Of a DNA stretch of 64,000 bases, positions 1 to 64,000 are shown piece after piece. The notes under the pieces were generated by a model that ran no database searches, was not told the origin of the DNA, and saw nothing but the letters and a program-made list of their open reading frames with translations. The stretch comes from Scilla litardierei. Its lineage: Eukaryota; Streptophyta; Magnoliopsida; Asparagales; Asparagaceae. Location of the stretch: positions 109,376,301 to 109,440,300 of the forward strand of contig CM061135.1 of the NCBI GenBank assembly GCA_030789695.1. The letters are read 5' to 3'. The position numbers were made by a program, and so were the translations under genes. Every line of letters begins with the position of its first letter. Positions within the stretch are counted from its first letter, which is position 1.

Positions 1-1
1 T

Positions 2-358
2 TCCGTATCACTTTCAACCACCGAGGCGGAATATATTGCCGCCGGTGCCGCGTGTGCTCAAGTTCTTTGGATGAGACACACACTTAAAGACTTTGGTATA
101 AATTGTGATACTTGCCCTATCATGGTTGACAACCAAAGTGCAATATGTCTTTCCAAGAACCCGGTACATCATTCCCGTTCGAAACACATAGATGTCCGAC
201 ACCACTTTTTAGATGATCATGTTGCTAAAAAGGACATCATTCTAGTGTACGTTGAAACCCAAAAGCAAATCGCCGATATTTTCACGAAACCCCTAAAGGA
301 GGACTCTTTTGTGCGGTTGCGTCGAGAATTGGGGATTATGGGTGAATCCGAGATATAG
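2..358 (+). CDS. Copia polyprotein C-terminus (RNase H), 5' truncated by window edge
   Basis: The reading frame is open from base 2. It carries the typical copia RNase H end: SLSTTEAEYIAA near the N-terminus (catalytic Glu in STTEAEY), MVDNQSAICLSKNP with the catalytic Asp, then RSKHIDVRHHFLDDHV and a final IADIFTKPL. This domain removes the RNA strand of the RNA-DNA hybrid during reverse transcription in the virus-like particle. The visible 118 codons have no stop or shift, so this end of the gene is intact. The stop at 356-358 is followed by 778 non-coding bases and then an env-like ORF. The reading is firm; only completeness cannot be judged. Confidence 0.93.
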   Translation, partial: SVSLSTTEAEYIAAGAACAQVLWMRHTLKDFGINCDTCPIMVDNQSAICLSKNPVHHSRSKHIDVRHHFLDDHVAKKDIILVYVETQKQIADIFTKPLKEDSFVRLRRELGIMGESEI

Positions 359-1136
359 GATTCATGTTTCATTCAATAATTTTGCATGCTATTATTTTTG
401 GCAATATCTCATTCATGCTAGAATTATTGGATTTTTTGGGAATTTTATGTGATATCTTGATTTTTCGTTCGATTTGTGCGTAATCATCAAATTTCTGTTT
501 TTCGATGATTAATGGGGTAGTTTAGATGTTTATTGAGAGTTTTGAGATTTATCGTCCAAGCGTATTATGGAGAGAACTTGATTTTCAAGTTTTTGACTCT
601 TTAGTCGGTTCATGTTCAGTGACCGACCGACTAGATTGAGATCTAGTCGGTCAGTACTTGAACGCAGACCGACTAAATCTTGTCAGTAATTCTTGGATTC
701 AGCCACTGTTTGCAACTAGTCGGTTCAAGCTCATTGACCGACCGACTAGATCGTGATCTAGTCGGTCAGTGCTTGAACTGTGACCGACTAGTTGTGCCAG
801 GGGCTGTTTGGTCATTTGAGAAATCGACCGACTTAAACTCAGTTTAGTCAATCGATTTTCATTCTAATCGATCGAAATCTCTTCTCTCTCCGCTCAAAAC
901 CCCGACCTCCCTCGAAACCCTTCGACTTCCGATCGATCTCCGGCCATTTTTCCGGCCTTCTCCGTCGATCTCCTCCGTCGGCCCCTCGTTCTAGGTGATC
1001 TCCTCTCCTCCTAGGGTTAGATTTCCTTTCCTAGAGCTAGGGCTTGCTCGGTTTCTAGGGTTCTTAGGGTTTATCTATTTTTTTTTCGGCTAGGGCTTCT
1101 TCGTTTGATCTCCTTGTCCCGTGTCTTGCTTCGACT
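359..1136 (+). promoter_or_regulatory. E1 pol-env spacer with GACCGACTAG palindromes
   Basis: The spacer is AT-rich up to about 590. From about 601 to 790 it holds two long inverted repeats in which GACCGACTAG and CTAGTCGGTC face each other across 5-8 bases (near 621-652 and 736-767), plus single arms. The same decamer is repeated throughout the LTR of E1. From about 880 to 1136 the strand is pyrimidine-rich, like a 5' leader, and runs to the env-like ATG. I see no clear TATA box here. By analogy with E3 and E4 this could be an internal promoter for the env-like ORF; that is inference. Confidence 0.5.
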
Positions 1137-2870
1137 ATGGCAAGAACACGCATTCCGATCACTCCCTCTAGCCCCTCTCCGATGACCGTTGATCCAATCT
1201 CTTCGGATCCCGAGCATCCAACCCCTCCGAACCGTAGAGCCAAGACCACCCATCCTTCGTCGTCTTCGCCTCCTCTCAAGAAGAAGAGGACGACGACCGC
1301 TCAACCTAGAGGTCAACCGAAACCCAAACCCAAGCCTAAGCCAAAGGCCAAAATTCTTGCTTCTCAATCTTCGTTCCATACTCCTACCGATTCCGATACG
1401 GAGTATAACCCCGAGACCGAGACTCATAGGGAACCCACTCCTCCTATTCATCCCGAGTCTAGCACCCACCCTCGTACGTCTACCCGTAAGCCTAAGGGAA
1501 AGGGTCTGATGCCGGTGGGCGGTGTCGATATTTCCTTATGTCGCGATGACCCTTTGTGTCTCGCGGCGTATAACCGTATCGAACATTGCCCGCTGCTTCT
1601 GGAGCATTTCGTCCAGTTTAGCGACTTCATAGGGTTAGCTGATCTTCTGTCGTCGTCGGGTCTTCTCGATTACCTTCGATATGACCCGAAGGCGAATCCT
1701 CACCCCTACCCTAGATTAGTGAAGCTTTTCTATGCTAATAGGATCCGGGGTCATTACGATCAGACCCACTCTGTTGAGACGACCGTTTTGGGGACTCCTA
1801 TAGTCCTCACTGCAGAAATCTTAGGAGAGATTTTGGGTATCTCTTCGTCTGGCCTTCTTCCTTCTGATATCTCGGTAGATGATATTTCTTCTCTTGATCA
1901 GACCATCCTTTCAGAGATTTTGCATCAGATTCCTCCTGCCATGATTGGCGTGCCATCTAAATCTTTCAAGCCTAATGCATGGGTCCTAAATCTGATTCTG
2001 AAGTCGTGCTTGCTTCCCAAGTACGGCTCCTCATCTTTACCATCCCAGCCATTTTTGAAGCTTATCTATGCGATCTTCATGGGGAGCTCGATTAATTGGG
2101 CTCGAATTATACTCGATAAGATTGACTCTTTCGAGTGTATTTGAAAGTCCAATAAATCGGCTCATATCCCATTTCCTTGCATGTTGACCCTCGTGTTTCG
2201 TCATTTTCGTGTCACATTGCCTCGTGACGACGAGCGTCCCCTTGGTCCTCCCCTGAATGCGACGGCCGTCAAGAAATCTCTTGCGGCGCTTCTTCACGTT
2301 CAGAGGACGACACCTTCAGCATCTGTCCCTGCCTCTGCCAGTGCCTCTGCTACTCCCGTTGCCACCCTTGATGATGTCCTACGGATACTTCGTCGTCACG
2401 AGTCCCGCTTGGCTCGTACCGAGGAGGTAGTCTGCCGTATGGCTCGTCGGATGGGTGTTGAGCTTCCTCCTTCCGTGTCTGAGGATGAGGAGTTTGATGA
2501 GATGGCTGAGGAGGACATTGAGGAGCTCTGTCGTGCTTCGACTCGTGCCCCCGAGGGCACTTCTGCTGGTACTGCTGCTGCTGGTACTTCCAGTTCTGCT
2601 CCTGGAGTTGCCACCTCTTCCGGTGTTCCAGAGCCATCTGCTGCAGCTCTTCAGCCTTCTGAGCCTGTTGCTGACCCAGTTTCCGAGCCTGCTCATGTAT
2701 CTGCTGCTGCTGCTTCTGTCGAGACTCATGCTGCTGTTGAGCCTGTTGCTGAGATCTCGACTCCTGCCCCGACGATTCCATCTGTTGAGACACCTCTTCT
2801 CCCTGCAGAGCCTGAGTCCACTCCGTCGACTGGACCCACGGACGCTGCAGATCCAGCCTCCTCCTCGTGA
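1137..2870 (+). pseudogene. E1 env-like ORF split by one in-frame stop
   Basis: One frame runs from ATG 1137 to the stop at 2868-2870, interrupted only by TGA at 2142-2144. Residues 1-125 are basic and rich in Pro, Ser and Lys (PKPKPKPKPKAK near 62-73). A folded middle part includes KLFYANRIRGHY and INWARIIL; this pattern resembles the putative plant transposon protein domain found in envelope-like products after pol in Sireviruses. After the stop comes a heptad-like stretch (DDVLRILRRHESRLARTEEVV), then a long Ala/Pro/Ser/Glu tail. The E2 ORF has the same order (KFYANL, INWGYAIL), so the two are homologous. I see no convincing signal peptide or membrane segment. The role of these proteins is unknown; envelope-like is a positional name. 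Confidence 0.75.
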
Positions 2871-3807
2871 TCGTTGTTCCGAGGACTCTCCATATACGCT
2901 TTGGATGATATATTCTAGTGAGAGTGTCTTGGGTTAGGATGGGTTGAGAGATGCTTTGATGTATTTTTTTTTGTGCTTTCTGGTTGTCGGTGTTGGATTT
3001 TGATGATGATGATGATGTATTTCTTTTTGATGATATGTAGCGCTTGATATGATGTATCTCATATATTCGATGTGATATTTTTTGGATGTACTCATGTTGT
3101 CTATATATATATATATGTTCATCATCGTTCACTTTATCTTTTATTCGTCGTGCAAATTTTAATATTCGTTGAATATATTTGAAATGTGATATCGAATCGA
3201 CGCATAAAAAGTTGGTTAAATGGATTTAAATTCTGTAATTTTATAGAATTGTTTTCCATGCACAAAATTAACCAAGAATATTGAATATTGAAGAGTATGT
3301 TTCTTTATTCAAGAAATGAATAATGATTTGGTGTTTTTGATGATTTTGATTTTTTTTTTGATAATGGAAAATTTGGCACACCTTGTTTTGATTTCCACAA
3401 TTTTTCCCTTGGTGTCAAGTTGGTCCATTGCCTTTGTCTACGACTCCCGATGTTGGATTTTACATTTCCTACTTGTTGTCGTTGTATGCCCCCCATTTTT
3501 GGGATAATGCCAAAGGGGGAGAGATAATGATAATAAATAGCGCAAATGAAAATTTAATTCAATTTCCAAGAATCTAGTTTGATATGCTAGATTCAGGGGG
3601 AGTTAAGATACATATAAGGATTTTCAAAATCCGATATTTCAAAAATCAATTCACTTTATTTATCTTACTCGTCTCCTTGATGCAATTCATTTATATTCAT
3701 TTTGGAATTAACGTGTCATCAATGCAGGGGGAGTAAGTATTTTACATTTGAATTATTATCTTTGATTATTATTTATGTTGGTTTGTCATCACCAAAAAGG
3801 GGGAGAA
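2871..3807 (+). other. E1 3' untranslated region with serial polypurine tracts
   Basis: AT-rich non-coding sequence. Polypurine tracts with the core AGGGGGAG occur at about 3512-3522, 3596-3603 and 3725-3732, and the last one, AAAAAGGGGGAGAA (3794-3807), abuts the LTR. The last tract should prime plus-strand DNA synthesis; the others are extra copies, as reported for Sireviruses. An (ATG)n-like run (3001-3017) and a TA repeat (3101-3117) are simple sequence. Confidence 0.75.
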
Positions 3808-4230
3808 TGTTGAATATTGGACTCCCCGGATTTGGTTTTGGATGATGAGCAAACATAAATACTTCATGAACTAACAATTTGTGAGCGCAGTATTGGAGAT
3901 CGTCGCCAATTTCACGAGAATATTCAAAGCGACATCTCAACACTTCCAAAAGCTCGTTTTCATGCCTAAAGCTTCGTTGAAGCTCTTGCGATGCTTTGGA
4001 AGTAATGAAGATTCAATCGAAGCTCTCAAAGACCGTTTATTAAGGTTTTATTTATAGTCTTTTAGTTTCGATTGATAGAATGTTAAGCCTTGAGTATATC
4101 TTACGTTTCTATCTTCATTACGCTCATTTCGTAGCTGTAGGATTCTTGCACAAGGTCACTCTAACTTCCTCGAAGCGTCGCGCTTCGATTCGGACTTTGT
4201 TGTGCATGTTAGTTGGTACAAGAACAAGTA

Positions 4231-4752
4231 CTGACCGACTAGATGGTGATCTAGTCGGTCGGCCACTGTTCTTGGACCGACTAGTTTCTGTCAGTTAATT
4301 CTTAGCTCTTTACTGTTTACAGTTAGTCGGTCTATGTTGACTCACCGACCGACTAGTTTGTGAACTAGTCGGTCAGTGATGCTTCTTTGACCGACTAGTT
4401 GAGACTGACTGTTCACTCTAAAATTCTCCTAAGCTACTGTTTACCGTTAGTCGGTCTAAGAACGTTTGATGACCGACTAGTTGACAATCTAGTCGGTCAA
4501 CTTTTGTTCTTGGACCGACTAAGTCAACTTGCCTTCAGACTATGTTGTTTTGCCTCTTAGTCGGTCTACGTTCATTGGATGACCGACTAGTTGTGAAACT
4601 AGTCGGTCAGACAGTGTTCTTGGACCGACTAGTTTTCTAGGTCTGAAATTCTATCTCCTCTCAGATCTGCTCTTAGTCGGTCCATGCTTTGTGACTGACC
4701 GACTAGTTGATGAACTAGTCGGTCAGTGAGTGTTCTTTGACCGACTAGATCT
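4231..4752 (+). repeat. E1 LTR palindrome cluster (GACCGACTAG/CTAGTCGGTC)
   Basis: About five units of roughly 100 bases. In each, GACCGACTAG and CTAGTCGGTC form an inverted repeat around a loop of 5-6 variable bases, followed by a lone arm. The cluster lies just upstream of the TATA box, so it sits in the U3 promoter. Palindromic repeats are known in Sirevirus LTRs; the particular motif is specific to E1 within this window. Confidence 0.85.
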
Positions 4753-4802
4753 CACAGATTTCTTTCTGTTGGAGATTGACTTAACTTGTTTTTATGGGAC
4801 CC

Positions 4803-4810
4803 TATAAATA
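4803..4810 (+). promoter_or_regulatory. TATA box of E1 LTR
   Basis: TATAAATA about 50 bases after the last palindrome. Transcription would start some 30 bases on, which puts the hairpins at 5170-5365 in the transcribed leader. Confidence 0.6.
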
Positions 4811-5169
4811 CGAACCTAGGTCATTTCTATCTTCAACAGAGCTGCCATTAAGAGATTCATTGAGTTCTAAAGAGATAGCTATTCTCCCTCAAATCTAAAG
4901 CTCTCTTCCTCACAAGAAACCCATTCTCTCTCATTTCTAGATCTAGAGAGAAGCTTGTTCTTGGTGAGCTCTTCAAGCTATTGCTTGATTCAAGTTTCCA
5001 AATCTTCCCTAGGCACCCATTGCTGCTCATTTCCTTGGTGCTAGGGTTTGGTAACTTCATCTTCCTCAAATCCTTCATTCCACCTTTTGGGTAAGAAAAA
5101 CTCAAGGTATAGGATTTTGTGGTAAGAGTATTTATTTCATATTAAACTCTTTTATATTGCTTATTGGCT

Positions 5170-5365
5170 CTCTCGGTTGTGAGAGAAGTTTGTGATCCCG
5201 GGTTGTGGGATTCACTTTGCCATTGCATGTATGATTTGATCTTGTGAAGGTTTTTCACAAGATATTCATAGTGGAAATCTTGAGTTAGGGTTTCTAACTC
5301 AAGTATCCGGAAGGGATCCGGGTGGTTGGGACGTAGGATCACCGGGAACAAGTCGGGGAGACTTG
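5170..5365 (+). other. E1 leader hairpin array, loop GGTTGT/GGTTT
   Basis: Read directly: CTCTC-loop GGTTGT-GAGAG (5170-5185); ATCCC-loop GGGTTGT-GGGAT (5195-5211); ATCTTGTGA-loop AGGTTTT-TCACAAGAT (5239-5263); CTTGAGTTAG-loop GGTTT-CTAACTCAAG (5279-5303); CAAGTC-loop GGGGA-GACTTG (5349-5365). Stems of 5 to 10 bp are perfect and unrelated to one another, while four loops share the core GGTT. They fall between the TATA box and the LTR end, so they would be in the genomic RNA leader. Confidence 0.8.
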
Positions 5366-5693
5366 GGTGGATCCGAACCCATTAACTTCATTTGTTAGCA
5401 TTGTTAATTTCATTGTTGTCATTCAATTTAAGCTTCCGCAAATTGACTTGGTAGTTGTGTGCAATTTAATTTGGAATAATACGCCTTATTATTTTAAAGT
5501 ACTATTCACCCCCCCTCTAGTACTTGTGCAGTAGCTGGTAGGGCATTACAACCCATTCGTTTGTATAACCGCTTTCCATTTCCTTCTATTTATTTCGGCT
5601 ATTGCCTTCAACTCTTCATTCATCTTTTTATTTTCTCTCCACCGAAATTTCATCTCATCTTCTCCTTCACCGAAATCTCTCTCCCCACATCAA

Positions 5694-6913
5694 ATGTCGG
5701 TTCCTCAATTTCGCGACGCAGCGGCCGAATGTCGTTTCCATGCTTCGGCAAGTGCCAAATTCCATTCGGAGTGCTTCATCGACTTCAACGCTTTGGCCTC
5801 CTTCAATATCCTCACAATTCTCTCCGCCGCCGGCCTTGGGAGAGTTTGGGCTCTCTGCAACAAGGAGCCCTACTATCCATTGCTTGTCCGAAAATTCTAC
5901 GCCAATTTAGAGCCTTGCGTCGACGGCCACGCAACTCACCTTCTAACTCGCATCAAAGGGCTTCCTATTTGTTTGTTTCTTCGCAAGATCTGTGATCTAC
6001 TTGATCTTCCCTCTCACTTCACCGGTTCCCTAAATTTCACCATGTCTGACTCTTCCATTCTCGAAAAAATCGCATCCCCGTGGGTTCACAAACTCTCGGC
6101 TGTTCACTTTCCCCCATCCGCCCGCATCATCCTAAAGGTCATCGTTTCCAACCTAATGCCCAAAGGGGGTTCCTTTAATTATCTTTCACATGAGTTGGAA
6201 CACTGTCTTTACACGGTCATGGGTGGCCTGCCGATTAATTGGGGATATGCGATTCTTCAGTCTCTACTTCGCCCTGTTCAAACACATATTTACCATCCAT
6301 CGTTCATCACTTTGGTCCTCAAGATGTTTTGTGTTCCTCTCGATGGAGAACTTTCGGTGTCCAATCCCTATAACCTCAACATTATCACTCTTCACAACAT
6401 GCATCTTGCTCTTCCGGATGACTCTGACGATGCAAGCAGTGATGATGCTGATGAAGAGGACCCCACGAAGATCCCGTTGATGAACCCCATTCGGCCGAAC
6501 CCACCTTTACTCCTGCTTCTCACACCCCCGGTTCCTCAACTCCCGGTTCCCATCGTATCCATTGTTTCTATCGCAAGGAATTGGCTCACAAATGTTTTTC
6601 TTCCTGTCGCTCGAATCCTAGTTCTTGTCCTCTTAAGTCGTCTGGTACTTCATCTACCCCTCGCCAAACCACAATGAGTGTTCTCCACAGCCTTTGGACT
6701 GACGTTCAATCTATTCGCGACATAATGTCGACTGGGTTTACTGAATTTCGCTCGGCCTTGACTGAGCAGGCCCGCGTGATCGATCAAGTTCAGATTAACC
6801 AGAGTAAACACGTCTCATCGCTTGAGGCCCTCAATATCGTTGCCCCTGAAGAAACTCCTCGTCGCAAGAGTGCCCGTACCTCCCAGCCCTTTGGATCCCC
6901 TTCTAGCCGTTAG
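5694..6913 (+). pseudogene. E2 env-like ORF with one frameshift
   Basis: The first frame (ATG 5694) gives about 255 residues: an N-terminal domain with VRKFYANL and PINWGYAIL, matching the order in the E1 env-like ORF, then an acidic stretch (DDSDDASSDDADEEDP). Around 6455-6475 the frame shifts; the true continuation is a Pro/Ser/Thr-rich segment, then a heptad-like segment (LHSLWTDVQSIRDIMSTGF) and a basic end before TAG at 6911-6913. The shift is inferred because the Pro/Ser/Thr region and the coiled-coil-like end are open only in the second frame. The product is the same envelope-like, function-unknown class as in E1. The leader 5551-5693 is pyrimidine-rich. Confidence 0.72.
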
Positions 6914-7481
6914 TTTCGTGGCGACAGTTGCCTTTGTTTACTCCTTCGTTGTGTTTTTTTAAAGTGTTTTGGTTTGCTGATATCGGATGCTAGGTCGTAT
7001 GCCTTCGGTGATGATCTTTTGCTGTTGTTTTTCTTGTTGCATAATGGTTTTTAGATATGTTTTGTAGTCGGCCGTAGGGCCTTGATGGGTGTGTTACTTT
7101 GGATGTTTGGTTGTATGATCTCCTATTGTATGGTCGCTATCTGTGTTGCTTAGTAAAAACTATGTTTTGTTTCGTCCCTCTTATTGTTCATATGCTCATT
7201 ATACTCTTGTGTGTATGTTCATTATTCTCTGTTTTATTTTCCACTGCATCTATTCATTTTTCTACTTAGTCGACTAAAGTTCCCTTTAACCGACTAGTAT
7301 ATTTTTTTACCCACCTTTTTGTCAATGACAAAGGGGGAGAATATTTAGGCAAATTTTAATGGGGAGCATCCATATTTTGTCATCATATAACTAAGTATAG
7401 CATATGATATGATATCTGCATATAACTGAGTATGACACTTCCCTTTTTATAAATATTTGTCATCATCAAAAAGGGGGAGAA
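6914..7481 (+). other. E2 3' untranslated region and polypurine tracts
   Basis: T-rich, non-coding. It holds AAAGGGGGAGA (7330-7340) and the terminal AAAAAGGGGGAGAA (7468-7481) next to the LTR. A single TTAGTCGACTAA palindrome (7266-7277) repeats the LTR motif of the same element. Confidence 0.7.
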
Positions 7482-7821
7482 TGTTGGGATTTCATAATCC
7501 CATGTTCACTTTCCTATTCTATTCCATATGATTTTGATGTGACAACTATTATTATTGCTACTCACTCTATCTATGCAGATATGCAGATTCCTAAATATAT
7601 CCACGCTTGGACAATAATCACTTGATAAGGAATCCCTGCACAAAGGCATCTCAAATACTCACATGAAGCTCAACATACATATCTACGGAAATCTACGGAC
7701 TGATGTACTTTTATATTTATAGATTTCAGAGCCTTGAATATGAAATCCATCTAAGTCCTAGGTTCCTAATAACATATCCTACCAACCCTTTTTCAATAAG
7801 TCAAAATTCACGTTTTTCTGT

Positions 7822-7988
7822 CTTAGTCGACTAAGGCAACCATTAGTCGACTAAAAACTTTTTCTTCGAATTTTGACCTCAAATTTTCTGAGCAGTCTTC
7901 AGTCAACCTCAGGAAGTTACCGTTAAAATTTCAGTCAAAAATACCAAACTTTGACTTTTAGTCGACTAAGGGTGTGTTAGTCGACTAA
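7822..7988 (+). repeat. E2 LTR palindromes TTAGTCGACTAA
   Basis: Four perfect 12-bp palindromes at 7823-7834 (14 bp with its flanking C and G), 7843-7854, 7958-7969 and 7977-7988, in two pairs about 115 bases apart and just upstream of the TATA box. A fifth is at 7266-7277 in the 3' untranslated region. Confidence 0.9.
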
Positions 7989-8092
7989 GCCAGTTTTTAT
8001 GTCCGTTTTTTCTGAAACTTTCCAGACCGTTTCTGAATGGTAGGAAACTCCTTTTCCCCCCATTTTGCCTCAGAATAACTGCCCAAAAATAC

Positions 8093-8100
8093 TATAAATA
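8093..8100 (+). promoter_or_regulatory. TATA box of E2 LTR
   Basis: TATAAATA, 105 bases after the last palindrome. Confidence 0.6.
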
Positions 8101-8529
8101 AGTGGGCATACCCCTCATTCTTTCCACACAACTTTCTTCTCTCTTTCTTCCTAGAATTGTTGATTCTAAGCAATCTTGCCTTAGTTGATCTTTTCTCATT
8201 TGTAAGAAGAAATCCATAGATTTCTCTCTTCTTATGAGAACGGAAGAACTTCAAGATTCTTAATCAAATTTCTTTTGAGAATTGAAGTTTTCTTCCTTGA
8301 AGCAATTTTGATCTTTTCAACATCATTTTAGAAAGTTGTTTGTGTTCATAATTGTAAGAAGATATCAATTGATCTCTCTCTTCTTTTATGAACCAGAGAA
8401 CTTCAAGTATTGTTCTTCATAACATATCTTTTATATCTTGAAGTTCATCTTCTAACACCATCCTTGAATGTTATTCTAATTTCATAACAAGGCTATAGGT
8501 GTTTCTCTATTTCTTATTTAACAGGTTTG

Positions 8530-8669
8530 AATCTCTGATTAGAGATTGTACAAAGTTTGGGACACGGGGAGTGTCGCCATTTTTGTAAGTTTGCGCTTGC
8601 GGGGCAAGTGGTTATAGTGGATTGAAAATCTCTACGGGGTAGAGGACTGGAGTAGGATCACAAGGATCC
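8530..8669 (+). other. E2 leader hairpin array, G-run loops
   Basis: AATCTC-loop TGATTA-GAGATT (8530-8547); GACAC-loop GGGGA-GTGTC (8561-8575); CTTGC-loop GGG-GCAAG (8596-8608); CTCTA-loop CGGGG-TAGAG (8630-8644); GGATC-loop ACAAG-GATCC (8655-8669). Three loops are G-runs. All lie downstream of the LTR TATA box. The stems are only 5-6 bp, so this case is weaker than E1 or E4. Confidence 0.65.
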
Positions 8670-8826
8670 GAACCAGGATAAATCTATGTGTTTGCGATTG
8701 ATTTAATTTTCAGTACTTGTCATTTTATTTTCATTGCCATCTTTGCAAATATTACTAACATCTTATTTGCAACATTTTTTATTATATACACTATTCACCC
8801 CCCCTCTAGTGTATTGATCCTTACAG

Positions 8827-9473
8827 GCTAAAACTACAAGCGTTAGCTTAATGCCCATCGCTATTTACGAGAAGCTGAATCTCGGAGAGCTCCAACCAAC
8901 AAATATGTTACTCCAGTTGGCATACCGCTCAGTCAAATATCCCCTTGGTGTAGTTGAGGATGTGCCGGTGAAGATCGGGAAAATTTTGGTTCCATGCGAA
9001 TTCGTCGTCATGGACATGCCGGAGGATGCACGTATCCCAATCATCCTGGGTAGGCCCTTTTTAGCTACGGCGTGGTCCTTATTGACGTAAAAGGAGGGAG
9101 ACTCTCCCTCAATGTTGGTAGAGAAAAGGTCGAATTCGACCTTAAGAAGTCAATGAGGAACTTCGAGGAAGTTAGCCGTCGAGACCAAGTGGATCTCCTC
9201 GAAGAAGCAATCGAGGAGACGAGTTTGGAGGAGCTATTTCTGGGCGACAACAATGAACCCCCCATAGGACGAGATGCCAAGCTCAAGGAGCTAGCAACAA
9301 TGGAGGATCACGAAGAAACCTCGGAGAAAAATATGAAGGAGAAACCACCACGGTGGCATCCACTAGCCCCCGGAGAAGAGAATCGGCTTGAGGAGGGTCA
9401 CAATGAGCTAAACAATGAGATGGAGTATGGAGATGGTTACATTCGGGACCTCTCCACCATAAAACCGCCATGA
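8827..9473 (+). pseudogene. E3 gypsy aspartic protease, C-terminal part, frameshifted
   Basis: The frame opens right at the E2 junction. Visible are SVSLMP (just after the expected active-site DLGAS, which is absent here), the flap-like region with VEDVPVKIG, and the IILGRPFLATA motif of Athila/Tat-type proteases. At about 9076 the frame shifts: the continuation IDVKGGRLSLNV is in another frame, running to TGA at 9471-9473. The tail after about 9200 is acidic and of unknown function. The protease would cut the gag-pol precursor in the particle. The break and the missing active site make it dead. The next bases are the AGGCAA hairpin, not reverse transcriptase. Confidence 0.82.
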
Positions 9474-9490
9474 TGACATCAAGATAGGGA

Positions 9491-9536
9491 GTCGAGCTCA
9501 CGACTTAAAACGAGCGCTTCTTGGAAGGCAACCCAA
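9491..9536 (+). promoter_or_regulatory. Post-ORF double hairpin with AGGCAA loop, E3 copy
   Basis: A small stem GTCG/CGAC around AGCTCA, a linker containing AAACGAGCGCTT, then a stem CTTGGA/CCCAAG around loop AGGCAA (one A-C mismatch). Matching copies are at 19037-19083 and 33410-33455 with different stems. It begins 18 bases after the protease stop. It may act as an RNA structure; function unknown. Confidence 0.7.
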
Positions 9537-10529
9537 GTATTTCTATTTAAAATTTCCATTTTTAATTTTTCATCTTCATTTAGACTAAGTTAATTTAAGA
9601 TTTTTGCTCTTCAATAAATCCCCAAAACCCAAAGAAATTAACCAAGTGTTTGATTGCAGGGAGAAGAAGACGAATTGTGGAGGAAAGGACCCCACACGGC
9701 CGCATCATGTAGACTCACGCAGCCGCGTGGATGATATGTGGAGGAGCAATTGACACGCCCGCATCACCCATATGCAAACGGGCCGCAAATGTTACTGAAA
9801 AACTTGAGCCAAATCCCAATTTCTCGGGGATTTTCACGACCGCGTCACTTTAGTTGACACTGCCGCGTCGATTTTGCTTTTTGGACGAAAGGACGCGGCT
9901 GCATTAATCTAAATGACACGGGCCGCAAATCTCTCTGATTTCCATGCCCAAAATTTTCAAAGTGAAACAGAACTCATGCAGCTGCATCGTTCAAACGACA
10001 CGACCGCGTCAACCCTCACTTTCATAACAATTTCATGCGGCCGTTTCGACTTTCAATGCAGCCTGCGTAAAATGTCTATATAAACCCCAAAAACCCCAAA
10101 TGGCCCGATCCATTTCATTCTCATCGAAACGGTCCAACTTCTCAAATCTCCTCCGACTTGAGCTCCCCCAAATCACTTCCCAAACTCTCCGAATCTCTTC
10201 CAATCAACTCCTAAAACCTCACTCCCCTCCATCTAAGCTCCTCTCCATCTCTCAAATGTTTCAATCAAAACCCTAGATCGGAACTTTTAGGGTTTTTGGG
10301 ATCCCAAGTGAGGCGGGCAGCGATTACTCGTGTGCTTGGCTTGGAATCACTTGGGGGGGACTCGTCTACGAGCATTGGGAGCATCAACTTCAGCGAGGAA
10401 CATCGTCTTGGGTAACTTCGCTCCTCTTCTCTTTAAATTCCGAATTTTTATCGCTGAAAATCATCGATCTTTGTGTGAGTCTGCACACCAATGTTGCACA
10501 CCCCATTGCATCACTCACGCCTTCACACG
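9537..10529 (+). promoter_or_regulatory. E3 spacer before env: GC-rich palindromes and TATATAAA
   Basis: From about 9690 to 10070 the sequence is dense in imperfect copies of a GACGCGGCCGCGTC-like palindrome (for example CACGGCCGCATC, GACGCGGCTGCAT, CACGACCGCGTC). The same degenerate motif recurs in the LTR of E3 (about 26270-26580). It is followed by TATATAAA at 10077-10084, then a C-rich leader and the env-like ATG at 10530. The order palindromes, TATA, leader mirrors the LTR (TATATAAG at 26637), which suggests an internal promoter. Confidence 0.6.
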
Positions 10530-12538
10530 ATGCCTCCTAGAGAGCATAGAAAGAAGGTCACCACCACTGGCCCCTCTCAAGGCAAGAGTAAGCATCGAAA
10601 GACGGCGGCTCTTGATGCTGAAATTACACGTGCTCATGACATTAGAGTGGGTGGGGTGAACCACTTCCTGCCCCTCAATTGGACACATTATGCATTAACT
10701 TCCTGAGTGAGGATGAGCACACGAAGTTTATCTCACTAAACTCTCGTGCGATCGTCCCCACCAAATTCCCTAGCGTCCCCGCTCTGTCATCCATAGGCCT
10801 CCTAGATATCGTCAGCACCCTCCTACGAAATCTTGGATGGGAGGAATTTTTAGAGTGTGAGGCCAGGACCTATAGGAGGCTCACTCTGGAGTTCCTCTCC
10901 ACTTTTAGGGTTTACCCCACAAGTTTTTCCTTTAGAATCATGAACAAGGAGTACGGTTTTTCCAAAGACTCCTTGAACCTGCTCTTTAAGTGGCCTCGAG
11001 CTCTTGAGCCCATAGCCATCCACAAAAACCACCAGTACCCCCCGAGAGTTTGATGCAAACCATTTTTGGTTTCAGATCACCAAGCTCAATGTCTTCCCGA
11101 AGACTCGAGCGAAGTCATCTAGCATCATTCACCCTGGCCTTTGCATCGTACATCACATTATCGCGAACACACTATTATGCTGATACGAGACGGGCCATGT
11201 CTCTCAGGATGAGCTATTCTTCCTGTGGTGCGCTTCACAGAGCCGTGTGCTTCACGAGGGCAATGCCACCGTCCCCCACTGTATCCTTCACGCTGGGTTT
11301 TGGCTCATGTAGAGATTTCTACACATCATAGCCGACCCCAGATCACATATCTGTTATAGGGGACTCATCACCATCATAGCCTCCCTTGCTCCCGTTTCCC
11401 TTAAAATCCCCGATTCCATGACTCCTATCCTTGGGCTTACCTCTCTTGACCTTTTGGTGCTCACAAACATGCGTATGATCCGAGCGCTTGATCGAGAGCA
11501 TTATTTCTGGCTATATGGTCCTGCCTCCACCCCTACACTCGGTTGCCCAACCATGGACTCTTTGGACCTGGCACCGCTCTAAGGTGGTTCTTCTCACCCG
11601 ATGTCAATCTAGCTTCAGGTGTCCAGGCCCCAGTCCAGCAGATTGACCCTTGCCAGTCCCACCCCCGGGACCATGTTGACACTTTCGATGCTTCCTCGTC
11701 TATTCCTAACCTTGTTGTCATCCCAGTTCTCCACCAGTATAGGAGATCTCGACCTCGTGTCAAGGGTTCTAGCAGCGCTTCTCCTCCCCCACCACGATGC
11801 CATACCGAGCAGATGGCTCGCTTGGAGGAGGAATTTTGATCTTTTAGAGATTTCACGACCAGCATCCTGACTGAGGTCGGAGATACTCACTCTAACTTCC
11901 GAACTTCTTTCGATGGACTGGCTCTTGCTGTTGTGACGCTCCAGTCCCAATTCGACCAGGTCTATCAGTATCACTATGGTCAGGGTCACTACCTAGCCGT
12001 TGCACTTCATCTCCTCCATATCCGCATCCTACCCCACCCATCTCACCCCCTCAGACTGCTCAGACCCCAGCTTCCACTTCCATTCCTGTAGATATTCCCT
12101 CCACCTCATGACACGTCTCCATCCCACCCTACCCATCCCTGGTGCTCAAGGACACATCTGACGTCACACCATGCATCATCACACCACCACCCTCCCTACA
12201 GACTGATCAAGAGCTTGAGCACATTCCTACCCCTCCACCATCACCTCACCCCGACCCCATGATTTCACACACCTCTCCTACAACCATCACGGAGTCCGTT
12301 CCCATTCCATCCCCTACACATTCCCCCTCACCTCATCCCACTTCCCCACCACATGATGACACCAGCATCCTTCTCTTGCCGTCCTTCGATGAAGACTGGA
12401 CCATCCCATCTCCACCTCCACCCACCCATCAAATCTGAGCTCGTCCATACAACTCCACCCCCACCACACGCTGCCACGACATCTGAGCATTCAGCTGATT
12501 TCGTCGTCCCTTCCACTCCACCCACCATACCCACCTAG
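10530..12538 (+). pseudogene. E3 Athila-type env-like ORF, heavily broken
   Basis: ATG 10530 opens a short basic N-terminus (PPREHRKK). The frame is lost near 10675. The next open stretch to 11053 has the core also seen in E4 and E5: GWEEFL, then RRLTLEFLSTF. Homology continues in broken frames to about 11585 (SSIIHPGLC, DELFFLWC, REHYFWLYGP). After that come a short heptad-like stretch (about 11845-11990) and a Pro/Ser/His-rich tail to 12538. Stops at 11051-11053 and in the following stretches mean no full product. Membrane segments are not convincing. This is the third-ORF, envelope-like class of Athila elements, whose role is not known. Confidence 0.7.
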
Positions 12539-14109
12539 CCACCACTTGACAGTGGCTTAGCCTGATTGGAGCACCACACATTTTTGGCACCCCCTCATCA
12601 TTTAGCCCATGCATCACACACTTGCATCATTTTCGGGCACTATTTTACACAGCTTGGGGGATGCTCCTGGGTCTCCTTCCCCTCATTTCATTTGTCCTCA
12701 CGATTTTTCCTGTGTTTTATTTGCGTTGATGACAACGCCTGGTTTAGCTTGGGGCAGGAGCTCTTTCACGCTAATTTTCTCTTTTCCCCCCTATTATTTT
12801 CCTATTTTTATCGTTATTTTTTTTATTTTCACTTTTTATTTCTTATTTTTCCATCTTTCTTTCTTTTTCATATGCATCATGTTTAAATTCGATATATGCA
12901 TTCAAAAAGACAAAAAAAATGAAAAAAAAATCAAAACTCCGAAAATATTCGCATTCGTATCATGCACCTTGCACCCTCATGTGTGCATTTGTATATACTT
13001 GCATTCTCCTCGAGAATTTTTCGAAAATGAGTTTTTATATGCGATGAATCCTGATTTGAAATTCGTTTTCCGAACTTTAATGCTCGATTTCCATGATGTC
13101 GATTTGAATATGTAAATAGTTCGTAAGCTAAACTCAATTCCCTTGTAATACCCTAGCTTTGGCCGTCATCGCAACCCTTAAGATAGGAGTACTTGAAACT
13201 GACCTAGATTGACACTTAAGAACCCATTCTATGCATGGACCCTAGAGCCGATAGTTGTGTATAATGATTTATAGTCCCTCGAGACTTGGATAACCACACT
13301 TCACCTAGTACTGAGGATTGAATCTGCCTAGTTCACCCCATGATTTTAAAAAAAAACCTAAAGAAAAAAATTGTGAATAGAAAAAAATAATACGCACCGT
13401 TCCCTCAACGAAGCTAAGTAACCGGATCCCGATGATAGTAACTGTCGGGGCCTCACGTAAAAAGGCCTAGCTTGGGGGAGTGCGTATGAATAATGATTTC
13501 ATTTGGATTGAGTTAGTAGGTCCGAGGAGTCCTTCTTGGCATGGTGCCCTAAGGTCGTCTGATCTGGGAGTCACCGACCCAACGCTCCTTACACGACCCA
13601 ACTGTAAATCCCAAAAAAGAGGAAAAAAATATGTGTATAGAATTTCTTTTTGTATATACGTATGTATATATATGAAATCATGGATAAACTTGGCAATTTC
13701 TTGAATCAAGGAACCATGTCGTGTCGTGAGCGCCACTTCCTCGATCAACCAATATCCCATTATTATATACTTATCCCCTCTTCGACCATTGTATAACTTA
13801 GGTTCTTATACCCTCAATCTAAGGTCGGTTAGAGGAAATGTCTTAGAATGTGAGTATGGCCGTCGCATAGTGTATTGCTTGGCGACTTGAGTAGGGATGA
13901 CGTCCTAAGAACATATTCTCATCGACGGAAGGATTTCCGAGCATTTTGGTTTCTCGAATTTTCATTTTCATTTCACTCACGCATATATTCTCGAATTTTG
14001 AAAATTCTCGAAGCTTCATCGCATCATTTGCATGTTTGATTGCATTCCTCCGATCTACGCTCTCTGTTGTTTTCCTTGAGGCCAAGGAAGAGTTTAGCTT
14101 GGGGGATTT
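12539..14109 (+). other. E3 3' untranslated region with three AGCTTGGGG tracts
   Basis: Non-coding. AGCTTGGGGCA (12746), AGCTTGGGGGA (13469) and the terminal AGCTTGGGGGATTT (14096-14109) precede the LTR. T-rich between 12770 and 12880. A TA/GT-rich patch lies at 13628-13672. No gene seen. Confidence 0.65.
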
Positions 14110-14270
14110 TGATTAGTGTTTTTTGTATATAGTTTTCCACCCTTTTTCATGCATGTTTTTCATCGTTTCATTCTCTATTCCTCCCCATTTTGTCTCTTAT
14201 TTTGCTTATGTGGTCCCTCACATGCTTTGCAGGAGATATACGCAAATTAGGGATCATATAGCAAGATCTC
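14110..14270 (+). repeat. E3 3' LTR, first 161 bases
   Basis: Starts TGATTAGTG right after the polypurine tract. A T-rich stretch leads to CTTTGCAGGAGAT at about 14226, a good 3' splice-site shape. It is cut at 14270 by E4 and resumes at 26157. Confidence 0.75.
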
Positions 14271-14564
14271 TAATCACTTCGTATTTTACACCTTTTTTCC
14301 CGCATGATTGCATGCCATTTAGATCGCTCAAATCATGTTTTTCACGATTTATCGACAATATTGCGATACTTTTCACGATTTGTTGTTTTTGTCGTATTTC
14401 AGGAGATTTGGAGCGATTTGGAGTGATTCCGAGATGTACCCACTCCGGAGTGTCACCGAAGACTTCCCTGAGGGGTATTTTGAGATTGGAGAGGAGCGGA
14501 AGAAGAAAGAACGTCGTAGGAGCGACGAGGAGGCAAAACACTCAGAATGGGCATTTTCATTATC

Positions 14565-14975
14565 TCACTCGGCCGAGTGAAGGACTCACTCGCCGACCAG
14601 CGAGACCCCGCTCGGCCGGCCAGATCGGACATGCTCCAAGTGTGCACTCGGCCGAGCATCAGAAGCCGCCTCGGCCGAGTGACATATCCCGTCCGCCCGA
14701 GTGGCACTCAGACGACGCCCATCAAAAACTCCCGACTTACTGTTTTTCGTCAGTCTGAGCAGCAGAAGCCCCACTCGGCTGAGTGGCAATTGCCGTCCGC
14801 CCGAGTGGAGTATCCCGTCCACCCGAGTGAAGATAGCCCATCGGCCGAGTGACGACAACTCACTCGGCTGAGTGACTCCCGAAGTGACGACCCCCAAGAC
14901 CCCAGACTTACTGGAATCCGTCAGGGTTTCTCACTCGGCCGAGCGACATTTGTCACTAGGCCGAGTGAGCAGCGC
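14565..14975 (+). repeat. E4 LTR palindrome cluster (CACTCGGCCGAGTG)
   Basis: Begins with the perfect 16-bp palindrome TCACTCGGCCGAGTGA (14565-14580). About ten full or partial copies follow, some as CGCCCGAG or CGGCTGAG variants. The 3' LTR has the same cluster from about 24600 to 25010, and the motif returns at 19241-19580 in front of the env-like ORF. Confidence 0.9.
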
Positions 14976-15450
14976 TGCCTGTAGCGGAAATCACGATTTT
15001 GGAGCTAGGGCAGGGGCAGTTTGGTCACGAATTTTTGGGCAGTTTTGGGGGGTATTTAACCCCAGATTCTAACCTAGTTTAGAGAGCTTTTCTTTTGCTT
15101 TTGGCAGCCTTTTTAGATTAGACTTTTAGAGTTTTATTCTTGTGATTGGAGAGGAGAGAAAAGTGTTATTTTGTTGGATTCTTGGAAAGCTACATTGGGT
15201 TGTCTCCCTCTCTATTAAAAATCCTATTTTTATTGCTATTTTGAATATTGCCATGAATTCTATTGCTATTTCAATTGATTGTTCTTCCATTTGCAATATG
15301 AATTGTGAGTAGTCGTAACGTCTTAGGGCGTGGGGATGAACCCTACGAGCCCAATTTCTGATTTATGATGATTTGGTAGAACTATTGCTAGAATTGCTAT
15401 GAGGGTTAGTTTGGGATTGATATAACACGGATAGCTAGGTGTTCATACCG

Positions 15451-15749
15451 ATTGGGATTTGCAAGAGATTGGATCCCAATTCGATAGGAAACCCTAGAAA
15501 TCCAAATTGGGTTGGAATTGAGTTCCCGAAGTATCGGTTTGCAAGAGATTGGACCGATACTAGGATTCTCGGTTGCAATTCTATACCAATACCCGTTTGC
15601 AAGAGATTGGACGGGTAGGAACTATCCCAACCTAGGTCGTAGCCCGAGTTTGCACGAGAGTGGGCTCGGGATGCGATTGAACAATGACGTTGATCCTAAT
15701 GCTAGCTTGCCTAGGCTAGGGTTTGCAAGAGATTGGGCCCGAGCCTAGG
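15451..15749 (+). other. E4 leader: five hairpins with constant loop TTGCAAGAGATTGG
   Basis: Each 14-base loop is flanked by a different exact stem: ATTGGGAT (15451-15480, 8 bp); AGTATCGGT (15530-15561, 9 bp); TACCCGT (15590-15617, 7 bp); CCCGAGT (15643-15670, 7 pairs with one wobble, loop variant TTGCACGAGAGTGG); CCTAGGCTAGGGT (15710-15749, 12 of 13 pairs). Downstream of the TATA-like box, so probably in the RNA leader. Constant loop with unrelated stems indicates selection or a special copying process. Confidence 0.92.
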
Positions 15750-16121
15750 TTTGCTATAGACCGGCAACAGCACGAGAGCGTGAGCTAGGTTTTACATTCA
15801 GTTGTAACTAGTTCATCCGACATTCTACCCTAGCAATTATGAAACCAATGAATCACAATAACGAGATACAGTGAGTAGCGGGGATTCCCTATTCCCTAGG
15901 CGTCTTTATTTGATTTTATATCTCTTTACATCATTTGACGATTGTGACAACATCGCCGAAAGGCAATTTCCTACTTTTCTGTCCTTATAGCCAGGTTGTT
16001 CGGAGAAGGCACTGTCATACGTCCTCCCTGAGTTCGATACCCGCTCTCCGCTACACCGTGCGCTTGCGATAAAACTACACGGTCGCTCTTTAGGGTGTAC
16101 GCCCGGGCGCGATCAAGTTTT

Positions 16122-16139
16122 TGGCGCCGTTGCCGGGGA
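16122..16139 (+). other. E4 primer binding site (Asp-tRNA type)
   Basis: TGGCGCCGTTGCCGGGGA starts six bases after the LTR end. It is the Athila-type site where a tRNA 3' end primes minus-strand synthesis. Confidence 0.85.
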
Positions 16140-16256
16140 GGCGATTGTGTTTGATCCTACCACCCTAGCTATTTCTTTCTTTTATTTTATTTCTTCATTT
16201 TTTATCTAACCCTTCCATTGTGCTAATCACTTCTTTGAAACTTTGTTTTCCCGTGC

Positions 16257-19019
16257 ATGTACATGAGATCCACAGCGGACCCCATAGATATATTGTTTGA
16301 TCCTGAGATCGAGCGTACATTGTAGAGAATCAGAGCGGAGAGGAGACCCGATACGGAAGGGAGGTTTAAGAACGTTCGGGAGACGCCTGAAGAGTTAGCG
16401 GTAAGAATGGCGAGGATTATTTCCATTCGAGATAGGCTCCTACCTAAGACTTCCTCCACGACCTCGTCCATAGCCATGCTGGAGTTGGCGGCCGACAAGA
16501 ATTTTGAGTTGAAGACCGGACTTGTGGTTCTGATGCAGCAGGATCCATTTCATGGGAACGCCCATGAAAATCCCCACTACCACATCCAGCTCTTCCTATC
16601 AAAGTGCGCCACCTTCCAGTTGTCGGGCGTCACCCTAGATGCCATCAGACTGCGCCTTTTCCCCTTCACACTAAAGGATAAAGCTCTTTATTGGTTGAGG
16701 ACGCAAGCTGAAGGAGTCTTTACCACATGGGACGAGTTGGCGAGCACGTTCATTGACAAGTTCTATCCGCCCTCCAAGACGGTAAAGATTAGGGGTGCTC
16801 TCATGTCCTTCAAGCAAGGACCTCAAGAGACACTCTACGAGGCATGGGAGCGCTTCAAAGACCTACAGCATCAGTGCCCCCACCATAGTATTGAAGATTG
16901 GGAGTTAGTCCATAGCTTCTACAATGGTCTCCAACCGAGGACCAAGCAGATTATTGATGCAGCGGCAAATGGGGCCATCTTATCAAAGACTCCCGACGAA
17001 GCTACGGCCTTAATTGAGGAGATGGCCTCGAACAATCAACAATGGGACAACGAGCGAGGACACTCTTCGTCCTCCTTGAAGCCATCTAGCATCTATGAGG
17101 CCAAGGCCGTGGCGGAGCTGACCAACAAGTTCGATTCTCTCCACAAGGTGGTGGAGAGACTGGAGAAATATATCACGGAGCCCCAAGGAGCCCCTTCCAC
17201 ATCCACACCAACAAGTCAAATGTGCGATTGGCAAGACCAATCCCAAGCTATGTATTTGGGAGGAGAACAAGGAGAGGGATCTTTGGAGCAAGTTCAATAC
17301 GTCACGGGGAACCAAGGATATTGGGCCAATCCGGCCCCTAGAAACCATCCCGGTTTCTCCTATGCCAACAACGAAGGAGCATTGAACCCCCCGCAACAAC
17401 TACCTCATCAAGCTCGACAACAACAACAACAACAACATTATCCACCAAGAGGGCCACCGCAACAAAATCACCCACAAAGGCAACAAGTGGGACCCTATAG
17501 GCCGCCCGTATACAATCAAGGGTGGAGAAATCCAAACCCTCCACAAGCTCAACAATGCTCCGATTTTGAAGCTAGAGTGGAGGAGTTTATGGTCGAGCAG
17601 AAGAAGACTAATGCTTCCTTGAAGGCGGGCCAAGATTCCCTTTCAACCATTGTAGGCCAAATCTCAGAGCAACTTGCGTTGCTCAATCGAAATAGTCAAC
17701 AGTTGCCGGCTCAACCCGAGCAAAATCCACGGGGCAACGCCGGCCATATCAACACCGTGGTTGCAGTTACCACGAGAGGCGGGAAAGATACCACCCCCGT
17801 CATGATTCCAACCAAGGAGCCCGTGGTGGAGAGAGTAGAGCCAAGTGACCCGGTCATTGAAGTTGAGGGAGAGAAAGAGCCGCAAGGGGAAGAGAAGTCC
17901 AGAGCAGAGCAACTGATTGAAGAGAGACGTTTTATGCCACCGATCCCATTCCCTCAGAGGCTTGCTAGAGCAAAGATGGAGAAACGGCTAGCCAAGTTTC
18001 TCGAATATTTGAGAGGGGTAAGCCTCAATATTCCTTTCCTCGACGCTATAGTGGAGATCCCGACATACGCCAAGTTCTTAAAGGATTTGATAACGGGAAG
18101 AAAGAGGAAGGAGAAAATAATGCTCGCTGAGGAGGGGACTTGGTTCACCAAGAGAGAGAAAGATCCCGCCAAATTCAAAGACCCGGGGAGTTTCCGAATT
18201 CCTTGCACCTTAGGCGGCGTCCCTCTAGAAAAGGCGTTAGTGGACTTAGGGGCTAGTGTTAGCCTCATGCCTCTCTCTATGTTCCGAAGACTAACACCGG
18301 CACAAAATTGAAGCCTACCGACATGCGGATACAACTAGCAGATGGTCGGATCACAAGGCCGGTAGGGATCGCAGAGGACATTCCGCTACAAGTCCCCGGG
18401 GGGCATATGTTTGCCATGCGACTTTGTGATCATGGATGTCAAGGAGGAGGGAGATATGTCGCTTATACTTGGACGCCCGTTCCTCGCCACCGCCGGTGTC
18501 ATTGTCGACGTACGTGAAGGGACTCTAACATTGAACGTTGGCAACATCGAGGTGGAGCTTCATATACCCAAGGTAATGAAACACATGCCTTATCATGAGG
18601 AGCTGGACTATATGGACCTCCTTGACAAGGTCATTGAGGAGGCGATCCCCCATTCCCTCGGCGCACTATTCAAGGATGATTTTGAGGAAGGGCCGGACTT
18701 GGGCCAAGAAGAAAAGAGGGAGAATTCCTCCGACCTCTCCATGGAAATTGATGAAGGCGACGCTGATGTCGCGAGAATACGAGAGCTCTACAAGCTCTCA
18801 AGGATGAGGACTCCGAAGAAAGCCCCACCGATACGAAAATCGGTGTCACCGGTGAAGCCAAGGCCCGGAGCAAGCACTAGCTTGGGGGAGCCACCCCCCA
18901 ACACTACCCGAGACGAAGGAGCACCGAGGAAGAACGCGCCGCCACAACATCCAAATCCGAGCGTTCTTCCCGATAAATTCGACGGGTGCATCTCATATGC
19001 ACCCAATATCCCGCATTAA
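16257..19019 (+). pseudogene. E4 gag-protease pseudogene
   Basis: ATG 16257 opens a frame with one early TAG (16323-16325). After it, the frame stays open from 16326 to 18311. Residues about 90-260 form a retrotransposon gag domain (LRLFPFTLKDKALYWL, YEAWERFKDL, FYNGL). A Gln/Pro-rich linker with a CAA run (17415-17440) follows, and no zinc knuckle is seen, as is usual in Athila. The protease begins with VDLGASVSLMP (active-site Asp kept; DLGAS instead of DSGAS is normal for this group). Frameshifts near 18300 and 18405 break the protease; ILGRPFLATA is in the last frame. The ORF ends at 19019 with an acidic to basic tail of unknown role. No reverse transcriptase follows. Confidence 0.88.
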
Positions 19020-19036
19020 TTTGAAAATCCAAGGGG

Positions 19037-19083
19037 GTCGAGCTCAAGACCTTAAACGAGCGCTTGTCGGGAGGCAACCCGAC
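19037..19083 (+). promoter_or_regulatory. Post-ORF double hairpin with AGGCAA loop, E4 copy
   Basis: GTC/GAC small stem around GAGCTCAA, linker with TTAAACGAGCGCTT, then a perfect 6-bp stem GTCGGG/CCCGAC around AGGCAA. It starts 17 bases after the protease stop. Compared with E3 (CTTGGA/CCCAAG) and E5 (CATGGG/CCCATG), both arms change together. Confidence 0.8.
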
Positions 19084-19240
19084 GGAAAGGAGAAAGGGAT
19101 ATCTATCATTGGGAGGATGAACAAGGCGACTAGGAGCGCTCCAGGAATGCGCTCGATGCTTAGGAGAAGGATGAAATCAACTGGAGGAGGAAAAACAGAG
19201 ATTAGAGCCCAAACGGAGCCAAACAGCAGAAAACAGGAAT

Positions 19241-19598
19241 CACTCGGCCGAGTACACTAGCCACTCGGCCGAGCATATAAGTTCGTCCACCCGAGCGGCG
19301 CACCAACGAGGGAAGTCTGCTGTACCCAACTCTCTGTTTCTTTTCTTGTTTACAGTATAATTGCCACTCGGCCGAGTATATATCTTCACTCGGCCGAGTG
19401 AAACTGATACGCTCCTAGGGCGAGTATTGCCGAGTAGCTTGTGCCACTCGGTCGAATGGACTTTCTCCACTCGGCCGAGGGTGGCAAAGCCACTCGGCCG
19501 AGTCGTAAGCGGGGAGGAGTTTTTGAAAAAATTTCCGTTACGTTCACTCGGCCGAGTGACATGGTCACTCGACCGAGTCGTAACTTTTCCTATATAAA
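19241..19598 (+). promoter_or_regulatory. E4 internal promoter candidate: CTCGGCCGAG cluster plus TATATAAA
   Basis: About ten copies of the LTR palindrome CACTCGGCCGAGTG or close variants between 19241 and 19580, then TATATAAAGG at 19591. The env-like ATG follows 540 bases later, after a GC-rich, pyrimidine-rich leader that includes TTTAATTTGCAGGG (about 19946), a possible intron acceptor. The whole copies the LTR order of palindromes then TATA. Confidence 0.65.
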
Positions 19599-20135
19599 GG
19601 GGAGCGGGTCGGCGCGTTTTTCGAAACGACAAAAATCCCAAAATCGCCGGACTCTTCGTATCCCTCAGCCGCTTCACCCCTCCACTCGCCCGACCGCCTC
19701 ACCGACGGCTGCGCTCGGCCGACCACCGCCGGCCGAAGCCGCCGCCCCTCCGCCCGAGTCGTCGCCGGCGATCTCACCGCCGGCCGAGCTTCGGTAGCCC
19801 CTTTTCGCCCTATTTTCTCCTATTTATTGTATTTTTTGACGATCCGTGCACTAATCTAGCCCCTAATTCAAATTAACTTCATTATCTATCCATTATACCC
19901 CTAACCCCCCATACATTTTGAATATTACTCGCTGATATCTTCGTTTAATTTGCAGGGCTATATTGGGGAGCTTAGGGGAGCCTAGGGGAGCTTCCGGGGA
20001 GCGTTTTTGGCTTCGTGGAGGCGGCATCTTCGCACGCATCCACTATATTGCTCTCGCGGCGTGTTACGGTATACTCGTTCCACTTATTTTCGTACGCCGC
20101 GTTTTATCTATTCTTGGTGAGCACCCGGGGCACTG

Positions 20136-22330
20136 ATGCCGCCCCGGACACGGCCACGCACCAGGAGAGCTTCCGTCAAGCAGAAGCGGCCGGATGAGCC
20201 CGGCCCCTCCCACGAGATGGAGGACTCTCCCCCACCTACACCACCTCACCCCGCACAGCCACAGCCTGCAGACCCCGTTCACCCCGCACAGCCACAGCCT
20301 GCAGTCCCCGCTCACCCCGCACAGCCACAGCCTGCAGTCCCCGCTCACCCCGCACAGCCGCAGCCTGCAGTCCCCGTTCACCCCACACAGCCACTCCCAG
20401 CCGACCCACTGCCACCACCGGCTCCACTTGTTGGGCCGCTGGGGATTACGTTTCGAGACGACGCACACCGCGTCATTTTTGAGTGCATTTCCCAGCGCTC
20501 GATTGTACCCTCCAGGTTCGTACACCTTGCAGACCTAGGACGCCTGGGGGTACTTGAGGGGATGCTCACGTTGTATGACAACGTGGGTTGGCGAGATTTT
20601 TTCTAAGTGTCGGCGGATACCTTCGTCCGTTCGACACTTGAGGTGCTGAGTTCTATAGCCCGGATCGACGAGGGATGCTCGTTTAGGTTTATGGATCGAG
20701 AGTGCCAGGTCACTCTCGGTATGATGAGAGCATTCTTTTCATGGCCCGATATCCCAGGGGCTGACCGTGGTTACGCCCCCACTCACATCCCCCCACCTTC
20801 CTTTGATTCCCACGCTTTCTGGGCCCGGATCACGGGTTTACCAGCTGCCTTTGACCCTAGTAGGGCCAAGGCCTCAGCCATCGTCCACCCCTGCCTCCGC
20901 ATAGCTCAGCGCATTATGGCGACTACCTTTTTGGCGAGGTATAAGCCTGGGACGATGTCCACGCCGGATCTTTATATGCTCTACGCGATGACGCGCCCCA
21001 GAGCTCTAGCTAGGGGGAGTGACGAGTTGGTCCCCGCCGTCGTGATTGATATCGTGAGCTGGTTTTTGGACCGCATCATCGTATCAGTGGGTGCTCGCTC
21101 ACCGATATGTTGCGGCGGTCTGATCACCCTGCTCGCCCCGATGACCGGCGATGACATACCGACCGTGGTTACACCCCCACTTCACTATCTATAGACGTCA
21201 TGGCCTAGATGAAGATGCTTCGTCCGCACGGCCAGCGGCACTGGGTTTGGTTGCATGGTCCCTACGGTGCTGACTACATGGTCCTTCCGAGTCCAGCTCA
21301 GACACAGATAGCACCAGCACAGGCGGACTGGCTTCCGGCGATGGATCTCCTGATCCCCGTCGCCTACGTGCTTGAGGCCGAGGAGGCTGAGCAGGCTGAG
21401 CAGGCCCACGCTGCACACGTTGCACCCTTTGACCCCGTGGCCCCTCAGCCTGTGCCTGATATTTCTGCTGCTCCCGACACCTCTGTCCACACTTCTACCG
21501 GTGTCGAGAGTACACTTGCTGAGCCCACCACCACTACCACCACAGCTGGCCCTCTGTCCGTTGAGCCCCTTTGCTCCGCACTACCCGAGCGCCCACCTAC
21601 TTTTGTTGAGAGCGGAGAGCCTTCTTTTGCGGCCGTCGTGGAGACCATGGCCAGTATAATCTCCGCTGGGATTTCACCTTTTGGACCCCACACTGCCTCC
21701 CCAGCGGTTGTCACTTCTGTCTCCATCGCAGCCGTACTTTCTGAGAGTGTCGTGACGTCTGTTCCAACGTTTGTGTCACTGACCTCTCTTGCCGCCTCGT
21801 CGCCACTTTTATATTCCACTTCCGCTGCTGCTGCTTCCACCTCACACCAGCCTGCGCCCCAGCCTCGCACTGAGGCTGGGCCCCCACTTGTGAGCACAGC
21901 ACCCTTCCTCCACATGCCTGCTGAGCCCATCTACTACACCACCCGAGTCCACCAGCCCCGTCCTGCACTGCACAGACACGTGCGTCCTTCTGCACCACCT
22001 CTCCCCGACACTGTACTTCAGAGCATTCATGCTCTTAAGGGGGCGGTGAGTGCCCTCAGAGGTGACATCAGGACCATGTCTGCCACCGTCACCGCTATGG
22101 CCAGCCGCTTCGACCTACTTCTGGGCATTCACTATTGCCTCACTCAGATTCTCGATCGGCTTCCTCACGTACCGACCACACCCACACCCACCCAGCAGGT
22201 ACCCACACCCACTCCCACACCCACCCAGCCTGCTCCTACACCCCTACCCACCCATCAGACTGTTCCCCAGCCACCACCACCACCACCACCTCCGCCTCAG
22301 GACCGAGACGGCGCAGAACCACCCTCTTAG
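20136..22330 (+). pseudogene. E4 Athila-type env-like ORF, broken
   Basis: ATG 20136 starts a basic N-terminus (PPRTRPRTRRASVKQKR) and a Pro-rich tandem repeat. The frame meets TAA at 20604-20606 (after GWRDFF) and continues in frame to 21194 with RSTLEVLSSI, SAIVHPCLRIAQRI, LYMLYAM and ICCGGLITLL, all shared with E3 and E5. A frameshift and stop near 21190-21208 separate the rest (21209-22330), which begins with HWVWLHGPYG, then an acidic, Ala/Pro/Thr-rich region, a short heptad-like segment (LKGAVSALRGDIRTMSATV) and a Pro-rich tail. This is the envelope-like third ORF; function unknown. Confidence 0.78.
20247..20411 (+). repeat. Five 33-bp tandem repeats in the E4 env-like ORF
   Basis: Five in-frame copies of an 11-residue unit, consensus HPAQPQPAVPA; the last copy is diverged (HPTQPLPADPL). 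A coding minisatellite that lengthens the Pro-rich N-terminus. Confidence 0.92.
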
Positions 22331-24304
22331 GCACCCTTGATGCCATTGTTCCTTTTTTTTTGCCGTCACACTGCCCGTCTCTGCTTGGTCCTGATGATTT
22401 TTGCCCACACCCCCCTCTCCTCCACTCACTGTTTTGGGCCCACTTTTTGATCACATCTTTCTATATCATTTTTGGGAGACAGGGAGAGACTTTTTGGTGT
22501 GACACTCTTATATCTGATTCACTCTTATATCTGCATGCATCATGTCCGCATCATATTTTCATTTTGTTATTTTCATTTCTTTTTCATCATGCATGCATCC
22601 TCACATACCCCTACCATTACTCGTCTCTCGGTGTGCCACACTTTGCACATTGAGGACACTGCACTTTAGCTTGGGGGAGTGAGTTCTCATGTTTTTTCTA
22701 TTTACCACCTTTATTTTTAGTTTTTTCACGCCATTTTCCGCATTTGCACTCACTTTCATCACCTTTTTCCTTTTTTTACCATGCATCACGTTTTTCTTAT
22801 TTTCTTCGTGTGCTGCATTGTAATTAGTTTTATTTTCCCTTTTTATCTTTATTTCTTTCATCTCATGCTAGAGATGACTTTTCTGTGATGATGATGGCGT
22901 GGAGTTAGCTTTCTCTATATGCATGCTATACTTGTCATGTCTTAGCTTTTATTTCTGATATCATATGCTGTGATCTGCCTTGCATTTAGAGATAGTAACC
23001 CACACTTTTTCCGTATGAAAATGTATGAAATTCTATTATTAGCTGAGTCTGAATATTCATATGTATGCTATCGTAGAAAACACACCAAGATTCACGCATT
23101 GAATGCTTATATCTGGAGTACCGTTTTCTTTTCCTATATCACTTCTATTTGCATGACTTGTACACTTCACTTCAGGATGATTGAATGATGTTAGCTATGA
23201 TAAATCTGGATTAGTTTGCTTTTTTGTGATCGAAACCGAGTAGATTAGATTACCCTGCTGAAGTTGTCGTACACGTCTTATAGAGTGAACTGAGAGACAT
23301 ATTTATTTCTTTCTCCACATATCTTGAACATCGATTCTCTATTTTAAAATCATTGGTGAATCTCCCCTTAGCGATTCTAATATTTGGCATTTCCCCCGTT
23401 ATTAAATTCCATGCTCCAAATTTCCCAAAACCAAAAAAGATAAAGAAAAATTCTTATATATCCTTCCCCCTCTGTTGATTTGGGATCATTGAGTATGTAT
23501 GCTATTTTGAATATATAAAAAAAGAGAGAAAAGAAAGAAAAGAAAAGAAAAAGATTTGAGAAAAAGAAAAGAAAAGAGAAAAGAATCTCAATAATCGATT
23601 CCATCTCATACACTCTCTCTTTCTTCCCTCTTTTTGTTTTTATTTTTATTTTCTTTTGCATTTGGAGCTTCTAAAGAAATGGGGAATGTAAATACAGTTT
23701 TGTATATGCCACCACGCTTATAGATAAGCTTGGGGGAGAGAATCCAATGATGTGTGAGAGAGTGACTACCTGCCGGTGCATGAAAACCTAGGCTAAGTAA
23801 TATTCTATACTCGGTAAGATTATTTTAGCTTCACGAAATCCAGAAATCTACGCCTAGCATTCATTTCATGAAGTCCACGCTTTTCTATTCTTTCTATTCT
23901 ATTGCGTGATATTCTTATACTCCTCATACAAAGCATTCAATTGAAAAGTGTGTGATCTACGATATTGTATACCGCTTTAAATGATTCAGACGATGTTAAT
24001 CTTAGAATTATTCCATTTTTTCATGCTATATCAATATTCTTGTGTTTTCTTTCTCTATTTGCATTATTATACTATGATATCGAAATAAAAGTCTTTGACA
24101 TGTGTTTTACATTCGGTGCATGCTATATAAGTAAGCAAAACCCACGTCCTGAGAAAAATGATCTAGCAGCTTCCCTCTTCGCTTTCTTCTTTCTTCTTCG
24201 TTTTTCGTTTTCCGTTTTTCCATCGTTTTCATTTTCTAAATTCACCGGGTTCGCCTTTTACTTATCTTCCTCGAGGACGAGTAAGAGGTAAGCTTGTGGG
24301 ATTT
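22331..24304 (+). other. E4 3' untranslated region with three AGCTTG tracts
   Basis: Non-coding, T-rich, with an A/G-rich run at 23518-23585. AGCTTGGGGGA occurs at 22668 and 23727. The terminal tract next to the LTR is AGCTTGTGGGATTT (24291-24304), with a T breaking the G-run. No other gene is visible. Confidence 0.7.
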
Positions 24305-26151
24305 TGATCACTCCGTATTTTACACCTTTTTTCCTGCATGATTGTATGCCATTTAGATCGCTCAAATCATGTTTTTCACGATTTATCGACAATATTGCGA
24401 TACTTTTCACGATTTGTTGTTTTTGTCATATTTCAGGAGATTTGGAGCGATTTGGAGTGATTCTGAAATGTACCCACTCCGGAGGGTCACCAAAGACTTC
24501 CCTGAGGGGTATTTTGAGATTGGGGAGGAGCGGAAGAAGAAAGAATGTCGTTGGAGCGACGAGGAGGCAAAAATACTCAGAATGGGCATTTTCATTATCT
24601 CACTCGGCCGAGTGAAGGACTCACTCGGCCGACCAGCGAGACCCCGCTCGGCCGGCCAGATCGGACACGCTCCAAGTGTGCACTCGGCCGAGCATCAGAA
24701 GCCGCCTCGGCCGAGTGACGTATCCCGTCCGCTCGAGTGGCACTCAGACGACACCCATCAAAAACTCCCGACTTACTGTTTTTCGTCAGTCTGAGCAGCA
24801 GAAGCCCCACTCAGCCGAGTGACAATTGCCGTCCGCCCGAGTGGAGTATCCCGTCCGCCCGAGTGAAGATAGCCCATCGGCCGAGTGACGACAACTCACT
24901 CGGCCGAGTGACGTCCAAAGTGACGACCCCCAAGACCCCAGACTTACTGGAATCCGTCAGGGTTTCTCACTCGGCCGAGCGACATTTGTCACTCTGCCGA
25001 GTGAGCAACGCTGCCTGTAGCGGAAATCACGATTTTGGAGCTACGCAGGGGCAGTTTGGTCACGAATTTTTGGGCAGTTTTTAGGGGTATTTAACCCCAG
25101 ATTCTAACCTAGTTTAGAGAGCTTTTCTTTTGCTTTTGGCAGCCTTTTTAGATTAGACTTTTTAGAGTTTTATTCTTGTGATTGGAGAGGAGAGAAAAGT
25201 TTTATTTTGTTGGATTCTTGGAAAGCTACATTGGTTTGTCTCCCTCTCTATTAAAAATCCTATTTTTATTGCTATTTTGAATATTGCCATGAATTCTATT
25301 GCTATTTCAATTGATTGTTCTTCCATTTGCAATATGAATTGTGAGTAGTCGTAACGTCTTAGAGCGTGGGGATGAACCCAACGAGCCCAATTTCCGATTT
25401 ATGATGATTTGGTAGAACTATTGCTAGAATTGCTATGAGGGTTAGTTTGGGATTGATATAACACGGATAGCTAGGTGTTCATACCGATTGGGATTTACAA
25501 GAGATTGGATCCCAATTCGATAGGAAACCCTAGAAATCCGAATTGGGTTGGAATTGAGTTCCCGAAGTATCGGTTTGCAAGAGATTGGACCGATACTAGG
25601 ATTCTCGGTTGCAATTCTATACCAATACCCGTTTGCAAGAGATTGGACAGGTAGGAACTATCCCAACCTAGGTCGTAGCCCGAGTTTGCACGAGAGTGGG
25701 CTCGGGATGCGATTGAACGATGACGTTGATCCTAATGCTAGCTTGCCTAGGCTAGGGTTTGCAAGAGATTGGGCCCGAGCCTAGGTTTGCTATAGACCGG
25801 CAACAGCGCAAGAGCATGAGCTAGGTTTTACATTCAGTTGCAACTAGTTCATCCGACATTCTACCCTAGCAATTATGAAACCAATGAATCACAATAACGA
25901 GATACGGTGAGTAGCAGGGATTCCCTATTCCCTAGGCGTCTTTATTTGATTTTATATCTCTTTACATCATTTGACGATTGTGACAACTTCGTCGAAAGGC
26001 AATTTCCTACTTTTCTGTCCATATAGCCAGGTTGTTCGGAGAAGGCACTGTCATACGTCCTCCCTGAGTTCGATACCTGCTCGCCGCTACACCGTGCGCT
26101 TGCGGTAAAACTACACGGTCGCTCTTTAGGGTGTACGCCCGGGCGCGACCA
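24305..26151 (+). repeat. E4 3' LTR
   Basis: Starts TGATCACTCCG, ends GCGACCA, and is colinear with the 5' LTR. The hairpin array is kept at 25487-25785, with one loop change (TTACAAGAGATTGG in hairpin 1) and one stem change (hairpin 3, ACAGGT). The flanking ATCTC duplication follows. Confidence 0.93.
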
Positions 26152-27700
26152 ATCTCAGCGCAAAGAGGCGAGATGAACGAAGCCAGGAAGTCAATTGACC
26201 AAAAGAGGAGATTTTATGAACAATTGAGCTCTATGCAGCAGTGTCACCATGTCCACACTGCCATGTTAAACTGCCAAAGAAGCATCAACTACGCGACCGC
26301 GTCAATTTCCATCAAACAGCCGTGTCAGAAGACTCATAGAGGGGAGAAATGATTGAAGATCAGAGACTTTCACGGCCAGCGTGAACTAAGATGACACGAA
26401 TGCAAAATTATGGCAACAAGAGCAAAACGACATGGCCGCGTCAACAGACCATACGGCCGAGTAATCATTTTTGACACGGCTGCATATCTATTAGCACGAC
26501 CGCATCGCTGAGCCCCCCATCCCCTACTCTTCTAGGGAACGACGTGACCGTGTCGTTTCTTGATGCGGTCACATCAAACTCCATTCCTACGGCTGCTAGG
26601 GCGGATCTGGGGGTATTTTAGTCTTTTGGGCATGCGTATATAAGCGCCTCTTCATCCTTCTGTGATGAGAATACATCTTTTAACTGTTTTTCTGTTATTT
26701 ATAGGGTTTTTGGGCCATTTTGTAAGAATTCTAAACTTGGTTATTTAGTTGTTTTGATTGTTCTAATCTTTTATTAGTGTAATACTCTATCTGTGCTCAA
26801 TAGAATTTTTCTCTATTTGTTATTGCTGCCTTATTTTATCATCTACTGCCATTCTAGCTTGAATTTATGGCTTTGAACGCTTACCCATTGCTAGAAACTC
26901 CTTCTATTGTAATGGGTAGCGACTAGATTTCATCTAGGGCAATGTGATGAACCCCATTGGATGAGGGCCATGGGTTGAACCAAATAATTGATTTAGTTGA
27001 TGGGTCAGTTGAGATTAGGGGTACATTGGGACGCTTATTATCGTCGTAGATTTGACCCCCTCCCTTCGGGGTGATCGGGTTAGCCGCCGATCAAAAGTCA
27101 GGACTGATCCGGGGATCTGATCCCTACGATGATCTATACTATCGGTGTGACTGAATGCCGATTGGCACCGATTAGAGCTTGCCCAATGTAGGTCTAATCT
27201 CCAAATGCCATTGTGGGCAGGACGAAGATTGGGGATATTCATCGAGCGTAATGCGCCCAACGTACACCGATGCTTCAGAGATCACTGACATCGGTGTAGG
27301 TTGGGTTGGCCTATCATTGCATCACGGCATCAAGGGGTAGGACATGACATAAGGAAATAACCTATCATGCATCATGACAGTGGGGGATATACGAATGCCC
27401 TTAGGTCACACGACCTCTCCCGAGTCCCAATGAAACCGGTAACTTGTTAATTATTAGTTTGACCTTAACCCTAGTCAATGGCAGGGATTCCCCACGCCTT
27501 AGAGCTTTTACCCCTTAATTACACTCTTTCTACCATTCATCAACCAATCACTATGACTATCGTGTAGCTTTCACTCGAAGATCCATAGAACCAATACTTA
27601 ATTGATCACCTCCTCGTGTGCGACCCGTAAGCGACTACACACGACCCGTCCGTTGTAGTGTTATTAGCATCGTTCGGTCCCCTCACGCGGATCACGATCA
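26152..27700 (+). repeat. E3 3' LTR, remainder (with E4 target duplication)
   Basis: 26152-26156 is the duplicated ATCTC; LTR sequence of E3 resumes at 26157 and ends CACGATCA at 27700. It has GACGCGGCCGCGTC-like palindromes (about 26270-26580), TATATAAG at 26637 and a hairpin-rich tail: TACCCATT/AATGGGTA (26882-26918), ATCGGTG/CACCGAT, GATTAGA/TCTAATC and ACACCGATG/CATCGGTGT (about 27140-27297). Loops of 16-21 bases are not clearly constant here. The next bases (CTTGG) begin the copia copy E7. Confidence 0.78.
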
Positions 27701-29565
27701 CTTGGAAAACTAAGAAACATGAGAATTTCCTAGAAAATGGCAAGTGCCACTAGTACTCTTCCAATCGGGGTTGCATCCGGTAAAATCTGTATTACTAAAT
27801 GAGATTAACTTATATGTGCTAGACTTAGGGTAAAGTAACCCATAATCTGGTGAATGATTGAGATAACGAAAAATTCGTTTAACTGCAATCAAATGTGACT
27901 CCTTAGGTCTAGCTTGATATCTAGCATAATGACATATGGAGAACATAATATCGGGCCTACTAGCAGTTAAGTAAAGTAAGCTACCAATCATGCCTCGATA
28001 TAGATGAATGGCTATATCTTTCCCGTTCTCATCCTTGTGTAGATGGGTTGTCGTACTCATGGGAGTCTGCTTGCTTGAAGACGATTCCATCCCGAATCGC
28101 TTGATAAGCTCCCCATTGTACTTTGTTTGGTGTATGAAAGTCACATCCTTCATTTGCCGAATTTGTAGTCCAAGGAAGTAGTTGAGCTCATCCATACGGC
28201 TCATTTCGAATTCATCCTTCACAGACTTAGAAAATTCTTGGCAAAGATTAAATTTAGTAGAACCAAATATTATATCGTCTACATAAACTTGAATTAAAAG
28301 GATGTCATTTTCATAATCTTTAATGAAGAGAGTTGAATCAACTTCACCCATTTTAAAACCAAAATCCAAAAGAAAGGTTTTGAGTCGATCATACCAATCT
28401 CTAGGAGCCTGTCTCAACCCATATAGCACTTTCTTGAGTTTGAAAACATGGTTTGGAAATTTTTCATGTATGAAACCGGGTGGTTGAGAAACATAAACTT
28501 CTTCATTAACGATACCATTTAAAAATACACTTTTAACATCTATTTGAAATAATTTTAATTTTTTATGAGATGCAAACGATAAAAGCAACCTAATAGCTTC
28601 TAATCTAGCTATGGGGGCAAATGATTCTTCGAAATCAATACCTTCCTCTTGCCGATAGCCTTGAGCTACTAACCTTGCTTTATTCCTTGTGATGACCTCA
28701 TTCTCATTGGTCTTGTTCTTAAAAATCCATTTGGTCTTGATGACTTGGTGACCATTGGGAAGAGGAACGAGCTCCTAATCTTCATTTCTTTCAAATTGCA
28801 TGAGCTCCTCTTCTATTGCAACTATCCAAGAGCTATCTTCACATACTTCTTGAATTTTCTTAGGCTCAATGGTAGAGACAAATGCACAATGAGAGAATTC
28901 ATCAATCCTTGACCTTGTTCGGACACCCACACCAATGTCTTTTATTATTTAGTCATGGGGGTGATTATGAATGGTCGGATAAGCTTTGGGAATACCTGGA
29001 TCACTTGGAACATCCTCAACATTTTCATTAGTATTGTTAGTCTCAATAATAGAATCATTAATTTTAACATTACTAATGGAATCACATAAAACATCTACAC
29101 TATCATCGACTACATAAGGAATAACAAAATCTTCATAAAATGGAACATGTAGTGATTTCTCGATCATTGAAGAGGTTTTGTTGTATATCCGATAGGCTTT
29201 GCTACGTGTGAAATATCCAACAAAGATTTCTTCATCGGATCTTGGCTCAAATTTATCTAAGTTACCATAGGTGTTCTTTATAAAACATTTTGAACCAAAA
29301 ACACGAAAATATTTAACTTGCGGCTTTTTATCATAAAATAATTCAAAACAAGTTTTGTTCATTCGAGGCCTCACTAGGATCCTATTTAGCACATAACAGC
29401 CGTGTGCACCGCTTCAGCCCAAAATTATAGTCCAAGATGACTATCAAGAAGCATGGTGCGAGCACACTTAATTAGGGTCTTATTCTTTCTCTCAACAACA
29501 CCATTTTGAGGTGGTGTGCGAGGAAAAGAAAAATTGTGAGTAATCCCATTGTCATCACCAAACGG
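27701..29565 (-). pseudogene. E7 copia (Sirevirus-type) integrase end, RT and RNase H start
   Basis: Minus strand, read from 29565 down. First the integrase core end (TPPQNGVVERKN), then FGSKCFI and FVGYFTRSKAYRIYN typical of copia integrase. Reverse transcriptase follows: the clearest stretch is 28588-27710 with [24 protein letters not shown] and the catalytic [10 protein letters not shown], then [16 protein letters not shown] and [11 protein letters not shown] of RNase H. Stops occur near 28775 and 28949, and in the last codons. The remainder of RNase H is missing because E3 is inserted at 27700. Similarity to Sirevirus-type enzymes is by motif. It is the oldest host element in this part. 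Confidence 0.85.
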
Positions 29566-29583
29566 ACGGGTGGTTAAGCTTTA

Positions 29584-29601
29584 TGGCGCCGTTGCCAGGG
29601 A
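29584..29601 (+). other. E5 primer binding site (Asp-tRNA type)
   Basis: TGGCGCCGTTGCCAGGGA, one base different from the E4 site. It marks the start of the internal region although no LTR precedes it. Confidence 0.75.
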
Positions 29602-30058
29602 GGCAACGTGCTTGTTACATTTAGGACCTTGTTATCCTTGAGACTAGCTCACATCCTTACCCCGTGATCATTTTCACATTCTACACCCTTTTTAATTTTG
29701 CATGGACATATTGTACATATTCGTTGTAGAGGGTTGGTAGACTATGTCTCCATACCGCCGTCGACATTCTTATCTCTCCATTCCTACAACTTGTGCTATT
29801 AACATGTTCTCTATCCTTTCTGACATCTTTCTCTCCTTTTTTACAGGTTTTATACTTTATAGCAAGAATCTCGTGTGCCGTTTCAGATGATACCTGGGCA
29901 CATGCACACCACGCCAGCTATTTGGTCCAGTGGCTCGCAGAATCTCTAAGCACCTCAAGCATCCAATCCTTCCTGTCAGCTGTAGTAGAAAATCAAAAGA
30001 GGAATCATGAAATTTAGTAGCAACCTGACACGACATTTTTTCCCCTTTTGATGATGCG
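29602..30058 (+). other. E5 leader remnant, no gag found
   Basis: 457 bases between primer site and pol frame. No gag or protease motif seen in any frame; E4 uses about 2.8 kb for these. Probably an internal deletion. Confidence 0.55.
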
Positions 30059-33000
30059 ATGCTTATTGACATACCCAATACCGACTTCAGTGAGAGTGAT
30101 CTACGCATTGATAGGGAGATTTGTCTGAAGGATCATCTGGCAGGATTTGTCAAGTGCCGTGAGAAGGAGTCTATCCTTTCCTTACAGTCCTCTACAGAGC
30201 ACCCTGCAGTTTGGGACCATGATAGAATTGGAGGTAGTGGTGGAGAGCTATCTACTATTGAGACTTTCTTTCATATTGAAGCTTATTTGCCGGATTGTTA
30301 TCATACACTTGAGATGGACCCAGAGCCTTCCTCCACGGTCTCCTTACCACCTTGCAAGACTTTGCCCCGTGAACCCTCGGCTGAAAGTGAAGTTCCGGAT
30401 GTTGGCATCCTGGAGACCCAGGATGAGGCTATTTCATTGGAGGATGCACATCTTGAAAAATATGTATCAGGACCACACGAAGTCGAGATGAAGGAGTTAC
30501 CTTCGGGATTGAGATATGAATATTTGGGGAAGGATTCGACGCATCCAATCATTGTGAACTCCTCGCTACCCGAAGACCAGATGGCAAAACTTCTTGATGT
30601 TCTGAAGAGATTTAAGAATGTTTTCTGGTATGTAATTGAGGACTTGAAGGGAGTAAGCTTGGGGCTTTGCTCGCATAGGATATTGCTTGAAGATGAGCAA
30701 GCCACCTCCATTGATCCACAACGAAGATTGAACCCCATTATGATGGAAGTAGTTAAAAAGGAGATTGTTAGACTTCTCCAGGCCGAGATTATCTACCCTA
30801 TTTCCTATAGTCGTTGGGTTAGTCCGGTACATGTTGTGCCCAAGAAGGGAGGAATAACAGTTGTTCGTAACGAGAAAAATGAGCTTATATCTACAAGGAC
30901 AGTCACTGTATATCGGATGTGCATCGATTACTGGAAATTAAACAAAGCCACGAGGAAAGATCATTATCATCTCCCTTTTATTGATCAAATGCTTGAAAGA
31001 CTGGCCAAGCACAACTATTTTTGCTTCATGGACGGATACTCCAGCTTCCTGCAAATTCCCATCCATAATGATGACCAAGAGAAGACCACTTTTACATGTC
31101 CGTTTGGGACGTACGCTTATAGGAGGATGCTGTTTGGGCTTTGCAATGCCCCGACCACCTTTCAAAGATTGATGTCCGCAATTTTCTCTGATTTCTTCCA
31201 GGACATAATGGAGGTCTTCATGGATGATTTTTACATCTATGGAACAGAGTTGACTCGTGTCTTCGCAACCTAGCTAAAGTCCTGCAAAGATGTCAAGATA
31301 AAGGGCTAGTTCTAAATTAGGAGAAGTGCCACTTTATGGTACAAGAAGGAGTCGTGTTGGGGCACATTATCTCTTCAAGAGGGATTGAGGTGGACAAAGC
31401 AAAGGTCGATGTCATCGAAAAGCTTCCGCATCCACTTAACCTTCGGGGAGTCTGTGGTTTCTTAGGGCATGCGAGATTCTACCGCCGGTTTATAAAGGAT
31501 TTCTCTAAAATTTCTAGGCCCTTGACTCAGCTCCTCGTGAAGGATAAACCTTTCGTCTTCGATGACAAGTGTATGGAAGATTTCCGCCTCTTGAAGCAAG
31601 CCCTTATTTTCGCACATATGATTCAACCGCCCGACTGGAGTCTACTGTTCGAATTGATGTGCGACGCTAGCGACTATGCAGTTGAGGCCATCTTGGGGCA
31701 AAGGAAGGACAAAAATCTGCACGTCATTTACTATACAAGCAAGACCCTCGATGAAGCTCAAAGGAACTATACGACGACAGAAAAGGAACTGCTAGCCGTC
31801 ATCCACGCCATGGATAAGTTCCGATCGTATCTTGTGGGTGCTAAGGTTATCATGCATACCGATCATGCCGCCCTCAAGTACCTTTTGAGCAAGAAGGAGG
31901 CCAAGCCACGCCTCATAAGGTGGATTCTCCTCCTCCAAGAATTTGACTTGGAAATCAAGGACAAGAAGGGGGCGGAGAATGTCATCGCCGACCATCTATC
32001 TAGGTTATCTACCTTCGACCCGGATGCCACGCCTATTGATGACTCACTTTCTGATGAGCATCTTTTCTCCATTTCTACTGTTTCGACTCCGTGGTATGCC
32101 GACATCGCCAACTATCTCACGTGCACCATTGTGCCCCACAATGTTAGTTATCAGCAAAGGAAGAAGTTCTTTCACGAAGTTCGGAAATTCTATTGGGATG
32201 ACCCTTATCTATACAAGACTTGCAACGATGGGGTGATTTGGAGGTGTATTCCTGAAACAGAGGCGACCTCCATAATTTCTCATTGCCATGATCAATAATG
32301 TGGAGGCCATGCAAGTTCTTATAAGACCACGATGAAGATTCTCCAAAGTGGATTCTATTGGCCGACTCTTTTCAAGGACACTTATGCATATTTCCAGGCC
32401 TGCGACAAGTGCCAAAGGACAGGAAACATATCCAAGAGAAACGAAATGACACAGTATTACATCCTAGAAGTTGAGATCTTCGATGTTTGGGGAATTGACT
32501 TCATGGGGCCGTTTCCCTCTTCCTCTGGTAACCATTACATCTTGGTGGTCGTGGACTATGTATCCAAGTGGGTGGAGGCGATAGCTAGCACCACCAATGA
32601 TTTCTGGTAGTGGCCAAATTCTTGAAAACCAACATCTTCTCGAGATTCGGTGTGCATCGAGTCCTAATTAGCGATGGAGGGAGCCATTTCATAGAGAAGA
32701 AATTTGAAGCCCTTTTGAAGAAGTACAGAGTGCAGCACCGAATCAGGCGTGCATATCATCCATAAACTAGCAGCCAGGTGGAAGTCTCGAACCGGGAGAT
32801 AAAGAGCATCCTAGAGAAGACAATGGCTAGCTCTAGAAAGGATTGGTCATCCAAGCTTTCAGATGCGCTCTGGGACTATAGAACTGCATTTTAGACTCCG
32901 ATCGGCATGACCCTTTATCGACTCGTCTACTGGAAGGCATGTCATTTGCCCGTGGAATTGGAGCATAAAGCATTTTGGGCTATCAGACATTTGAACTTTA

Positions 33001-33428
33001 AAGCCAAAGAGGTAGGGAGCCACCGACAACTCCAGCTAAATGAACTTGATGAGATCTGGCTCAACGCATACGAAAATGCCCGAATCTACAAAGAGAAATT
33101 GAAGCGGTGGCACGACAATCGTATCATGAAGAAAGAATTCAAGGAAGGAGACTTAGTTCTTCTATTTAATTCAAGACTGCGGCTTTTTCCCGGAAAGCTT
33201 AAGTCTAGGTGGTCGGGACCCTTCCGTGTCACCAAGGTCATCCCACATGGAGCCATTGAGATCATGGGAAGAGAAGAGCCATTTAAGGTCAATGGGCAGT
33301 GCTTAAAGAACTATACAATCAGTGAGTCCGCTATCTCTCCAGTCAGAAACTCGACAACAGACAGCTCCGCTGTGAATCCTCCGGATCCGCATTTTGCACG
33401 AATTAAGGAGTCGAGCTGCCGACTATAA
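30059..33428 (+). pseudogene. E5 gypsy pol: RT, RNase H, integrase (broken)
   Basis: The first frame (30059-31273) has an acidic lead-in, then VEMKELPSGLRYEYLG, the gypsy RT start (RWVSPVHVVPKKGG), CIDYWKLNKAT, FMDGYSSFLQIPI and MDDFYIYG in place of the usual F-x-DD. A stop and frameshift follow at about 31270-31335. The second frame (31336-32298) gives the thumb ([16 protein letters not shown]) and RNase H ([27 protein letters not shown]). TAA at 32296 cuts the integrase zinc finger (HCH, then CGGH). Integrase core: [15 protein letters not shown] (catalytic Asp), ISDGGSHF, then frameshift and TAA/TAG; the C-terminal part is in frame 32907-33428. Order RT-RNase H-integrase is the gypsy order. 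Confidence 0.88.
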
Positions 33429-33455
33429 CCAAGTGCTTCATGGGAGGCAACCCAT
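33410..33455 (+). promoter_or_regulatory. Post-ORF double hairpin with AGGCAA loop, E5 copy
   Basis: GTCG/CGAC around AGCTGC, a linker AACCAAGTGCTT, and a perfect 6-bp stem CATGGG/CCCATG around AGGCAA. Here it overlaps the last codons of pol (stop at 33428), so the first small stem is also coding. Confidence 0.8.
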
Positions 33456-33522
33456 GTTCTAACCCTTTAATCGCTTCAATAAGACTGATTGGTATATATT
33501 AGTATAAATTTACAGCTCGGGG

Positions 33523-33896
33523 GATCCTTGTTTTGAAACTTAGCGAATTTTGAAATTATGTTCAGGATTGTGAAGGGACAACTTTTGATCTGTGGAAGAA
33601 TCACCCGACAGGTGACATGATCGGCGAGCGGGTGGATGATCGGGCCATATTTTCCAGTAACCTGGGAAAAGTCTGAGAGTCGGTCACCCGATTGGGTGAA
33701 CTCCCAACCGATCCTTGTTTTGAAACTTAGCGAATTTTGAAATTATGTTCAGGATTGTGAAGGGACAACTTTGGATCTGTGGAAGAATCACCCGACCGGG
33801 TGACACGACCGACGAGCGGGTGGATGATCGGGTAATATTTTCCAGTAACCTGGGAACAGTCTGAGAGACGGTCACCTGATCGGGTGAACTCTCAAC
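33523..33896 (+). repeat. 187-bp tandem duplication in the E5 pol-env spacer
   Basis: Unit one starts GATCCTTGTTTTG at 33523, unit two at 33710. The units differ at a few sites. Each holds TCACCCGA...GGGTGA-type palindromes, the motif of this element's LTR. Confidence 0.85.
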
Positions 33897-34450
33897 TGAT
33901 CGGTTGACCTGTAGCTTCTTTTCTCATTTGGAACTCACCCGATGCAGTGACCCGATCGATTGGACTCCACCCGACCGGTTCACCGCATCCCAATAAATCC
34001 TCCATCTTCCCCACACGACCCATTTCAAAGAAAAAGAGGGTACACAACACCCAAACACCAAATTCGCCTCCCAGCAACAACTTCTTGGCACCAAGTAAAC
34101 CCACAACCATTACCCATCACCATGAACACCATCTACTTCCCCATCTCCTCCTATTAAGCCTTACATCAAAATCCCCCAAAACCCTAACCCTACCAACCCA
34201 TGTTTCTCCAAACCCAAAAACCCAACCGTTCCACCTGAGAAATGAGGCAGTAGGCTCTCCACATTTTACCAGGGCATTTTGAGGTGTGCATCTAGTTTGG
34301 AGTCGCATCATTGCTCGGTAACTTCTTTCTAAGCTTTATATTTCTCCTCTCATCTGCAATATCTTGATTCAGTGTCTACCTCCTACATCTGCTTTATCAT
34401 CATCCTGGACACCATCCACCGCGTTATTGTTCTTCTCCTACTTCATTAAC
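33600..34450 (+). promoter_or_regulatory. E5 spacer before env: CCGATCGGGTGA palindromes, TATA-like box
   Basis: Palindromes of the ACCCGATCGGGTGA type from about 33610 to 33985, the same as in the E5 LTR (44540-44850). CAATAAAT at 33991 sits where E3 and E4 have TATATAAA and is 460 bases before the env-like ATG (453 in E3, 545 in E4). The leader after it is C/A-rich. Confidence 0.5.
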
Positions 34451-35666
34451 ATGTCTAGGAAGGGAAAAGAACCCGCATCATCGTCACACAGACACTACAT
34501 ACACGACCCTTTTCCCCCATCATTCCTTGGCATTAACCCTTCATCTGAGGAACAATCTGCACGTCTGCATGCCCTTCTTCCTTGCCCCATGCGACCTACC
34601 CTTTTCGCCGATTGCCCCACACTCGAATCTTTAGGAATTTTGAGGGTCGTCAACAAACTTTTCGACTGCATTGGGTGCGATTTCCTACTTCGTGCTTATG
34701 CCCCAACCCATCAGAAACTCACCCTCGAGTTCCTTTCTTCGCTCGAAGTGTACGATTGGGGATTCGCTTTCCATACTTTTAATGCCGACTTTACCATGAC
34801 TTTTGCCGAACTAAATAATTCGCTGAATTTCCATCACCCTGATCATTACGTTGAATGTTCCACTCATGATCGGTCTGATATTTATTCCTACTTCCGGGAC
34901 GATGGCATTTGGCAACGATTCACCCGCTTTCCCACCTTTTCAACGGAGGCGCTTGCCTCCTACATTATACACCCATGTTATCTCTACAGGCACTCTCTTT
35001 GCCAACACTATTTTTTCCCGCATGGATACTTCCACGGTGTCTAGGGACGAGCTTTTCTTTCTATATGCCATGTCCTACGACAGGATCCGTGGACATGACC
35101 CATTACCCACCAACACCGCCCATTGGATCATCTATGAGCTTTTATCTGTTAGCCGTGCAACCTCAGGATCTATTTGTTGTGGTGGGATTATGACTCTTAT
35201 TGTCAGTCATGTTTTGAGGCTACCATCTGACCTCCAAATTTTACCGGGTTGGACCCGCATCGATCGTGACTACTTGATCGATATTGGGATGATCACTCAT
35301 TTTGGTCGCGAACGTGCAGTTTATCTTTATGAGCCTGGCAATATTCCTTTTGCCATCATCCCACCATCATCTCTTGAGCGTATCCCCCTTTGCACTTTCC
35401 ATTTACCGTGGGAATTCTATCCCGATCCATGGTATACTACTCTAGTAAATCTTCCACCCTTGGATCCTCCCGATTGGCACCCATATGCCAGTTCACATGG
35501 TACCATCCCAATCCACCACGATCCACCGATCAATCTCGATCCTCCTGTGATCCAGCCTGTTGACCCTCCTCATCCTGTTGACACACCTTCTCCATCGTCC
35601 TCCCCATCATCTTTCGTCCACTATTCACCCCCCAACTTCACCATCTCTCTACAATTCCTCCGATAG
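34451..35666 (+). pseudogene. E5 Athila-type env-like ORF, one frameshift
   Basis: ATG 34451 (MSRKGKEP) begins a basic start. KLTLEFLSSLEVYDWGF, then IIHPCYLYR in frame one; near 34975-35000 the frame shifts and the second frame, clear from about 35000 to 35666, has SRDELFFLYAMSYDRIRG and SGSICCGGIMTLI, followed by GRERAVYLYEPG and a Pro/Ser/His-rich tail. The core matches E3 and E4. No obvious signal peptide or membrane anchor. It is the least damaged of the three gypsy env-like ORFs: one shift and no extra stop that I can see. Confidence 0.78.
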
Positions 35667-36139
35667 TAGCTCGGACTGATTTTCCCTTTTTCTTTTCTGA
35701 TTTTCCCCTGGCCAGTTTTTCTGCTTCACCATGATCATAGCTTTTTTCAGGCATTGTTGAGATCAGCTTGGGGAAGATAGATATTTTGTGATTGTCATCG
35801 TGTCACTTGTTTGCTGTGTGCTTGTTTTGTGTGTTTGTGTGTATGTCTTTTGTATAGTTGGTTTCGGTATTTATTTTCTTTATTTTTCTACGTCTCGTTT
35901 TGTGTGTTTTTCATCTTTTTTCCTTTTCTTTATCGGTGCGTACTTCCCTCCCATCTTTCGTTGCCCTCACGCATTTTATCCTATCGCATTGAGGGCAACA
36001 CAACGTTTAGCTTGGGGAAGTCGCACTATGTGCGTCAGTCGTGTCTTTTTCACCATTTTGAGTCATTTTCGTCGTGTTTTTATTTTTCTTTCCATCCTTT
36101 TATTCTCCCTCTCCTAGAGATGACCCCGCATGATGAAAC
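35667..36139 (+). other. E5 3' untranslated region, first part
   Basis: T-rich, non-coding, with AGCTTGGGGAA at 35765 and 36009; the latter follows CATTGAGGGCAACA, a module also seen before the tracts at 22668 and 44282. Ends GAAAC, the target duplicated by E6. Confidence 0.65.
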
Positions 36140-37926
36140 TGTTGGATCTGGATCTAAGCCTAGAGGGGGGTGAATAGGCTTATAAAAATTCTCGCGCAAC
36201 CCACGAGAAATTACATGCAGTTATAATCACAGGCATGGTAAACAATAAGCAACCACAGATGCACAACAGATTTTACCCTGGTTCGGTCGCACCCACGACC
36301 TACGTCCAGCCCCAAAAGCAATACTAGATTATTAAAAGTTAACTGGTACAGCCTGTAGCTAAAGCACCAACTCTACACTCACCTGGCTCTCAGTACCTAC
36401 ACTCACCAAAGTGCCCAAACAATAACAATCCTAGTAAAGCTCTCTCTTGGCTAGTCCCAACTAGCCAAGTCCCTCTTGTCTAGCACCCACCAGACAAGAC
36501 CCCAAAAGTATCACAAATAGTGGTAAATTTCTCCTACAGAGATAGTTACACCAATACAAAGATGAATAACTAGAGTTTAGAAATGCTCAGTAATGGTGTG
36601 TCGTCTCTGTCGTTCAGCACGTCGTCAGATCACGTCTGACGATGAAATAGTCGTCTGATGGCCCTTCAATAGTTTGGCCTCCCTCTCGATGAAACTTGTG
36701 CCATCCATCAAAGGTTGAAACTTGCGGCAAGCCTTAAAAAATACCCCCTTTGAGATTTTTCCAGGGGGAGAGCCAAAGAAATAATTCGGCCTAGTCATTC
36801 TCAAAACTTGCGGCTGTACTTGATAGATCTTGGCATGTCAACAAACATTCAAAAGATCATTAGCTTGTTTTAATATTAATAGATCCACTTACCTTTGCTT
36901 AATGGCATGCACCCTTAAAAAAATGTGCATGCTTCCCTCCTCAAAGTTGTGGCGGCTGCTTGGAGTTCTTCTCACAGAGTACAGTTTGGCTCTTGGAGAT
37001 TGACTAGTCAAAGAAATCAGCTGCCTAAGCAAATTTTGATTGAAAGAAAAAACAACGGATGCTGCTTGGAGAATTTTTTTGTGAAGTGCTCTTAAAACAC
37101 AACAGATACGAAACCTCTTGGAACTCTAAGAAAAAAAATGATCTTTTTGAAATTGCCCTTGAAGAGTGCGGTTGCCTGAGACTTTTGCCAAGAGGAGAAA
37201 ATTTAATGCGCCCTGTGCTTTGAAATCCTTTAAGGAGAAAGAGATGATTGGCTAAGGGCTCAATGAGAATAATAATATCTTGTGCTCTTGGAGATCAAAG
37301 ACAAAGAAAACAAAAACAATTTTTGGTGCATGCGCCCCTACTATCTCTCAGGTTTTCAACAGAGAATCATATTTAAAAAACTGTGTTTTGTTTGTTTTTT
37401 TTCCTCTATTGCAACGAAAAAAATACTAAGGCCTCAATCTCCTTTTGTTTTTATTCAAAGGTGCGGCTGTTCTCATTTTTTTTCAATTGAAAATTTTGGC
37501 TGCTACTTTTGCTAGGGTTTTTTAAAACAGGTTACGGCTCTTAGGGGAATTGAATGCTGGGGATTTTTTTTGTCGTACTTTGCCTTGGCATTGGATGAGA
37601 ACTTATATAGGGTATGCTAGGGAATTTGCGGCAATGGGAGGAGATCAATGGCTAGGATTAATTACGCTATATGGAATCCTAGTGATATGGTGATTTGCAA
37701 TGTGAATGGAGTTTGGACTTGATACGGAATAGGATTAGGGTTTTACTCCAATAGATATGAGTCAACTCAAGCTAGGTTCTCTCCCTTTCTCCTTTGCACA
37801 TTTACCAAGTCCTTCCGTGAAATAATCGCACGTTTGCTGTTCCTGAAACACTTAATACACACGTTAAAACGTTCACACACATTTGTTATCATCAAACACG
37901 AAGTTCATAGATCGTTGCTACCAACA
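36140..37926 (-). repeat. E6 3' LTR
   Basis: 1787 bases, reads TGTTGGTAGC... to ...GATCCAACA on the minus strand. It has a TATATAAG box (37612-37619) and the TGGG-loop hairpin array near its end. The polypurine tract AAAAGGGGGAGAT lies at 37927-37939. Confidence 0.9.
36189..36498 (-). other. E6 leader hairpin array, loop core TGGG
   Basis: Minus-strand hairpins (plus coordinates): stem TTCTCG/CGAGAA, loop TGGGTTGCG (36189-36209); GGTCG/CGACC, loop TGGGTG (36285-36300); CTTGGCTAG/CTAGCCAAG, loop TTGGGA (36446-36469); CTTGTCT/AGACAAG, loop GGTGGGTGCT (36475-36498). Stems differ and are perfect; all loops contain TGGG. The 5' LTR keeps them at about 41393-41701 with two substitutions in the third stem. 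Confidence 0.75.
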
Positions 37927-39397
37927 ATCTCCCCCTTTTGATGATAACAAACTAAGTATAAGATTTGAGCATTAAGTTTCCAAATAGTGTGTGTGAAAGT
38001 GTGACGATAGTGGGTGACATGCAAATGAGATGAAATGATGTGCGAACAATGATGTGTAAAGTTTATCAATAAGCCTGCTCCCCCTATTTTTGTGCTTCCC
38101 CAATATTCATTAATGCTCCCCCTTAATCAAACAATCATATTTTTACGAGCATTACAAAGATAGTACCAAATGCCAAATACTAAGCACACCAAGTAAATAC
38201 CAAATCTTCCCAAATTTTTCTCTCCCTTTGTTATCATCAAAAGTTTTAACCCGAAGTCACAATCATATAACATGCAAAAAGAGAGTATTATTAACCATCA
38301 CCAACAATGGCATGCATACAATCATAGAATAATCAAGTCAAAATCCAATGAAATTAAACAACTACGACTTCAACACCAACGTGTACGTGTGATGATTAAC
38401 ATTGAAGCACATATGGAGAATCATTTAAGAAAGTCAACCAAAACCAATCCATATTTTCCATATAACATTTTATCACCTAGGATTGATTTTCCCCACCTCA
38501 TTAAAATGAGTTCAAGGTACCACACCCCAAAACATAGCCTATAAGGACTCTTAGTTATGTGAGTGGCATTGCTTGACGAGTAAATACACCAACGCTAAAG
38601 TTTACCCATAAAGCTTATGTTGGATACTCGTGGGTAATACCGTTTCCAAGCATTGTATCCATTTTTCGTATGGAGTAATTAACATTCTTTTTCATTTTTA
38701 TACTTGTAGTATCATTTTTAAATGCTCAATTTTTATCCATGGCAATGTATATCATATCCCTTAGATTTTCAGTTAAGTTTTCCTCCTACATTCACTTTCC
38801 ATACTTTATAAATGATATCTCCAAATGTGCAACAATAATAATACATGTGGAAGTAAAATAGTAGGTGTAGAAATCAAGTTATTTTCTGTCATTGAACATG
38901 CCATGAATATTTAGAAAGATGAACATGTGCATGTAGCAAAGGAAATAATACAACAATTTCTACATGGATATGAAAATCATTCATGAATACCATTCAGATT
39001 GAATTAAAGAGACAGATACACATTTAAGCACCATTTTTCTTTATTTAAATTTTTCTGTTTTTTTTGTTTTTATTCATGAAGTACCAAAGCAAACATGAGA
39101 TGCAATCACACAAACTAAAAAATCATGCACACATAACAATGCAACTACTAGCACACAAACAAGAAAAAAGTTCAAGCACACAAGAAAGCATGAAATCTCG
39201 TACTAAGTTTTATCATTTTTTTATGAATAATGACTCAAGCAAACTAGCACACACACAAAAAGAGTCACGCACACAAAAAGCTATGAAGGTATGCATTAAG
39301 TTCAAAGAGAAAGATATAACTTCGCGTCGCCATTTGGCTAAGGAGCTATATAATGAAATCGTTCAAATGAAAACTCCTCGCCAAATCTCCATCGCAC
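37927..39397 (-). other. E6 non-coding internal region where pol would be
   Basis: AT-rich. I see no RT, integrase or RNase H motif on either strand. Minus-strand polypurine tracts occur at 37927-37939, about 38077 and 38112. The rest is unassigned. Confidence 0.6.
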
Positions 39398-41311
39398 CTA
39401 CACGGTAAATGCTATGTGTGACCTTGGAATCCAACAAGGTCCACTCACGTTAGTCATCAAAGATTTAGGAACCCATATTTGTTTGAACTTAATGTTTTTG
39501 TTCCTATATTTGCAATGATATGAAGTATGACCAACACATCCACATGTAAAGCACTTTGCATGAAAATTTCCAACCTTTATTGTTTCAATGTGAACTTTTC
39601 TATATTTTGTTTTTTCAACATTTTTAAAACCATATCCTAGTCCTCGTCTATTATTGCCATAAAGTTGATTTCCAAGAATAATGTCCAAATTTTGTTTTCC
39701 AATAGAAAATTTCTTTAATGAAAATTCTAGACTAGCGACTATGGATTTCAAATGATCATTTTCGTTCACAAGCAAAGTACATTTACTTATAAATGCTATC
39801 TTGTTTTCCTCTTCCTTCCTTTTAAAATCATCCATTTTCTTTTTAAGCTCGTTATTCAACATGCATAATTTATTATTAAGCTCTTTAATCTCACAATCTT
39901 TTTCAGCTTCGAGCTTAAATAAATCTTATTTTAACATGCTAATGTCATTTAAAAAGGAAGGGCAAGAAAGACAAGTAGTATTTTCATGGAACCTAGATTT
40001 TTCGTTTTTCAACAAAGCAATAGTAGAATTACAATCAAGAAGTTTTTCTTTTAGATCATTTGTTTCATGAAACATGTCATAATTTTCTATTTGTAATTCA
40101 CCATTAGACTTTTTGTAACCTTCTAACTCAGATTCTAGGTTCACTATAACATCTTGCATATCATCAGAAATACATCGTTGTCTATCAAGTTCAGCTTGCA
40201 TTTCTTTGCATAAATTTATAAGATCAACTCTTTTATTAGTGCAAGAAGTTACCTCTTCCAATTCTCCCATTAAGCAGAGGGAGGTGAAAGCTAAATTCTC
40301 ATCCTCTTCATTTTCAGCTTCGCTGTCCATGTCCCATGTTATCATTTTCACTTTTCCTTCTTCTTTAGCAACTTGAGCGGTCTCTTGTTTACAATGCTTC
40401 ATATAATGGCCTCTCCTGTTGTATTTAAAACATATGACATGGTCAGTAGCAGTCTGCTCAGAAGAATTTTTAGCAGAATTAAAATTATTGGAACGATTAA
40501 ACCTGTTTTTCATTTCTGCTCTTACTTGAGGAGTTCTGATGAATTTCCTGAAATTTTTGACCATCAGTGCCATCTCCTCATTATCATCATCTTCACTAGC
40601 TTTCAGAGCTAGTGGCTTTGGAGCTTTTCCTTCTCCTCAGGATTCTCTCTTGCTTCAACGTCTGCAACTCAAGCTCGTGGGACATTAAATTACCTATAAG
40701 GTCCTCCACCCTCATCTGAGATAGATCTTTCGCTTCTTGGATGGCGGTGACTTTAGGCCTGAATGAGCTTGGCAGCGCCCTTAAGATCTTCCTTACTTGT
40801 TCAAGGCTAGAGTATGGCTTACCGAGGGAGCTGGATTTATATATGATGTCCGTGAATCTCGCGAACATCTCGTTGATGGACTCAGATGGAAGCATGCAGA
40901 AACACTCATATTCTGTACTCAGCAGTGCAAGTCTGGATTCCTTTACTTGTGACGTTCCTTCATGCGTCACCTCCAGTGTATGCCATATTTCCTGCGCAGT
41001 TAGACAATGTGAGATACGATTAAATTCAGATTTATTTAACGAACAAATGAGTGCATTCATGGCTTTATTATTCAAGGAAAATTGTCATCCCATTTGTCTT
41101 CAGGTTTCAACATTTCAGTATCTTGGATTTTAATCGTGGGAGGACTATATCCGTTTTCAACAATATTCCATATATTATAATCAACAGCAGCTAAGTAGAT
41201 TTTCATTCTAGTTTTCCAATAAGCATAATCTACTCCATTAAATCTAGGGGGTCGTGATATGGACTGACCTTCAGCAAAAGCATAATCAAACATATTAATA
41301 GACATGGTCAA
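39398..41311 (-). pseudogene. E6 Sirevirus-type gag, broken, pol absent
   Basis: Minus strand. Starts near 41311 with PPRFNGVDYAYWKTRMKIYL, a Sirevirus/copia gag start. A frameshift near 41073; then MNALICSLNKSEFNRIS and a gag core (EIWHTLEVTHEGTSQVKESR, SINEMFARFTDI). A second shift at about 40590. The zinc knuckle CFKYNRRGHYMKHC (about 40440) has Tyr for its second Cys. A long coiled-coil region follows, with one in-frame TAA near 39925. A second, intact knuckle CFTCGCVGHTSYHC lies near 39540, then IWVPK and the end at 39398. Two knuckles and a coiled coil are Sirevirus gag traits. Gag would form the particle and bind RNA. Confidence 0.85.
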
Positions 41312-41330
41312 CTAGGCTAGATCCTCTAAA

Positions 41331-41346
41331 CTGGCTCTGATACCAC
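41331..41346 (-). other. E6 primer binding site (Met-tRNA type)
   Basis: Reverse complement reads TGGTATCAGAGCC beside the 5' LTR end. Confidence 0.85.
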
Positions 41347-41347
41347 T

Positions 41348-43115
41348 TGTTGGATCTGGATCTAAGCCTGGGGGTGAATATGCTTATAAAAATTCTCGCG
41401 CAACCCACGAGAAATCACATGCAGTTATAATCACATGCAGGGTAAACAATAAGCAACCATAGATGCACAACAGATTTTACCCTGGTTCGGTCACACCCAC
41501 GACCTACGTCTAGCCCCAAAAGCAATACTAGATTATTAAAGTTAACTAGTACAGCTTGTAGCTAGAGCACCAACTCTACACTCACCTGTCTCTCATTACC
41601 TGCACTCACCAAAGTGCCCAAACAATAACAATCCTAGTAAAGCTCTCTCTTGGCTATTCCCAACTAGCTAAGTCCCTCTTGTCTAGCACCCACCAGACAA
41701 GGCCCCAAAAGTATCACAAATAGTGGTAAATTTTCCATACAGAGATCGTTATACCAACACAAAGATGAATACCTAGAGTTTATAAATGCTCAGTAATGGT
41801 GTGTCGTCTCTGTCGTTCAGCACGGCGTTCGATCACGTCTGACGATGAAGTAGTCGCTTGATGGCCCTTCAATAGTTTGGCCTCCCTCTCGATGAAACTT
41901 GCGCCATCCACCAAAGGTTGAAACTTGAGGCACGCCTTAAAAAATACTCCCTTTGAGATTTTTCCAGGGAGAGAGCCAACGAAATAATTCGGCCTAGTCC
42001 TTCTCAAAACTTGTGGTTGTACTTGATAGATCTTGGCATGTCAACAAACATTCAAAAGATCATTAGCTTGTTTTAATATTAACAGATCCACTTACCTTTG
42101 CTTAATGGCATGCACCCTTAAAAAATGCACAGGCTTCCCTCCTCAAAGTTGCGGTAGTTGCTTGGAGTTCTTCTCACAGAGTACAGTTCGGCTCTTGGAG
42201 ATTGACTAGTCAAAGAAATCGGCTGCCTATGCAAATTTTGATTGAAAGAAAAAAACAACGGATGCTGCTTGGAGAATTTTTTTTGTGAAGTGCTCTTAAA
42301 ACACTACAGATACGAATCCTCTTGGAACTCTAAGAAAAAAATGATCTTTTTGAAATTCCCCTTGAAGAGTGCGGCTGCCTGAGACTTTTGCCAAGAGGAG
42401 AAAATTTAATGCGCCCTGTGCTTTGAAATCCTTCAAGGAGAAAGAGATGATTGGCTAAGGGCTCAATGAGAATAATAATATCTTGTGCTCTTGGAGATCA
42501 AAGACACAAAAACAAAGAGCGTGCGCCCCTACTCTCTCTCAGGTTTTCAACAGAGAATCATATTTAAAAAAACTGTGTTTTGTTTGTTTTTTCTCTATTG
42601 CAAGGAAAAAAACACCAGGGCCTCAATCTCCTTTTGTTTTTATTCAAAGGTGTGGCTGTTCTCATTTTTTTTTCAATTTAAAATTTTGGCTGCTACTTTT
42701 GCTAGGGTTTTTAAAAACAGGTTGCAGCTCTAAGGAGAATTGAATGCTGGGGATTTTTTTGCCGTACGTTGCCTTGGCATTGGATGAGAACTTATATAGG
42801 GTATGCTAGGGAATTTGCGGCAATGGGAAGAGATCAATGGCTAGGATTAATTAGGCTATATGGAATCCTAGTGATAGGGTGATTTGCAATGTGAATTGAG
42901 TTTGGACTTGATACAGAATAGGATTAGGGTTTTACTCCAATAGATATGAGTCAACTCAAGCTATGTTCTCTCCCTTTCTCCTTTGCACATTGACCAAGTC
43001 CTTCCGTGAATTAATCACACGTTCGCCGTTCCTGAAACACTTAACACACACATTAAAACGTTCACACACATTTGTTATCATCAAACACGAAGTTCATAGA
43101 TCGTTGCTACCAATA
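41348..43115 (-). repeat. E6 5' LTR
   Basis: 1768 bases, colinear with 36140-37926 with scattered substitutions and small indels; its outer end is mutated (CAATA for CAACA in plus orientation). TATATAAG at 42791-42798 on the minus strand. Confidence 0.9.
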
Positions 43116-44295
43116 GAAACTGCCACTAAACCACACACACTTAGCTAAGCAACGACACCTATCTTCACTAACCTTAGGAAGCTGAGTTCGGTTGCATTTT
43201 ATGCTTCGTGGGTTCACTTTGCCTTTTGTGTTGAGTTGTGTGTTGTGACTAGCTATTTGGTGTGCTTCTCGTTGTGTTTTTGTATTATATGCCTATCCTT
43301 GGATGACCCCTAGACTATCATGCTTGAATTTCGAATATGCGGTATATTGCCTCTACTTTCTGCGTCATTATGCATGAATCATCTATATATTTACGCTTCA
43401 AATCACATGTGTCGGGACTCTACCAAAAGGACTAGGATAACCCATGTTGCTTACGCTCTGATCCGCGAAAGATCTCCTTTTGCCAAGTGTTTAGAATTCG
43501 AATTCTTTTTTTTGTTTTGCTTGGTGCAAATCCCCTTGTCGTGTACTTTACTTCCACTTGGGAGAGTACATAATTTTGTCACTTACCAGCGCATCGTTCT
43601 CCCGCTTTTGGAGAATACGCATTATCCCACTTCTACAAAAAAAGAGAAAAAAGAGAGAAAGAATTTGTATAGACAAAATCCAAAAATATATACAAAAATC
43701 CAAAACACAAAAACAAATCCTGTTGTAAATATTACTCCTACCGCCGTGAATAAAGGGAAGGCGAGAATTTGCACCGAGTGCTCTCCTCCAAACCTACTCA
43801 ACCCCTTTCATTTTCGAACACACTTGGCAAGGAGTTTTCTAGCAATCATCTTGGCAATCGTGCGGCGATTTCCTAGTTGTTAGCAGTAGAGTCCCTGACA
43901 TATGACATGTTTCTATTCTTACTCTATTCTCATGCATGCCTGAACTATTATTCACCGCTAATTCGAATTGATTCGATATTTGGGTCATTCCATGGATATG
44001 TGTATATGGAGCTTGATTGCACGATTTAGATAGTTACACCGTTGGCTAGCTCACAACCACACTCATTCGCGCTTCACCGCATGGACCCACGACACTAGTA
44101 GGAACTCGTATTCCTGGGCTTAGTGCTATGCTTCTCGCGTGCTTGCTTAGTGTGTCGTGTTTGTTTCCGTTGGCTCTGACGGGTAATCTAAGATTTCCTT
44201 TTCTTTTTTTGTTTCTTTCTTTCTATTTTTCCCTCTGAGCTTCTATTGTCACTCGTCTTCCTCGAGGACAAGGAAGGGTTCAGCTTGGGGGATTT
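43116..44295 (+). other. E5 3' untranslated region, second part
   Basis: 43116-43120 is the GAAAC duplication. The rest is non-coding; A-rich at 43635-43725. It ends with TCCTCGAGGACAAGGAAG and the terminal tract AGCTTGGGGGATTT (44282-44295). Confidence 0.65.
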
Positions 44296-45795
44296 TGATG
44301 TGCGTTTGTATTTTATATATTCACACACGTCTTCTCCGTAATTTTCCGTCATTTTTCGTTGTTTCGAATCCGTTCCTTTGTGTTTTTTAGTTCCTTTTTA
44401 CTTTCGTTTTGTTTGTGTGCTTTGCAGGATATTGCTAGCGCAGGGGACATACAAGGCCAACATCATGAGTCCCTGGAGCAACGGGAGGTGTCGCATGAGG
44501 CCCCGAGAGCCATTTGTCAAGGAAAACCATGTATCAGCTCTCAACCGATCGGGTAGAACAACCACCCGATCGGTTCATGTGGCTGTATCGGTCCAGAGGA
44601 AGAGGCAGATCCACCTGATTGGTTCAGTGATCGGGTGGATGTGACACAGAACGCTGTTTTGAGAGTCAAAGTTCATCCAGTTTGTTGACTTGTCAATCGA
44701 TCGGGTCACCTGTAGCCACTGCTTCCCATGCTCAAGAAGTCGAGACCTCACCTGATCGGTTTAGTGATCGAGTGAGATTTGTCAGAAGCTGAAGACCAAA
44801 TTTCCAGTCGTTTCACCCGATCGGGTGAAGTCTCATCCGATCGGGTGAATTTTTATTTGTGTATTTTTGTGGGAATATTCCCTAGCATCTTGCCAAATTG
44901 TATAAATAGGGCTAGGTTTCCCGAGAAACGCAATCCCCATTTTAAAGCTGTTTTAGGGATTTTTGGCTGCTCTGAATTAAACTCTAATTGTAAGTTCTTT
45001 AATCGTTCTTATATTTTATCATTGCGTTTATACTTCTATTTGCTATAGTAATCAATCGCATGATTTCCATTCTTATAGATATAACATGTTTTATTGCATT
45101 TCATACCATGAATAGTGAGTAGTTCTTCAATCTGGGACATTGGTGGAAGCCCCTTCCTGGGTTCTCCCTAGAACGGCTATAAGATTAGGGATCCGATAGG
45201 ATCTAGGGATTTTGATGGTTACGCAGGGGCGTTTCATTGTCATCGGCGGGAGAAAGACCGCCTTTGACTGTCAGGCCAAGGGGAAATAAAAAGGGAGTTT
45301 GATTCTCTAGACACAGCTCACCCCCTAACATAGACATTGATTCCTTGCGCGTAGGAATGGCTTGGATGAAATGTCGGGAGCAATCATTGCGAGCTTAGTG
45401 CTCTCAAAGTCGGGTGGTGTTGGACATGGGAATGCCCACCGTCTGAACCCGGGTAGACCTAGCGTATCATCCTGGGCATCGATCGGAATATCGGGCCCAT
45501 GGGATGCTAGGTACTGCTATTAGAGGCAACGTCTCATCGCTAAACCCTAGAATCCGATCACATTCCTATCCTTCGGCCGTAATAGTGAGAACTCATGATA
45601 GGGCGGAAGCCAAAGTCCTAGGTTACCGTTTTACCTCTTACATCTTTTCTGTTAGCTTACAATCGTGACAACAAACTGAGAGTTGGCTAGCTCATCCCCC
45701 GGGTGACCGGTCCCTGATTGTTTCCAAGCACAATACACGCCTCCCCGTGATCGACCCCCAAGCCACACTTTGACACCGTGCACTTGCGGTTTACA
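44296..45795 (+). repeat. E5 3' LTR
   Basis: 1500 bases, TGATGTGCG to TTTACA. CTTTGCAGGATAT lies at 44424 after a T-rich stretch. CCGATCGGGT palindromes at 44540-44850, TATAAATA at 44901, and many short hairpins in the tail: GTTCT/GAAC, GGCGG/CCGCC (45245-45262), ATTCC/GGAAT (45340-45358), GAGC/GCTC. The right boundary rests on TG...CA and on the start of E7 gag sequence right after it. Confidence 0.78.
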
Positions 45796-46806
45796 AATTC
45801 TAATGCTAGTATCCCCGTCCCGATTTGAGTGCCAAATGGACACGGTCAGGTGCTTTCCACTTTTCTTTGTTTCGTAGCATTGGGCAATCCTTCTTGATGT
45901 GCCCCGGCTTGTTACACTTAAAACAAAGAGACGATGAATTATTAGTGGAATCAAATTTAGATTTGGAAGGAAATTTACCTTTGCGAAAGAAGCGTTGGAA
46001 CTTCTTCGCCATTTGCGCAATTTCTTCCAAATTCATTTCGTTCTCAGATTCACCACTATCGGAGGATGAAGAAGTTGCCTTGAAGGCTAACACTTTCTTC
46101 TTTGTCTCTGTTGGGTTCATCATAGCTCTAATCTTCATTCGGTTCTCCCTTCTTACTTTGTAAGACATGAGAATACCAATGAGGTTCACCACAATATAGT
46201 TTTTCATGTCATTGACATGCTCAATGGCAATTTCCCTTGTTTCATACTTTGAGGTCATTCCCATGATTATCTTTCTCACCTTTTCTTATTGAGTGTATAC
46301 TTGACCGAGAGCTTCAAGCTCATTGGTGAAGTCGGTGAAACGACCGTACATCGTTGCAATGTTCTCATTATCCTGCATATGAAACATGTCGAAATTTTGT
46401 ATAGCAACATATAATTTTGACAATTTTACCTTGTTCATTCTCTCGTGGGTAACGACGAGATGGTTCCATATTTGATATGCACTCTTACATATGCATATCT
46501 TATTGAACTCATCCGGATCCAATACACAATGAAGAGCATGGTATTATTCACCTCGGCGGACTTCTCGGTGGGAGACCATTTGTCAAAATCTTCTTCGATG
46601 GGTTCAACGTACTCCTTATGGATGGTTCTCCAAAGAGAAGCACTCCTTAGAAATATCTCCATCAGGTACTTTCAATAACCGAAATTCGTGCCATTAAAAC
46701 ACGGAGGACAAACCGTTGATTGTCCTTTAAAAACGGTAGATGCACCATCACGATCGTGATTATTGTACGAAGGAGGTGGAGGAACATTGTTGTTGTTGGA
46801 TGCCAT
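45796..46806 (-). pseudogene. E7 Sirevirus-type gag, broken
   Basis: Minus strand, ATG at 46806 (ASNNNNVPPPPSYNN). An early TAA near 46677, then FLRSASLWRTIHKEYVEP, SPTEKSAEVNNT, a frameshift near 46520 (DPDEFNKICICKSAYQIW, VTHERMNKVK), a TAA near 46286, and from 46279 a stretch ending in the intact zinc knuckle CFKCNKPGHIKKDC (about 45920-45880). The frame stops at 45806 at the E5 junction. With the integrase/RT at 27701-29565 on the same strand it forms one copia element split by E5, but protease and the N-terminal half of integrase are missing between them. Confidence 0.82.
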
Positions 46807-47066
46807 AGCTATAAACTGTAGAGAGATGATGCCCTCAAGGCTATTTATCTCTGTGTGAATAGCACAAACATCTTGTTCAAAATAACAATAAGCTGTTTGG
46901 TAATAATTTATCTAAGTTATTTTATAATGTAGTTAACATTAGATATTAACTTAGGTAAAGTCCTGAGACTTTATGCAAGGTCAAACAGGCATCGAGATGA
47001 GTATCTCGATCATGGAGAAATGTTTGACCATCTGTAGCATAAGTCTAAAAGGGTTCGTGGTCGTAG
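46807..47066 (-). other. E7 leader upstream of gag
   Basis: 260 AT-rich, non-coding bases up to the insertion of E8 at 47067. The 5' LTR of E7 should be right of the window, beyond E8. Confidence 0.5.
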
Positions 47067-47596
47067 TGTAGGATCCTGTCAAAACAACGACGTTAGGATC
47101 GAATAATAAAGTAGAGACTTACATTCACGTACGCGGCACCGTAATCTCTGAACTTTGCCCTCGGATTCACCACAACGGTCGATACTTCGTCACGGAGGAT
47201 CGAAGCAGAGTTTCACCGCCTAAATCTCTATTTAGAAGAGGATTTTAATGGAAGGGAGAAGAAGAACATAAGATGCCTTATGCAAACTTATGGCATGGAT
47301 GGAATGGTGTAAAAGGCATACCCTTGGGTCCTATTTATAGGCTTTAGGGGTAGTTATTGTAGGAAATAACCAATTATAAGCTTATTAGCCTATATTAGCC
47401 CTTTTACTTATCCTCTTCTTCATTCACTTATCGAGTGTCTTTATGCACTTATAAAGTGACTTTTTCCACTTATCGAGTGGTCCTTTTCACACGAGAAAAG
47501 GTTCTCTTCGTGTACGCTTTCGTGCACGCGACATCTGAGGTCTGTATACCCTCATACATCCCCTCATGGGTGTATTCATGTCGTCCATATCCAACA
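47067..47596 (-). repeat. E8 3' LTR
   Basis: 530 bases, minus strand TGTTGGATATGG to GGATCCTACA. It contains the CCACT...AGTGG motif of this family and matches the LTRs of E9. Confidence 0.9.
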
Positions 47597-48608
47597 TCTC
47601 CCACTCACACTTGAGGGTATTGTAAGGAAACATCTTTCCTTTAACTCTTCCGTTTATCATACCGAGAAATAGGCCATGTGACCGTCATGCGCATAGAGTC
47701 CGCTGTTGTGCACTTGTTAGAGATACACAACACTCCTCGAGGTGCAAAGTTGAGTAGATCAACACATGCTTTACCCTAGATTATTTCTTCACATTTCTTA
47801 TACTTTATATTCAACAATTGAATCCCATCTGGATTACAATTGGCTGGCCATCTTTGAATCTCTAAAGTCCAAATGTGAATATGAAATTAATCTTCCTCTT
47901 CTTGCGATCCTTTTGATCTTGACTTGACTTGCTTTTCTAACATGCCCCGCCGGACCGAATTGACCATAGTCCATAAGCAACATGCTAAGATAGCAATCAC
48001 CCAGTCAAATCTAAAGGAACCAATTTAGAGTCCATAAGGGTAATGAGTTAAGACCCATATGGTCTTTGGGTCTTACATAATAGTAAACACAATTACTATT
48101 CTAACCCAATGGTCAAAATGCATACGTAGTATGATTACGTATTACAACATCACTCCTTTACTGGGGAGCGTATGTCTTAATGATGTTGTAAGTATGATAA
48201 CCAGACACCACAATGTCTGACTTTGAGTCCCTTTTACTACTCAAATAATCTTCTGGACCCACATCCCGCATAAGACAGATAGGATTTCAAAAAATCCTCT
48301 TAGATCTTTTGAAAGCATCCATATGATGCAGATCTTTCATACGACCATTTTGTCATGACTCTAAATCGTCCGTCTGACGATTTTGACTTTAAACAGGTAT
48401 CATCTTTATTGTATCTGTCTGATAGAATAAAGGCGGTTGCTCATGTGAGAGAGACAACCTTAATCTGTCCGACATACTAGAAAGTATAGCTGAGATTTCA
48501 AAAATGTACAAAAACATTTCTTAAAGAATTCATATGCAATGTCGAAAAGAACTTATTCTTTTATTAAATTTGATCATGTACAGACATGGGAATTTACATT
48601 GGTACAAC
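47597..48608 (-). other. E8 3' untranslated region
   Basis: Non-coding between RNase H stop and LTR, about 1 kb, matching 58312-59332 of E9 in inverted orientation. The polypurine tract (minus strand GAGTGGGAGA) is at 47597-47606. Confidence 0.7.
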
Positions 48609-49568
48609 TCAGCTCTTACGCAATCCTTGAGATGATAAGTGTTTGTAAAACACATCTCTGGGGATCACCGTCGTAAGCGGATCCGCTATCATCTCATGCG
48701 TAGATATGTACCTTATGTCTACCTTCTTGGTCTTATCATAGTATTTTGCAAATTTGTAGCGGATATCTATGTGTTTGGTCTTACAATGGAATTTAGGATC
48801 TTTGACATAGGCTATAGATGCTTGACTGTCGCTGTGTATAGGTACATCACCTGAGTCACTTGCATCAATTAGCATGTCTAAGAACTTCCTAAGCCAAACA
48901 GCTTCTTGGACTTCCATGCTAAATGCTACAAACTCGGCTTCCATAGTTGAAAGTGCGATGCAGGATTGTTTCTTGCTACTCCATGATATTGCACCAGATT
49001 CGAGTAGAAAAACATATCCTGAGGTCGATCGTCGCTCATCGAGATCACCCGCCCAATCAGCATCAGTGTAGCCTTCGAGCCTCAAGGCATCTCCTTAATA
49101 GCATAAAGCATAATCCGCAGTTCCCTTAAGATACCGCATTATCCTCTTAACCGCTTTCCAGTGTACTTGCCCTGGATTGGATTGGTAACGACTTACCATT
49201 CCAACAGTAAAACAGATGTCCGGTCTTGTACACATCATAGCGTACATAAGACTACCAACTGCACTGGAATATGGAACTTTTTCCAAAATTTCCTTTTTCT
49301 TTTAGTTCTTTGGACACGATTTCAGACATAAAGTATCGCATTTGCTTATAGGAGTATCAATGGACTTGCAGTCCTGCATATTAAAACGTTCTAGAACCTT
49401 CTTTATATAAGTCTCCTGTGAAAGAGAAAGAAGTTTCTTCGAACGATTCCTTGAAATCTTAACTCCAAGGATATATACGGCTTCTCCCATGTCTTTCATC
49501 TCAAAAACTGATGAAAGCCAAGCCTTGATATCCATCACAAAGCCCTTGTCATTTCCGGCTATTAAAAT
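48609..49568 (-). pseudogene. E8 copia RT end and RNase H
   Basis: Minus strand, one frame with two in-frame stops (about 49300 and 49092). It starts right after the E9 junction with LIAGNDKGF, then VYILGVKISRNRSKK, MYAMMCTRPDICF, then RNase H: GYTDADWAGDLDERRSTSGY, STMEAEFVAFS (catalytic Glu), SDSQASIAYVKDPKFH and IADPLTTVIPR. The TKHIDIRYKF segment is kept. The preceding half of the polymerase lies at 59886-60554. E9 carries the same domains with few differences. Confidence 0.88.
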
Positions 49569-49821
49569 TGTTGGATATGGACGACATAAATACACCCATG
49601 AGGGAATGTATGAGGGTATACGGACCTCAGATGTCGCGTGCACGAAGGCATGCGCAAAGGGAACCTTTTCTCGTGTGAAAAGGACCACTCGATAAGTGGA
49701 AAAAGCCACTCGATAAGTGGAAAAAGCCACTTTATAAGTGCAAAATGGCACTTGATAAGTGGATAAAGAAGAAGATAAATGAATGTGCTAATATAGGCTA
49801 ATAAGCTTATAATTGGTTATT
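49569..49821 (+). repeat. E9 truncated LTR start (253 bases)
   Basis: TGTTGGATATGGACGAC onward, including CCACTCGATAAGTGG repeats. It matches the start of 52067-52634 until about 49821, where TTATTT gives way to unrelated sequence. Confidence 0.85.
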
Positions 49822-50443
49822 TTGAAATGAATGTAAGACCCCTTCAATCCATATTCCATAATTTAGAAGCTTAAATCATCCAATAACCCAAATTATTAAT
49901 TAGGTTGTGACCCGTTTATCGAATCGTGTATTACCCGAAAGGGGCCGCAGAACGGTGGTTGTGTGATGCACAACACGACCTACATACATTACTCTCACAT
50001 ACCTTGAAATGGGTGTGAGAGTGATTCATGAGCTTCAATTAGGAGAAGAACCCAATTAGCAATTACCTTTGGTGCACCCCATATGTGCTTAATTGATTTA
50101 TTTCCTGATCCTCATACCTTGAAATGGATGAGTGATCGAGTTATCATGGAATTAATATTTGGCAGAGCAATTGAGTAATTCTACCGATATCCTCAACACC
50201 CGCACCCTCGTCCTCCCTTGCATCCAAATCTTAGAACCTTACCCTAACTTTAGGGTACTTAGATAAATCATCTATTAAAACCATCATTCACCCTCAAAGG
50301 GTGGTTAGAACTCTCAACCATTCTTTACACGCTCTGACTATTTGTGTGAATTTGCAGATTAGTTCCGTCTCTGTGGATACGATCCTGTACTCACCGGGTA
50401 TATGATTTGCTGACCTCGTACATTTGCGAGTATCACCTTTCAG
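49822..50443. other. Unassigned segment, possibly a gypsy LTR fragment
   Basis: Non-coding. TCTCTGTGGATACGATCC and TTGCGAGTATCACC near 50370-50442 resemble ends of plant gypsy LTRs; the rest is not recognised. Confidence 0.35.
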
Positions 50444-51345
50444 GTTTAGTCATTAGACACAAAATTCCGTCCGTTTTCTTGGACTGTTTTGGGCTGTTTA
50501 AAGGGCTTATTTAAGCTAGTTTGAGTGTGATTTTTGAACACTAACTCCTACTCATAGAAATCATTTTGGATTGCCAAAAATCCCAAGAGAGAGCTTCATT
50601 TCTATCATTTTCTCTCTTTCTCTCCCTTGAGCTTCCTATTCTTTCATGAAGTGAAGTCAAAGCTCAAAGGGACTTCTCCAAGAGATCAAACTCTTAATTC
50701 TATTCTTGGAGATCATCATTCTTTCTATCACTCATTCATATACTCAAGGGGAATCGTTATGTTTCATTCCTACTGAAGAGAAAGATCACAAGTGCAATCA
50801 AGCTTATCTTAAGTACTTGGACATCCACACTTGCATGCCTTCTTCTTCACATTGGTAAGATCATTTCAAGGCATATGTAAGTGTTATTTTGTTTCATCTT
50901 TTGTGAGAAACCCTAACTCTCTTTGTGGGAGTTAGTTTCTTCGTTTGTGGGAGGTTGTGTCCTTGTGTAGGACTAACCATTGTGTAGGGTTTGAATTCTC
51001 CCTTGTGGGAGTGAGTGAGTTTTTATCCTTGTGTAGGACTAACCCTTGTGTAGGGTTTGGTGTGTCATTGTGTAGAACAAATCTCTTGTGTAGGGTATCC
51101 CTTGTGTAGGGATTGTGTTCAGTAACTTGTGTAGGTTTATAGTGAATATTGGTGTAGCTGGAAGTACCCAAATTTGGGAAACCAGGGTAAAATCCTTTGT
51201 GTTTGAGATTGTTGTTGTTGACCATACTCTTTAATTTCCGCTGCTTATTGTGCATTAATTTCAGTAACTTTTAATTAAGCACTTTGCTTTCCTTTACACT
51301 ATTCACCCCCTCTAGTGTATTGTGTAGCCCCGCTAGGTCCCAACA
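50444..51345 (+). repeat. E10: Sirevirus 5' LTR tail
   Basis: Ends TTCACCCCCTCTAG...CCAACA with a primer site TGGTATCAAAGCC at 51348-51360, as in Sireviruses. The LTR start is not present. It holds the TTGTGTA hairpin array. Confidence 0.65.
50913..51137 (+). other. E10 leader hairpin array, loop TTGTGTA
   Basis: CTAACTC/GAGTTAG (50913-50935); GTCC-TTGTGTA-GGAC inside an outer GGTT/AACC (50953-50978); CTCCC-TTGT-GGGAG (50998-51011); TCC-TTGTGTA-GGA (51026-51038); AACCC-TTGTGTA-GGGTT (51041-51057); ATCCC-TTGTGTA-GGGAT (51097-51113); AAC-TTGTGTAG-GTT (51124-51137). Eight TTGTGTAG copies in about 180 bases; the flanks pair with each other in most. Confidence 0.82.
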
Positions 51346-51445
51346 ATTGGTATCAAAGCCTTGGTTTGGTGGCATTTGCAACCATGATGTCGTAGTCTCA
51401 ATAACCACTCTCCCTTCCTCCCATTTTCAAAGCAAACACTTCTCA

Positions 51446-52060
51446 AAATGGAGGAAGAACATGTGCCGATGGCTTGATGAGCAAGAGGAGTTAAAGATTT
51501 GTACTTCGGATGATCAAGCTTGGAATGCTTTGCTCAATGCCCTCTCTCCAAAAATAGCAAAGACTTTAATGAATTTTGAGATGACACATGAGATATAAGA
51601 TTATCTTGATGGCACGTATGGTGGAGAGGAATCTTGCGATGATGAGAGCATCGTTGGTAATGAGGTATCTCGTGAATCTCTCATTTTTCAACGCAATAAT
51701 TTAAGTGATAGTTATAAAGCGTTGTTAGTTGAAAATAACTCCCTCAAAATGAAAAACAACAAGCTTGAAAGAGATGCATGCACACACACTTCTTTATCAT
51801 CCAAACCTCGTCATGATACACAAAGAATTACATTGAATCAAGAAAAATTGCTCTTGATTCACGTGTGTGCATGTTGAGTAAGGAGAATGACTCTCTTAAA
51901 ACTCAAATTGAGTATGTGAATGATTTTCACACATCTGTGAAAGAGAGTGTGTATGGCATGAATCAAGATAAACTTCAATCTTTGCATACCGAGAAAGATG
52001 GTCTTCTTTCTTAATTGAGTGCCTTGAGAGATGAGAATGCATCTCTCAAACTCCAAATGG
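51446..52060 (+). pseudogene. E10 Sirevirus gag remnant
   Basis: A stretch with ICTSDDQAWNALLNALSPKIAK, a stop at 51596-51598, then DYLDGTYGG in the same frame and a Lys/Asn-rich coiled-coil-like part (SYKALLVENNSLKMKNNKLERD). Further stops follow. It resembles the Sirevirus gag core and is cut at 52066 by the full LTR of E9. Confidence 0.62.
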
Positions 52061-52066
52061 AGATGA

Positions 52067-52634
52067 TGTTGGATATGGACGACATAAATACACCCATGAG
52101 GGGATGTATGAGGGTATACGGACCTCAGATGTCACGTGCACGAAGGCGTGTGCGAAGGGAACCTTTTCTCGTGTGAAAAGGACCACTCGATAAGTGGAAA
52201 AAGCCACTCGATAAGTGGAAAAAGCCACTCGATAAGTGGAAAAAGCCACTTTATAAGTGCAAAATGGCACTTGATAAGTGGATAAAGAAGAAGATAAATG
52301 AATGTGCTAATATAGGCTAATAAGCTTATATTTAGTTATTTCCTACAATAACTACCCCTAAAGCCTATAAATAGGACCCAAGGGTAAGGCATTTATTCAC
52401 ACTTTCCATGCCATAAGTTTGCATAAGGCATCTTATGTTCTTCTTCTCCCTTCCATTAAAATCCTCTTCTAGTTAGAGATTTAGGCGGTGAAACTCTGCT
52501 TCGATCCTCCGTGACGAAGTATCGACCGTTGTGGCGAATCCGAGGACGAAGTTCCGAGATTACCGTGCCGCGTACGCAAGCGTAAGTCTCAACTTCATTT
52601 ATCGATCCTAACGTTGTTTTGACAGGATCCAACA
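52067..52634 (+). repeat. E9 full 5' LTR
   Basis: 568 bases, TGTTGGATATGG to GGATCCAACA, followed by TGGTATCAGAGCC (52636-52648). TATAAATA at 52366. Three CCACTCGATAAGTGG-type units lie at about 52184-52240. Confidence 0.92.
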
Positions 52635-52635
52635 T

Positions 52636-52648
52636 TGGTATCAGAGCC
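52636..52648 (+). other. E9 primer binding site (Met-tRNA type)
   Basis: TGGTATCAGAGCC two bases after the LTR. Confidence 0.88.
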
Positions 52649-52649
52649 A

Positions 52650-54202
52650 TACGGGTTCACCCCGGTCAAACCGCCGCCCCGTCAAACCGATGAACGATGC
52701 GTTGTCTTTTTCACGAATGGGTATCCTATCATTACGGATATGGTAGGAACACTTCGTGACGGAGAGAACGCAGCGGTTGTTCTTTTCACGTTAGGGTCTC
52801 CTACCATTGCGGATATGGTAGGAACTCTCCGTGACAGGAAGAACCGACTGTTCATATCGTCAAGCTCGCTCTCTTTATGGATGCTGAGTCTCCATTCATA
52901 GGGAATGTGAACTCTCTTCATGTGGAGCACGTAGTTTACGAATTTTAAAGTATGTTAATTTTTCATTTTAGCACACGGCCATTAGAGAATAACTACTTTC
53001 TAGACAAACGGGTGCTTCATCGACGAACGGGTGCTTCATCGAGGAAGATGATGGTAGTTATCTCCATCGGAGAAGATGATTTTTGGTGCATGATCACCAT
53101 GGCCAAATGGGCTATGAAGGCAATGCACCCTCCCTTCCCATGCGGAGGGGGTTGGCTACGGCCAATAACCATCATGGCCACCCCTCCGGCGGGGTGTGCG
53201 GCAACCCCATATAAGGGGGTGGCCGGCCATGGCCATATGGGCCATGGCCGGCCAAGGCCAAATGGCCATGGCCCGGTAATGGCCGGTCATGGCCATGGCC
53301 GGACCTGGCTGGACCCGGCCAGGGCCAGGGGGCCCTGGCCGTGGCCAAGGCCAGGCCTGGCCGAGGCTAGGCCAGGGCCAAGGGGCCCTGGCCGGCCTCG
53401 GCCAAGGCCAGGGGCCGGCCCTGGCCGGCCAGGGCAGAGGCCCTTGGCCGGCCCTTGGCCAGCCTCGGCCAGGGCAGAGGCCCTGGCCGGGAGTGGTGTC
53501 AGATCATTGGTTGGTCGACCAATTTGGGAGTTTTGGTCGACCAATCCGGTATAAGGCCTTGATCGATCACGAACATGCCGACTAGCCCATACGGGGTTAC
53601 AAAAGGCCTTGGTCAAACACGAATGTACCGATTAGCCCATACGGGGCTAACGACAGTCGTCTGCGGCAAAATTCTTCCATACGGGGGGAAGCGCCTGAAT
53701 CCATACGGGAACCGGCGATAATGGCTTGCAGGAAAATCCCCACAGGGGGATCCGGCCTTGGCACGGCTACGGCTCATTCCCGACAAATGGTCAGGAAGTG
53801 CCGAATATTTCACTAGTATCATAAGGGTACTAAGTTGAAATATACATTTTTTGAAAAATACGTTTTCATACGTTTTGAAAAATACGTTTTCAAAAACGCT
53901 TTTCTGCTGCAAAGTACTATAAGAGTACTATCGTTTGATAAAGTGAGGGAGAAATATTGAAAGTTACTCTAGATGGTGATTGGAAACGTAGTGACCTTTT
54001 CGATTCTAGAGTAACATCTTCAATATTTTTCGAAAGTAACTTATCAAATTATAAATATCATTCCAAGTGGGAGTTGAAATTAAAACTATCCAAATGGGAT
54101 ATTCTATTATCATTTCAAGTGGGAATTATATTTTAAGAAATTTTTTGCAATGATTTTGATCAAACCTTCGTTTTGTGTCTTTTGCAGCATTTTAAAAGTA
54201 AA
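52650..54202 (+). promoter_or_regulatory. E9 long leader with TACGG-loop hairpins and GGCC-rich block
   Basis: 1.55 kb before the gag ATG. Hairpins: TCCTATCAT/ATGGTAGGA with loop TACGGAT (52724-52748, one wobble); TCCTACCAT/ATGGTAGGA with loop TGCGGAT (52799-52823); TTAGCCC/GGGCTAA with loop ATACG (53632-53650); CTTCC/GGAAG with loop ATACGGGG (53674-53691). A GC-rich block of GGCC palindromes fills about 53140-53490. Long leaders of this kind often hold packaging and translation signals; that is inference here. Confidence 0.65.
53140..53490 (+). repeat. GGCC-dense palindrome block in the E9 leader
   Basis: GGCC recurs every 6-12 bases as GGCCATGGCC, GGCCAAGGCC, GGCCGGCC, CCAGGGCC. The E8 copy begins at about 63856. 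It is open in several frames only because stops are rare in such sequence; I do not call a gene. Confidence 0.85.
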
Positions 54203-57200
54203 ATGTCTTCCGCTTCAAAGAATATCGTCGCTGAGTTAAACAGAGGTGAAAAACTCAACGGCGATAATTACAAACTTTGGTCCATCAAGATACAATACGT
54301 TTTAGAGGAGCAAGAAGTGCTTGAAACTCTAAAGAACGTAATGATTGAACCCGAGTCGGGCACTACGGCCCAACACAGACGAGACAAGGAAGCTTTTGAT
54401 GCTTGGTCTCGGAAAAACAAGATAGCACACATTACGTTATTAAGCAGTATGGCTGATGACATAATGCGCATCTTCCGAGAGCATGACTTAGCCATGGACA
54501 TATGGTCCAAGCTTGAGGAAAATTTTGGTGGCACATCGGTGTCCAAACTTCGCGCCTTAACTATAAGATTTGATTCATACAAGAAACGTCCAGATCATTC
54601 CATGGGGAAACATCTGCGACATATGGCGAATCTTATCTCAGAGTTAAAAGATGTGGGTCATGTGCTCACTGATGAGCAACAAATCCAAGCATACGTTCCC
54701 TACCAAATGGGTGGGACCAAATGAAGATGCATCTCACTCACAATGAGAGCATCAAGACCTTCAGCGATGTTTCCAAGCACCTCAAATTAGAGGAAGAGCG
54801 GCTTGCGGCTGCCAAGCCAAGTGCAGAAGTGCACATGGTTGCTAGTTCCTCACACGGGGGAAAGAAAAGGAAAGATCGTTCGAAGTCTACCAATGAATGT
54901 AATAAGCAACCTGAGTCTACCAAGAAACCCAAACATAATGGTGGGCACAAGAAATGGCACAAGAAGAAAGACTTGAAGAGGATCAAGTGCAACAAGCTCG
55001 GTCACTATGCTCGTTCGTGTACGAGTGGAGGCGACGAGGTAACTTGTAAATATACTAGTTACATATGTGTTTCTAGTTCAATATTTCTTGTGGAATCTAA
55101 TCCATTTTGGATAATTGATTCAGGTGCCACCGACCACATAGCAAGGGACAGACGGTCCTTCGTGGAGTATCACCGGATACCCCAATGAACGAAGTGGATC
55201 TATGTAGGAAACAACACACGTGTTGAAGTGAAAGGCGTTGGGACTTACAAGCTAGTCTTGGACAACGGCCGCACTCTCCTACTTCATGATGTCCTCTTCG
55301 CTCCAGATATTCGAAGGAATATAATACCTGTGGTCGTGTTAATGGGTCTTGGCTATAACTGGTTCTTTCATGATTGTAATGTGGGCTTAAGTTGTAATAA
55401 TACTCTTATTGGTACTGGGTTTGTATTTAAAGGATTTATTGTAATGAGTACAATGTATGATTCCTCATGTAATGAAAATTTCCTTATTGCAAATTCTAAG
55501 ACTTATGAGTCTGATGTGATTTGTTGGCACGCAAGGCTTGGTCATATTGGACCAACGCGTATGGATAGACTTGCCAAACGTGGCCTTCTATCCAATGTTT
55601 CAAAGGTTGAAATGTCGACCTGCGAACATTGCCTAGTGGGGAAATCTTGTCGCAAGCCGTTTGGAACCGGCACAAGGGCCGAGGTTCCATTACAGCTTAT
55701 CCATTCGGACATATGTGGTCCGATGAATGTCAAGACAAGACGCAGGAAGTCCTATTTCATCACTTTTATTGATGATTTCACCCGATTCGGACATATCTAT
55801 TTGATATCCCACAAAAGTGAAGTATTGGCTTGCTTTAAAAACTATATGAGTTTAGTGGAGAATCAATTAGATCGCAAGATTAAGGTCTTGCGAACCGATA
55901 GGGGCGGTGAATATCAATCAACAAGTTTTAAGGAACTTTGTGATGAACAAGGCATAGTACATCAGGTAACTATGCCTTATACTCCTCAACAAAACGGTGT
56001 TGCCGAAAGGAGAAATAGGACTTTAATGGAAATGGTCCGTTCAATGATGGCGCAAGATAACTTGCCAATCACCTTTTGGGGTGATGCATTATTGACGGCC
56101 GCTTTCATTTTAAACCGCGTACCCTCGAAATCAGTTAGCTCCACTACTTATGAGTTGTGGAACCAAAGGTCTCCTGACTTAAACATTTTGAAACCTTGGG
56201 GTTGTGCATCCTACGCACATATTTCCTCCCATAAGTATGGCAAACTTGGGCCAAGGGGAAGGAAATGTATCTTTATACGATACGCAGAAAACTCCAAAGG
56301 TTATGTTTTTGTTAGTCAGGAAGACAATGGTGGGCTAATTGAGTTTGAGTCGAGGGATGTCACTTTCTTAGAAAACGAGTTTCCAAGACAGGGCGAGATA
56401 AGTCAGGACTTATCTCTATTTGAGATTTATGATCAAGAAGGATTACCTCATTCGAGTGGGAGAATTCTTGGTGAAAACGAAAATACGTTTCAACCTTCAC
56501 CAATGGATTATACGAATGACGATTATCCTATTCCATACGGGAATAATGATCCATACGGGAATAATGATCCAAGTGGGAGCAATTCTAACGACATTCCAAG
56601 TGGGAGTAATATTAGAATTGATCTAAATTCGAGTCAACAAGGACTTGAAGAATCTCAAATACGACGTAGTAGTCGTACAAGGTTGGCTCCTCTAATATTT
56701 GAGGATGAATTTCCGCAAACCTTTATGACTTTACTACAAGAAGATGACGAGCCTGCTACTTTCAAACAGGCTGTATCTTGCCCTGCTAAAGACAAATGGA
56801 TGGAAGCGATGCAAGAGGAGTTAGAATCCATGAAAGTTAACCAAGTCTGGGACTTAGTTGACTTACCCAGAGGACATAGAGCTATTGGGAACAAATGGGT
56901 TCTCAAGATCAAGCATAAGGCTGATGGCTCTATTGACAGATATAAAGCTCGCCTTGTCGCGAAAGGTTTTACGCAACAGGAAGGGATAGACTACGAAGAG
57001 ACCTTCTCACCTGTTGTTCGTTTTACCTCGATTCGCCTGATTCTGGCAATGGTAGCTTGCTTAGACCTCGAATTACATCAAATGGATGTAAAGACTGCCT
57101 TTCTCAATGGAGAATTGGACGAGGAGATCTATATGGAACAACCAACAGGGTTTGTAAAAGAAGGAAACGAACATAAGGTTTGTAAACTTCTTAAATCCAT

Positions 57201-58311
57201 ATATGGTCTTAAACAATCCTCGAGGCAATGGTATATACGATTTCAAGAAGTTGTCTTATCAAATGGTTTTACCATGCTTGATGAAGATAACTGCGTATAT
57301 ATCAAGAGGATTAAAAGCAAGTATGTTATCATGTCTCTATATGTAGATGACATTTTAATAGCCGGAAATGACAAGGGCTTTGTGATGGATATCAAGGCTT
57401 GGCTTTCATCAGTTTTTGAGATGAAAGACATGTGAGAACCCGCATATATCCTTGGAGTTAAGATTTCAAGGAATCGTTCGAAGAAACTTCTTTCTCTTTC
57501 ACAGGAGACTTATATAAAGAAGGTTCTAGAACGATTTAATATGCAGGACTGCAAGTCCATTGATACTCCTATAAGCAAACGCGATAATTTATGTCTGAAA
57601 TCATGTCCTAAGAACCAAAAGGAGAAAGAGATTATGGAAAAAGTTCCATATTCCAGTGCAGTTGGTAGTCTTATGTACGCTATGATGTGTACAAGACCGG
57701 ACATCTGTTTTGCCGTTGGAATGGTAATTCGTTACCAATCCAACCCAGTGCAAGTACACTGGAAAGCGGTTAAGAGGATAATGCGGTATCTCAAAGGAAC
57801 TGCAGACTTTGCTTTATGCTATCAAGGATATGCCTTGAGGCTCGAAGGTTACACTGATGTTGATTGGGCGGGTGATCTCGATGAGCGACGATCGACCTCA
57901 GGATATGTTTTTCTACTCGGATCTGGTGCAATATCCTGGAGTAGCAAGAAACAATCCGGCATCGCACTTTCAACTATGGAAGCCGAGTTTGTAGCATTTA
58001 GCATGGCAGTCCAAGAGGCTGTTTGGCTTAGGAAATTCTTAGACAGGCTAATTGATGCAGGTGACTCAGGTGATGTACCTATACACAGCGACAGTCAAGC
58101 ATCTATAGCTTATGTCAAAGATCCTAAATTTCATTGTAAGACCAAACACATTGATATCCGCTACAAATTTGCAAAAGACTATGATAAGACCAAGAAGGTG
58201 GACATAAGGTACATATCTATGCATGAGATGATAGCGGATCCGCTCACGAAGGCGATCCCCAGAGATGTGTTTTACAAACACTTATCATCCCAAGGATTAC
58301 GTAAGAGCTGA
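54203..58311 (+). pseudogene. E9 copia gag-pol pseudogene
   Basis: ATG 54203 (AAAATGTCTTCC context). Gag: RGEKLNGDNYKLWSIKIQYVL, a 4-base deletion at about 54690 relative to E8, then a zinc knuckle reduced to CNKLGHYARSC by a 9-base in-frame deletion. Protease: WIIDSGATDHIA, then TGA at 55186-55188, also present in E8. Integrase: HARLGH, HC...C, DFTRFGHIYL, LRTDRGGEY, TPQQNGVAERRNRTL. RT: KARLVAKGFTQQEGIDYEETFSPV, MDVKTAFLNGELDEEIYM, LYVDDILIAGND. TGA at 57433-57435, then RNase H to 58311 (STMEAEFVAFS, HSDSQASIAYV, IADPLTKAI). Order PR-IN-RT-RH is copia. Apart from these four lesions pol is nearly complete. Confidence 0.93.
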
Positions 58312-59332
58312 GTTGTACCAATGTAAATTCCCATGTCTGTAAATGATCAAATTTAATAAAAGAATATGTTCTTTTTCAAACATTGCATATGAATTTCTTG
58401 AGAAATGTTTGTGTACATTTTTTGAAATCTCAGCTATACTTTCTAGTATGTCGGACAGATTGAGGTTGGCTCTCTCACATGAGCAACCGTCTTATTCTAT
58501 CAGACGGATAAAATAGAGATGAGACCTGTTTAGAGTCAAAATCATCAGACGGATGATTTAGAGTCATGACTTAAACAAAATGATCGCATGAAAGATCTTC
58601 ATCATATGGATGCTTACAGAAGATCTAAGAGGATTTTGAAATCCTATCTGTCTAAATGCGGGATGTGAGTCCAAAGGATTATTTGAGTAGAAAAAGGGAC
58701 TCAAAGTCAGACATTGTGGCGTTTGATCATCATCCTTACAACATCATTGAGACATACACTCCCTGGGAAAGGAGCGATGTTGTAATACGTATTCATACTA
58801 CGTATGCATTTTTTGACCATTGGGTTAGAATAGTAAATAAGTTTACTATTATGTGAGACCCAAAGACCACATGGGTCTTAATTCATTACCCTTATGGACT
58901 CTAATTGGTTCCTTTAGATTTGACTGGGTGATTGCTCTCTTAGCATGTTACTTATGGACTATGGTTAATTCGGTCCGGCGGGGCATGTTAGAAAAGCAAG
59001 TCAAGTCAAGATCGAAAGGATCGCAAGAAGAGGAAGATTAATTTCGCATTCACATTTGGACTTTAAAGATTCAAAGCTGGCCAGCCAATTGCAATCCAGA
59101 TGGGATTCAATTGTTGAATATAAAGTATAAGAAATGTGAAGAAATAATCTAGGGTAAAGCATGCATTGATCTACTCAACTTTGCACTTCGAGGAGTGTTG
59201 TGTATCTCTAACACGTGCACAACAGCGGACTCTTTGCGCATGACGGTCACACGGCCTATTTCTCGGTATGATAAACAGAAGAGTTAGAGGAAAATAAGTT
59301 TCCTTACAATCCCCTTAAGTGTGAGTGGGAGA
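58312..59332 (+). other. E9 3' untranslated region
   Basis: Non-coding. It ends with the polypurine tract GAGTGGGAGA at 59323-59332. It matches 47597-48608 inverted. Confidence 0.75.
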
Positions 59333-59880
59333 TGTTGGATATGGACGACATAAATACACCCATGAGGGGATGTATGAGGGTATACGGACCTCAGATGTCG
59401 CGTGCATGAAGGCGTGCGCGAAGGGAACCTTTTCTCATGTGAAAAGGACCACTTGATAAGTGGAAAAAGCCACTCGATAAGTGGAAAAAGCCACTTTATA
59501 AGTGCAAAATGGCACTTGATAAGTAGATAAAGAAGAAGATAAATGAATGTGCTAATATAGGCTAATAAGCTTATAATTGGTTATTTCCTACAATAACCAC
59601 CCATAAAGCCTAAAAATAGGACCCAAGGGTAAGGCATTCAAACACACTTTCCATGCCATAAGTTTGCATAAGGCATCCTTATGTTCTTCTTATCCCTTCC
59701 ATTAAAATCCTCTTCTAGTTAGAGATTTAGGCGGTGAAACTCTGCTTCGATCCTCCGTGACGAAGTATCGACCGTTGTGGCGAATCCGAGGGCGAAGTTC
59801 CGAGATTACGGTGCCGCGTACACAAGCGTAAGTCTCAACTTCATTTATCAATCCTAACGTTGTTTTGACAGGATCCTACA
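59333..59880 (+). repeat. E9 3' LTR
   Basis: 548 bases, TGTTGGATATGG to GGATCCTACA, with CCACT...AGTGG units at about 59448-59490. One unit fewer than 52067-52634. The TATA box is mutated (CTAAAAATAGG at about 59609). Confidence 0.92.
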
Positions 59881-59885
59881 AAAAT

Positions 59886-62800
59886 GTCATCTACATATAG
59901 AGACATAATGACGTACTTGCTCTTAATCCTTTTGATATATACGCAGTTGTCTTCATCAAGCATGGAAAAACCATTTGATAAGACAACTTCTTGAAATCGT
60001 ATATACCATTGCCTCGAGGATTGTTTAAGACCATATATGGACTTACGAAGTTTACAAACCTTATGTTCGTTTCCTTCTTTTACAAACCCTGTTGGTTGTT
60101 CCATATAGATCTCCTCGTCCAATTCTACATTGAGAAAGGCAGTCTTTACATCCATCTGATGTAATTCGAGGTCCAAGCAAGCTACCATAGCCAGAATCAG
60201 GCGAATCGAGGTAAAACGGACAACAGGTGAGAAGGTCTCTTTGTAGTCTATCCCTTCCTGTTGCGTAAAACCTTTCGCGACAAAGTGAGCTTTATATCTG
60301 TCTATAGAGCCATCAGCCTTATGCTTGATCTTGAGAACCCATTTGTTCCCAATAGCTCTACGTCCTCTGGGTAAGTCAACTAAGTCCCAGACTTGGTTAA
60401 CTTTCATGGATTCCAACTCTTCCTTCATCGCTTCCATCCATTTGTCTTTCGCAGGGCATGATACGACCTGTTTGAAAGTAGCAGGCTCGTCATCATCTTG
60501 TAGTAAAGTCATAAAGGTTTGCGGAAATTCATCCTCAAATCTTAGAGGAGCCAACCTTGAACGACTACGTCATATTTGAGATTCTTCAAGTCCTTGTTGA
60601 CTCGAATTTAGATCAATTCTAATATCACTCCCACTTGGAATGTCGTTAGAAATGCTCCCACTTGGATCATTATTCCCGTATGGAATAGGATTTGCGTCAT
60701 TCGTATCATCCATTGGTGAAGTTTGAAACGTATTTTCGTCTTCACCAAAATTCTCCCACTCGAATGAGGTAATACTTCTTGATCATTAATCTCAAATAGA
60801 GATAAGTCCTGACTTATCTCACCCTGTCTTGGAAACTCGTTTTCCAAGAAAGTGACATCCCTCGACTCAAATTCAATTAGACCTCCATTGTCTTCCTGAC
60901 CAATGAAAACATAACCTTTGGAGTTTTCTGTGTATCGTATAAAGATACATTTCCTTCTCCGTGGCCCAAGTTTGCCATACTTATGGAAGGAAATATGTGC
61001 GTAGGATGCACATCCCAAGGTTTTAAAATGTTTAAGTCAGGAGACCTTTGGTTCCACAACTCATAAGGAGTGGAGCTAACTGATTTCGAGGGTACGCAGT
61101 TCAAGATGAAAGCGGCCGTTAATAATGCATCACCCCAAAAGGTGATTGGCAAGTTAGCTTGCGCCATCATTGAACGGACCATTTCCATTAAAGTTCTATT
61201 CCTCCTTTCAGCAACACCATTTTGTTGAGGAGTATAAGGCATAGTTACCTGATGTACTATGCCCTTTTCATCACAAAGTTCCTTAAAACTTGTTGATTGA
61301 TATTCACCGCCCCTATCGGTTCGTAGGACCTTAATCTTGCGATCTAATTGATTCTCCACTAAACTCATTTAGTTTTTAAAGTAGGTTAATGCTTCACCTT
61401 TGTGGGATATCAAATAGATATGTCCGAATCGGGTGAAATCATCAATAAAAGTGACGAAATAGGACTTCCCGCGTCTTGTCTTGACATTCATCGGACCACA
61501 TATGTCCGAATGGATGAGCTGTAATGGAACCTCGGTCCTTGTGCCGGTTCCAAACGGCTTGCGACAAGATTTTCCCACAAGGCAATGTTCGCAAGTCGAC
61601 ATTTTGACCTTTGAAACATTGGATAGACGGCCACGTTTGGCAAGTCTATCCATTCGTGTTGGTCCAATATGACCAAGCCTTGCGTGCCAACAATTATATC
61701 AGACCTATAATTCGAAGAATTTGTAACAAGGAAATTTTCAGTAAAAATGAAGAGTCATGCATTGTATTTAATACAATAAATCTTTTGAATACATACCCAG
61801 TGCCAATTAAGGAATTATTACAAAACAAGTCCACTTTACAATCATGAAAAAACCAGCTATACCCAAGACCCACTAACACGACCCCAGATATTATATTCCT
61901 TCGAATATCTGGAGCGAAGAGAACATCATGAAGTAGGAGAGTGCGGCCGTTGTCCAAGACTAGCTTACAAGTCCCAACGCCTTTCACTTCAACACGTGTG
62001 TTGTTTCCTACATAGATCCACTTCATTCATTGGGGTATTCGGTGATACTCCACGAAGGACCGTCTGTCCCTTGCTATGTGGTCGGTGGCACCTGAATCAA
62101 TTATCCAAAATGGATTAGATTCTACAAGAAATATTGAACTAGAAACACATATGTAACTAGTATTACAAGTTACCTCATCACTTCTACTCGTACACGAACG
62201 AGCATAGTGACCGAGCTTGTTGCACTTGAAGCACTTGATCTTCTTCAAGTCTTTCTTCTGTGCCATTTTTTGTGTCCACCCTTATATTTGGGTTTCTTGG
62301 TAGAATCATGTTGCTTATTACATTCGTTAGTAAACTTCGAACGATCTTTCTGTTTCTTTCCCCCGTGTGAGGAACTAGCAACCATGTGCACTTCTGCACT
62401 TGGCTTGGCGGCCGCAAGCCGCTCTTCCTCTAACTCGAGGTGCTTAGAAACGTCGCTGAAGTTCTTGATGCTCTCATTGTGAGTGAGATGCATCTTCATT
62501 TGGTCCCACCCATTTGGTAGGGAACGTATGACTGCTTGGATTTGTTGCTCATTAGTGAGCACATGACCTGCATCCTTTAACTCTGAGATAAGATTCGCCA
62601 TATGTCGCAGATGTTTCCCCTTGGAATGATCTGGACGTTTCTTGTATGAATCAAATCTTATAGTTAAGGCGCGGAGTTTAGACACCGATGTGCCACCAAA
62701 CTTCTCCTCTAGCTTGGACCATATGTCCATGGCTAAGTCATGTTCTCGAAAGATGCGCATTATGTCATCGGCCATACTGCTCAATAACGTAATGCAAGCT

Positions 62801-63021
62801 ATCTTGTTCTTCCGAGACCAAGCATCAAAAGCTTCCTTGTCTTGTCTGTGTTGGGCCGTAGTGCCCAACTCGGGTTCAATCATTACGTTCTTTAGAGTTT
62901 CGAGCACTTCTTTCTCCTCTAGAACGTATTGTATCTTGATGGACCATAGTTTGTAATTATCGCCGTTGAGTTTTTCACCTCTGTTTAACTCAGCGACGAT
63001 ATTCTTTGAAGCGGAAGACAT
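59886..63021 (-). pseudogene. E8 copia gag-pol pseudogene, 5' part
   Basis: Minus strand, ATG 63021. Gag is open to 62245, a frameshift follows, then an intact zinc knuckle CFKCNKLGHYARSC (about 62230). Protease WIIDSGATDHIA, then TGA near 62027, as in E9. Integrase HCLVGKSCRKP, FGHIYLISHK, an in-frame stop near 61370, LRTDRGGEYQ, NGVAERRNRTL, a frameshift near 61010. RT 60554-59886: MDVKTAFLNVELDEEIYM, YGLKQSSRQWYIRF and SLYVDDI at the E9 junction. Two more frame changes in the linker near 60600. The insertion lies immediately after the catalytic Asp pair. Confidence 0.92.
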
Positions 63022-64000
63022 TTTACTTTTAAAATGCTGCAAAAGACACAAAAACCCAAGGTTCGATCAAAAATCATTGCATAAAATTCTTATACACATA
63101 GTCATCATACATTTTCATGATTCATTAGTCTCGGCCAGCGGACCGACCAGGGAAATGGCTAGGTCATGGTTCACTACCCCCAGACAGAGCTGAGGTGTCC
63201 CACAAACTAGTCCAAAAGACCACTGGTTGAATCATGATCCATTGAGATACTGAATCAATCGAATGTGAAATTTCAGACTAGTTTAATATCACTCCCACTT
63301 GAAAAAAAATACCACTTGGAATGATATTATTATATTTAATAAGTTACTTTCGAAAAATATTGAAGATGTTGCTCTAGAATCGGAAAGGTCTCTACGATTC
63401 CAATCACCATATAGAACAACTTTCAATATTTCCCCCTCACTTATCAAACGATAGTACTCTTATAGTACTTCGCAGCGGAAAAGCATTTTTGAAAACGTAT
63501 TTTTCAAAAAAATATTTTGCAAACGTATTTTGCAGTATTTTGAAAACGTATTTTTCAAATGCAAAAGCGATATTTCAACTTAGTACCCTTATGATACTAG
63601 CGAAATATTTGGCAATTCCTGGCCATTTGCCGGGGATGAGCCGTAGCCGTGCCAAGGCTGGATCCCCCCTTAGGGGATTTTTCTGCAAGCCATCGTCGCC
63701 GGCTCCCGTTTGGATCCAGGCGTTTCCCCCCCTATAGGAGAATTTTGCCGCATGACGACTGCCGTTGGCCCCGTATGGGCTAGACATGCTTATCTCATTC
63801 ATGCAAGCCCCCCTCGCCAAATACAGGGTCAACCGGGGCTCGAAACTGGGCTCGACCGGGGCTCGGCACTGGTCGTGGCCGGGGCCGGCAGTGGCCGGGC
63901 TGGCCTTGGCCTGGCCCTGGCCACTGCCAGGGCCGGCCGTGGCCCTGGCAGAGGCCAGGGCCGGCCAGGGCACCGGCCCTGGCCTGGCCTGAGGCCAGGG
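63022..64000 (-). other. E8 leader with GGCC block at window edge
   Basis: Minus-strand equivalent of 52650-54202. GGCC-rich from about 63856 to the edge. Between them CCCGTATGGG-type arms match those of E9. The 5' LTR lies outside. Confidence 0.75.

What the first reader, a model, noticed from the sequence alone, without database searches (positions are those of the whole stretch)
15451..15749. E4 leader: five hairpins, one constant 14-base loop, five different stems
Directly visible: loop TTGCAAGAGATTGG (one variant TTGCACGAGAGTGG) with stems ATTGGGAT, AGTATCGGT, TACCCGT, CCCGAGT and CCTAGGCTAGGGT, each matched by its exact complement after the loop. A tandem repeat would keep stems equal; here only the loop is kept, while both arms of each stem differ together. 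The array lies after the LTR TATA box, so it is in the RNA leader, and the 3' LTR carries it too (25487-25785). I know of no described element of this form. Possible roles: packaging signal, dimer signal or protein-bound RNA tag.
Basis: seen in the sequence. Interest (0 to 1): 0.9.

Follow-up and report, generated by a model that had tools for sequence, protein, structure and literature searches.

The report
Five-hairpin RNA tag in plant retrotransposon
The leader RNA of a very abundant plant retrotransposon carries five hairpins whose tips are nearly identical while their stems differ but stay paired, which looks like a repeated docking site that a protein could use to pick out the element's RNA, and the same array is found on elements that carry only the gag gene and on elements that carry only the pol gene.

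Summary
E4 is an Athila-group LTR element (14271-26151). Both LTRs carry five hairpins, downstream of a TATA box.

The "loop" is itself structured: a U.G pair, a 2-nt bulge, and a 3-bp inner stem capped by GAGA (a GNRA tetraloop). The loop variant is a compensatory A-U to C-G change.

The host genome (3.68 Gb, unnamed) has 192,994 apex matches (at most one mismatch). Of 50 elements sampled by primer-binding site, 33 have all five apices at near-fixed spacing; the 16 in other families have none.

Over 54 arrays, outer stem arms diverge as fast as spacers (74-76% versus 73% identity between clades), yet 93% of pair cells pair; GAGA is 98% identical. For core pairs, changes keeping pairing outnumber breaks 24:5 on internal tree branches but not on terminal ones (42:53): selection on RNA structure during replication.

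The array also sits on two complementary element types: gag-type without reverse transcriptase (E4 and four others, where checked) and gag-less pol-type (three).

Best explanation: a multivalent RNA tag for selective packaging, shared by complementary elements. Structure and selection are shown; packaging is inferred. No Rfam match; ten paper searches listed nothing like it.

The parts
15451..15480 (+). Hairpin 1: outer stem ATTGGGAT/ATCCCAAT, apex 15459-15472
   Evidence: arrays were collected by requiring this apex, so its presence in 54 of 54 is by selection
15530..15561 (+). Hairpin 2: outer stem AGTATCGGT/ACCGATACT, apex 15539-15552
   Evidence: outer pair 4 is C-G in 29 and T-A in 24 of 53 distinct arrays with no intermediate
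15590..15617 (+). Hairpin 3: outer stem TACCCGT/ACGGGTA, apex 15597-15610
   Evidence: pair 4 C-G 30, T-A 22, T.G 1; pair 5 C-G 28, T-A 23, unpaired 2
15643..15670 (+). Hairpin 4: outer stem CCCGAGT/GCTCGGG, apex variant TTGCACGAGAGTGG 15650-15663 (inner stem CAC/GUG)
   Evidence: innermost pair C-G 39, A-T 11, T.G 2, unpaired 1
15710..15749 (+). Hairpin 5: outer stem CCTAGGCTAGGGT/GCCCGAGCCTAGG (one mismatch), apex 15723-15736
   Evidence: innermost pair A-T 39, C-G 13, T.G 1
15770..15781 (+). Possible degenerate sixth GAGA hairpin (GCGC-GAGA-GCGT in most of the copies printed; GCAC-GAGA-GCGT here)
   Evidence: printed for 22 of 54 arrays, nearly constant; no covariation test made
25487..25785 (+). 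The same five hairpins in the 3' LTR
15053..15059 (+). TATA box TATTTAA, 406 nt upstream of the hairpin 1 apex
   Evidence: TATA-like box in 52 of 54 copies at -361 to -425
14271..16115 (+). E4 5' LTR (begins TA, ends CA); target-site duplicate ATCTC at 14266-14270 and 26152-26156
   Evidence: one search prints the flanks; the second copy is read one base earlier than the script's slice
24305..26151 (+). E4 3' LTR, 97% identical to the 5' LTR
16118..16139 (+). Primer-binding site TTTTTGGCGCCGTTGCCGGGGA
16407..18311 (+). Gag ORF (634 aa, Retrotrans_gag; protease start at its end, by eye); no CCHC zinc knuckle
18411..19019 (+). ORF joining a protease-like part (by eye; no Pfam hit) to the C-terminal tail of the pol ORF (18606-18968, 63% to pol-type residues 712-833 of L225): reverse transcriptase, RNase H and integrase are missing between them
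20607..21194 (+). ORF with ATHILA ORF-1 family match
   Evidence: PF03078, E 2.6e-06

Best explanation
The array is a cis-acting RNA element: five copies of one recognition unit set on five independent stems in the 5' leader of an Athila-group retrotransposon. The unit is an outer stem, a U.G pair, a 5' UG bulge and a 3-bp inner stem capped by a GAGA tetraloop. The stems mainly present the unit, so their sequence is free as long as they pair and differ from each other, which may also stop hairpins from mispairing with their neighbours. A protein, most likely the element's own Gag or a particle partner, would bind the repeated units cooperatively and so select this RNA for packaging and reverse transcription. 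Because the same array sits on gag-type elements without RT and on pol-type elements without gag, it would be the shared address label that brings both RNAs into one particle. Shown here: the predicted structure, its conservation, compensatory evolution on replicating lineages, and its presence on both element types. Inferred: protein binding, packaging, and that the two types complement each other.
For: Compensatory change: over 53 distinct arrays and 61 pairs, 93.2% of 3233 cells pair, against 12-49% with partners slid by 1-3; 0 of 500 shuffles reach the paired percentage or the 166 double-change cells. The 33 PBS-sampled arrays alone give 92.7% against 12-49%. Tree: 12 double changes that keep pairing, against 0, 0, 0, 1, 2 and 0 in six slid controls. 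Internal branches, 50 core pairs: Watson-Crick to G.U 10, to A.C 1 (p = 0.012), a plus-strand RNA signature; terminal branches 33:26 (p = 0.43); keep:break 24:5 internal, 42:53 terminal, Fisher p = 0.00026. All 61 pairs: 33:17 and 55:73, p = 0.0074. Apex constant, stems free: identity between clades is GAGA 0.98, bulge/U.G 0.976, inner stem 0.91, outer arms 0.74-0.76, spacer 0.725. Most arrays were found through the apex, which inflates this; among the 33 PBS-sampled ones it is 0.978, 0.969, 0.889 and, for the innermost 7 arm bases, 0.78 and 0.69. In the PBS sample 33 of 34 members of the family have all five apices. 35 of 54 copies are predicted to form all five hairpins, 18 four, 1 three. 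Both element types: of 20 array-bearing loci with 1.5 kb beyond the PBS, 9 encode this Gag; three others form one group without any match to it, and two of these show RT by Pfam. E4 has no RT, RNase H or integrase match but keeps the pol tail at 18606-18968; 4 of 4 other gag-type elements have no RT in the 2.3 kb checked. The pol ORF of L187 continues into RNase H and integrase. One pol-type LTR leader (L152) is closer to a gag-type one (0.916) than to the other pol-types (0.828, 0.792). The array-bearing Gag lacks the CCHC knuckle (0 of 10 aligned, one poorly), so RNA choice may rest on something else.
Against: No binding, packaging or transcript data exist here. Two control measures are weaker: 15 of 500 shuffles reach the 16 pairs with a double change and 19 of 500 reach the number of pair types. 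The keep:break contrast is weaker over all 61 pairs (33:17) than over the core (24:5). The predicted apex is not unique: an 8-nt loop closed by wobbles competes, and for hairpin 4 it is favoured (mean probability 0.60 against 0.31); only covariation favours the bulged form. Array-bearing loci also include five with another ORF (group II), with no RT, RNase H or integrase match in the next 2 kb of 2 of 2 checked, and three unclassified. Of the three pol-type loci, L186 has no Pfam hit and is placed by DNA similarity only; the nearest leader to L180 and to L186 is a group II one (0.909, 0.927), and these two are 0.892 alike. Element type and LTR tree are not independent: 5 changes observed, 7.3 expected, P = 0.02. 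The CCHC motif was found in only 5 of 10 other-family loci, two of them at another position, and L191, without the array, also aligns without it.
Confidence: 0.5

Rival explanations
1. Translation control: the hairpins shape ribosome passage (shunting, delayed scanning or cap-independent entry) along the roughly 1 kb leader before gag or pol.
For: The array lies between a TATA-like box and the coding region in 52 of 54 copies. Long structured leaders with shunting are described for plant pararetroviruses (PMC5902531; search listing and start of abstract only).
Against: Shunting needs stable structure, not a sequence-constant apex; GAGA is 98% conserved while stems drift. The same array precedes quite different ORFs. 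Upstream ORFs were not analysed.
Confidence: 0.16
2. A TAR-like or export-like site: a host or element protein binds the repeated bulge-plus-tetraloop to raise transcription, nuclear export or RNA stability.
For: A 5' bulge under a small apical stem in the leader resembles TAR in layout (recalled). Repetition suits cooperative binding.
Against: It starts about 370 nt after the start site expected from the TATA box rather than at it. No candidate protein was identified. It would also explain sharing among element types, so it is not excluded.
Confidence: 0.15
3. Dimer linkage through the palindrome TTGCAA in the apices.
For: TTGCAA is self-complementary and present in four of the five 5' LTR apices.
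Against: Half of it is in the inner stem, and the C-G inner variants (39 of 53 in hairpin 4, 13 of 53 in hairpin 5) destroy the palindrome but keep the inner pair.
Confidence: 0.06
4. DNA-level palindromes: transcription-factor sites or CpG-type repeats, like the Sirevirus repeated motifs.
For: E4's U3 does have such motifs (CTCGGCCGAG at 14568, 14647, 14670, 14934). Sirevirus motifs are clustered palindromes near the promoter (PMC2829016, passages).
Against: Sirevirus motifs lie upstream of the TATA box and are symmetrical repeats of one motif; here the arms vary from hairpin to hairpin and the array is downstream. On internal branches G.U changes outnumber A.C 10:1, which DNA symmetry would not give.
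Confidence: 0.04
5. Hairpins as small-RNA sources or decoys in host silencing.
For: Structured LTR regions in maize attract small RNAs (PMC10760457, passages).
Against: Stems of 7-13 bp are short for plant Dicer substrates (recalled), and silencing would not select for pairing or for a constant apex. The same passages say that Ty3 elements of maize lack an obvious peak of such structure.
Confidence: 0.04
6. Chance or duplicated repeats drifting.
For: Five similar apices could come from ancient duplication.
Against: Arms drift but pairing is kept; a motif-blind scanner finds the array in 33 of 34 family members, in 0 of 16 other-family leaders and in 0 of 34 shuffled family leaders.
Confidence: 0.01

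Closest known systems
Retroviral packaging signals (psi) with several leader hairpins
   Same: Multiple hairpins in the 5' leader, sequence-specific small loops, located before gag and near the primer-binding site (recalled; reviews seen only as listings)
   Different: Psi hairpins (recalled) are few and differ in loop and role; here one apex is repeated five times on unrelated stems, in a plant Athila element
Satellite tobacco necrosis virus 1 putative packaging signals PS1-PS5
   Same: Five 5' stem-loops sharing a short loop motif in variable stems (PMC6475782, passages)
   Different: The motif there is only AxxA, at the 5' end of a small RNA virus and overlapping its coat-protein gene; that paper says its data weigh against AxxA as a true signal in vivo. 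Here the apex of 14 nt is nearly constant and the stems co-vary
Sirevirus LTR repeated motifs
   Same: Arrays of short palindromes in plant LTRs (PMC2829016, passages)
   Different: One symmetrical motif repeated, with a CGG-CCG core, upstream of the TATA box, Ty1/copia; in this array the arms vary, the centre is constant, and it lies downstream of the TATA box, Ty3/gypsy
BARE1/BARE2 of barley
   Same: A gag-less element whose RNA is packaged in another element's particles, with conserved dimerisation and packaging signals (PMC3735527, passages)
   Different: BARE1 makes its own Gag and has gag and pol in one ORF; no repeated-apex array was mentioned in the passages seen; here none of the gag-type or pol-type elements examined was seen to be complete
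Non-autonomous gag-only plant elements (TR-GAG type, recalled)
   Same: gag kept, pol lost
   Different: Here a pol-type group without gag shares the same LTR leader and array

Membership tests
Athila-group Ty3/gypsy LTR retrotransposon | LTRs with target-site duplication, PBS, Retrotrans_gag and an ATHILA ORF | tested here: met
Athila-group Ty3/gypsy LTR retrotransposon | Complete gag-pro-RT-RH-INT | tested here: not met
   No RT, RNase H or integrase match in E4, only the pol tail; no RT in the 2.3 kb checked of four other gag-type elements; E4 is a non-autonomous member
Conserved RNA secondary structure | Compensatory pair changes beyond controls | tested here: met
   two of four shuffle measures are reached by 15 and 19 of 500 shuffles
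Known Rfam family | Covariance-model match at gathering score | tested here: not met
   Only three matches far below gathering score in 15000-16200, E 1.6-4.6
Retroviral-type packaging signal | Location in genomic RNA leader | tested here: inconclusive
   TATA-like box upstream in 52 of 54 copies makes it likely; the start site was not mapped
Retroviral-type packaging signal | Specific binding by Gag or nucleocapsid | not testable with these tools
   Needs a binding assay; note that the Gag lacks a CCHC knuckle
Retroviral-type packaging signal | Retained by non-autonomous elements mobilised in trans | tested here: inconclusive
   Array present on gag-less and RT-less elements; mobilisation in trans is inferred
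Sirevirus repeated motif | Palindromic motif with a CGG-CCG core upstream of the TATA box | tested here: not met
   The array has variable arms and lies downstream
Kissing-loop dimer signal | Conserved palindromic loop | tested here: not met
   Palindrome broken in C-G inner variants

The most novel reading that the evidence does not exclude
A two-part LTR retrotransposon. Gag-pro and pol are carried by separate, complementary elements that both multiplied widely, with no complete element seen among those examined. They are held together by a five-fold repeated hairpin address label in the leader that selects both RNAs for one particle, replacing the lost zinc knuckle as the source of specificity.
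Probability: 0.33. Interest if true: 0.93.

Novelty: new variant of a known kind. Interest (0 to 1): 0.8.

Why it matters
How plant LTR retrotransposons choose their RNA is, to my knowledge, little explored. This gives a concrete candidate signal with 54 natural variants that already separate sequence from structure. If packaging is confirmed, it would show how gag-less and pol-less elements can be mobilised together and how an LTR family can multiply on a very large scale through incomplete elements. It is also a clean natural case of a constant apex on freely drifting, compensated stems, useful as a test set for RNA-structure prediction.

Tried and rejected
Rfam: nothing above threshold. Viral contigs: the PBS pattern gave 0, the loop gave 120 listed hits that look like chance, the two-loop pattern gave 0, and Gag gave 0 relatives. 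Prokaryote contigs: the PBS pattern found two records, by content plant contamination, L121 and L122. L122 has five CCACTTGG hairpins, but in near-identical units, so it fails the different-stem test. A first same-loop scanner was too strict: it detected the array in 4 of 7 family members tested, and in L121 found one pair that I take as chance; it was replaced by the scanner. Other PBS families: no constant-apex array in 16 of 16. Kissing-loop, DNA-palindrome and small-RNA ideas are weighed under rivals. Ten arbitrary 10-kb stretches held no array. Literature: ten searches listed no description of this array or of a two-part LTR retrotransposon; only 10-20 titles per search were seen, and subscription papers and preprints are not held. 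Whole-genome counts are of motifs, not of arrays.

Full report
WHAT IS THERE. E4 is a Ty3/gypsy element of the Athila group. Its LTRs are 14271-16115 and 24305-26151, 97% identical, with the target-site duplicate ATCTC on both sides. It has the primer-binding site TTTTTGGCGCCGTTGCCGGGGA, a 634-aa Gag ORF with Retrotrans_gag, and an ORF matching the ATHILA ORF-1 family. Reverse-transcriptase, RNase H and integrase queries from a pol-type element find no match inside E4 at E below 0.1 except the C-terminal pol tail at 18606-18968 (63% identity), right after a protease-like part: E4 looks like a gag-pro element with the RT-RH-INT block missing. Stems 1-3 are perfect; stem 4 ends in a T.G pair; stem 5 has one A.G mismatch and a T.G pair.

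THE LOOP IS STRUCTURED. The minimum-energy fold of the 361-nt region (z = -5.2) closes U.G above the outer stem, leaves a two-base UG bulge, pairs CAA with UUG, and leaves GAGA as a tetraloop of GNRA form, in four of the five hairpins. In hairpin 4 the fold prefers another register, but its odd loop (CAC...GUG) reads as a compensatory change of the same inner stem. Thermodynamics alone does not settle this: an 8-nt loop closed by wobble pairs competes throughout and is favoured in hairpin 4. Covariation favours the inner stem: its innermost pair is C-G 39, A-T 11, T.G 2, other 1 in hairpin 4, and A-T 39, C-G 13, T.G 1 in hairpin 5.

HOW COMMON. In the window's own genome (3.68 Gb, unnamed) the 14-mer with at most one mismatch has 97,113 plus 95,881 places, against 423 for the reversed control pattern. 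The primer-binding site has 20,152 exact places. I sampled 50 of the 100 listed places, all on contig 1: 33 have five motifs (up to 3 mismatches each) at spacings near 80, 58, 53 and 73 (last spacing 60 in L205). One further member of the same family, L214, lacks them, and 16 in five other families have no array. A motif-blind scanner for "same apex, different stems" is positive in 33 of 34 family members, 0 of 34 shuffled family leaders, 0 of 16 other-family leaders, and 0 of 3 other leaders (the neighbouring LTR, L121, L122).

COMPENSATORY EVOLUTION. 54 distinct arrays were collected by motif and spacing (hairpin 1 apex and at least four of five apices within 4 mismatches); no row was dropped after that, and one duplicate over the hairpins leaves 53 rows for pair counts. 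Over 61 pairs, 93.2% of 3233 cells pair, against 12-49% in six slid controls. Sixteen pairs show a change on both sides. 0 of 500 shuffles reach the percentage or the number of double-change cells; 15 and 19 of 500 reach the number of such pairs and of pair types. The 33 PBS-sampled arrays alone give 92.7% against 12-49%. On a tree built from leader sequence outside the hairpins there are 12 double changes that keep pairing, against 0, 0, 0, 1, 2 and 0 for slid partners. For the 50 core pairs (outer 1-7 and inner), internal branches show Watson-Crick to G.U 10 and to A.C 1; terminal branches show 33 and 26. Pair-keeping against breaking is 24:5 on internal and 42:53 on terminal branches (Fisher p = 0.00026). 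For all 61 pairs it is 33:17 and 55:73 (p = 0.0074), weaker but in the same direction. Terminal branches are mostly changes after insertion, so this is the expected contrast between selection during replication and neutral decay afterwards. The G.U against A.C asymmetry places selection on the plus-strand RNA, not on DNA symmetry. Between the two main clades, identity is 0.98 in GAGA, 0.976 in bulge and U.G, 0.91 in the inner stem, 0.74-0.76 in the outer arms and 0.725 in spacers. Because most arrays were found through the apex, apex values are inflated; in the PBS-sampled subset they are 0.978, 0.969 and 0.889, and 0.78/0.69 for the innermost seven arm bases. The outer arms are thus about as free in sequence as the spacers but are held to pairing. 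Caveats: the tree is inferred, LTRs may recombine, and p-values are approximate.

IS IT IN THE RNA? A TATA-like box lies 361-425 nt upstream of hairpin 1 in 52 of 54 copies (none found in L138 and L213); downstream TATA-like strings are sporadic. The start site was not mapped. Whatever it is, the 3' LTR puts the array in full-length RNA.

TWO KINDS OF ELEMENT SHARE IT. Twenty array-bearing loci come with 1.5 kb beyond the primer-binding site. Nine encode the E4-type Gag. Three (L180, L186, L187) form another group with no match to it; L187 and L180 have RVT_1 within that stretch, L186 has no Pfam hit in its open stretch and belongs by DNA similarity. Five (group II) have another ORF, and three are unclassified. 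E4 lacks RT throughout; four other gag-type elements from both clades have no RT match in the 2.3 kb after the protease region and are collinear with E4 there; five gag-type loci were not followed further. The pol ORF of L187 goes on into RNase H and integrase (L225). Its tail matches E4 and two other gag-type elements just after the protease region, as expected if the two types are complementary deletions of one ancestor. The first look for the pol-type RT gave 72,665 candidates; the 150 scored are 99-100% identical, none with stops in the match, with open frames of 469 to 1388 aa. For Gag there were 59,327 candidates; the 150 scored are 94-100% identical with open frames up to 952 aa, none long enough for a gag-pol fusion. 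A complete element elsewhere, or pol in another frame, is not excluded. Two of two group II elements showed no RT, RNase H or integrase match in the next 2 kb. LTR leaders of the types are partly intermingled: pol-type L152 is closest to a gag-type (0.916) and farther from the other pol-types (0.828, 0.792), but L180 and L186 are closest to a group II leader (0.909, 0.927) and 0.892 to each other, and types are not random on the tree (5 changes, 7.3 expected, P = 0.02).

GAG. The array-bearing Gag lacks a CCHC knuckle in 10 of 10 copies whose alignment spans it (E4 and nine others; L194 aligns poorly there). CCHC motifs are readable in 5 of 10 other-family loci, two of them (L181, L182) at another position; L191, without the array, also aligns without one. 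The link between knuckle loss and array is therefore only suggestive.

MECHANISM. A constant, structured apex repeated on unrelated, freely drifting stems is what one expects of a site read by a trans-acting protein, with the stems mainly presenting it and the repetition giving avidity. Presence on elements that lack gag and on elements that lack pol favours a step acting on the RNA in trans, packaging above all, over control of one particular ORF. This is inference; no binding or packaging datum exists.

NOVELTY. Sirevirus motifs (PMC2829016, passages), STNV-1 signals (PMC6475782, passages) and BARE2 (PMC3735527, passages) are the nearest described things I found; each shares one aspect only. 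A survey of maize hairpins (PMC10760457, passages) says Ty3 elements there generally lack an obvious structural peak. Ten paper searches listed no match. I file it as a new variant of a known kind (cis-acting leader RNA signal). The two-part retrotransposon reading would be further out.

Noticed in passing
14568, 14647, 14670, 14934; 19243-19547; 24603-24970: Palindrome CTCGGCCGAG repeats upstream of the TATA box in both LTRs (4 and 5 copies) and as a 7-copy cluster before the ATHILA ORF, much like Sirevirus repeated motifs (which also have extra copies at the env side) but in a Ty3/gypsy element.
   Followed up: partly
26157-33317: A second Athila-type LTR directly follows E4; a stretch read by eye as a Ty1/copia fragment lies between it and a PBS-like site at 29580 (two mismatches), and RT, RNase H and integrase matches to the pol-type (30467-33317, 67-71%) follow with no E4-type gag match. 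Its leader has one long hairpin with a 2-nt bulge at 27253-27310.
   Followed up: partly
L171:1678-3021, L187:1533-3020, L195:2-1324: An unnamed domain of about 60 aa is shared by the N-terminus of the pol-type ORF, group II ORFs and L195, and occurs in other PBS families L178 and L179; no Pfam match covers it in the ORFs scanned.
   Followed up: partly
L121, L122: Plant-like retroelement contigs inside two bacterial genome assemblies (Streptomyces clavifer, Blastococcus endophyticus), probably contamination; L122 carries five CCACTTGG hairpins in its LTR in alternating unit types.
   Followed up: partly
625-4748, 44543-44849, 53220-53489, 63887-64000: Other parts of the window carry their own clustered palindromes (GACCGACTAG, AACCGATCGGGT, GGCC-rich), so family-specific palindrome clusters may be general here.
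   Followed up: no
G000, 150 scored places: The 150 scored pol-type RT copies are 99-100% identical and without stops in the match, pointing to a recent burst.
   Followed up: no
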